From a virus, in the IMG/VR virus record IMGVR_UViG_3300022871_000054, positions 1-36,291 of that record: DNA of 36,291 nt; one strand, 5' to 3'. Positions 1 to 36,291 of the stretch are shown here, piece after piece. Positions within the stretch are counted from its first letter, which is position 1. Each line of letters opens with the position of its first letter. Under the pieces are notes generated by a model. That model ran no database searches, had not been told where the DNA came from, and saw only the letters and a list, made by a program, of their open reading frames with translations. The position numbers and the translations under genes are program-made.

Positions 1-38
1 GTCAGGATATCAGTAAGCCGAAAATTTAGGGGGTAACC

Positions 39-467
39 ATGGGAGACCGAGGACCAAAACCAGAAACCAAAATACACGTACTGCCGGCGCAAAAAAATAA
101 ACGCAAATCACCTATACCAGGAATGACAAAGCCTGCTTGCCGGATCTGGACAAAAGTAATGGGTGACTACGATCCGGATCATTTTTTACCACAACACTAT
201 GGCATTTTACGCGCATATTGCGAAGCCGAAGCAGCTCACAACCGGGCGATTAAGGGTGTTGCTGAAGGCGGAGATATCATCAAGCAAGAAAACGGCGTGG
301 TAAAAGAAAATCCATATGTGAACATGGAAATAAAGTTTGCAAATCTTATGTCTCAGCTTGGAACAAAGTTGGGCATAACAAAAAATGCAACAACCGTTTC
401 AAGGGGTGATAAGTCTTTAAAACCAAAACCAAAAAGCAAACGGGATGGATTAATGGGTGGCCAATGA
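39..467 (+). CDS. terS: Terminase small subunit, P27-like
   Basis: This 142-aa protein probably recognises phage DNA and recruits the large terminase for packaging. It opens with MGDRGPKP, a typical start for P27-family small terminases, followed by a P-rich linker, a helical centre (residues about 30-75) and a basic C-terminus with KPKPKSKR. Length suits the family. The start has a GGGGGT SD a few bases upstream. The stop overlaps the next start (ATGA). The last residues, SKRDGLMGGQ, are nearly repeated at the end of the small protein just before the large terminase (1987-2190), which suggests an insertion between the two terminase genes. Family assignment rests on motif resemblance and position. 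Confidence 0.82.
   Translation: MGDRGPKPETKIHVLPAQKNKRKSPIPGMTKPACRIWTKVMGDYDPDHFLPQHYGILRAYCEAEAAHNRAIKGVAEGGDIIKQENGVVKENPYVNMEIKFANLMSQLGTKLGITKNATTVSRGDKSLKPKPKSKRDGLMGGQ
438..460 (+). repeat. Direct repeat, copy 1, flanking the inter-terminase cassette
   Basis: This 23-nt stretch at the end of terS matches 2161-2183 at 21 of 23 positions (AAACGGGATGGATT core identical). Both copies are read in the same frame and encode KRDGLMGG followed by one residue and a stop. The two copies bracket the genes between the terminase subunits. Confidence 0.75.
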
Positions 468-1144
468 AAATTAAATTACAACCTGCCACCATTGCCGATA
501 TGAAAAATATCAAGCCGTCAAAAAAAACTACCACATCTGAAAAATACCGGGAAGATGTCAGGATATTTCTTGAGGAGATGAAAATCTTTTCCATTAAATC
601 GAAGAAAATCATTAAGATGATTATTAAGACATTTGACGACCTTAAATTACCCATCCCAGGTGAACAACTCCGGATCAGGACACAGCAACAGGTGAATCTC
701 ATAGTTTTGGTTTTACGTATCCTGAAACAACACGACAAAATTGATGAATTGACAATCGCAACATATTCCCTGAATAAAGAAGCCTTTAATATTTTGAGTG
801 ATCTTGTCAAGGCGGGCAAAATAAAAAAATTCAATATATTCCTTGCCAGCTCAAACCGCTTCAGGAATGAGAATCATTTGAATTATCTAATTAACCTTTC
901 CCGGGAACTTTCTGAAAGTGGTTTTTTGCTTTCCTTTGTTTTGGTTTGGAGTCATTTCAAAATAACCCTTGCCAGGTGCGGATCTGATTTTTATCAATTT
1001 GAGGGCAGTATGAATTATTCAATGAATAATATGGCCGAACAGATCGTTTTTGAAAACAATAAAGATTTATACGATTTTGATTATGATTTTATAACCGAAA
1101 CCATGCAGGATACAAAAAACAAGGCCCTGGAAATAATAATATAA
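464..1144 (+). CDS. Phospholipase D-like (HKD-related) protein
   Basis: This 226-aa protein has an N-terminal helical half (1-90) and a C-terminal alpha/beta half. That half contains H164-F165-K166 followed by G181-S182-M183-N184, the HxK and GSxN parts of one phospholipase D/HKD motif; the Asp expected five residues after the Lys is not present. Single-motif PLD proteins usually dimerise to act as nucleases or phosphodiesterases, so this could be a nuclease, possibly a degenerate one. The strand ELTIATYSL before the motif fits the fold. It starts inside the terS stop (ATGA). A promoter follows it, so the downstream genes can be expressed separately. Function is inferred from the motif only. 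Confidence 0.5.
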   Translation: MKIKLQPATIADMKNIKPSKKTTTSEKYREDVRIFLEEMKIFSIKSKKIIKMIIKTFDDLKLPIPGEQLRIRTQQQVNLIVLVLRILKQHDKIDELTIATYSLNKEAFNILSDLVKAGKIKKFNIFLASSNRFRNENHLNYLINLSRELSESGFLLSFVLVWSHFKITLARCGSDFYQFEGSMNYSMNNMAEQIVFENNKDLYDFDYDFITETMQDTKNKALEIII

Positions 1145-1182
1145 AAAAAGTGCTTTTTTCTTAAATAAAGTTAATAAAACGC

Positions 1183-1211
1183 TTGACATTAATCATAGAC
1201 TCCTGTAATAT
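1183..1211 (+). promoter_or_regulatory. Sigma70-type promoter
   Basis: TTGACA at 1183-1188 and TAATAT at 1206-1211 are separated by 17 nt. The promoter lies in the gap between two genes, about 30 nt upstream of the 1240 start, so the cassette genes can be transcribed apart from the packaging operon. Confidence 0.75.
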
Positions 1212-1239
1212 TAGACATAATCAAACAGGGAGATAAAAC

Positions 1240-1647
1240 ATGAAATTGATTGGCGGACAGAAACTCAAAGAACTCGGAAGCACAAGACACACAGAAGATT
1301 CAGATTATATTATTTTCGACTCTGAAAAAGACGTTTTCACCCATGACGCAGAAAAAAACATTGATTATATCAACGCAGCAAAAAATGATTTTTTCGGAAA
1401 AATTTGGAACAAAGAAATAGACAACTCTGAAATTTCTTTAAACTCCCTCCTGGAACTCAAATCATTTAGCTTTGTTCAACACTGCCAGAACATGAATTTT
1501 ACAAAAGCAGACAATGACGAATTTGACATTAAATTTCTGGTTAGAAAACTTGGATTTGATGTCAACTTTAACATTGTCAAAAAATACATCTCAGCCGGTG
1601 AGTTGAGCGAAATAGTTAAAATAATCAATAGCATGAAAAGGAGCTAA
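1240..1647 (+). CDS. Nucleotidyltransferase-like protein (MNT/AbiEii-type fold)
   Basis: This 135-aa protein begins GGQKLKELGS and then has D20-x-D22 (G13-S14-x5-D-x-D), the signature of minimal nucleotidyltransferases, which transfer NMP groups to proteins, RNA or small molecules. A later helix with K and DIKFL (about residues 75-105) fits the C-terminal part of such folds. It is the first gene after a strong promoter and has an AGGGAG SD. A separate promoter and the lack of any packaging role suggest an accessory (moron) gene. No partner with a HEPN-type motif was recognised. It could also be an inactive relative. Confidence 0.45.
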   Translation: MKLIGGQKLKELGSTRHTEDSDYIIFDSEKDVFTHDAEKNIDYINAAKNDFFGKIWNKEIDNSEISLNSLLELKSFSFVQHCQNMNFTKADNDEFDIKFLVRKLGFDVNFNIVKKYISAGELSEIVKIINSMKRS

Positions 1648-1649
1648 TC

Positions 1650-1940
1650 ATGACAAAGTTAAAAAATAAAACTCAGTTAAGAAACCTCGTAAAAAGCAGT
1701 GTCGGGAATACTGGAAGTCTTGACAGGGTAGAGATTTATGACGATTACACCTGGGCTGATATGAGTTGCAGTACGTGGTCAGAAAATTGCGTATTGAGAA
1801 TGAGCGTGATTGATGTTGCGAGACGGTGTAGCTATGACAACACCATTGACCAGGATATCACAGAGATGTTTAGAAGAATTGAAGCCGCCGTTGATTATTA
1901 CCACGAACATGGCCAGAAATTAGATTTTGACATGATATAG
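1650..1940 (+). CDS. Hypothetical protein, 96 aa
   Basis: I do not recognise this family. The protein has a basic N-terminus (KLKNKTQLRNLVKSS), a middle rich in Asp, Ser and Trp (DDYTWADMSCSTWSEN), and a C-terminal helix ending YHEHGQKLDFDMI. It starts 2 nt after the preceding stop with an AAGGAG SD, so it is co-translated with the nucleotidyltransferase-like gene and may be its partner or antidote. That pairing is an inference from spacing alone. Confidence 0.6.
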   Translation: MTKLKNKTQLRNLVKSSVGNTGSLDRVEIYDDYTWADMSCSTWSENCVLRMSVIDVARRCSYDNTIDQDITEMFRRIEAAVDYYHEHGQKLDFDMI

Positions 1941-1955
1941 ACAATCAACCCAAAA

Positions 1956-1975
1956 GCCCGGCCACCATACCGGGC
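1956..1975 (+). promoter_or_regulatory. Intercistronic GC hairpin before the ATT-start gene
   Basis: GCCCGG (1956-1961) and CCGGGC (1970-1975) form a 6-bp stem with an 8-nt loop. No T-run follows. The SD AAGGAG (1976-1981) of the next gene begins directly after the stem, so folding could influence its translation. Confidence 0.5.
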
Positions 1976-1986
1976 AAGGAGATAAT

Positions 1987-2190
1987 ATTAAAAACAAATC
2001 AAAAGGGGCTGGCAGGCCGCCTGTCCCACCACACCTAAAACGTGTAAAAATGACAGGGGTAAGGATTCAGCAATGGATCCTTGATTGGCTTATGGCGCAA
2101 CATGGATCAAAGGGTCAGTTAATTGAAAAATTGTTGATTGATAAATATGGGTTGGAATCAAAACGGGATGGATTGATGGGAGGGAAATAA
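1987..2190 (+). CDS. Small helix-turn-helix/ribbon-helix-helix-like protein, probable ATT start
   Basis: This is a 67-aa ORF with no ATG until residue 22. A perfect SD (AAGGAG, 1976-1981) sits 5 nt before an in-frame ATT, followed by KNKSKGAGRPPVPP. The body, HLKRVKMTGVRIQQWILDWL then GSKGQLIEKLL, resembles the strand-helix-helix pattern of small RHH-type DNA-binding proteins, so it may regulate the cassette. The C-terminus, SKRDGLMGGK, copies the end of terS, suggesting that recombination joined a foreign gene to a terS tail. Alternative starts are ATG at 2050 or a longer frame without SD support. Confidence 0.5.
   Translation: MKNKSKGAGRPPVPPHLKRVKMTGVRIQQWILDWLMAQHGSKGQLIEKLLIDKYGLESKRDGLMGGK
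2161..2183 (+). repeat. Direct repeat, copy 2, flanking the inter-terminase cassette
   Basis: It matches 438-460 at 21 of 23 nt and encodes the same KRDGLMGG tail. The similarity weakens after the stop codon, where both copies run into A-rich leaders. Confidence 0.75.
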
Positions 2191-2192
2191 AA

Positions 2193-2459
2193 ATGTATTA
2201 CATAGAAATACCAAAGATAATTGAAGCCACTCAAGTTTTTAAACTTTCAGATCATAAATTGATTGTTCCGATAACAACAAAATATGAGAATTTTACACCT
2301 GTTAAAAATGGCGCATTTGCTTTATTGCAAGCAGGCTTCTATGAAATTGATTTTGTTATGCCTGGTGATTATATCATAGAAGAAAATTATGATGAAGATT
2401 ATCCATGTGTTGTAATGCGTAAGAAAGATTTTGAAATAAGATATAAAGAATACGAATAA
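2193..2459 (+). CDS. Small phage protein with PGDYI motif
   Basis: This 88-aa hypothetical protein has MPGDYIIEENYDEDYPCVV, then F and a terminal Y (FEIRYKEYE). The order PGD-(W/Y)-I ... E-Y-P-C ... F ... Y is common in small phage proteins of unknown function. It is acidic at its C-terminus and has no membrane segment. It has an SD (GGGAGGG) overlapping the end of the upstream gene and stops 1 nt before the large terminase, so the two are co-translated. Role unknown. Confidence 0.65.
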   Translation: MYYIEIPKIIEATQVFKLSDHKLIVPITTKYENFTPVKNGAFALLQAGFYEIDFVMPGDYIIEENYDEDYPCVVMRKKDFEIRYKEYE

Positions 2460-2460
2460 C

Positions 2461-4521
2461 ATGCAAACCTACATAGATAAAGCCAGAGCCCAAAGAATAA
2501 TTGATTTTATCCAAACCCTTACCATTCCTGAAGGTATGCACCAAGGAAAACCGTTTATTTTGAGACCATGGCAACAGGAGATAATCATGGATGTATACTC
2601 CCCTGTTGATGAAAATGGCCTTCGCGTTGTCCGTAAAGCAATCCTATCCATGGGAAAAAAGAACGGAAAGGGGCTTGCTCTTAATACACCACTCCCGACA
2701 CCTACCGGATGGATGACGATGGATGACGTAAAACCGGGCGATATCCTTTATGATGAGTTTGGAAATGAATGCAAGGTAACGTTTGAAAGTGATATAAAAA
2801 ATATTGATTGTTATTCTGTTTCATTTTCAAATAACGATACAGTGATATGTGATGAAGAACATCTATGGGTCACTTCAACTATTTTGTCTAATAAAAAAAC
2901 AAGGTCCATGAAAGAAATATATCTTACACAATCACATGAACATTCTATAGAATCATATGAAACTGTAAAAATAATATCTGTTAAAAAAACACCAAGTGTC
3001 CCTACAAAATGTATTCGGGTTGACAGCCCAAATAGTTTATTTCTTTGTGGCAAAACAATGATACCTACCCACAACACCCCCCTGATAGCTGCAATAGTCC
3101 TAACTCACCTCATAGGCCCAGAAGCCAAACGAAACGAGCAAATGAACTCAGCAGCCTTTGAGCGCGAGCAGGCTGGTATCGTCTTTAAATATATGGAAAA
3201 TATAATTTATGCCGATGAAGAACTAAAAGAAGCCACCATTATCAGGACAACTAAAAAAGAAATCGAAGGGCGGTATACTGGATCCATTTACAAGGCATTA
3301 TCAGCAGAGACAAAATCAAAGCATGGTTTCAGTCCCGCCCTACTCGCATTTGATGAGCTTGCCCAGTTTGGAGCGGATAGAAGATTTTACGATACTCTTG
3401 TCCAAGGTTTTGGCGCTCATTTAGAACCTATGCTATGGATTATTTCAACTCAGGCAGCAGACGACCTGGCGGTTTTATCGGAGGAAATAGACTACGTAAT
3501 AAAAAACGGTCACACGGACCCCACAGTAAAGCTATTTCTATTCACAAGCCCTATCCATGACGAAAAGGGCGAGGAGATAGATATAATGGATAGAGAGTCC
3601 TGGAAGCTGTCAAACCCGGCCCTGGACGATTTCCTTTCCCTGAAAGACATGGTATCTCTTGCCAATACAGCCCACAACATGCCAAGCTCTGAACCAGGAT
3701 TCCGAAATCTAAGATTAAATCAGCGCATTTCAACAGATTCCCCTTTTATGTCTATCGGTGTATGGACTAAAAACAATGCATTACCAAGCGTTGACGCATT
3801 ATCAAAGGGGCGTATAACAGCAGGGCTTGATTTGTCCGGAAAGAATGATTTATCAGCCTTGGTCTTGGATGCCTTTTATTACGAAGAAATAGAAATAAAA
3901 GTTGCTGGTAATTTAAGCGTAATTGAAAAAGGGAAAAAAGGCTTTCACAATCTATTTGCCTATTTTTGGAAACCAGGTGACCTGATCCAGGAACACAAGA
4001 AAAAAGACAGGGTGCCATATGATTTGTGGGTAAAGCAAGGGCATATCGAAGCGAAGCCAGGGAAAACAATTGATTATGAGTATATTGCCTTAAAGGTCTA
4101 TGAGCTGCACGTTTTACACCATATAGACGAATTACGCTTTGACAGATGGCGCATTGAGGACTTCCAAAGGGCCTTGGATAAGGTCGGGTGTGACACCTAC
4201 ATAAAAGACAAGGAAGAATCCCCAGGCAGCGACGCGCTTTGCCTTGTACCACATGGTCAGGGTTTTAAGGACATAAATCCAGCGATAGAGAGCGTTGAGG
4301 ATGTATTTACAGACTCCAGGGCCAGACACGGTGGCAATCCTGTTCTTACAAATTGTGTGGCAAATACAGTGGTGACTTTTGACCCTGCCAATAATCGAAA
4401 ATTTGAGAAGCAAAAATCAACTGGTCGGATTGACGGAACAGTTGCAATGGCTATGGCTATGAATGGGGCCGAACTGCCGCAACTTGAGGACACCACACAA
4501 CCGGCTGTAATATTTATTTAA
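2461..4521 (+). CDS. terL: Terminase large subunit containing an intein
   Basis: This 686-aa ORF encodes the packaging ATPase and nuclease, interrupted by an intein at residues 71-205. Without the intein the protein is about 551 aa, normal for the family. The P-loop is reassembled by splicing: G65-K-K-N-G-K70 joins T206-P-L-I-A. Walker B is LLAFDEL (D298, E299). The RNase H-like nuclease begins at ITAGLDLSGKNDLSAL (D457), and the C-terminal part includes NRKFEKQKSTGRIDGTVAMAMAM. It lies downstream of the inter-terminase cassette and starts 1 nt after the previous stop. Unspliced protein would lack a working ATPase site, so packaging depends on splicing. Confidence 0.95.
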   Translation: MQTYIDKARAQRIIDFIQTLTIPEGMHQGKPFILRPWQQEIIMDVYSPVDENGLRVVRKAILSMGKKNGKGLALNTPLPTPTGWMTMDDVKPGDILYDEFGNECKVTFESDIKNIDCYSVSFSNNDTVICDEEHLWVTSTILSNKKTRSMKEIYLTQSHEHSIESYETVKIISVKKTPSVPTKCIRVDSPNSLFLCGKTMIPTHNTPLIAAIVLTHLIGPEAKRNEQMNSAAFEREQAGIVFKYMENIIYADEELKEATIIRTTKKEIEGRYTGSIYKALSAETKSKHGFSPALLAFDELAQFGADRRFYDTLVQGFGAHLEPMLWIISTQAADDLAVLSEEIDYVIKNGHTDPTVKLFLFTSPIHDEKGEEIDIMDRESWKLSNPALDDFLSLKDMVSLANTAHNMPSSEPGFRNLRLNQRISTDSPFMSIGVWTKNNALPSVDALSKGRITAGLDLSGKNDLSALVLDAFYYEEIEIKVAGNLSVIEKGKKGFHNLFAYFWKPGDLIQEHKKKDRVPYDLWVKQGHIEAKPGKTIDYEYIALKVYELHVLHHIDELRFDRWRIEDFQRALDKVGCDTYIKDKEESPGSDALCLVPHGQGFKDINPAIESVEDVFTDSRARHGGNPVLTNCVANTVVTFDPANNRKFEKQKSTGRIDGTVAMAMAMNGAELPQLEDTTQPAVIFI
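2671..3075 (+). mobile_element. Class 3 mini-intein in the TerL Walker A motif
   Basis: This is a 135-aa insertion, residues G71 to N205 of the ORF. Its N-terminal block (GLALNTPLPTPTGW...VKPGD) and C-terminal block (MIPTHN) are intein splice blocks. The first residue is Gly, not Cys or Ser. The class 3 WCT triad is present: W136 two residues after the block B His (H134), C184 in block F (PTKCIRVDSPN), and T206 as first residue of the C-extein. There is no room for a homing endonuclease. The interior is visibly more A+T-rich than the flanking extein, a sign of separate origin. The boundary at Gly71 is chosen because removing 71-205 restores GKKNGKT exactly. Confidence 0.88.
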
Positions 4522-4574
4522 AAACCCACCACATATAGAAATAAACTTGACATAACCCCCATATAGTGCTTTTA

Positions 4575-4766
4575 ATGTACTTTATGAAGGTATTTCAAAA
4601 TATTGGTTCATATATCGTCTTAATGTTTATAGGCTGCATCCTTATTGGATACGGCCTTTTTCTTTTATACGGATTGGGCCTTTCTTTGTCAGTTATTGGC
4701 GCTATTTTCTTTAGCTTGGGAGTATTCGGAGAGTTTGCGCCCGTTTTTGTTAAAAAAGGATCTTAA
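4575..4766 (+). CDS. Small two-TM membrane protein
   Basis: This ~63-aa protein is almost entirely hydrophobic, with two probable membrane segments (IGSYIVLMFIGCILIGYGLF and LSLSVIGAIFFSLGVFG) and a basic end (KKGS). Its stop is immediately followed by the portal ATG. No clear SD precedes ATG 4575, and ATG 4584 or GTG 4566 in the same frame are alternatives. A holin-like or superinfection-exclusion role is possible, but nothing in the sequence decides. Confidence 0.5.
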   Translation: MYFMKVFQNIGSYIVLMFIGCILIGYGLFLLYGLGLSLSVIGAIFFSLGVFGEFAPVFVKKGS

Positions 4767-6749
4767 ATGGGTTTTTTGGCCAAAGAGCTTAGAGAGAATA
4801 TTAAAACCGGGTCGTTATCTGCTTATTCTGATTTTTGGTATAACGCCACAGGCGGCGGGCCTACAAAATCCGGTGTAAAGATAAACGAAGAAACGGCCAT
4901 AAAATATTTAGCTATTTTTTCTTGTGTATCACTAATATCCGGTGATCATGCCAGCCTGCCATTAATTCTATATCAAACCGGAAAAGATGGGAGCAAAAAG
5001 AGAGCCACAAGTGAACCACTCTATGATATCCTGCATAATCAACCAAATAAAAATACAGATTCATTCCATTGGCGTGAAACCGGGCAAAGTCATCTTTTGA
5101 CCTGGGGTAATTTTTTTAATGACCTTAAAAGAAACCCCAGGACCGGAGAAGTAAGCCAAATAATTCAACTTGCAAAACCCGGTGGTGTATCCGTAAAAAA
5201 TAACCGAAAAGGGATTTATTACGAGTGGCTGGATAAAGACGGCAAAATTCAGCGAAGACAAAAAGATAAAATATTCCATATTGCCGGATTTGGTTTTGAT
5301 GGCATTAAGGGAATGTCTGTGATAGCCAATGCACGTGAAGCCATTGCCCTTGGAATTGCTGCTCGGGATTACGGATCTTTATTTTTTGGACAGGGCATCC
5401 ATCCATCCGGAACATTTGAGACTGAGCAGAATTTAGGTGATAACGCTGCGGACTTTGCGAAAGATATCAAAAAACAATATGGGGGCCTTGGGAAAAGCCA
5501 CAATGCAATGGTCTTGACAAGGGGTGTAAAATATAATCCAATCACAATACCCATGGATGATGCTCAATTCATATCTACCAGGCAACACCAGGATCTTGAT
5601 ATATGCGGAATGTATAAAGTGCCTCCCCATAAAATCGGGATCCATGGCGCGAACTCAAATAACAACAATTTAGAGCAAGAAAACGGATCCTATGTTTCTC
5701 AATGCTTGCGGCCTTGGCTTGTAAGGTGGGAACAGTCTATGAATATGCAACTATTGACGCCTGAACAGAGACAGCGCGGTCTTTATGTTGAATTATTGGT
5801 CGAGGGTCTTTTGCGTGGTGATTCAGAAGCAAGGTCAGCATATTATGATTCCCAATGGCAGAAAGGCGCAATGTCTGCAAACGACATTAACAAACTTGAA
5901 AACCGAAACCCGGTCCCGGGTGGCGATCAATATTTTGTTCCTTTAAATTTCATACCATCAGACCAGGCTGCAGACTTTGCCAAAGAAACCAATCAGGATC
6001 CAGCCAAAGAAGATAAAAGCCTTAGAATGATTGAATACCGGGCAAAAACATCCATCCTTCTCAGAGACCGGATAGCAAAACAATATTATCCGCTTTTTAA
6101 ACGAGCAGCTCAGGATATTGTGAACAAAGAAGGACTTGCGGTAAAAGCACAGGTCAACAAACAGCGCAAAAGCCGTGAAAATAGGGACATGCAGACTTGG
6201 CTTGATGATTTTTATCGGAAAATGCCGGCTGAAATAAAATCCAAAATAGGGCCGGTGATCAGGAGTTTTTCAGAGGCTATACAGGCGGCAAGTGCAGAAG
6301 AAATGGGCGTTGATGTTGGTATTTCTGATGATCTTGAAAGATTTATCAATGATTATACCGAACGATATGCAGAGCGCCACACAGAAAGCTCATTGGGTCA
6401 ATTAACAGCCCTTTTAAAAGATGATTTGGATGCCTTGGAAGAAAGGGTAGATGAATGGGAAGAAACCAGGGCCGATAAGATAGCATCAAACGAAACAGTT
6501 AGAAACTCAAACGCAGTTTATCAAGCCGTTGCCTTTGGTGCTGGGTTGACAACAGCTTGGAGAATACGAGGGGCTAAAACTTGCCCATTCTGCAAAAGCC
6601 TTGCAGGAAAACGGGTAAGCACAGGCCAAAGTTTTGTGAATGATGGCGACGAGCTTAATCCGAAAGGGGCTGAAGCGCCAATGAAAATCAGGGGCATGAA
6701 AGCCCACCCGCCTCTTCACCGGGGTTGTGATTGTTATTTAAGTATTTAA
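4767..6749 (+). CDS. Portal protein fused to MuF-like head morphogenesis domain
   Basis: This 660-aa protein forms the dodecameric gate through which DNA enters the capsid. The N-terminal ~410 residues follow HK97/lambda-type portal proteins (KYLAIFSCVSLISGDHASLPLILY, then a helical stem and PPHKIGIHGANSNNNNLEQENGSY). Residues about 560-660 form a MuF C-terminal domain with CPFCKSLAGKRVS and HPPLHRGCDCYL. In most related phages portal and MuF are separate genes; here one ORF runs through both with a helical linker (about 440-540). Followed at once by protease and capsid genes, as expected for a head module. Confidence 0.92.
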   Translation: MGFLAKELRENIKTGSLSAYSDFWYNATGGGPTKSGVKINEETAIKYLAIFSCVSLISGDHASLPLILYQTGKDGSKKRATSEPLYDILHNQPNKNTDSFHWRETGQSHLLTWGNFFNDLKRNPRTGEVSQIIQLAKPGGVSVKNNRKGIYYEWLDKDGKIQRRQKDKIFHIAGFGFDGIKGMSVIANAREAIALGIAARDYGSLFFGQGIHPSGTFETEQNLGDNAADFAKDIKKQYGGLGKSHNAMVLTRGVKYNPITIPMDDAQFISTRQHQDLDICGMYKVPPHKIGIHGANSNNNNLEQENGSYVSQCLRPWLVRWEQSMNMQLLTPEQRQRGLYVELLVEGLLRGDSEARSAYYDSQWQKGAMSANDINKLENRNPVPGGDQYFVPLNFIPSDQAADFAKETNQDPAKEDKSLRMIEYRAKTSILLRDRIAKQYYPLFKRAAQDIVNKEGLAVKAQVNKQRKSRENRDMQTWLDDFYRKMPAEIKSKIGPVIRSFSEAIQAASAEEMGVDVGISDDLERFINDYTERYAERHTESSLGQLTALLKDDLDALEERVDEWEETRADKIASNETVRNSNAVYQAVAFGAGLTTAWRIRGAKTCPFCKSLAGKRVSTGQSFVNDGDELNPKGAEAPMKIRGMKAHPPLHRGCDCYLSI

Positions 6750-6761
6750 AAAGGTGATAAT

Positions 6762-7394
6762 ATGCCAAAAGAAAAAAAAGAAATCAGGATTTTAAAGACT
6801 GCCGAACTCAGGGTAAAACGTGATGGTGACGAACTCCCAAAAATAGAGGGCTATGCGGCTGTTTTTAACAAGGATAGCGAAGACATGGGCTTTATTGAAC
6901 GTATTGCGCCAGGGGCCTTTAAAAAGGCTTTAAAAACGTCAGATGTCCGGGCATTGTTCAACCATGACTCAAATATTATCCTGGGCAGAAAATCAGCCGG
7001 GACCCTTGAACTCAAAGAAGATAAAAAAGGGCTGTTTATGTCTGTCACGCCACCCGATACGCAACTTGTCAGAGATATGGTTTTGACACCTATTGAGCGC
7101 GGAGACATAACACAGCAATCTTTTGGATTTAATATAAAAACTGATGAATGGAAGGATATGGACAAGGAGACGCCAATACGGACGATTACAGAGGTAAACG
7201 AGCTTTTTGACGTTTCACCTGTGACATTTCCGGCTTATCCTGATACAGAAGTTGCCTTACGATCATTGGACAATATAAAAAAAGACCTCTCAACAGAGGC
7301 AACAGACGCGGCAACCCGTGCAATTGACAAAGAGCAGAACGATAAGATTGACAAATTAATTGAAGGAAGAACAGCAGGAGGTCTGAAAATATGA
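6762..7394 (+). CDS. HK97-family prohead protease
   Basis: This 210-aa serine protease cleaves the scaffold part of the capsid protein during head maturation. The fold starts with the typical GYAAVFNKDSEDMGFIERIAPGAF. Likely catalytic residues are H68 in FNHDS, S120 in QQSFGF and E144 in TEVNELFDVSPVTFPAY. Length and position between portal and capsid are standard. It overlaps the capsid gene by 4 nt (ATGA), giving coupled translation. Confidence 0.94.
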   Translation: MPKEKKEIRILKTAELRVKRDGDELPKIEGYAAVFNKDSEDMGFIERIAPGAFKKALKTSDVRALFNHDSNIILGRKSAGTLELKEDKKGLFMSVTPPDTQLVRDMVLTPIERGDITQQSFGFNIKTDEWKDMDKETPIRTITEVNELFDVSPVTFPAYPDTEVALRSLDNIKKDLSTEATDAATRAIDKEQNDKIDKLIEGRTAGGLKI

Positions 7395-8731
7395 CTAAAT
7401 TACAAAAGCTGCAAAAAGCTTATCGTGAAAAACTGGCAAAGCTCAAAGAGTTGAGAGACTTGGAAACCAGAACAGCCGAGCAGGACACCGAGATTACAAC
7501 CATTATGGACGATATGGAAAAGCTTGGAACAGACATTGACACTGAGCATAGAGCGGCCAAACTTGAAGAAGATAACCTTTTTGCCGAAGGCGGTGATGAT
7601 ACAGAGGATGGAATAACCACAGAAATCGAAGATAAACCCATTTACAGATCCCGTTTTCCCCTGGGCGAACAATGCCGGGATATGATTATCGTTGCAAAAA
7701 ATGGACACGGCAAACCCACAGAAGAAGCCAGGTCAAGACTCGATCAAGTCGGAAAAAGGGAGCTTGAAACCCAAGAAACCCGGGCCGCTGGTGTTGGAAT
7801 GGTCGAGGCTGTTGGAGAGGATGGCGGGTTCTTACTTCAGGGAGAATCGGTTATCAGCCTCATGACAAACGGCTGGAATAACAATGCCTTATTGTCCAGA
7901 ACTGACTCCATGACCATTGGCGGCATGTTTTATGATCAATATGGAATTGATGAAGATTCCAGGGTTGATGATAGCCGTGGTGGTGGTATACGATGGTATA
8001 ACGACAAGGAATTGACAGAAATTGAAAGCACAAAAACCGTCTTGAAAAAAACAAGATGGGAGCCAAACCGATTGACCGGGTTATATTTTATGTCAAACGA
8101 AATCCAGCAGGATGTGCCGGCGCTTCAATCTGAAATGAATAATCTTTTTGGTGAGGAGCTTGCATTCAGAAAACAAGAAATGGTTTTTCGTGGATCCGGT
8201 TCTGGTGAAGCTCTTGGTTTGATCAATGCACCGAATAAGGTTTCCCAGGCAAAACAATCCGGGCAGGATGCTGATACTATTACCCACAGAAATATAACCA
8301 TGATGCTGACCAGAATACATTTGAAAAATCTCAATTCTGTTGTCTGGATTATAAACCAGAACACTCTTGACCAGCTTTTGAACCTTACTGTATCCGTTGG
8401 TACCGGTGGTGCAATTTCAAACGCTTTCATGCCAAATTTTGCGGGCGCTCCTGGCGTTATTGGTACTTTGTGGGGTTATCCTGTAATTCCAATTGAACAG
8501 GCTTCTACGCTGGGTGATCTTGGCGATATCATGCTGACTGATTTGAGCCAGTATAAAACGGTTGATCGCGGTGGTGTTGAAACTGCAATTTCCGGTCATA
8601 TTAAATTTCTGAATAATCAGACAGCAGTTCGATTTGTCACTCATTTTGATGGCCAGCCAAAACAAAAAGCGCCATTAACGCCGAATAAAGGGACTTCCAC
8701 AAGCTCCACTGTCCTTTTGGCCGCAAGATAA
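7391..8731 (+). CDS. Major capsid protein, HK97 fold
   Basis: This 446-aa protein builds the icosahedral shell. The first ~70 residues are a charged coiled coil (KLQKLQKAYREKLAKLKELRDLE...) acting as delta/scaffold domain, followed by an acidic linker and a probable protease site. Beyond it comes the HK97-type core: VEAVGEDGGFLLQGESV, PNRLTGLYFMSNEIQQDVPALQSEMN and GTLWGYPVIPIEQASTLGDLGDIMLTDLSQYKTVDRGGVETAISGH. It is preceded by its protease and followed by probable decoration genes. Confidence 0.93.
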   Translation: MTKLQKLQKAYREKLAKLKELRDLETRTAEQDTEITTIMDDMEKLGTDIDTEHRAAKLEEDNLFAEGGDDTEDGITTEIEDKPIYRSRFPLGEQCRDMIIVAKNGHGKPTEEARSRLDQVGKRELETQETRAAGVGMVEAVGEDGGFLLQGESVISLMTNGWNNNALLSRTDSMTIGGMFYDQYGIDEDSRVDDSRGGGIRWYNDKELTEIESTKTVLKKTRWEPNRLTGLYFMSNEIQQDVPALQSEMNNLFGEELAFRKQEMVFRGSGSGEALGLINAPNKVSQAKQSGQDADTITHRNITMMLTRIHLKNLNSVVWIINQNTLDQLLNLTVSVGTGGAISNAFMPNFAGAPGVIGTLWGYPVIPIEQASTLGDLGDIMLTDLSQYKTVDRGGVETAISGHIKFLNNQTAVRFVTHFDGQPKQKAPLTPNKGTSTSSTVLLAAR

Positions 8732-8757
8732 TTTTTAAATAAAAAAGGAGGTCCATA

Positions 8758-9237
8758 ATGGGTCTTTATCCGAGAATTCCAGAAGACGCGGTGCCTGTTG
8801 TTTTAACAGCACCTGTTACCACTAATGGCGGCGTGACGACCGACTATATCAGCCTCAAGCTGGCCCACATGGTTTACCTTGAGCTTATTTTTACGCAGGC
8901 TCAAGCAGATGCAACCGGGATCGATCCTGTTCAGTGTACGGCGGTTGATGGATCTGATTCAAAGGCAATCACAAACATGCTGCCAATTTTTTCAAACACC
9001 GATATCAGCCTTACAAGTGTATTGACCAGGAGAACCGATGCCATCACTTACGATTTGCCCGCAACCGCAAAAAATATGATTGTCGTAATGCAGATTGATC
9101 CTGCCGGTTTTGATATTGAAAATGGGTTTGACGTCCTTGGTGTTACGATTGACAATTCAGGCCAGGCCACGGATTTTGTGAGCGTTGTTGCTCATGTTGT
9201 GCCAAGATACAAGGATTCCAATTATATTGTTGATTAA
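8758..9237 (+). CDS. Putative virion protein, 159 aa
   Basis: Family not recognised. The sequence is beta-rich with many Thr, Val and Asp residues and no Lys-rich or membrane segment (for example PVVLTAPVTTNGGVTTDYISLKLAHMVYLELIF), which fits a head-decoration or capsid-stabilising protein. It follows the capsid gene directly and has a very strong SD (AAGGAGG), indicating high expression as expected of an abundant virion protein. The structural role is inferred from position and composition. Confidence 0.6.
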   Translation: MGLYPRIPEDAVPVVLTAPVTTNGGVTTDYISLKLAHMVYLELIFTQAQADATGIDPVQCTAVDGSDSKAITNMLPIFSNTDISLTSVLTRRTDAITYDLPATAKNMIVVMQIDPAGFDIENGFDVLGVTIDNSGQATDFVSVVAHVVPRYKDSNYIVD

Positions 9238-9250
9238 TTTCAGCCTAACA

Positions 9251-9272
9251 GTCACGGGGGAAACTCCGTGAC
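9251..9272 (+). promoter_or_regulatory. Intercistronic hairpin
   Basis: GTCACGG (9251-9257) pairs with CCGTGAC (9266-9272) around an 8-nt loop, between a virion gene and the SD of the next gene. No T-run follows, so it is more likely an mRNA-stability or translation element than a terminator. Confidence 0.5.
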
Positions 9273-9286
9273 AATAGGAGTAAACC

Positions 9287-9469
9287 ATGGATCAAGCAGG
9301 TATCAAAGAGGTTTGTGACGCAATAATTACCAGGCCCGGATTTAAACAATTTATGTCTGGTGAAATTGCCAGGCAGTTGAAAGAGGCCAACAAACCCAAA
9401 AAAGAAACGGCCACATCAAAATCGGCCATGAAAAGAGAAAAGGCAGTAAAAAATAATCTTATAAAATAG
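9287..9469 (+). CDS. Small basic protein, 60 aa
   Basis: The N-terminal half is helical (DQAGIKEVCDAIITRPGFKQFMSGEIARQLKEA) and the C-terminal half is Lys-rich and likely disordered (KPKKETATSKSAMKREKAVKNN). It has an AGGAG SD and lies inside the capsid-decoration block. It could bind nucleic acid or be a minor internal head protein; no family recognised. Confidence 0.6.
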   Translation: MDQAGIKEVCDAIITRPGFKQFMSGEIARQLKEANKPKKETATSKSAMKREKAVKNNLIK

Positions 9470-9481
9470 GAGAGGTGACAA

Positions 9482-10018
9482 ATGCCTAACTATGCACCAT
9501 CAACACGAGCAAGAATCTCGGATCTCATCCTGGGAATGCGAGTAGACACCCCAAACGTTGACGTTTCAGATGCAGTACACCTTCATCAAGCACAAGTAGA
9601 AGATTTCAACGTCTATGGATCAATCCTTTTAATGAATTTATTTATGGAAGTTGTAACAGTGTTAGAGGCAAGTGCGGCATTGTTTCAATATACATATTCC
9701 TGTCTTTTGCACACAGGCGGTGCAATTGCAGCAACTAAGCTGGGGCTTGTCAGTACATCTATATCAGGCTTAACAGAAGGCCAAAGGGTAACATGGGGCG
9801 GCGGCGCCGTATCCGGATCAAACCATAATGTTACAGGTAGTGCCGGTGTTGCAGATAAGCCGGTGGGCCTTGGTCAGCCAATAATTGTTGGATATAAAAA
9901 TGCTGTTTCAACTATTGGCCATCTTACAACCACACAGGATATTGCAACCGGGGTCGTTTTTCATTCATTGTTTTATGTTCCCATGTCTGCCGGCGCTTAT
10001 GTAGAGGCCGCATATTAA
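9482..10018 (+). CDS. Putative virion protein, 178 aa
   Basis: Not assigned to a family. It is rich in Gly, Ala, Thr and Val with little charge, including TWGGGAVSGSNHNVTGSAGVADKPVGLGQPIIVGYKNAV, which suggests a secreted-like beta structure exposed on a virion. It has a good SD (AGGAG) and lies in a run of co-oriented structural genes. Gly/Thr-rich periodicity resembles the 195-aa protein two genes downstream; they may be related, but identity is too low to judge by eye. Confidence 0.6.
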   Translation: MPNYAPSTRARISDLILGMRVDTPNVDVSDAVHLHQAQVEDFNVYGSILLMNLFMEVVTVLEASAALFQYTYSCLLHTGGAIAATKLGLVSTSISGLTEGQRVTWGGGAVSGSNHNVTGSAGVADKPVGLGQPIIVGYKNAVSTIGHLTTTQDIATGVVFHSLFYVPMSAGAYVEAAY

Positions 10019-10027
10019 GGGGGTATT

Positions 10028-10207
10028 ATGACTGTTAAACTTGAAACCAATATCCAAAGATTCAACGGGGTATCATCCGACGATAAACCTGAAAGCCCCC
10101 CTGAAGGATCAACCTTTCATGCCATTGATACTGGAGAAAAACAGATTTTCCATGATGGTATGTGGGAGGATGATCTGAGCCTGATTTATGCTTTTAACGC
10201 AAATTAA
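10028..10207 (+). CDS. Small phage protein, 59 aa (DTGE motif)
   Basis: This short ORF has a GGGGG SD. It reads MTVKLETNIQRFNGVSSDDKP, then PPEGSTFHAIDTGEKQIFHDGMWE. The order F-x-G-x-S-x-D-x-KP ... G-S-x-F-x-x-x-D-T-G-x-x-x-I-x-x-G-x-x-W recurs in small tail- or head-associated phage proteins. It ends LSLIYAFNAN. Its position among virion genes suggests a small structural component. Confidence 0.65.
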   Translation: MTVKLETNIQRFNGVSSDDKPESPPEGSTFHAIDTGEKQIFHDGMWEDDLSLIYAFNAN

Positions 10208-10222
10208 AATATGAGGTGATTT

Positions 10223-10810
10223 ATGTACGGACAAGATGCAGACGGGGTCGGACGGGCTCCATTAATTGACAGTAAACGTCAACTGGTTATGGCCGGGGCT
10301 TTTGCCGAAGCCGTAAAAGATGGAAAGTGCTTCTCGGGTGCTAACCAAACCGGAACAGTCTGGACGGTTGGCCTTGCAACGACCAATACTGGCTTGTGTA
10401 TTGCAAATCCCATTGGATCAGGAAAAATTCTTAGTCTCTTGGCTGCCGGATATTCTGAGGTCGTCGCTCCCACAGGCATTGCAGACGCTTGGATTGCAAC
10501 AGGATATCATGCCAGCACAGATGTGATCCTTGGCGTTATTGGAGTAGCAAGGAACTTGAAAGTCGGTGCGGCGGTTGGTGTTGGAAAAGTCTATACCGGA
10601 GCCACCCTGCCAGTAGCTCCCACCTATACATTCCCTATCATGACCGGCCATACATCGGCGGCATTATCAACGTCAGCAGCTCCCGGGCTTATCAGAATTG
10701 ACGGACTTGTATCACTTCCACCTGGTGCTTTCGCAATCATCGCAAACTTTACCATTGGTGTTGCAGTCGGTGCAAAGGGTGCTATTCTTTGGCAAGAATT
10801 GGACGAATAA
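10223..10810 (+). CDS. Putative virion protein, 195 aa
   Basis: Gly/Ala/Val-rich with low charge (GKILSLLAAGYSEVVAPTGIADAWIATGY; VGAAVGVGKVYTGATLPVAPTYTFPIMTGHTSAALSTS). It looks like a beta-structured particle protein. The N-terminus, MYGQDADGVGRAPLIDSKRQLVMAG, resembles the start of phage surface proteins that anchor by a short conserved leader. AGGTG SD; a GC hairpin lies just after the stop. Decoration-type role inferred from neighbourhood. Confidence 0.6.
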   Translation: MYGQDADGVGRAPLIDSKRQLVMAGAFAEAVKDGKCFSGANQTGTVWTVGLATTNTGLCIANPIGSGKILSLLAAGYSEVVAPTGIADAWIATGYHASTDVILGVIGVARNLKVGAAVGVGKVYTGATLPVAPTYTFPIMTGHTSAALSTSAAPGLIRIDGLVSLPPGAFAIIANFTIGVAVGAKGAILWQELDE

Positions 10811-10817
10811 AACTATT

Positions 10818-10835
10818 GGCCGGGTAAAACCGGCC
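10818..10835 (+). promoter_or_regulatory. Intercistronic hairpin
   Basis: GGCCGG (10818-10823) and CCGGCC (10830-10835) form a perfect 6-bp GC stem with loop GTAAAA. It is followed by TTAAA and then the SD (AAAGGTG) of the next gene. The T-run is too short for a confident terminator; partial attenuation or 3' end protection is possible. Confidence 0.5.
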
Positions 10836-10849
10836 TTAAAAGGTGATCC

Positions 10850-11455
10850 ATGAAATTTGATTCAAAAATAACGCCAAGATTTTTTAAAGCTGTGTTTGGT
10901 AAAACATCAACAGATAATTATCATCCTATTATAGCAGATCCATCAACATGTGGTCTTTTGACGTCAGAACATAACGATATCGCAGTTCATGAGGGCCATT
11001 ATTTTAGATCTGGGCTTAATTATACCCTGGCAAATGGCAATGTCGCTGGATTCGGAATGTCCATCCCTAATGCCGGGAAAGAAATACATATGTCCTGGGA
11101 ATTTACAGCCACAGCAAATGGTGTTTTTACATTAAAAGAAGATGTTACGAGCTTTGCAGGTGGCGCCACTGTTACCCCATTGAATCATAACAGAGTCAAA
11201 GCCAGCACGAACCCATCAATCACAACATGTATAAAAGGTATGACAGGAGTAAGCCCTATCACGCCAACCGGGGGAACAACCATTTTAAATGCCATACTGT
11301 CAACTGCAAGAGGATCGTCTATAAATCGAGACACAAGCGCTGAACTTATTTTAAAACCGTCGTCAAATTATTTTTGGCAGTACACAAACGGAACAAGTGC
11401 AAATGTGATCCAATTAATATTAACCTGGCATGATCATATTCCATGTGTATCATAG
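10850..11455 (+). CDS. Putative virion protein, 201 aa
   Basis: Not assigned. The N-terminus (FDSKITPRFFKAVFGKTSTDNYHPIIAD) precedes a beta-rich body (EIHMSWEFTATANGVFTLKEDVTSFAGGATVTPLNHNRVKASTNPSI) and a GGTTILNAILSTARGSSINRDTSAELILKPSSNYFWQYTNGTSANVIQLILTWHDH-type end, which resembles jelly-roll trimming or decoration proteins of virions. It is the last gene before the head-tail connector. It was probably acquired as a decoration protein; function not shown. Confidence 0.6.
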   Translation: MKFDSKITPRFFKAVFGKTSTDNYHPIIADPSTCGLLTSEHNDIAVHEGHYFRSGLNYTLANGNVAGFGMSIPNAGKEIHMSWEFTATANGVFTLKEDVTSFAGGATVTPLNHNRVKASTNPSITTCIKGMTGVSPITPTGGTTILNAILSTARGSSINRDTSAELILKPSSNYFWQYTNGTSANVIQLILTWHDHIPCVS

Positions 11456-11463
11456 GAGTTTAA

Positions 11464-12249
11464 ATGATAACCGAACTTGTCACATTACCAGCCCAATATC
11501 CGGTCTCACTCACAGAGGCAAAAAAGCAATGTGAGATTGACGATGATGATACGGCACATGACACATACGTCAAAAGTCTGATCATGGCCGCAACCGGACG
11601 GGCGGAACAGTATTTGCATAGGCGTCTGGTTACCCAAACATGGAAGTATTATATGGACGGTTGGCCTTATGGGTCATCTATCCGGCTTCCTTTCGGGCGC
11701 CTTCAATCCGTGACAAGTATAAAATATAAAGATTCTGACGGTGACGAATCGACCTTTTCAAGCGATGATTACATCGTGGATACAAACAGCGAACCCGGGC
11801 TCATTGAACTTGGATATGAGGAGTCATGGCCAACAGTAACCCTTTATCCTTCAAACCCGATTAAAATAGAGTTTGTTTGTGGGTATTATATCGGGTCCAC
11901 ATGGATCAAAGAAACGGCATACGCAGAGAATGCCCTTGTCCTGCCAGCCACAGAAAACAGACTTGTTTATAAATGCACAACAGAATTGACAAGCCTTACC
12001 ACGGCTCCCACATGGCCATTAACCATCGGTGGGACTGTAGCGGATGGAACAGGAGTAACAGAAGGAGTGTGGACATGTGTTGGTCTTGCAGTACCAGAAA
12101 TAATCAGACATGCCATAAAACTTGATATATCTGATTTCTTTGAGAACCGGGAAACGGAAGTCTATATACCAAATCATTTTACACTTAAAACCTGGGAAGC
12201 CTTGTTGTTCCCATGCAAATTATTTGGAGGGATCGTTGAAAATGACTAA
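11464..12249 (+). CDS. Head-tail connector (gp6/gp15-like) with inserted carbohydrate-binding-like domain
   Basis: This 261-aa protein docks under the portal to form the neck. The N-terminal half matches phage connector proteins: LTEAKKQCEIDDDDTAHDTYVKSLIMAATGRAEQYLHRRL, RLPFGRLQSVTSIKYKD and IKIEFVCGY. The family's last helix (VPEIIRHAIKLDISDFFENRETEVY) is separated from it by about 65 extra residues (about 144-208) reading TAYAENALVLPAT, YKCTTE, APTWP, GGTVADG and VWTCV. That pattern is the small beta-sandwich module frequent in phage surface proteins. Typical connectors are nearer 190 aa. It overlaps the next ORF. Confidence 0.82.
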   Translation: MITELVTLPAQYPVSLTEAKKQCEIDDDDTAHDTYVKSLIMAATGRAEQYLHRRLVTQTWKYYMDGWPYGSSIRLPFGRLQSVTSIKYKDSDGDESTFSSDDYIVDTNSEPGLIELGYEESWPTVTLYPSNPIKIEFVCGYYIGSTWIKETAYAENALVLPATENRLVYKCTTELTSLTTAPTWPLTIGGTVADGTGVTEGVWTCVGLAVPEIIRHAIKLDISDFFENRETEVYIPNHFTLKTWEALLFPCKLFGGIVEND

Positions 12250-12409
12250 AATGGTAGACAATGCTGCCGTACCATCCGGTATTTTTGGGATAATGGTTGG
12301 ATTCCTTCACGATTGTGGAAATGAAATTTTGATATTATTTTCTATAGTTTTGATTTTATGTCAATTGCTTAGGATGTTTTATAAATTTATGAAATGGATT
12401 AGAGGATGA
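12242..12409 (+). CDS. Small membrane protein, 55 aa, holin-like
   Basis: This short ORF starts inside the connector's 3' end, with GGAGGG about 12 nt upstream, and ends by overlapping the head-closure ATG (ATGA). It has a hydrophobic segment (ILILFSIVLILCQLLRMFY) and a basic tail (KFMKWIRG), with a weaker hydrophobic stretch before it (SGIFGIMVGFL). Such small proteins with a charged tail can be holins or membrane anchors. The same frame is open upstream to 12122 but that part overlaps the connector and lacks an SD. Confidence 0.5.
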   Translation: MTKMVDNAAVPSGIFGIMVGFLHDCGNEILILFSIVLILCQLLRMFYKFMKWIRG

Positions 12410-12735
12410 GGGCGGGCAGTTTAAGACACAGAGTATCGATACAAGAAAGTGTGCAGACGCCAGACGGTAGGGGAGGCTTCAGCACAGTATTTAGCGATGT
12501 AACCGGTATGGGAAGTGTGCCAGCAGCGATCTGGCCGTTATCATCAAAAGAACAACTTGACGCCATGAAACTTGAATCAGTGATAACAAATAAGATCCGG
12601 ATCCGATACCGGGCCGGGATAACTTCAGCAAATAGGATTTTATTTGGATCAAGGATTTTTAATATTCGGGGAGCGCCGATTAATTCTGATGAAAAAAATA
12701 AGACTTTAGATTTTTTGGTCCAGGAGGATATCTGA
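12406..12735 (+). CDS. Head closure/head-tail adaptor (SPP1 gp16-like)
   Basis: This 109-aa protein closes the connector channel after packaging. It has the family hallmarks MRAGSLRHRVSIQ, PDGRGGFSTVFSD, VPAAIWPLSSKEQLDA, a KIRIRYRAGI strand and RIFNIRGAPINSDEKNKTLDFLVQE. Length is typical. It is coupled on both sides by overlapping stop/start codons. Confidence 0.88.
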   Translation: MRAGSLRHRVSIQESVQTPDGRGGFSTVFSDVTGMGSVPAAIWPLSSKEQLDAMKLESVITNKIRIRYRAGITSANRILFGSRIFNIRGAPINSDEKNKTLDFLVQEDI

Positions 12736-13151
12736 TGACTTTTGAAATTGAATGGTATGGTGGCCAAGTTTTAAACGCTTCCAAAATCGCCCTTGATACT
12801 GCATCTAAAAAGGTCGCTAAAATGGTTATGGAAGATGCAAAAAAGATCCTGAAACAAAAAGCCAAAACCACAACAGATAAAGGCCTATTAAGTCAATTTT
12901 ATGTTGATGAGAGCTTGTTTAAAAACGGTGGGTATTTGGTTTGGTGTCAGGGGCCTAAAAAATGGTGGGGCAAATATCATGCCAGTTTTTTTGAACTTGG
13001 AAATGTTTGGATACATCCGTATGGAAACAAATCACTTCCAAAAATTAATTTACCAGCAAATCCATTTATGAGGCCAGCGGCAAGGAAAAATAAACACAAG
13101 GCAACAAAAGTATATCAAGACAGCTTAGATGCTTGGTTAAAGGCAGGGTAA
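12735..13151 (+). CDS. HK97 gp10-like neck/tail completion protein
   Basis: This 138-aa protein shows the gp10-family plan: an N-terminal helix with DTASKKVAKMVMEDAKKILKQKAKTTTDKGLL, a central YLVWCQGPKKWWGKYHASFFELG and the conserved PANPFMRPAARKNK. Members connect the head-tail interface to the tail. It starts in the TGATG overlap with head closure and overlaps the next gene by 1 nt. Confidence 0.85.
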   Translation: MTFEIEWYGGQVLNASKIALDTASKKVAKMVMEDAKKILKQKAKTTTDKGLLSQFYVDESLFKNGGYLVWCQGPKKWWGKYHASFFELGNVWIHPYGNKSLPKINLPANPFMRPAARKNKHKATKVYQDSLDAWLKAG

Positions 13152-13564
13152 TGGATTTATTATTTCAAGCCATATATAACCATTTTTCAGCCACAACCGG
13201 AAGCGGTTTTTATAACGATGTGTCAGGCCGGATGTATCCCAATTTTGCCAGCCAGGGTGCCAGCTTCCCATATTGCGTTTATTTTTCCGTAGTTGATGGC
13301 AATGACCTTGATTTTTCAGATGAAAGCGAAGATTTTTTATTACAGTTTAACATTTTCAGTCAAAATACTTCAAGCATTGAGGCCGGGAACCTACTTGAAA
13401 GCCTTAAAACTATGTTCGATAATTGCAGCTTGACAGTGACGGGATGGAGACATTTACAATTTCAGAGAGGGAACATATACCCTAACGGTGATTATGAACA
13501 GAGCCCACCAATACAGGGGTATTCAGTTGAATATAACGTCTTACTTGAAAAGGCTCGGAGCTAA
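13151..13564 (+). CDS. Tail terminator protein (DUF3168-like)
   Basis: This 137-aa protein probably caps the tail tube. Recognisable parts are MDLLFQAIYNHF, the SFPYCVYFSVVDGN strand, DFLLQFNIFS and LLESLKTMFDN. ATG 13151 is preferred over 13133 because it forms the TAATG overlap with gp10 that is used throughout this operon. It ends overlapping the first glycosyltransferase-type gene. Confidence 0.8.
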   Translation: MDLLFQAIYNHFSATTGSGFYNDVSGRMYPNFASQGASFPYCVYFSVVDGNDLDFSDESEDFLLQFNIFSQNTSSIEAGNLLESLKTMFDNCSLTVTGWRHLQFQRGNIYPNGDYEQSPPIQGYSVEYNVLLEKARS

Positions 13565-14169
13565 TGATAACCCTGAAAAATAAATATAAAGGCCAAATAT
13601 TAAATATTGTCGGCAAGGGACCGTCTTTGAGATATTTAAAAACTGAGCATTTTATCCCAGGTCCAATAGTAACAATCAATCATGCCATAATAGCAGTAGA
13701 GCAATTTAATTTTGATGACGTATATTCAATGCAGAAAGATGGTGGGAACCGGCGTATTTCTTTGAGTCAGCAGGATTTAAACCCGAGTTGTGAGCATTCA
13801 GGAGATTGTGGCGATACCTGTGGCGGAATGACAAGGCCAAAAAAAGCAACTCTCCTTGTTCATAGACACGAATCTTTATTTTGTTTTCCTGAATACAAGC
13901 CAAGAGTGGTTTTTGATTGGGATCTTTTAGGATTGCCGGGGAACGAAAACTCAATGATTTTTTCAATTCAAATCGGTAAATTATTTGGGTGTACTGGATT
14001 TCGGTTTATTTCGTTTGACATGCACACTCATGGAGACAATAGAACTTATATACCCGGAATGATAGAAGATATGCCGAATAATCCCTATCAATCTCAAGTG
14101 CCAAAAATAGCACAATATATAAACGGGTTTGATTCAATGTGGGTCACACCGAAAAAGGAGCAAGAATGA
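13564..14169 (+). CDS. MptE/DUF115-like glycosyltransferase-type protein
   Basis: This 201-aa protein begins GQILNIVGKGPSLRYLK; the G-x-GPSL loop is the nucleotide-binding hallmark of DUF115/MptE-like and sialyltransferase-like proteins. Later elements include TINHAI and SIQIGKLFGCTGFRFISFDMHTHGDN, typical of the second half of that fold. Probably it transfers or activates a sugar-type group. A Cys cluster (CEHSGDCGDTC, about 77-87) is unusual and could bind metal. It is translationally coupled to both neighbours inside the tail module, suggesting modification of a virion or host surface component. Confidence 0.6.
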   Translation: MITLKNKYKGQILNIVGKGPSLRYLKTEHFIPGPIVTINHAIIAVEQFNFDDVYSMQKDGGNRRISLSQQDLNPSCEHSGDCGDTCGGMTRPKKATLLVHRHESLFCFPEYKPRVVFDWDLLGLPGNENSMIFSIQIGKLFGCTGFRFISFDMHTHGDNRTYIPGMIEDMPNNPYQSQVPKIAQYINGFDSMWVTPKKEQE

Positions 14170-15449
14170 TGGAGCAAAAAGTATCAATAATTATCCCGGT
14201 CATAAGACCAGAAAGCGCAGAAAGGTGTATTGAGGCTATCAGGAAAAATGCAGGGTGTGATAGTTATGAAATAATATCTGCCGTTGATGTTGATGGTATC
14301 GGATGCCCGAAAATGGTAGAAATACTTACAAAACAGGCCAAATACGATCTTGTCATGTTTCTTGGAGATGACACCATCCCTGAAAGAGACTTTTTAAAAC
14401 ACGCCATTGACGCCATGGAAAGTTTTCCTGACGGATGGGGCGTGGTTGGATTACATACACTTGACATAAGAATTGAAACCGGTAACCCACTCGCACACTG
14501 GATGGCCCATAAAAAGATGCTTGAGCATATCCCTGACGGTAATTTCTTTTCTACCGAATATCATCATTGTTGGTGTGATAATGAATTAAAAGATGTTGCT
14601 GATGAATTGGGCCGGTGGGCATATGCTAAAAAATCAAAAATAACGCATATGCATCCTGTCAATAAATTGGCCCGGGATGATGCAGGATATAAAAAAGCGT
14701 ATGGCAATGGCCATGATACAAATGATTTTAAGATATACTGCCAGCGCAAACGTGCCCGGATGCAGGAAAGATATGGAATCAAGCTCGCAATAGCCGTGCC
14801 ATTGACGGACGAAACAGTTTACCGACAATTCTTCTTTTCTTTTGTCAAAGTCATAACGGAATATATGAGCAGCCTGGTGAAAAATGGAAAGCCAATATCA
14901 TTCGATGTTTTAATGCCGGACTTCCCCTGTCAAATTGATGCAGCACGAAATAATTTGGTTCAGAAAGCCCTTCTGTCAGGATGCACACATATTTTAATGA
15001 TGGACACAGACCAGATCTACCAGACAACCGGAATGATCGAAAAAATGTTGGCTCATGATAATCCTGTTGTCGGGGCTCGTGTCCATCGGCGGTACCCTCC
15101 TTTTGATCCGTTATTGCTCAGGGGGGATCCTGGGAAATTATATCAGGTGCCGGACGATGAAATAAAAAACGAGGATGGAAGTTTTAACGAGGATCTTCCA
15201 GTGGACTATACCGGGACAGGGTGTATCCTTTATGATATGAAAATTTTTAATGACATGATACCCTTAAAATGGTTCAGGTTTTCCGTGGGTGATCATGGTC
15301 AGCCGATAGGAGAAGATATCAATTTTTGCGATGAGCTGAAAAAAGCAAATATCCCTATCATTGTTGACTGCTCGATTGATATAAAACACTTGTCAACCAT
15401 GGCGATCGATTGGGGAACATATAAATTATTCCAGAAAATAATGAAATAA
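14166..15449 (+). CDS. Tandem GT-A glycosyltransferase (GT2-like), two domains
   Basis: This ~427-aa protein has an N-terminal GT2-like domain (VSIIIPVIRPESAERCIEAI, then MFLGDDTIPERDF with the DxD-type acidic motif about residues 67-69). A second glycosyltransferase-like domain follows from about residue 205 (LAIAVPLTDETVYRQFFFSFV, DAARNNLVQKAL, HILMMDTDQIYQ around 280, and GEDINFCDELKKANIPIIVD). Start ATG 14166 has an AAGGAG SD and overlaps the previous stop; ATG 14169 is equally possible. Together with its neighbour it probably glycosylates tail or capsid proteins, or the host envelope. Confidence 0.75.
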   Translation: MMEQKVSIIIPVIRPESAERCIEAIRKNAGCDSYEIISAVDVDGIGCPKMVEILTKQAKYDLVMFLGDDTIPERDFLKHAIDAMESFPDGWGVVGLHTLDIRIETGNPLAHWMAHKKMLEHIPDGNFFSTEYHHCWCDNELKDVADELGRWAYAKKSKITHMHPVNKLARDDAGYKKAYGNGHDTNDFKIYCQRKRARMQERYGIKLAIAVPLTDETVYRQFFFSFVKVITEYMSSLVKNGKPISFDVLMPDFPCQIDAARNNLVQKALLSGCTHILMMDTDQIYQTTGMIEKMLAHDNPVVGARVHRRYPPFDPLLLRGDPGKLYQVPDDEIKNEDGSFNEDLPVDYTGTGCILYDMKIFNDMIPLKWFRFSVGDHGQPIGEDINFCDELKKANIPIIVDCSIDIKHLSTMAIDWGTYKLFQKIMK

Positions 15450-15510
15450 ATATAAACTTGTTAAGCAGGACTGGAGCCCCTAATAACAAAAAGATAGGAG
15501 GACAGATATC

Positions 15511-15963
15511 ATGGCACTCGAAAGCAAAATAGGCATAGATTGTAGGGTCACATTGGGGGCAAATATTATCCTGGGGCAAGGCACCTGGGGTATTTCTGGG
15601 GGATCATACGCGGAACTGGACGATACTGATTTCGGTGATGACGATACCATAATGTTACGAGGTGTCAGGACAGGCGGAACCGTAACTTTTTCCGGGAAAT
15701 ACAAAAAAGACGATACAACCGGCCAGGATAAAATCAGGGATGCATACTGGCTAAAATCTGACATTACTGATCTTAGGTTCTGGGTTGATGATACCAGTTA
15801 TTATACGCCTAACAACACAACAGGTGCCGGTGGCGGGTTGCCTGCTGAAACAATGATCAGTCATATCAAAATCATGACAGAGCCTATGCCAAGCACCGAC
15901 AAGAGTGGCCTTGCAACTATTTCATTTGACGGAAAAATTGAAGGCGCAATGAGATTAATCTAA
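15511..15963 (+). CDS. Major tail tube protein
   Basis: This 150-aa protein shows the family pattern: G-x-W-x-I-SGG, DDTDFGDDDTIMLRGVRTGGTVTFSGKYKKDDTTGQDKIRDAYW, and a final ATISFDGKIEGAMRL strand. It polymerises into the tail tube around the tape measure. A strong SD (AGGAGG) and a downstream GC hairpin suggest it is made in excess over later tail genes. Position just before the tail chaperones is standard. Confidence 0.85.
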   Translation: MALESKIGIDCRVTLGANIILGQGTWGISGGSYAELDDTDFGDDDTIMLRGVRTGGTVTFSGKYKKDDTTGQDKIRDAYWLKSDITDLRFWVDDTSYYTPNNTTGAGGGLPAETMISHIKIMTEPMPSTDKSGLATISFDGKIEGAMRLI

Positions 15964-15987
15964 CACATTGGGCGGGCCGGATTGTCC

Positions 15988-16023
15988 GGGCGGGAGTTGC
16001 TCCACTCCCCCCGCCCTTAATTT
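15988..16023 (+). terminator. Hairpin after tail tube gene, probable partial terminator
   Basis: GGGCGGGAGT (15988-15997) pairs with ACTCCCCCCGCCC (16004-16016) with a bulged C, followed by TTAATTTT. The stem is very stable but the T tract is short and interrupted, so it may lower transcription of the chaperone and tape measure genes rather than end it. Confidence 0.6.
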
Positions 16024-16052
16024 TAACGGAGCAAACAAAAGGAGCATACAAA

Positions 16053-16481
16053 ATGAGAATTTCAAAAGTTACAGAACGTTGGTTTACGGTCCCAAACGAT
16101 CCGGACAAATCACGATTGAAAATCAAACATCTTTTGCCAGGGGAAGCCCAAGATATTTTCGACCAAGTTTTCAAACAAAAGGTCGATTATCAAAAAGGTA
16201 AAGAGGGAAAAATGGAGCCTAAGTTTTCCCAGGAAAGTGACCCAAAACTTGACCGGAAATTAACATTTACATCTGTTGTTGTTGGCTGGGAAAATATGTT
16301 CGATGACAAGGGCCAGAAGATGAAATGCACCCCTGAAAATATCGAAAGGGCGTATAAGGAAATAGACGGTTTTTCAGAGCTTGTCAATGAATTTAAAGCA
16401 ACCCTTGCAGCTAATATTAAACAGGAGCAGGAAGACCAGAAAAAAAACTTGAAGAGTTCTGTATCCGAGCTGGAGAAGTAG
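16053..16481 (+). CDS. Tail assembly chaperone (G-like)
   Basis: This 142-aa protein keeps the tape measure soluble during tail assembly. Its position between tube and tape measure and its helical, acidic C-terminus (FSELVNEFKATLAANIKQEQEDQKKN) fit gpG-type chaperones. It begins with a short beta segment (RISKVTERWFTVPNDPDKSRLKIKHLLPGEAQDIFDQVF). Near its end, the slippery heptamer A AAA AAC lies in the zero frame at 16442-16448, allowing a -1 shift into the next ORF. SD AAAGGAG. Confidence 0.82.
   Translation: MRISKVTERWFTVPNDPDKSRLKIKHLLPGEAQDIFDQVFKQKVDYQKGKEGKMEPKFSQESDPKLDRKLTFTSVVVGWENMFDDKGQKMKCTPENIERAYKEIDGFSELVNEFKATLAANIKQEQEDQKKNLKSSVSELEK
16442..16448 (+). promoter_or_regulatory. 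Programmed -1 frameshift slippery site A AAA AAC
   Basis: Eight A residues (16440-16447) followed by C make A AAA AAC in exactly the X XXY YYZ phase relative to the chaperone frame. The -1 frame is then open for 99 codons to the stop that overlaps the tape measure start. This is the usual location of the gpG/gpGT switch. Confidence 0.75.
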
Positions 16482-16747
16482 ATTGCCATGGATGCAGAGC
16501 AGCATATAAAAAATTGTACAACGAGGAGCCACCATGTTCAACATGCTTGCCAGATTTATTTCCCGAAAACAGACTTGTATACGAAGTATTTTGGCGTATG
16601 TTTGGATCAATCGAAAATCTGGATGTATTTATAATCATGGACATGGTGGGCATAGGGTCAGATGAACGGCTTTATTGCCTAGATCTAGTGCAGGGAGCAA
16701 AGGGCGAGGTCATGAAAGATAAGCAGCTTAAAAAGGGTAAGAAATGA
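16448..16747 (+). CDS. Tail assembly chaperone T-like extension, made by -1 frameshift
   Basis: This is the -1 frame segment giving a ~231-aa GT-type fusion (132 residues of the upstream frame plus about 99). It encodes LEEFCIRAGEVDCHGCRAAYKKLYNEEPPCSTC, with C-x2-C pairs suggesting a zinc-binding fold, then PDLFPENRLVYEVFWRMFGSIENLDVFIIM and a Lys-rich end. No ATG with an SD opens this frame (the first usable codon, TTG 16514, has none), which favours frameshift expression. The stop overlaps the tape measure ATG (ATGA). Fusion GT proteins recruit the tube protein to the tape measure. Confidence 0.72.
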   Translation, partial: LEEFCIRAGEVDCHGCRAAYKKLYNEEPPCSTCLPDLFPENRLVYEVFWRMFGSIENLDVFIIMDMVGIGSDERLYCLDLVQGAKGEVMKDKQLKKGKK

Positions 16748-19700
16748 AGCTTGGCGGAATATATATCAGTGTTGGTGCGAAGACCACGAAGCTTGCGCTT
16801 GATTTAAAAAAAGCTGAAGGGATGGCTAAAAAAACAGCCGTCTTGATGAATCATGAGCTTGGAAGTATATCCATGGGTGCTGCCACAATAGCCTTTGCAG
16901 CACTTGCCGCTGGTACAACAATGGCCACATCTAAAATAGTATCACTCGGTCGTGAATTTGAATCGACCATGAAAACCGTCCAGGCATGGTCAGGTGCCAC
17001 AGGTAAATCTCTTGAAAATCTCAATAAAATAGCCCGTGAAATGGGGGCTACAACAGAACATACAGCCACGCAGGCCGCTGGAGCATTAAAGTTCTTGGCG
17101 GCTGCTGGCTTCAGTGCCGAGCAAAGTATTGCAGCGTTACCTGGGACATTAGACCTTGCCACAGCAGCACAGGTTGATTTGAGTTTGGCAACTGATATAA
17201 CAACAGACACAATGACAGCTTTCGGAATGAAGGTTGAAGATTTATCTAGAGTTAATGACGCTTTTATTGTTGCGAGTACAGGATCAAATACCACGGTTGA
17301 AATGCTTGGCGAGTCAATGCGATATGCCGCACCTATGGCGAAGCTAATGGGTTACAATGTCGAGCAAACAGCAGCCATGTTAGGTGCATTGGCTGGTGGT
17401 GGTATAAAGGCGTCAATGGCTGGGGCTGGCTTAAATATGATCATGTTAAAATCCGCACAGTATATTAAGACAGCCGGAATAGAAGGCATGACATTTATTG
17501 ATTTATTAAAGCTAATGAAAAAGGAGCAATGGGATGCAGCGAAAATTGGTAAAGTTTTTGGAGCGAGACAGGTTAAAACGGCTGATGTTTTAGCAAGCCA
17601 AATACCTTTATATGAAAAATTGCATAAGAAAATGCAAGAGAGTGCTGGGATCACTCAAGAACTTGCAGACGTAATGAGAGATTCTCTTGACAATGATATC
17701 AAAGTTTTAAACTCAACAATTGAAGAGGAACTTTTAAGAACATTTGATGATTACAATGAATACATGCGTGACATCGTCCAGTCCACAACCGAATGGATCA
17801 GGACAAATCCTGAAGCTATAGATCAGTTTGCAGAAATGGCAAGAAATATGTTTGAGGCCGGTGCAGCCATGGCCAAAGTAATTAGCTATGCACCAGCATT
17901 TATAAATGCATTTGCAGACATTGCCGGGGCAGCCGGTCTTGCGTCAACCGGTTTGGTAAGCTGGAAAGATGCTATTTTTGGTGGTGTGGGTGTTATGAAA
18001 TTGTTTGAAACTGAGATTGGCCGTCTTGTTTTACAGGCAAGAAAACTTCAGCAAGAGATTGCCGCCCTTGAACAAACAGATAATTTACTTGGCCCGGATC
18101 CTTCCATTGCAAAAAAAGAGGCCGAGCTAAAAAAAATAGCTACTCAAATAAATAAATTAAATGTAATTATTGAAGAAACCAAAGCCTTGACATTTACAAT
18201 TGATAAAAATACCCCTGGATTTGAAAAATGGAATACAAGTGTTGAAGATGTAAACAAAAATCTAAAAAAGACAAAAGAAGCATTAACGGAAATAGAACAA
18301 GAATTGCTCGATGAAAAAATATTAAAGGCTTTAGATAAGTTTTTTGATGAGATTGAAAACCATATGACTGAAGCTGAAAAAATCCATGCAGCAATGGTTG
18401 ATACATGGGAAGAAGAAGAATTAAGAAAAATTGAAGCCACCATAGCAAATAATGAAAAAATAGCCGAAGAATCAGAACAGGCCCTTAAAGACCTTGAAAA
18501 ATTAAGACAGGAAGATATTGACGATCAGATAAAAGCATACGAGCATATGTGGGACAACATCCATGATGTTATGTCCGATTTTTGGAACGATGCCCTGGAC
18601 GGTCAAATGAACTCTTGGGATGATTTCATGGATTATATTCTTGACACTTTCAAGAAAACTTTTTCTGAAATCTTAGCGGCTGCCAGCACAGATATTGTCA
18701 TGAATGTCGTCATGGGTGTGTCTGGTGGTTCCACAAGCTCTTCTGGTGGCATTACTGGCCAGATATCCGATGCAATTACTAAAAAACTTGGTAGCTCAAT
18801 CTTTGATAAAATTGGTAGCTATTTTGGTGGGTCTGTCGCTGGGAATGGGATATCGACAGCGAGCATGAGTAGCGGAATAGGGGCCGGTCAACTTGGTGGG
18901 GTATCTTCAATGTCGGGTTGGGCGTCAACAGCCATGATGGGATCTGTAGCAGCTTTAGGTGGATTTGTAATATCAAAATTGTTTGAAGCCTTTACGGATA
19001 GCACAGACAGCGCGATTGCCTTTTTAGGAGCTGATATCACTTCCCTGGCAGTACCCGGTATACAAACTAGGGACGAACCATCCTTTGAAACTGTTGCCCC
19101 GATAGAATCAAGGACAGACAGCGCTTTGTTTGATTATGGTTTTTCAGGAGGTGATTTTAATGACGAACCAGTGCAGGCAGCGTTAATAGAATATTTTGAC
19201 GCTATTTTTACGGCCTTGGATGAGGTAACAGAATCCAGTATAAACGATGTTTTGAAAGACTTCACAAATTATAGTTTTACCGGGGCACCTGAAGATATCT
19301 CTTCTGGAGTTTTTTCTGACATGTTGGGATCGATGCTTGTTGCAATACTGCCGGATGAGGGAACAATCGAAGAGACCGTCTCACAGATGATAGGCGGTGC
19401 ATATCAAGATTATGATCCTTTCAACAACACATCATCGTTTGGTCGGGATTTTGAAAATCAACAGGCATCCGAGACGATGAAACAGATTTATCAACCCATT
19501 TATAAAGACGTAACTCAGACTGTCTCGAAATATGCAGAAACCTTTAACGAGGCTTTTTTTGATGCAATAATGCCCGAAGGCGGGAATGAATGGGATTCCC
19601 TTATATCTTTCGCTGAAACTGTCCAATCTACAGATGATTTTATTTCTAAATTTGATACAAGAATGCAAGATTTTGGATTGACAGCCATAGATGCATATAA

Positions 19701-21516
19701 CCAGATTTTATTCGTCACAGGATCCATAACAGAATTAAACGATATTGCAAATAGTTTTGGTTTGGCTCCTATTTCAAAAACAATAGAAGACTTGATGAAC
19801 GGTTTTGTAACTCTGAACACTGCTCTAATTGCAAATAATGCAACGGTTGATGAACTGGCAGACGCATACACGAATGAGACAAAAATAATGTGGGGTACAG
19901 TCGTTGATGCAAGTGGTGAATCTGCCGGGATGATAAACACAATGTCCGATGCAGTTAAAAATATTATATGGTCATCAGATCAATTAAAAATGCAGGATAT
20001 TGCAAGCCAGGGAGAACAGATTAAGGGTTTCTTTAACGATATTTATGACTCTGCTATACTTGCCGGTGATCCTGGTTTTATTGCGGGTGCGAAGGCTTTG
20101 GTAGACGGAGTTGATGTCATTGTCAATACTTTGATGTCAGTCCAGGCTTTAGATATTTATAAGGGACACTTGGAAACAATAGGCGGCATGAAAGCCGGTG
20201 TGTATGGCCTTGAAGATGAATTTAAAGCCATGCAAATTGGATCTAAATATGGCGCTCAACTCGGAACAGCTCAAGAGCAGGCGGCTTTTGTCAAATCGGT
20301 TTTGGGAATGTCAACGACCGAGTTTATTACAGCAACAGAATATTTTGGGGTATCAGTCAACGAGGCTGCAAGCGATATCGAGACTCTTGCCGGATTTGTC
20401 AAAGAAACATCAGACGCTTTTGAGGACATTGAAAGCACGATTGGGGATACAATAAAATCACTTGAAGAACAGTTTGGGATGGGTAATGCAACATCATTAT
20501 CGAGTTTAATGAAAGATTTTAACAAAGCTGCCGGTGATGCGATGTCGTCAGATTCCCTGATCGCTATGGCCGGGGCAGAAAAACTTCCAGGACTTTCAAC
20601 ACAGATCTTGACAAAAGCGCTGGCAGACGCCCCAACATCATACGAATATCAAAAAGTATACGCTAAAATAATTGGCACCATGGAAAACGTTGAAGGTGAA
20701 GCCGGGGATCAGGTAAAAGCCCTCAGCCTTGTGGATATAAATTCAGGGAATCAATTGACCGAGCTTGAAAATATTAATGGCGCTATAGGCCTAACAAATA
20801 TAGCGATTGATTCTTTACTGACCGATGGGACATTTGTTAAGGCATATACAGATTTTAACACAATTTGGAATAATGGTGCTGTTTTTAATACCCTTAATTC
20901 GACTTTGATAAGTTTAACGGGAGTTATTTCGGGCCTTACCGGAACAGCAAACCCTATTACCAATGTCGTGACAAACCCAGTTACAGGGCAAACAGGCCCG
21001 GCAAGCGTGAGCGATCCTTCGCAATGGAAAACATGGCAATTAAAAAGCACACCATCCGTATCAGGAGAGTCAGAATCAAGTCTATTGAATAAATACGGGA
21101 TATCAGGTGCAAGCGCAGCTGACATTTCAAATTCTTTGAATGAATTCAAGGCTATGGATTTCGCAGGACAGGAGGTTTGGGCAGAATATTATGGAACAGA
21201 TATAGGGTCTATGGGCCAAGATATCAATCAGCTCAAAGCTTATGGTTATGCAGATGGTGGAATTTCAACCGGGCCAGTATCAGGGTATCCAGTAACATTG
21301 CATGGCACAGAGGCAGTTATACCCATAGGTGGCAGTGATATTCCGCTGATCATAAAAAATGATTATTCAAAAGGGATCCTTTCAGAAATTAAAATACTCA
21401 GGAAAGAATTGAAACATGTCAATTCTGTGAACTCGTTAAAAATAAAAAAGATAAAACAAACCCTTGATAAAGTTACAGCAGGCAATAATTATTTTGCAAC
21501 GAAAGAGGAAGTATAA
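16744..21516 (+). CDS. Tape measure protein
   Basis: At 1590 aa this is the longest gene; its length sets tail length. Residues about 70-260 are a TP901/PhageMin_Tail-type domain (FESTMKTVQAWSGATGKSLENLNKIAREMG...AGALKFLAAAGFSAEQSIAALP...ASMAGAGLNM). A coiled-coil region follows (about 430-620), then a Gly/Ser-rich stretch with hydrophobic parts (about 655-750), long helical repeats, and the terminal GGISTGPVSGYPVTLHGTEAVIPIG common to tape measures. It ends in a basic coiled coil. Overlaps both neighbours by 1-4 nt. Confidence 0.93.
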   Translation: MKLGGIYISVGAKTTKLALDLKKAEGMAKKTAVLMNHELGSISMGAATIAFAALAAGTTMATSKIVSLGREFESTMKTVQAWSGATGKSLENLNKIAREMGATTEHTATQAAGALKFLAAAGFSAEQSIAALPGTLDLATAAQVDLSLATDITTDTMTAFGMKVEDLSRVNDAFIVASTGSNTTVEMLGESMRYAAPMAKLMGYNVEQTAAMLGALAGGGIKASMAGAGLNMIMLKSAQYIKTAGIEGMTFIDLLKLMKKEQWDAAKIGKVFGARQVKTADVLASQIPLYEKLHKKMQESAGITQELADVMRDSLDNDIKVLNSTIEEELLRTFDDYNEYMRDIVQSTTEWIRTNPEAIDQFAEMARNMFEAGAAMAKVISYAPAFINAFADIAGAAGLASTGLVSWKDAIFGGVGVMKLFETEIGRLVLQARKLQQEIAALEQTDNLLGPDPSIAKKEAELKKIATQINKLNVIIEETKALTFTIDKNTPGFEKWNTSVEDVNKNLKKTKEALTEIEQELLDEKILKALDKFFDEIENHMTEAEKIHAAMVDTWEEEELRKIEATIANNEKIAEESEQALKDLEKLRQEDIDDQIKAYEHMWDNIHDVMSDFWNDALDGQMNSWDDFMDYILDTFKKTFSEILAAASTDIVMNVVMGVSGGSTSSSGGITGQISDAITKKLGSSIFDKIGSYFGGSVAGNGISTASMSSGIGAGQLGGVSSMSGWASTAMMGSVAALGGFVISKLFEAFTDSTDSAIAFLGADITSLAVPGIQTRDEPSFETVAPIESRTDSALFDYGFSGGDFNDEPVQAALIEYFDAIFTALDEVTESSINDVLKDFTNYSFTGAPEDISSGVFSDMLGSMLVAILPDEGTIEETVSQMIGGAYQDYDPFNNTSSFGRDFENQQASETMKQIYQPIYKDVTQTVSKYAETFNEAFFDAIMPEGGNEWDSLISFAETVQSTDDFISKFDTRMQDFGLTAIDAYNQILFVTGSITELNDIANSFGLAPISKTIEDLMNGFVTLNTALIANNATVDELADAYTNETKIMWGTVVDASGESAGMINTMSDAVKNIIWSSDQLKMQDIASQGEQIKGFFNDIYDSAILAGDPGFIAGAKALVDGVDVIVNTLMSVQALDIYKGHLETIGGMKAGVYGLEDEFKAMQIGSKYGAQLGTAQEQAAFVKSVLGMSTTEFITATEYFGVSVNEAASDIETLAGFVKETSDAFEDIESTIGDTIKSLEEQFGMGNATSLSSLMKDFNKAAGDAMSSDSLIAMAGAEKLPGLSTQILTKALADAPTSYEYQKVYAKIIGTMENVEGEAGDQVKALSLVDINSGNQLTELENINGAIGLTNIAIDSLLTDGTFVKAYTDFNTIWNNGAVFNTLNSTLISLTGVISGLTGTANPITNVVTNPVTGQTGPASVSDPSQWKTWQLKSTPSVSGESESSLLNKYGISGASAADISNSLNEFKAMDFAGQEVWAEYYGTDIGSMGQDINQLKAYGYADGGISTGPVSGYPVTLHGTEAVIPIGGSDIPLIIKNDYSKGILSEIKILRKELKHVNSVNSLKIKKIKQTLDKVTAGNNYFATKEEV

Positions 21517-23024
21517 TGGAAGTTACAGTTCCGAAAATTACAAATCTGCTTGCTTCTAATATCACAGAGGCCAGTTTTGAACATTGGCTGGCGGTATTGC
21601 CTTATGCAGCCGGGGCGCGGGTATATATTTTGTATTCTGACTATACAGAGCTTTTGTCATATGGCGATTGTATTTTTGATCAATTTTTTGTCGATGGCGC
21701 AGAGTGGACATATGACGGGACAAATTCAGAATATGATTGTTCCGGAGCCCAAGCCGGGGATACAAAAATATATCAGACTACTCAGGATGTTGATAGCGGC
21801 GATTTTATTTTAGTTATCTACGAGGTTAAAAATTATATCGCGGGTGAGGTAAAAGCATACGTCCAGGGTGGCCTTGGTACTGCCAGATCAGCAAACGGAA
21901 CATATCTTGAGGTAGTGACTGCCGGAAGCACAGACAGCAAAATTGGGGTACAAGGAAATGTAACCTTTGACGGATCAATAACCGCATTATCAATTAAGAA
22001 AATTGGCGCTTATTATTCCCGGGATGTCTACGAGTCACAAGCAGGGGCGAACACAAATAATTATCCGCCTGATGACGCAGTAAATTGGACAAAAGTATCA
22101 GCATCAAACCGCTGGAAAATGTTTGATGATTACATGGCATCTCAGGCTGAAAATCCTGCAAAAATAAGCGTTAAAGTCAAGTCAAATAAATGCAACAAGC
22201 TGGCATATTTTTTGGTTGAAGCCAAATCGGTTGAATACATCGTATCAGATGATAGCACAACGGAGACCAGCACAACATCAATCACACCGGCGGCCGCAGC
22301 GATAGCAATCACCACACAAACCCATGCAAATTCATGGACGATAGGTGACAAAGTTGAGGTTTACAACACAGCAGATCAAAGAGCCTTTTTTGCCGGAACT
22401 TTAACTGCATGGACACAAGCGACAGGGGTAGGAGAGGTCACAGCCACAGTTTTTGATGACCCAGCCGGGAGCGCACCATATGCAACATGGACAATGGTAA
22501 AAGTTTACGACCATGAAAGCGGATCCCTGTACCAAGAAGAAGTTTTATCCTGGTCGGATTATTTCTTTTCACCTATTCGGTTTTCAACATCGGGAGCTGG
22601 TTCATTCACTTATTCTTACAATACCAGTGTTAGGGTTATTTTTACTGGAAATGCAAACGATACAATTCGGGTAGGGCATTTGGTGGTAGGTCATTCTTCA
22701 TTTTTAGGCGGGACAAAATACGGGCTTAAGGGGAGCATTTCAGATTTTAGCACCAAAGAAGCAAATACATTTGGCGAATATGCACTTGTTAAACGAGCAT
22801 ATTCTAAAGAATTGCGATATACAATCAATGTCTTTAATACAGCCGTTGATCAGGTGTTTCAGACATTGACTCAATTAAGAGCCACGCCCTGTGTGTGGGA
22901 TTCTAACAATGATAAAACAAGCTTGAGCATGGCCATTGCCTTCGGTTTTTTTAGCGATTTTGAAGTGATGGTTCCAAGCAATAAATTATCAGAATGTGAC
23001 TTAGAAATTCAAGGACTTACATAG
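21516..23024 (+). CDS. Distal tail/baseplate-type protein, 502 aa
   Basis: Directly follows the tape measure with a TAATG overlap, where distal tail proteins are found. It is beta-rich and multi-domain: an N-terminal part with SNITEASFEHWLAVLPYAAGARVYILYSDY, an embedded carbohydrate-binding-like region (about 85-170), and VYESQAGANTNNYPPDDAVNWTKVSASNRWKMFDDY, a segment seen in tail proteins that frame the baseplate. A charged middle is followed by a final GLKGSISDFSTKEANTFGEYALVKRAYSKELRY domain that looks like a tail tip scaffold. Exact homology to Dit or Tal not provable by eye. Confidence 0.7.
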   Translation: MEVTVPKITNLLASNITEASFEHWLAVLPYAAGARVYILYSDYTELLSYGDCIFDQFFVDGAEWTYDGTNSEYDCSGAQAGDTKIYQTTQDVDSGDFILVIYEVKNYIAGEVKAYVQGGLGTARSANGTYLEVVTAGSTDSKIGVQGNVTFDGSITALSIKKIGAYYSRDVYESQAGANTNNYPPDDAVNWTKVSASNRWKMFDDYMASQAENPAKISVKVKSNKCNKLAYFLVEAKSVEYIVSDDSTTETSTTSITPAAAAIAITTQTHANSWTIGDKVEVYNTADQRAFFAGTLTAWTQATGVGEVTATVFDDPAGSAPYATWTMVKVYDHESGSLYQEEVLSWSDYFFSPIRFSTSGAGSFTYSYNTSVRVIFTGNANDTIRVGHLVVGHSSFLGGTKYGLKGSISDFSTKEANTFGEYALVKRAYSKELRYTINVFNTAVDQVFQTLTQLRATPCVWDSNNDKTSLSMAIAFGFFSDFEVMVPSNKLSECDLEIQGLT

Positions 23025-23033
23025 GAGAAAAAT

Positions 23034-23639
23034 ATGGCAGCTTATCAAATCACACAATCGGTTAGCGATCCAGGGACAGCACCTGAGCGAACAGATCCGG
23101 ACAATTTTGATTCCAGAGCAGATGATTTTTTGGCAGTTTTATCGCTTTGGGGAAAAATCACAACTGGGGAGTTGATTGTTTTGGCAGCTCAAATGAACGC
23201 ATTATCCACAGCAGTCAACGGGTATTCAACGTCGGCGGCAGCATCATTGGCGTCAGCTTTAGTTGCACAAACAGCCGCTGAAGCAGCACAATCTGCGGCA
23301 TTACAATCTGCCAATGCAACCATTTGGATTGGAGGTTCAACTTATGCAGCAGGTGCTATTGTTCTTGATCCTGGAAATAGTTATTTTTCTTATACATCCC
23401 AGCAGGCCGCAAATACAGGCCATACTCCAAATACAGATAACGGTACATGGTGGGAATTAACAATTGCTGATACTACAAATGCAATAAACAATGCAGATGC
23501 AAAAACAACCCCAGTTGATGCTGATTTATTGGCATTGATAGACAGTGAAGCTTCAAACGTACTTAAAAAAATTACATGGGCAAATCTTAAAGCAACTATT
23601 TCAGGCGCAGATTATATAGCAAATCAAGTTTTTTCATAA
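23034..23639 (+). CDS. Tail fibre-like protein with carbohydrate-binding-like motif
   Basis: This 201-aa protein has an N-terminal PERTDPDNFDSRADDFLAVLSLW segment used by short tail fibre proteins, an Ala-rich helical coil (STSAAASLASALVAQTAAEAAQSAALQSA) likely to trimerise, then a small module (WIGGSTYAAGAIVLDPGNSYFSYTSQQAANTGHTPNTDNGTWWEL) like chitin/cellulose-binding beta modules, and KTTPVDADLLALIDSEASNVLKKITWANLKAT typical of tail fibre spacers. Good SD (AGGAG). Probably contributes to host attachment and may carry the DGR target as tip. Confidence 0.75.
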   Translation: MAAYQITQSVSDPGTAPERTDPDNFDSRADDFLAVLSLWGKITTGELIVLAAQMNALSTAVNGYSTSAAASLASALVAQTAAEAAQSAALQSANATIWIGGSTYAAGAIVLDPGNSYFSYTSQQAANTGHTPNTDNGTWWELTIADTTNAINNADAKTTPVDADLLALIDSEASNVLKKITWANLKATISGADYIANQVFS

Positions 23640-23649
23640 GGAGTAAAAA

Positions 23650-24003
23650 ATGTCAACATTTACAAAAAGAGTTTTATCCGGATCGACAAATGGCAAGGGT
23701 ATTTTAGTTGCTGCAACCGCTACCGCTGGAACAACAATTCATACAGCAGTCGCAGGAACTTCTGACTTTGATGAAATATGGCTATGGTGTGTTAATTCAA
23801 GTGCAGCGGATGTCAAACTAACCCTTGAATATGGAGAGGCAACCGCGCCGGACGGAAACATTGAGTATACGGTTGGTGCCGAAGATGGGTTAAAGATTAT
23901 TTTGCCCGGAACACTTTTACAAAATAGCCTTGTTTTAAAGGCGTTTGCAGGGTCGGCAAATGTTTTAATCATCCACGGTTTTGTTAATCGCATAGCGGCA
24001 TAG
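23650..24003 (+). CDS. Small tail-associated protein, 117 aa
   Basis: Starts MSTFTKRVLSGSTNGKGILVAATATAGTTIHTAVAGTSDFDEIWLWCVNSSAADVKLTLEYGEA, a beta-sandwich-like pattern frequent in small virion proteins located near tail fibres. No Cys cluster or membrane segment. SD AAGGAG, 10 nt after the fibre gene. Perhaps an adaptor between fibre and the DGR target; function not shown. Confidence 0.65.
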   Translation: MSTFTKRVLSGSTNGKGILVAATATAGTTIHTAVAGTSDFDEIWLWCVNSSAADVKLTLEYGEATAPDGNIEYTVGAEDGLKIILPGTLLQNSLVLKAFAGSANVLIIHGFVNRIAA

Positions 24004-24011
24004 GTGATATT

Positions 24012-25367
24012 ATGAGTAGACAATTTTTTAGAAATAGAATGGTTACTGGTGATTTGCCACAGATGTTTGATACGAGTTTGACAAATGATATTGGTGTCGC
24101 AGGGGGTATCGGGTTCGGGGTAGGCATCTGTCCACCAAGTTTATTGCCGTCTGGTATGGCTGATATGGCAGGTTCAGAAACAATAGGCGATGATAATTAT
24201 GGTAATTATCAATTTGCAGACGGTTCAATCGTATGCTGGGTTCCGATTCATTGGACAAAGATTGGGACAGGGTCTAATGGCCTTGCGGTTAACATTATCA
24301 GCATAGTTAAGTATTCCACGTATGCAAATGAAACCGCCGCCAACGCAGCAGGGTATTTTCTGCCAAGATGTTTCATTGATGGTGGATCGGTTCAACCCGG
24401 ATATTTTGTGGATAAATATGAGTGCAGCAAAAATGCCTGGGGAACGGGGTATATCGGCAGCTCAATTAAAGATGGCCTGCCTATTTCCACAGCGTCAGCC
24501 CATAACCAAATTGCAGATCTAACAGCTTGCGGTACAAATGCCAATTTTGAAGCGATAGACGCAGCTCATGCTCGTGACGGCGTAAATGGCGCTGTTAATG
24601 CTAGTTCAAATTGGTTTTGTGCGTCACGATTTATTTATGCTGATCTTGCAATGCTGTCAATGGCTCATGGCCAGGCTGCTGCTGCAACAACTTATTGTGC
24701 ATGGTACGATGCGGGTGGAACAACTAATTATCCAAAGGGATGTAATGATGATGCTCTGGGTGATGTGGATGACGGCACGATTAGTTACACGACTGATGGG
24801 TATCTTAATTGCGGGAAAACTGGTTCAAATACAGATTTGGCTAAAACAACTCATAACGGACAAAATTGCGGAGTCGCGGATCTTAACGGGAACATGTATG
24901 AAATTTCAATTGGTGTGACATCCAATGGTTCTAATTATTTTGTCGCAAATGAGTCCACGGCCATGAAGGATTTTACCAGTGGTGATTCTGACGCCACAGA
25001 CCATTGGGGAGCCACCGGTATTGCCGCCTTGATGACATCCTTTAACATTGCTTATATGCAAGCGGGTGCCTGGGCTTACCTGGGATCTGGAGCAAATCAA
25101 GTTTTGTCAGAAGCGTTGATTGGAAATGACGCTGTGCTTACGTCTTTGGGAATACCAAAGGATTCAAATGGATATGATGCCACGGGCACCAATCAATTTG
25201 GGCTGGATGGAATGTATCAGGCTCAAGTGACGAATGAGCTCTGCGTGCTCTCCGGCGGGACTTGGAACTCTGGTTCGAAGGCCGGGGTTTGGATTTCGTA
25301 TTGGATCAGCTCTCGGTCGTCTTCGAGCTACATTTATGGTTTTCGGGTCGCCTGTTACCCTGTATAG
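24012..25367 (+). CDS. DGR target: C-type lectin-like (FGE-type) variable receptor-binding protein
   Basis: This 451-aa protein ends in a C-type lectin fold of the formylglycine-generating-enzyme-like group used by DGRs: GYFVDKYECSKNAWG, the GVADLNGNMYEI motif, and the variable C-terminus LCVLSGGTWNSGSKAG...GFRVACYPV (residues 411-448). About 19 codons there are exposed to adenine-directed mutagenesis from the TR at 25809. The N-terminal ~60 residues may anchor it to the tail. By analogy with Bordetella phage BPP-1 Mtd it should bind the host receptor. Gene order target-avd-TR-RT is the canonical one. The variability is seen directly in the VR/TR comparison; ligand unknown. Confidence 0.93.
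   Translation: MSRQFFRNRMVTGDLPQMFDTSLTNDIGVAGGIGFGVGICPPSLLPSGMADMAGSETIGDDNYGNYQFADGSIVCWVPIHWTKIGTGSNGLAVNIISIVKYSTYANETAANAAGYFLPRCFIDGGSVQPGYFVDKYECSKNAWGTGYIGSSIKDGLPISTASAHNQIADLTACGTNANFEAIDAAHARDGVNGAVNASSNWFCASRFIYADLAMLSMAHGQAAAATTYCAWYDAGGTTNYPKGCNDDALGDVDDGTISYTTDGYLNCGKTGSNTDLAKTTHNGQNCGVADLNGNMYEISIGVTSNGSNYFVANESTAMKDFTSGDSDATDHWGATGIAALMTSFNIAYMQAGAWAYLGSGANQVLSEALIGNDAVLTSLGIPKDSNGYDATGTNQFGLDGMYQAQVTNELCVLSGGTWNSGSKAGVWISYWISSRSSSSYIYGFRVACYPV
25242..25355 (+). repeat. DGR variable repeat (VR)
   Basis: This 114-nt segment aligns without gaps to the TR at 25809-25922. There are 23 differences, all at positions that are A in the TR (36 A available); none of the 78 G, C or T positions differ. 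Changes are to all three other bases and include two synonymous ones. Identity breaks down at non-A positions immediately beyond both ends. Confidence 0.96.
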
Positions 25368-25384
25368 GGGCGCGATAGCGACCC
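25367..25384 (+). promoter_or_regulatory. Hairpin downstream of VR, candidate DGR target-recognition structure
   Basis: GGGGCGC (25367-25373), loop GATA, GCGACCC (25378-25384): a 7-position stem with one G-A mismatch and a tetraloop, 11 nt after VR. BPP-1 requires a GC stem with tetraloop just after VR for efficient retrohoming, so this is a likely equivalent. An alternative pairing joins CGGGTCGC (25344-25351) with GCGACCCG (25378-25385). Confidence 0.6.
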
Positions 25385-25404
25385 GATCATAAGGAGTTAA
25401 ATAT

Positions 25405-25791
25405 ATGTCTGAACCTGCCCTTAACAGAAAGTTTATGGAAATGATGAAATTATTAAATGTATATCTAAACCATTTTCCTGCACAGGAAAAATATGCACTA
25501 TCAAACCAGATCAGGAAAACAGCATATGAATTATATGATTTTATCACAGAAGGGCAGAAAAGATACTACAAGAAAACAACCTTAACAAATTTAGATATCA
25601 ATCATGAAAAATTAAGAATGCAAATTTACTTGGCATATGAACTTGGATATTTCAATTTTAAAGACGGCAGGAAATCTAAAAAGAATGTTGAAAATAAAAG
25701 ATTTTCAGCCATTTCCAGGCGAGTGGATGAGTTAGGAAAAATGATTGGTGGATGGATAAAAAAGATTAAAGAGCAAAATCAATGGAAATAA
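25405..25791 (+). CDS. avd: DGR accessory variability determinant (Avd)
   Basis: This 128-aa protein is all-helical, matching the four-helix bundle of Avd (LNRKFMEMMKLLNVYLNHFPAQEKYALSNQIRKTAYELYDFITEGQK, then LDINHEKLRMQIYLAYELGYF and RFSAISRRVDELGKMIGGWIKKIKE). Avd forms a basic pentameric barrel that binds the TR RNA and reverse transcriptase and is needed for mutagenic retrohoming. Basic residues are plentiful. SD AAGGAG. Its stop lies 17 nt before the TR and overlaps an in-frame upstream start of the RT reading frame. Confidence 0.92.
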   Translation: MSEPALNRKFMEMMKLLNVYLNHFPAQEKYALSNQIRKTAYELYDFITEGQKRYYKKTTLTNLDINHEKLRMQIYLAYELGYFNFKDGRKSKKNVENKRFSAISRRVDELGKMIGGWIKKIKEQNQWK

Positions 25792-25808
25792 AGGGAATGC
25801 CATTAACA

Positions 25809-25922
25809 TGCGTGATATCCGGCGGGAATTGGAACAATAGTTCGAAAGCCGGAGTTTGGAATTCGAATTGGAACAACAATCGGTCGAATTCGAACAACAA
25901 TAATGGTTTTCAGGTCGACTAT
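25809..25922 (+). repeat. DGR template repeat (TR)
   Basis: It is the adenine-rich donor for VR, dense in AAC/AAT (Asn) codons, so that A mutagenesis samples many residues without stops. It lies between avd and RT. It is in frame with, and has no stop before, the RT ORF, so this template could be read as protein from ATG 25782 or 25797. Confidence 0.96.
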
Positions 25923-26060
25923 AATACCTCAAACCCAGAACTTTGGGACAGTGGAATTACAGGGATGGCGTTTCCTGCATCATGCAAAATCAACAAGACA
26001 TGCGTTTTTGGTAGGCTTTTATGGTTCGAAGATCAAGCATGTCTAAATCGGGGGTATAAT

Positions 26061-27104
26061 TTGAAACGGGTCGGGAATTTGTTTGAAATCGTATTCAGTA
26101 GAGAAAATCTTTACCAGGCGTACATTGATGCCCGAAGAGGTAAGCGGAAAAAACAGGCGTGTTTTAATTTTGAAACATCACTTGGCAGTAACCTGGAATC
26201 TTTGTATATAAAAATCCACAGTGGGGATTACCGGCCAAGACCCTATAAGAAATTTACAGTGTACGAACCAAAAGAGCGCATAATTTATGCACCGGCGTTT
26301 CGGGACACAGTGGTACAGCATGCTATTTACCGGGTGGTTTATCCCATTTTTGATAATACTTTTATTGATCAATCTTTTGCATGCAGAAAAGGCAAGGGAA
26401 CACACAAATGCAGTAAACAAACACAAAAGTATATGCGCTCTTGCGGAGATGATGAATACACATTGAAGCTCGATATCAAAAAGTTTTTTTACTCAATTGA
26501 CAGGTCAATTCTCAAAAAGCTGGTTGAAAGAAAAATAAAAGACACGCATTTAGTTAATATCATGATGGCGTTTGCGGAGATGGACGCGCCGGTAGGTATC
26601 CCTATCGGTAATTTGTTAAGTCAGACTTACGCCTTGATTTTTATGAATCCGGTGGATCACTTCGTGAAACGTGTCCTGAAAATAAAAAAGTATGTCAGAT
26701 ATGTAGATGATTTTATTTTGATTGGCATCACTCGGGGTCAGTGTCTTGAATATCGGGAAAGGATTATTGATTTTATTGACAAAGAGTTGAGCCTGAAATT
26801 ATCAAAATCAACAATCCAGAAAGTCAAGAAGGGCTTGAATTTCGTTGGGTACCGAACATGGAAATCAAAGACGTTTATCCGGAAATATAGTTTGTATAAA
26901 TTTAGAAAAATGGTGAAGCAAAACAACCAGGCTGCCACAGTCTCAATTCTTGGGCATGCTAAAGGTACTAACTCACTTTTTTATATGTTCAAAATCTTAG
27001 AGGAGATTAAAAATGATATTAAAATACCAAAAAGTTTTCAAAAAATACGACGACAGGCACTCTACTACTATTACGCTGGTAGAACCAAATTACAAAGAGG
27101 ATGA
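26061..27104 (+). CDS. DGR reverse transcriptase
   Basis: The enzyme copies TR RNA to cDNA with A-specific errors. It has the DGR-specific SQ motif in GNLLSQTYALIF (S187, Q188), the catalytic YVDD (Y214-D217) with KKYVRYVDDFILI, and FRDTVVQHAIYRVVYPIFDNTFIDQSFACRKGKGTHK, a DGR RT signature. The start TTG 26061 is chosen because KRVGNLFEIVFSRENLYQAYIDARRGKRKK is how DGR RTs begin, giving 347 aa, with a GGGGG SD 6 nt upstream. The ORF is open back to 25782, through the TR. The 3' end overlaps the next gene by 92 nt. Confidence 0.93.
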   Translation: MKRVGNLFEIVFSRENLYQAYIDARRGKRKKQACFNFETSLGSNLESLYIKIHSGDYRPRPYKKFTVYEPKERIIYAPAFRDTVVQHAIYRVVYPIFDNTFIDQSFACRKGKGTHKCSKQTQKYMRSCGDDEYTLKLDIKKFFYSIDRSILKKLVERKIKDTHLVNIMMAFAEMDAPVGIPIGNLLSQTYALIFMNPVDHFVKRVLKIKKYVRYVDDFILIGITRGQCLEYRERIIDFIDKELSLKLSKSTIQKVKKGLNFVGYRTWKSKTFIRKYSLYKFRKMVKQNNQAATVSILGHAKGTNSLFYMFKILEEIKNDIKIPKSFQKIRRQALYYYYAGRTKLQRG

Positions 27105-27444
27105 TCCAAGGGTCACTGAGCTGTGCACCATAGGCAAGGATACTTTTGTTCATATCCCGGATGATCTTGTCTTGCCGGAACAGCCGTTCAATCTGGATGT
27201 GACAATGGAGGCCGTCACACTTACCGATGAACTTCGTACAGAAATCAAAGCAGTATCACCCCATGTTAGATTGATCAATGCAAGGGTAGTGGAGAAAATC
27301 CGGGCTAAATATTCTGAAAATGATGAGTTCAAAATGTTGCGCGTTAAAGCAGACGGCGAACAGATTCAAAGTAAAGAATATTCTAAGCATGTTGAGAGCT
27401 GTACTGCCTGGGGGTTGACTGAAAAAGGTAAAATGGGGTTGTAA
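27013..27444 (+). CDS. Conserved phage tail-region hypothetical, 143 aa
   Basis: Starts within the RT 3' end after a perfect AGGAG SD (27001-27005, 7 nt spacing), a placement that favours this start over later ones. The sequence KVFKKYDDRHSTTITLVEPNYKEDDPRVTELCTIGKDTFVHIPDDLVLPEQP and VTLTDELRTEIKAVSPHVRLINARVVEKIRAKYSENDEFKML resembles proteins found after tail fibre genes in phages of Gram-negative bacteria. No enzyme motif. It is coupled to the following gene (TAATG). The 92-nt overlap with RT shows that the DGR was inserted before, or grew into, an established gene. Confidence 0.72.
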   Translation: MILKYQKVFKKYDDRHSTTITLVEPNYKEDDPRVTELCTIGKDTFVHIPDDLVLPEQPFNLDVTMEAVTLTDELRTEIKAVSPHVRLINARVVEKIRAKYSENDEFKMLRVKADGEQIQSKEYSKHVESCTAWGLTEKGKMGL

Positions 27445-28196
27445 TGAATTTAAAAGAATTCTTCACGGCCTTTGGCTACTACGGCTCAAACCCAGTTCAG
27501 CAGGCAAATTTAAATGCCAAGCTGTACGGTGATTTTGTCGGCTGGGGTCAAAACAGCAAGAGCGCAAACCAACTCCAGGTTATGATTGACCGAGTGTGCA
27601 AATATGACACTATCCACCCGGACGATCTAATAGCTCTGTTGAACCGATGTGGATTCAACACTTGGGAACAACTTGAAGAATGGCTTATCGTTTCAGATGG
27701 CCTATTATTTAATCCACAAGGATACATTGATATTATTGATCCACCTGTGCCGGATCTTGGGACGTTACAGCAGATATCTGTTTATGATTTGCGGTATATC
27801 ATCCGGTCGATTACTGGTATCCATCCTTTCGACCTTGTAGAGGAAGATATGGTTTATCAGCTTATCCCAAAAGACCGGATGCAAGATATTATAGATGCTT
27901 GCCCGGCTGACAGACAGGCTTTTGTAGACGAATCAAGAGATTGTGACGATTATGTGAGGATGTTGCGTGGTTGGTTGTCACGTTGGGGATACGGAAACCT
28001 GGCAATCCATAGTCTTACGGTAATGCTCAGGTATAAAGGGGTTGATACATATCGGCACAAAATGGCCGGAATATCGAACGACGCTAACGAATTTTGGTTC
28101 TTTGATCCACAGGGTGCTTGGCTGTTGTGGAAATTCGGAGAGTACCCAAAAATTGCTAATTGTGATGAAATTAAAATTGAAAAAATATTAATTTAA
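27444..28196 (+). CDS. MOA-like cysteine-peptidase-fold protein
   Basis: This 250-aa protein has a C-terminal half like the papain-type domain of the MOA agglutinin: R165-D-C167-D-D-Y170, a helix MLRGWLSRWGYGNLAI, then H205-K-M-A-G and W-F-F-D221-P-Q. C167, H205 and D221 could form a Cys-His-Asp triad. The N-terminal ~100 residues are unassigned. It lies at the end of the late operon before a small membrane protein and a terminator, a position typical for lysis or attachment genes. It could be an unusual lytic enzyme or a virion-attached protease; no lysozyme or amidase was found in the window. Confidence 0.5.
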   Translation: MNLKEFFTAFGYYGSNPVQQANLNAKLYGDFVGWGQNSKSANQLQVMIDRVCKYDTIHPDDLIALLNRCGFNTWEQLEEWLIVSDGLLFNPQGYIDIIDPPVPDLGTLQQISVYDLRYIIRSITGIHPFDLVEEDMVYQLIPKDRMQDIIDACPADRQAFVDESRDCDDYVRMLRGWLSRWGYGNLAIHSLTVMLRYKGVDTYRHKMAGISNDANEFWFFDPQGAWLLWKFGEYPKIANCDEIKIEKILI

Positions 28197-28219
28197 ACAA
28201 AGTATTAATTTAGACAAAT
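28186..28219 (+). repeat. Two tandem 17-nt A+T-rich repeats
   Basis: TATTAATTTAAACAAAG (28186-28202) and TATTAATTTAGACAAAT (28203-28219) sit end to end and differ at two positions, across the stop codon of the preceding gene. Purpose unknown; replication slippage is the simplest source. Confidence 0.6.
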
Positions 28220-28289
28220 TGAATATATGAGGTTCTAAATGAACTTTGAAAAACGCAAGAACAATTAATTTCGCATAAAGGGGAAAAAC

Positions 28290-28442
28290 ATGGAATTTTT
28301 AACTGATCCAAAAACATTGGCAATCGGGAGCATTTTGGTTTTAGCGGCAAGTGAAATTATCGGTATGAATCCTAAATGGCAGTCAAACGGTGTTGTGCAA
28401 GTGGTTATGGCCGGACTGAAAAGGATATTTAGAATAAAATAA
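28290..28442 (+). CDS. Small membrane-associated protein, 50 aa
   Basis: Short ORF with SD AAAGGGG. It has one hydrophobic segment (LAIGSILVLAASEIIGM), the sequence NPKWQSNGVVQVVMAGLKRIF and a basic end. Similar short proteins with a single membrane segment and a serine/asparagine-rich turn occur at the end of phage late operons and are often taken as holins. Last gene before the strong terminator. Confidence 0.55.
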   Translation: MEFLTDPKTLAIGSILVLAASEIIGMNPKWQSNGVVQVVMAGLKRIFRIK

Positions 28443-28460
28443 AATAATTTTATTATTATC

Positions 28461-28507
28461 AAAATCCCATGGCGATTATATTTATTGTCATGGGATTTTT
28501 TTATTTA
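28461..28507 (+). terminator. Strong intrinsic terminator ending the late operon
   Basis: AAAATCCCATG (28461-28471) pairs perfectly with CATGGGATTTT (28489-28499), with more pairs including G-U inside the loop, and a T-run follows. The A-rich upstream side could also serve the opposite strand. Confidence 0.88.
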
Positions 28508-28529
28508 AAGACAAAATGTAAAATAATCC

Positions 28530-28558
28530 TTGACAACATGTCTTTTTGTTTATATCTT
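28530..28558 (+). promoter_or_regulatory. Sigma70-type promoter of the replication/recombination operon
   Basis: TTGACA 28530-28535, 17-nt spacer, TATCTT 28553-28558. It directly follows the late terminator and precedes the TTG-start gene at 28588 by 30 nt. Confidence 0.65.
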
Positions 28559-28587
28559 GAAATAAACAATAAAAAAGGAGGGTTAAA

Positions 28588-28812
28588 TTGGCTAAATCAG
28601 AACGGTTGGAGAAAGAGCTTGATAGAATAAATTTATTGAGCATTATGGAAAAGCTTGAAAAACGCGGGTTTAAAGAGCAAAGCGTCAAAAAGGCTTTCAT
28701 GAGAGGATCAATATCAAAGGAGCTTGCACCGGTGCTGGAAGAATACACCTCTGTATCAGCTCTTTTTTGGATGCTCCCAGACATTTACAAGACAAATGGT
28801 GAAAGGAGATGA
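28588..28812 (+). CDS. Hypothetical protein, 74 aa, TTG start
   Basis: First gene after the promoter. The TTG start is backed by a full AAGGAGG SD 5 nt upstream. The N-terminus is charged and helical (KSERLEKELDRINLLSIMEKLEKRGFKEQSVKKAF), followed by MRGSISKELAPVLEEYTSVSALFWMLPDIYK. No family recognised; an early regulator or a small DNA-binding helper is possible. Ends overlapping a possible upstream start of the next gene. Confidence 0.65.
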   Translation: MAKSERLEKELDRINLLSIMEKLEKRGFKEQSVKKAFMRGSISKELAPVLEEYTSVSALFWMLPDIYKTNGERR

Positions 28813-28850
28813 ACTCAACTAAAAAATCGGTTTATGTTTATGGAGAAAAA

Positions 28851-29015
28851 ATGAAAAACCTATTCTGGAAAAAATACACGTCAATCGAGCAGCATATCAA
28901 TGACATTGACGTTGAGGAACCCTTGAGCCCTGCCATGTGTCTGTTATGTGTGGTTGGTATTTTGATGGTGGGAGTGTTGGGTTTTATTTTGATTGTGGTT
29001 GGATTATCATTTTAA
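28851..29015 (+). CDS. Small single-TM protein, 54 aa
   Basis: MKNLFWKKYTSIEQHINDIDVEEPLSP is followed by a strong membrane segment (AMCLLCVVGILMVGVLGFILIVVGLSF) at the very C-terminus, a tail-anchored layout. Start 28851 has GGAG 5 nt upstream; an in-frame ATG at 28809 would add 14 residues, but its AAGGAG abuts the ATG, which is too close. Function unknown. Confidence 0.55.
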   Translation: MKNLFWKKYTSIEQHINDIDVEEPLSPAMCLLCVVGILMVGVLGFILIVVGLSF

Positions 29016-29028
29016 AAGGAGCAGCAAA

Positions 29029-29403
29029 ATGGACCCTGAAAAATTAGAAGAATTAAAAGCCATCATTGAAGGTGAAGCTTACAACCAATATGATGACCAG
29101 ATGAAAGCTAAGGAAAATATTGATATCCTTGCCAAGGCTGCAAAGGGAGTCTTTCTTATTGAGCCAGGGATCTTCAAAAAACTGGTAAAATTTCATTACG
29201 AAAAATCAATGGAAAATGAACGGCGCAAATTCAGCGAGGTTGATGACCTTTATATTGAGATTTTTGGGGAGCCTGAACCGGAGCTGGATCTTTTCAGCGA
29301 GGAAGAAATCAAAGAAGATTCTGACCCGATCAATAACACCATTGACAAGGATGAAGTTTTGGACAAAATCAAATATGGAGCTAAAAGGAATAAAAACCAA
29401 TGA
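29029..29403 (+). CDS. T4 DsbA-like DNA-binding protein (putative)
   Basis: This 124-aa protein is acidic and helical. DILAKAAKGVFLIEPGIFKKLVKFHYEKSMENERRKFSEVDDLYIEIFG resembles the core of the T4 late-transcription helper DsbA, a small dsDNA-binding protein. A disordered acidic segment follows (GEPEPELDLFSEEEIKEDSD). Start 29029 is chosen for its AAGGAG SD; an upstream in-frame ATG at 28993 lies within the membrane gene. ATGA overlap with the recombination gene suggests a joint role in DNA transactions. Family call is tentative. Confidence 0.5.
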   Translation: MDPEKLEELKAIIEGEAYNQYDDQMKAKENIDILAKAAKGVFLIEPGIFKKLVKFHYEKSMENERRKFSEVDDLYIEIFGEPEPELDLFSEEEIKEDSDPINNTIDKDEVLDKIKYGAKRNKNQ

Positions 29404-30623
29404 CAAAAACAACAGAGTTAGAAACCGCCATGGTCCGTATACAAGACCTTGAACAAAAAAATGTTGTAGCCATAGGCACGGATGAAGCCTTCGCACTGAT
29501 CGACAAAGACGGCCAAATTAAAGCCTTTAAAACAATGCTTACCCTGTCTATCAAGGACGGAACCCTTGTCGAAATTGGAAAGAGTTTTGGGAACTATAAA
29601 GCACCTGTAGCCATATCTGCACAAGGTTTTGAAATTTGGGCTGAAAAGACCGGGGCCAGCGTGATTTTCCCTAAAGATGTATTGGTGGGCGATACCCTAA
29701 AACCAAACCCATACATGGAGCGGGATCCTAAAAATAACCGTGTCCTTGCTGTTCATGCCCGGGCGGTAGCTTTTAAATACTCTCCCATGGGATTGCCCCA
29801 GGTGTGCGATTGGTCAACCATATTTGATGTCCCTTCATATCGCATGATTGATCTGCTTGCCAAAGCCAAAAAGAAACCGCAGGCCTTTAAATTGCTGCCA
29901 AATGAAATGGCACCGGCTGCCGACAATAATGAGACATGGGCAAAATATCCTTTTGATGAAGCCACAAGCCTATGGTTGAACACTTCCCACAACGAGGTTT
30001 TAGACTGGTTCAAATCAATCATAAACCGTGAAAAAAAGGCCATGGACTTCGCACAGACCTTTGCACGTCGTAATGCCCTAAAACATCTTTCAGGGCTACA
30101 GAAACCGCCAGAGGGTTTGCATCAATGGTCTTTCCCTGTTTTATCATGGCGACCTACCGGCAATAATATTGTCAAATGGGATGCCAGCCAATATGAGCAG
30201 CTTCAGGGCCGGGTGTCAAGCATGATTGAAGGGGACCACAACGAATTCGATGCAGGCAAAACAAAGCAGCTTGAAGTCAAAAAAGGCGTTGAGACTATTT
30301 CGCATGAGCTTGACACGAATGAGATTGAAGATGATTTGAATCCGGATGACCCGGCCGAGAAGGAAAGCCAGCCAGCGCCAAAAAAGCCAGCTAAAAAAGA
30401 GCCTGAACCAGTCAAGGAACCAGAGCCAGCCAAAGTCCAGACGACAGAAAGAGAACTCACAGACGCTCAAAAACAGGTCATTGCGGCGGCTGGTAAATTC
30501 CAGGCAGAAGCAACCCAGGCCAAGACAGAGCTTGATTTTACTGTTGATTGGGATGAATTTACGGACTCAATGGCCAAACGGTTTTTTAAACGGTTGAATG
30601 AGATTTTGGATGGTGAGGAATAA
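29400..30623 (+). CDS. RecT/Red-beta-like single-strand annealing protein (putative)
   Basis: This 407-aa protein has a ~280-residue globular part and a Lys/Pro/Glu-rich linker (KKPAKKEPEPVKEPEPAK) leading to a C-terminal helical tail. The globular part contains NPYMERDPKNN, VAFKYSPMGLPQV and MDFAQTFARRNALKHLSGL, which parallels the RecT region in which a basic helix follows a W- or F-containing turn. Annealing proteins are normally next to an exonuclease; here an SbcC-type ATPase follows. An alternative is an ERF- or Sak-type protein. Coupled to the upstream gene by ATGA. Confidence 0.5.
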   Translation: MTKTTELETAMVRIQDLEQKNVVAIGTDEAFALIDKDGQIKAFKTMLTLSIKDGTLVEIGKSFGNYKAPVAISAQGFEIWAEKTGASVIFPKDVLVGDTLKPNPYMERDPKNNRVLAVHARAVAFKYSPMGLPQVCDWSTIFDVPSYRMIDLLAKAKKKPQAFKLLPNEMAPAADNNETWAKYPFDEATSLWLNTSHNEVLDWFKSIINREKKAMDFAQTFARRNALKHLSGLQKPPEGLHQWSFPVLSWRPTGNNIVKWDASQYEQLQGRVSSMIEGDHNEFDAGKTKQLEVKKGVETISHELDTNEIEDDLNPDDPAEKESQPAPKKPAKKEPEPVKEPEPAKVQTTERELTDAQKQVIAAAGKFQAEATQAKTELDFTVDWDEFTDSMAKRFFKRLNEILDGEE

Positions 30624-30636
30624 ATAATAATCGGCT

Positions 30637-30698
30637 CCGGGTTTAAAAAACCTTGTGTCCATGGATGCGCGCTTAAATGGATCGCACAAAAGACCCGG
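30637..30698 (+). promoter_or_regulatory. Long-range inverted repeat before the SbcC-like gene
   Basis: CCGGGT (30637-30642) and ACCCGG (30693-30698) flank a 50-nt loop in the otherwise gene-free 30624-30716 interval and end just before the SD (AAGGAG) of the next gene. No T-run; it may control translation of the ATPase. Confidence 0.35.
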
Positions 30699-30716
30699 CC
30701 CAAAAAAGGAGCGAAA

Positions 30717-31736
30717 ATGATAACAAAAATTTCAACCAAAGGATTCAAAGGCTTTGATATTAACGAGCCTGTCCACCCAAAAACAATATACGTCGGCAAA
30801 AACAAATCAGGCAAATCGTCACGGTCCCATGCAATTGCCCTGACCCTACTCGGATATATCCCATTTGCTGCCAAAACCAATAAAAAACCGGCTGATATTC
30901 TCAATGATTTTGGAGTGGGCGATTCACTGACAACAGCCATTGTTTGCAACGGAGTGGAATTTGAGCGTCATTATTCCCGCAGCAAAAAAGGTGTGGTATC
31001 CCAAAAGATGCGGGTCGACAAAAAGAAAGTAAGCGCCACAGATTATGCCGTTATGCTTTCCAATGCCGGGGCGCCAAGGATAGTTGATGTTCCTGATTTT
31101 ATTTTAATGAGCGATCAGAAAAAAATTGACATGCTGTTTGAGCTTTTCCCGCCTGATGCCAATCTGAAAACCCTTGAAAGCAAGATTGACAAAGCAAAGC
31201 AAAAAGTCAATGAGATGCAGGCCCAGGAAAGAACGTCAACCTCTGCAATCCAGCAATTGACTGCCAGGAAATCAGAGATTGAAGTGCCTGCCGGATCCTT
31301 ACCCGAGATCAAGGCCGATATTGAAACCACGACACAGGCTGTTCTTGATGCCAGGGAAAGCCTTAAAAAAATTGAGATTGATGAGGCAAAGGAAAAGGCC
31401 AAGGCTGAACAAAAGACGGATTCCCAGGCGACGTTTGATGCGATTATGGCTAAGAATACTAAAGAGTGGGTGCCTGAGCCTGAAACCCCAAGACATACCC
31501 ATGAAGAGGCTGAAAATATTGTTAATTTTGTTAGAAATGATATGGCGCCAGGTCGGGTTGTCGATGCAGAGTTTGATAAGGCCGCATTTGAAAATTTTAA
31601 GAAAGCTGAAATCGTCAATCCGTCGATATCAATCCAAGCCATTATTGATACCATGATTGATGCAGGGTGCGAAACATGCGCCAGTTTATTGGTTGCGAAA
31701 ATGGAGCTTAAAAAGTTTAAAGGCGGTGTTAAATGA
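30717..31736 (+). CDS. Rad50/SbcC-like ATPase, N-terminal half
   Basis: This 339-aa protein begins ITKISTKGFKGFDINEPVHPKTIYVGKNKSGKSSRSHAIALTLLGY, with the Walker A motif G27-KNKS-G32-K-S. Coiled coils follow from about residue 155 (KIDKAKQKVNEMQAQERTSTSAIQQL...). The end has C318-E-T-C321, the CxxC zinc-hook pattern found at the apex of Rad50 coiled coils. It contains no ABC signature or Walker B; those are in the gene at 31929. Together they would rebuild one SMC-type head. The next ORF starts inside its stop (ATGA). Confidence 0.75.
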   Translation: MITKISTKGFKGFDINEPVHPKTIYVGKNKSGKSSRSHAIALTLLGYIPFAAKTNKKPADILNDFGVGDSLTTAIVCNGVEFERHYSRSKKGVVSQKMRVDKKKVSATDYAVMLSNAGAPRIVDVPDFILMSDQKKIDMLFELFPPDANLKTLESKIDKAKQKVNEMQAQERTSTSAIQQLTARKSEIEVPAGSLPEIKADIETTTQAVLDARESLKKIEIDEAKEKAKAEQKTDSQATFDAIMAKNTKEWVPEPETPRHTHEEAENIVNFVRNDMAPGRVVDAEFDKAAFENFKKAEIVNPSISIQAIIDTMIDAGCETCASLLVAKMELKKFKGGVK

Positions 31737-31936
31737 AAAAAGCAAAACAGAAAATATCATGGCAAAAACATCCTGGGACGAACACAGAGCATTTTTTTAT
31801 TGATAAAACACCTGGGGCGCTAAGTGTGTGCAAGCGAGCCAGCGCCACAACAGGGCCTTTTCATTCCGTATCTGTTGACTCGTTTATCTGTTCTATTTGC
31901 CGAGCGAAAATTGAAAAGGAGCAAGCTGATGAATAA
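31733..31936 (+). CDS. Small Cys-containing protein between the ATPase halves, 67 aa
   Basis: Basic protein with C33 and a C53-S-I-C56 pair, ending KIEKEQADE; possibly a small zinc-binding protein. It overlaps both flanking SbcC-like genes by 4-8 nt, so it is part of the same translational unit and may help to join or regulate the two halves. Family not recognised. Confidence 0.55.
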   Translation: MKKAKQKISWQKHPGTNTEHFFIDKTPGALSVCKRASATTGPFHSVSVDSFICSICRAKIEKEQADE

Positions 31937-32477
31937 ACAAATCCTAACAGACCAAATAGCCGGGTTGATATCAAAAGGCCAAAACCTACGCGCCCAAGAA
32001 GCCGTATTCCTGAAATTACAAGGAATTAATGAAACCATAGAAAAAACAAAACAGGAAAGAGGCTTGACACAAAGCGCTCTTTTAGTTGCCAAGATGGACA
32101 GAAAAGAATTGATCGCCAAGAAAAATGAGGCTGTGTCTGCATCATTCAGCAAGATCATTGATAAAATGGGTGAGGTCCTGCCAAGTGGTCGGGCTGCTAT
32201 CAATCTTGATGATGGTTTGTTTATTGGGTGGGAGGTTGAGGAGGACGGGATTTACACGCCTTATAATGGGCTTTCAGGTGGCGAAAAACAGATATTTGAT
32301 ACCGCTTTGGCTCATGTATTGGATTCGAATATCATTATCGTTGAGGGCGCTGAATTGGATAACGATCATCTTTTGGCCGCAATGGAGGATTTGAACGATA
32401 TTGATAAGCAAGTATTAATGGCGACCTGCCACCCAGTAGCGACTGTGCCGGATAGTTTCAAGGTTATTAAGGTTTAA
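31929..32477 (+). CDS. Rad50/SbcC-like ATPase, C-terminal half
   Basis: This 182-aa protein starts with a coiled coil (about 1-75) and ends with an ATPase C-half: the ABC signature N113-GLSGGEKQIFDTALA (LSGGEK 115-120), then a Walker B-like strand SNIIIVEGAELDND (134-146) where the usual Asp-Glu pair is replaced by V-E-G, and a final VLMATCHPVATVP. It lacks a Walker A. ATG 31929 is chosen because it lies in the overlap with the preceding gene, whose Lys/Glu-rich end carries the SD (AAGGAG). It should pair with the 30717 product. Confidence 0.75.
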   Translation: MNKQILTDQIAGLISKGQNLRAQEAVFLKLQGINETIEKTKQERGLTQSALLVAKMDRKELIAKKNEAVSASFSKIIDKMGEVLPSGRAAINLDDGLFIGWEVEEDGIYTPYNGLSGGEKQIFDTALAHVLDSNIIIVEGAELDNDHLLAAMEDLNDIDKQVLMATCHPVATVPDSFKVIKV

Positions 32478-32487
32478 AGGAGGGATT

Positions 32488-32724
32488 ATGTCATTTGTAT
32501 TATACCGAAAAGAGATACGCTGCCCAAATTGTGAATATGAAGGGCCAGCGCAAATAAAAGGGGTTGGGTGTGGATTTGCCATCATGTTTATTTTCATGCT
32601 CCTGCTTTCATTTTTGATTTGGCCTCTATTCATTGTGGTCGGCATCATGCTTTTATACATGGTCATTAAACCAGCAGATCAGATTTGCCCGGAGTGTAAA
32701 TATCCTAATCCTATACCGATCTAA
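32488..32724 (+). CDS. LITAF-like zinc-ribbon membrane protein, 78 aa
   Basis: Layout CPNC (about 12-15), a hydrophobic core (GCGFAIMFIFMLLLSFLIWPLFIVVGIMLLYMV) and CPECKYPNP at the end: a zinc ribbon split by a membrane-embedded segment, as in LITAF-like domains. The two Cys pairs would meet at the cytoplasmic membrane face. SD AAAGGAGGG. A role in membrane signalling or host takeover is possible; unproven. Confidence 0.6.
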   Translation: MSFVLYRKEIRCPNCEYEGPAQIKGVGCGFAIMFIFMLLLSFLIWPLFIVVGIMLLYMVIKPADQICPECKYPNPIPI

Positions 32725-32732
32725 AAAATAAC

Positions 32733-32761
32733 TTGACAGGCCATTGAGAAGGGAATAAATT
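32733..32761 (+). promoter_or_regulatory. Sigma70-type promoter of the candidate ncRNA
   Basis: TTGACA 32733-32738 and TAAATT 32756-32761 are separated by 17 nt, predicting a start near 32767. TTGACAGG also begins the promoter at 35620. Confidence 0.7.
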
Positions 32762-32766
32762 ATCAA

Positions 32767-32903
32767 TATGCGAAGTTCGAAGATTAAATATGATTTTACT
32801 TTTGAGTTGTCCCAAGCTGCGAAGCCGGAGCCTTTCTTTGACAGGTGCATAGACTCAATTATATTAAAGCCCGTAGACAATCCCAAGTTTACGGGCTTTT
32901 TTT
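32767..32903 (+). ncRNA. Candidate small RNA with its own promoter and terminator
   Basis: About 135 nt lie between a good promoter and a strong terminator. No ORF in it has an SD; the one possible reading frame (from 32768) would run through the terminator. Internal pairings are visible: TTGAGT (32802-32807) with ACTCAA (32853-32858), and inside it TGTC (32808-32811) with GACA (32840-32843). The interval 32725-33216 (491 nt without a convincing gene) otherwise shows nothing recognisable after the terminator. It might act as a regulatory or antisense RNA. Confidence 0.55.
32866..32903 (+). terminator. Strong intrinsic terminator of the candidate ncRNA
   Basis: AAAGCCCGTAGAC (32866-32878) pairs with GTTTACGGGCTTT (32887-32899) with one G-U pair, an 8-nt loop and a run of seven T residues. 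Confidence 0.9.
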
Positions 32904-33216
32904 ATTCCTTTCTTGTGTTGCCCTTGATGCGGGGTTTTTTGGTACTGTTAAGCTCGGTAGCCAGAATAAACAGGCAAAATGTCATTCCCTTTTTATGTGG
33001 CCTCAGTTTTCAAGGCAAAAACTGGTCAGCTTTCGGTTGGACTGGAAACGGTTCAAACAGGATTGATTATCCTTCCATAAAATAATCGGATGCGGTTTTC
33101 ACACTCCCGGTAATTGTGTACCTGACAAGAACACAGAAAGACTAAGCTTTAAGGATTGTTTAATATGGATGACAACGGCATCAAAAGACAGGTATATTTA
33201 AAATGAAGGCTTTATT

Positions 33217-33576
33217 ATGAGCTTAAACCAACTATATAGGCATTATGATAAAGAAGATAATTTGCTTTATGTCGGGATATCTTTACATCAAATAAGCAGA
33301 TTAGCACAGCATAAAATAAGTTCTATTTGGTACCGTTCAATTGTAAAAATAATATTAGAAACTTATCCAGATAGGCGATCTGTTTTAGATGCAGAGAAAA
33401 TTGCGATAATTAATGAAGGGCCTATATTTAATAAACAGCACCAAACAAAACAATGTCCAGAAGCAATCTTATATAAAAAAAATTTGTATAGGATATATAA
33501 ATATAGGCAGGAATATCTTAGACTTAGGGAATTAGAGAAAAATACAAATGGAATTATTCTAAGGAGCAAAAAATGA
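33217..33576 (+). CDS. GIY-YIG nuclease-like protein
   Basis: This 119-aa protein begins with the two short strands of the GIY-YIG fold in variant form: LYRHY (6-10) and LYVGIS (17-22), then the conserved R28 (SRLAQH) and a Glu in the helix (E60 in LDAEKIAI). Small stand-alone members are homing or repair nucleases in phages. It is A+T-richer than the helicase gene it overlaps by 4 nt (ATGA). No obvious target in the window. Confidence 0.75.
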   Translation: MSLNQLYRHYDKEDNLLYVGISLHQISRLAQHKISSIWYRSIVKIILETYPDRRSVLDAEKIAIINEGPIFNKQHQTKQCPEAILYKKNLYRIYKYRQEYLRLRELEKNTNGIILRSKK

Positions 33577-35336
33577 AACTATCCCAAGAACAACAAAAAG
33601 TCGTAGAATCAAAATCAAGAAAACTATTGTGCATCGCGCCCAGCGGAGCCGGAAAAACAAGAACAATGATTTCCAGAATCCAGCACTTAATTGAAAATTG
33701 CCAGGTGAGCCCATACGATATAGCTGTATGCACTTTTACAAGAAAGGCAGCAGGTGAGATCAAAGACCGGCTTATGAAGGAAATTGGAACCCCAGCGACC
33801 AGGATTACAGCCGGGACGATGCACGGAATCGCCTTGAAATATCTTCAGACATACGGCGAACTTGTGGGCCTGAAACCTGGTAAAATTACGGTGTATTCAA
33901 ATTGGGAGGAAAATTATCTTTTAAAGGACGTTGCGATGGAATTGGGATACCACGATGGGCGAAAGTGGAAAAACGTCAAAAAGGGGGAGGTTGATGCTGC
34001 TTTTAAGGTATACTATACGAACGGCGAACACGTTTTAGGCGCATGGAATAAAGAAAAGGCCAAATCAAGCGAGATTATGAACGCATTTTTTGCCAGCTGC
34101 CATGAAAACAATGCCCTGACATATGGCATGATTCTCACCAAGTTTTTGAAGCTCATTCCAAAAATTAGCAAGTTTTTGACCCTACAGCATATCATGTGCG
34201 ATGAGGTACAAGACAACAATCCGCTGCAATGGCAGATCCTGAATGATCTTTGCCAGGCCTGCAATGCCGCACAATTTGCAATAGGTGATTTCCGACAATG
34301 TATTTTTTCATTTCAGGGATCGGACCCTGAATACCTGATCAGGAACCAACACCTTTTTGATGTGTATAATTTGACGGATAATTATCGCTCAAGTGCAAAT
34401 ATCGTTGATGCTGCTAATCAGCTTATAGAGCATTGTGGGGTTAGTATTGGGGAGCCTATGAATGCGATTCAGGGCGATAATTTTCACCCGGTTGCTTATC
34501 ATCCTGATTTTGATTCAAAAATGATAGCTGACAATATTGCGTATTATCGAGAAGAATTTACAGAAAAAATGGCAGTTTTGGCCCGAAATCATTGGATGTT
34601 AGAAAAACTTTCCAGCCTGCTTACAGAGGCCGGGATCAAACACGAATATATAGGCAAAAAATCAAAGCTGGTCCGGTCTGAAGAATTCAGGATATTCCAT
34701 TCATTTTTAAAATTGATTGTGAATGAATTTGATAATTTTTCCTTTGTACTTATCAGGCAATATCTCGAACTTTCAGCACAAGATTACGCCGATATAAGAT
34801 GGGATTCAACTGTAGAATATCAGAGTCACTTTTCAGCATGGAAAGCCACGCCGGACAAGGATAGCTACACTTGGCAGAAATGGTTCAAAGTTGCTGAAAG
34901 AACGGACATGGCCAGCGCAATTGATTTGATGAAGGATATTGATTTTGGATTTGAGACAGAGGCTATATTTGAGTTTGTTTATGCATGGATTTTGGATCAT
35001 TATGACGGGACTATTGACGGGTATTTAAACTGGCTGGCAACTTTTGATGTGAGCGATGAGATTAAGGAGGATGTTGAGGGGTTGCAGTTATGTACCATGC
35101 ATTCTGCAAAGGGCCTTGAATGGCCGACAGTTATTGTAATTGGCTTGAATGAAAGCATTTTTCCATCTAAACAATCTATATCAAAAAATGACCTGGAGGA
35201 GGAGCGGCGCTTAGCATACACAGCATTTACCCGGGCAGAAAACCAGCTTATTTTGACCAGTAGACCGATTGAAAAAGATAGTGACGGACAGATTAAAAAC
35301 CCGGTATCAAGATTTATAAAAGAAAGCTTGTCTTGA
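33573..35336 (+). CDS. UvrD/Rep-family superfamily 1 helicase
   Basis: This 587-aa protein unwinds DNA in replication or recombination. Motifs: Q-motif LSQEQQKVV, Walker A APSGAGKT (to residue 29), Ia CTFTRKAAGEI, II IMCDEVQDNN (DEVQD, a DExQD box), III FAIGDFRQCIFSFQGSD, IV LTDNYRSSANI, V MHSAKGLEWPTVIVIGL and VI EERRLAYTAFTRAENQLIL. Length is a little short of UvrD. Downstream of the GIY-YIG gene and upstream of a promoter. Confidence 0.93.
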   Translation: MKLSQEQQKVVESKSRKLLCIAPSGAGKTRTMISRIQHLIENCQVSPYDIAVCTFTRKAAGEIKDRLMKEIGTPATRITAGTMHGIALKYLQTYGELVGLKPGKITVYSNWEENYLLKDVAMELGYHDGRKWKNVKKGEVDAAFKVYYTNGEHVLGAWNKEKAKSSEIMNAFFASCHENNALTYGMILTKFLKLIPKISKFLTLQHIMCDEVQDNNPLQWQILNDLCQACNAAQFAIGDFRQCIFSFQGSDPEYLIRNQHLFDVYNLTDNYRSSANIVDAANQLIEHCGVSIGEPMNAIQGDNFHPVAYHPDFDSKMIADNIAYYREEFTEKMAVLARNHWMLEKLSSLLTEAGIKHEYIGKKSKLVRSEEFRIFHSFLKLIVNEFDNFSFVLIRQYLELSAQDYADIRWDSTVEYQSHFSAWKATPDKDSYTWQKWFKVAERTDMASAIDLMKDIDFGFETEAIFEFVYAWILDHYDGTIDGYLNWLATFDVSDEIKEDVEGLQLCTMHSAKGLEWPTVIVIGLNESIFPSKQSISKNDLEEERRLAYTAFTRAENQLILTSRPIEKDSDGQIKNPVSRFIKESLS

Positions 35337-35360
35337 CAACTTTCTTAAAATATGTAATTC
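35333..35360 (+). promoter_or_regulatory. Promoter upstream of the 55-aa gene
   Basis: TTGACA 35333-35338, 16-nt spacer, TAATTC 35355-35360 preceded by TG. It overlaps the helicase stop region and serves the ORF at 35428. Confidence 0.5.
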
Positions 35361-35427
35361 TGCTTGTGTGGATAGGGGGATACCCTGAATCCTTTAAAAT
35401 ATAGTTCGTAATAATTGGAGGCAAAAA

Positions 35428-35595
35428 ATGAGAGGCGGAAAAAGGAAGGGCTCAGGGCGTAAAAAATCACCTGATAGCAAAATACAATATTCAACAAGGC
35501 TCAGGCCAGACCTGATTGAATGGCTCAAATCAAGAAATGCAGCAAGAGAGATTGAAGCTGCCCTGGATGACCGGATTAAATCTTTTTTAAATTAA
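35428..35595 (+). CDS. Small RHH-like DNA-binding protein, 55 aa
   Basis: Very basic start (RGGKRKGSGRKKSPDSK), then YSTRLRPDLIEWLKSRNAAREIEAALDDRIKSF: a beta strand plus two helices typical of ribbon-helix-helix repressors. SD GGAGG. It has its own promoter and its final residues DRIKSFLN are encoded in a 127-nt repeat also found at the end of the next-but-one ORF. Likely an autorepressor or early regulator. Confidence 0.65.
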   Translation: MRGGKRKGSGRKKSPDSKIQYSTRLRPDLIEWLKSRNAAREIEAALDDRIKSFLN

Positions 35596-35693
35596 TTTCA
35601 TTTTTCTTTGAAAAAAGACTTGACAGGTATCTAAAAGGTGTGTATAGTACAGACATGATGAAAACAAACACACATAACGAGGAGTCAAACATG
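35567..35693 (+). repeat. 127-nt exact repeat, copy 1 (gene end + promoter + leader + ATG)
   Basis: Identical to 36165-36291. It contains the last 9 codons of the preceding ORF, a promoter, a leader with an SD and the following ATG. The bases before the two copies differ (g/c). Confidence 0.97.
35620..35648 (+). promoter_or_regulatory. Sigma70 promoter within repeat copy 1
   Basis: TTGACA 35620-35625, 17 nt, TATAGT 35643-35648. Predicted to drive the ORF at 35691, which has GAGGAG upstream. Confidence 0.8.
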
Positions 35694-35975
35694 AAAAATG
35701 TAACAACGGCCGCCGACAAAGCAAATAAAATTTTCGCAGCAACAAATTTTCTGAATAAATGGGCGGCAAAAAGAGACGAAGAATTTGTCGCAAAACATAC
35801 TGCAAAAATAGAAGAAATAAAAAAAGACAAAGAGGGCCTCTTTATCGTTTGTGGAAAAACTTATCAGCACAAAGAAGCTATCAAAAAAGCTGGGTTCACC
35901 TTTTGCGCTGGTTCGTGGTACTCGGAAAAAAGCAAAGACCTTGATATTGATGGATTAATGGTAATAGAGGGATAA
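35691..35975 (+). CDS. Hypothetical protein, 94 aa
   Basis: The N-terminal half is helical and basic (KANKIFAATNFLNKWAAKRDEEFVAKHTAKIEEIKKDKEG), the second half is a small alpha/beta part (LFIVCGKTYQHKEAIKKAGFTFCAGSWYSEKSKDL). ATG 35691 is preferred over 35640 because the repeat-borne promoter, leader and GAGGAG SD lead to it. Its GxTYxHKEAIKKxGF..C.GxWY pattern resembles small DNA-repair or primase-associated folds, but no family was recognised. Confidence 0.65.
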   Translation: MKNVTTAADKANKIFAATNFLNKWAAKRDEEFVAKHTAKIEEIKKDKEGLFIVCGKTYQHKEAIKKAGFTFCAGSWYSEKSKDLDIDGLMVIEG

Positions 35976-35983
35976 CCACAACC

Positions 35984-35999
35984 GGGGCTGAAAGGCCCC
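35984..35999 (+). promoter_or_regulatory. Intercistronic hairpin with GAAA tetraloop
   Basis: GGGGCT (35984-35989) pairs with GGCCCC (35994-35999), the inner pair being T-G, around GAAA. No T-run follows; the SD (AAGGG) of the next gene is just downstream. Confidence 0.5.
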
Positions 36000-36016
36000 A
36001 CAAAGGGAAAAATAAC

Positions 36017-36193
36017 ATGGAAAAGAAATGCAAAAACTGTAAGAATATGGATATCTGCAAGATGTATCTGGACCTGGTCGAAATGGCCATCATGCTCAAC
36101 ACGAACATGCGGAAAAATGATCTTGATGAAAATGGCTTTACGGTCATGGCAAACACCATGGCCCATGACCGGATTAAATCTTTTTTAAATTAA
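36017..36193 (+). CDS. Small Cys-rich protein, 58 aa
   Basis: MEKKCKNCKNMDICKMYLDLVEMAIMLNTNM: three Cys (5, 8, 14) suggest a metal-binding N-terminus, then a helix. The last nine residues (HDRIKSFLN region) come from repeat copy 2 and are shared with the 55-aa protein at 35428. SD AAAGGG. If the repeat is an assembly artefact, the true C-terminus may differ. Confidence 0.5.
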   Translation: MEKKCKNCKNMDICKMYLDLVEMAIMLNTNMRKNDLDENGFTVMANTMAHDRIKSFLN

Positions 36194-36291
36194 TTTCATT
36201 TTTCTTTGAAAAAAGACTTGACAGGTATCTAAAAGGTGTGTATAGTACAGACATGATGAAAACAAACACACATAACGAGGAGTCAAACATG
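36165..36291 (+). repeat. 127-nt exact repeat, copy 2, at the end of the window
   Basis: Exact copy of 35567-35693, ending at the ATG of the next gene. It includes TTGACA 36218-36223 and TATAGT 36241-36246. The window stops exactly at the end of the shared sequence. Confidence 0.97.

Follow-up and report, generated by a model that had tools for sequence, protein, structure and literature searches.

Sequence comparisons point to a complete and recently active DGR of the BPP-1 type in a phage tail module

Introduction

The phage contig of IMG/VR record IMGVR_UViG_3300022871_000054, here called the window (the whole 36,291 nt analysed, whose numbering is used throughout), carries a pair of similar sequences beside a reverse transcriptase (RT) gene in its tail module. 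An initial annotation read this locus as a complete adenine-mutagenic diversity-generating retroelement (DGR). Metagenomes have already yielded tens of thousands of DGRs (PMC8144416), and the presence of one more is in itself unsurprising. The question raised by the locus is rather whether the element is complete and has been at work recently, and which parts of its DNA and RNA direct the process.

Results

VR differs from TR exclusively at adenines

In the window, the tape measure gene (16744–21516) is followed by three more tail-region ORFs and then by the target ORF (24012–25367), with which the order target–VR–Avd–TR–RT begins; all of these DGR features lie on the + strand. The variable repeat (VR; 25242–25355) and the template repeat (TR; 25809–25922) align without gaps over 114 nt and differ at 23 positions, every one of them a TR adenine, which reproduces both the count and the coordinates of the initial annotation. 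Thus, 23 of the 36 TR adenines are changed in the VR (9 A>T, 7 A>C and 7 A>G), compared with 0 of the 78 other bases (hypergeometric P = 3e-15). The similarity ends immediately past 25355. Two of the changes are synonymous, as previously claimed (K423, AAA>AAG, and G425, GGA>GGG). A permissive scan of the window (≤30 non-A mismatches) found no second copy of either the VR or the TR. Pooling of 18 TR/VR pairs, among them some close relatives, gave differences at 301 of 563 adenines and at 7 of 1,521 other bases.

The last 18 positions of the VR (25338–25355, + strand) form the IMH region and contain GCCT where the TR reads GACT (IMH*, 25917–25920). Both elements are named in earlier work (PMC6328139, PMC12875486). 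The VR reads GCCT in 20 of the 20 loci whose TR has GACT. Random A-to-N changes would not yield C each time; the difference between IMH and IMH* at this site is therefore fixed, and the A>C at 25351 is not a product of mutagenesis. The A>G difference at 25354, 3′ of 25351 and also inside the IMH, is probably fixed in the same way. The claim that the 23 differences arose by mutagenesis consequently stands for about 21 of them, whereas at least one, and probably two, are IMH/IMH* differences. The mutagenised part of the VR thus spans about 25242–25350, and the transfer endpoint must lie 5′ of 25351. In BPP-1, IMH and IMH* also differ from each other.

The target is predicted to have an FGE-type C-type lectin fold

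The target ORF encodes 451 aa and has the VR at its C-terminal end. Sequence searches with the protein gave no Pfam or PDB match, and only a weak match to the tail family phrog_5302 over residues 399–450. In an AlphaFold2 model built from 19 relatives (pTM 0.81), an insert at about residues 225–287 and parts of the VR are of low confidence (pLDDT <50). The best PDB match of the model is TaqVP (5vf4; Z 20.8, 279 aligned residues, 17% identity), followed by Mtd (Z about 8), PvdO (Z 7.9) and TvpA (Z 7.3). The modelled fold is that of an FGE-type C-type lectin, the usual DGR scaffold, in agreement with the lectin-like tail protein proposed initially. Host attachment is commonly inferred for phage DGRs (PMC8144416), and the predicted fold, together with the location of the gene behind the tape measure and tail genes, suggests that the target is probably a host-binding protein.

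The RT has intact motifs and, like Avd, is under purifying selection

Downstream of the target, an ORF of 128 aa (25405–25791) matches the accessory protein Avd (PF22296, 7.8e-18; phrog_3206, 9.9e-19). The RT matches RVT_1 and phrog_1423 (1.3e-105); among solved structures, the BPP-1 bRT is its best relative (8ub7, 5e-51; the next one, 2.8e-21). The GNLLSQ and YVDD motifs of the RT are intact. The Avd and the DGR-type RT with SQ and YVDD reported beside the TR are both borne out. For the RT, dN is 0.08–0.14 where dS is >1 or saturated, and dN/dS of Avd is far below 1; an inactivating RT mutation, named at the outset as a potential refutation, is not what we found.

The RT start had been placed at 25782, where the longest ORF opens; this ORF spans the TR. 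However, homologous RTs begin with MKR... at the position corresponding to TTG 26061, just upstream of which lies a GGGGG. Judging from these relatives, the RT probably starts at about TTG 26061 (26061–27104, 347 aa) and the earlier start is misplaced. We accordingly rejected a translation of the TR as the N-terminal part of the RT. As for the TR being RT coding sequence at all, the frame from TR to RT is broken in five relatives (L003, L004, L005, L008 and L014). From the interrupted upstream frames and the starts of the homologous RTs, it follows that the TR is probably non-coding.

The 3′ end of the RT is overlapped by a conserved gene of 143 aa (27013–27444, + strand). In relatives without a DGR (L013, L021), this gene directly adjoins the target on its downstream side; it is probably tail-related and not DGR-specific. 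Placing the phage taxonomically by TerL gave distant matches only, all at <60% identity; related loci in Geobacter and Geobacteraceae MAGs lead us to guess at Geobacterales as the host. Elsewhere in the window, an ORF between the head-tail connector and the tail genes (14139–15449) has weak matches to glycosyltransferase families. An exact 127-nt repeat occupies 35567–35693 and 36165–36291, with the second copy running up to the very end of the window; a repeat of this length in this place suggests overlap in the assembly graph, and the last 600 bases are possibly an artefact.

A hairpin follows the VR

Just past the target stop, and directly after the VR-bearing gene, we found a hairpin or cruciform (25367–25384, + strand; GGGGCGC-GATA-GCGACCC, with one G·A mismatch) that the initial annotation had omitted. 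In BPP-1, the target-site stem is required and variable in sequence, and its loop follows GRNA (Guo et al., PMC3240598). The GATA loop of the window agrees with this published consensus. Relatives bearing a DGR keep the GATA loop (GGTA in L037) while their stems vary; in L014, L023, L024, L027, L031, L033 and L036, tandem G·A/A·G occurs at one stem position and the inner two pairs covary. Conversely, the hairpin is absent from the target homologues without avd/RT (L013, L018, L020, L021, L022 and L025), in whose records, possibly fragments, no RT was found. Target homologues that lack avd, RT, TR and hairpin alike, with the gene order of L013 and L021, suggest that the cassette is gained or lost as a unit. 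A perfect 9-bp inverted repeat (25343–25351/25378–25386) was also considered as the target structure, and was set aside because one of its bases, 25345, lies in the VR and is mutagenised, and because the conserved GATA hairpin competes with it.

The spacer between TR and RT is a structured RNA

The second element missing from the earlier reading is a structured RNA between TR and RT (25919–26040, + strand) with seven covarying helices. Among 14 spacer sequences, 91% of the cells are paired in these helices. Double-change cells numbered 61, compared with 21 in shuffles, and the signal collapsed when the partners were slid by one column. Folding of the single sequence was not above shuffles (z −0.34), and Rfam has no family above threshold in the window, spacer included. 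Covariance models of the spacer found matches outside their training set in Pseudomonas phage Bise, in L023 and in three Geobacterales MAG loci. A scan of 297 genomes from the same phylum yielded three matches to the model, each next to an RT and an Avd gene; one of these three genomes had supplied the starting locus. Against BPP-1 (even with filters off), ACA1 and VP58.5, the model gave no meaningful match.

Within this RNA, IMH* contributes an invariant CU whose pairing partner, AG at 25961–25962, is invariant as well. In BPP-1, the folded spacer recruits bRT-Avd, and an internal adenine serves as the primer (PMC12875486); for the window, we infer that A25961 is the priming nucleotide. It is possible, if on balance doubtful, that the spacer is a distinct, uncurated RNA class that could serve as a DGR finder, that the CU-AG pairing of IMH* marks the priming adenosine, and that some hairpins of the lineage carry tandem G·A instead of plain GC.

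Sibling contigs reveal recent activity

The strongest evidence for activity comes from a sibling contig, IMGVR_UViG_3300005911_000203 (L038), which matches window positions 23987–35358 with only 6 substitutions in 11,372 nt. All six (25260, 25261, 25266, 25270, 25293 and 25294) are located in the VR and at TR adenines, and the four codons that they alter all change the amino acid. A search for more window-like alleles by exact DNA pattern turned up only this known sibling. The same behaviour is seen in three other pairs from this DGR lineage. L006 and L007, which have a common TR, differ by 24 substitutions in 5.1 kb, of which 20 are in the VR and 20 of 20 at TR adenines. Between L014 and L017, 21 of 28 substitutions are in the VR, 19 of these at TR adenines, and the Geobacter MAG contigs L044 and L045 have 17 VR differences, 16 of them at TR adenines. 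The TR is without differences in the pairs window/L038, L006/L007 and L014/L017, while the VR differs at TR adenines. The polymorphism at A positions of the VR that the initial annotation had proposed to look for in reads was thus present, on sibling contigs instead. As a separate observation, L006 contains extra 112-nt direct repeats (1492–1626 and 1707–1818) with a third related copy near 6121–6207; these are not adenine-specific.

Could the pair of repeats have arisen without a working DGR? In this window the reading frame of the RT ORF continues open through the TR, which encodes a VR-like peptide, as would be expected of ordinary paralogous repeats, i.e. a duplicated gene end that diverged by coincidence or positive selection. 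The restriction of the differences to adenines, with none at the 78 other bases, refutes this explanation. Two of the differences are moreover synonymous, a dedicated Avd and RT are present, and the TR frame is broken before the RT in the five relatives listed above; we see virtually no chance for it. A static comparison of TR and VR cannot by itself date the mutagenesis, and the VR might have diverged by past mutagenesis in an element that is now silent. Such a relic is nevertheless highly improbable given a sibling identical over 11.4 kb bar six VR changes at adenine sites, three further sibling pairs with VR changes at TR adenines, intact catalytic motifs, and a dN of RT and Avd far lower than their dS. 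As far as sequences can tell, the locus is almost certainly a complete, recently active phage DGR of the BPP-1 type, in support of the initial claim of a complete, adenine-mutagenic element in the tail module, with Avd, DGR RT, TR/VR pair and lectin-fold target.

How the window and its sibling came to differ is a separate matter. Their six changes are confined to VR positions 19–53, a 35-nt stretch in the 5′ half, and the 3′ half has 21 adenine sites, none of which differs. If both halves were rewritten independently at the rate of L006/L007, the chance of such a 5′-only pattern would be about 8e-9. The pattern is the reverse of what a single 3′-anchored retrohoming event should produce. This clustering would fit an origin of the VR-only differences other than fresh retrohoming, namely homologous recombination between VR alleles or a chimeric assembly of the metagenome. 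Mismatched TR/VR alleles in other phages indeed show that alleles get exchanged: the VR of L028 derives from the TR of L027, and that of L033 from the TR of L028 (swapped-allele regions L027 2288–2991, L028 7071–7774 and L033 5885–6588), so TR alleles recombine between related phages. On the other hand, the window and sibling alleles differ at TR-A sites only and must hence have been made by the DGR, and in the pairs L006/L007 and L014/L017 the differences extend over the entire VR. We consider it rather unlikely that recombination or chimerism accounts for the differences in place of retrohoming, but recombination of VR alleles or assembly mixing may well have contributed to this one pair.

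Discussion

The DGR in the window is a known type of mutation machine and a new, clean and well-supported example of it. It shares with the BPP-1 DGR the order mtd-VR-avd-TR-brt, the Avd and RT families and the adenine-only TR/VR differences, as well as a C-terminal VR in a lectin-fold tail protein, a GRNA-type hairpin after the VR (PMC3240598) and a structured spacer between TR and RT (PMC12875486). It differs in that its RT is 34% identical to that of BPP-1, that the spacer model of its lineage does not match the BPP-1 spacer, and that its target is nearer to TaqVP than to Mtd (Z 20.8 vs 8). TaqVP, from a Thermus aquaticus prophage DGR, is the closest solved fold and likewise an FGE-type C-type lectin with a C-terminal VR (PMC6328139), although identity is low and the window model has the additional low-confidence insert. 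In the phage collection, the closest RT of a cultured phage is that of Pseudomonas phage Bise (OR683401; 50.9% over 95% of the ORF). The Bise DGR has 9 of 9 TR/VR differences at A, the same spacer RNA and a hairpin with a GGTA loop; its neighbours, however, include an annotated baseplate J protein, and its target is not matched by that of the window. The DGRs of Geobacter and Geobacteraceae MAGs (L043–L045) and of environmental phage contigs (L003–L008) have RTs 55–86% identical, the same order and the same spacer RNA, but other target sequences and VR alleles.

By analogy with BPP-1, the RT-Avd complex would bind the avd-TR-spacer-RT transcript through the folded spacer and assemble into an RNP, and cDNA synthesis would be primed within the spacer/IMH* region. 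Synthesis would then proceed through the TR in the direction of its 5′ end and insert random bases wherever the template has an adenine. If integration works as in BPP-1, the cDNA, directed by the IMH and the GATA-loop hairpin downstream, would take the place of the VR at the 3′ end of the gene for the lectin-fold tail protein, leaving the TR unchanged. The probable ligand-binding face of the tail protein would consequently exist in many versions across the phage population and, as in BPP-1, may serve receptor binding.

The value of the locus lies in its natural siblings, whose six template-adenine changes in 11.4 kb come near to an experimental proof of activity. In addition, divergent relatives are numerous enough in this lineage for covariation to outline the spacer RNA, the target-site hairpin and the boundary between IMH and IMH*. 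This leads to testable predictions, namely of the priming nucleotide and of the 3′ limit of transfer.
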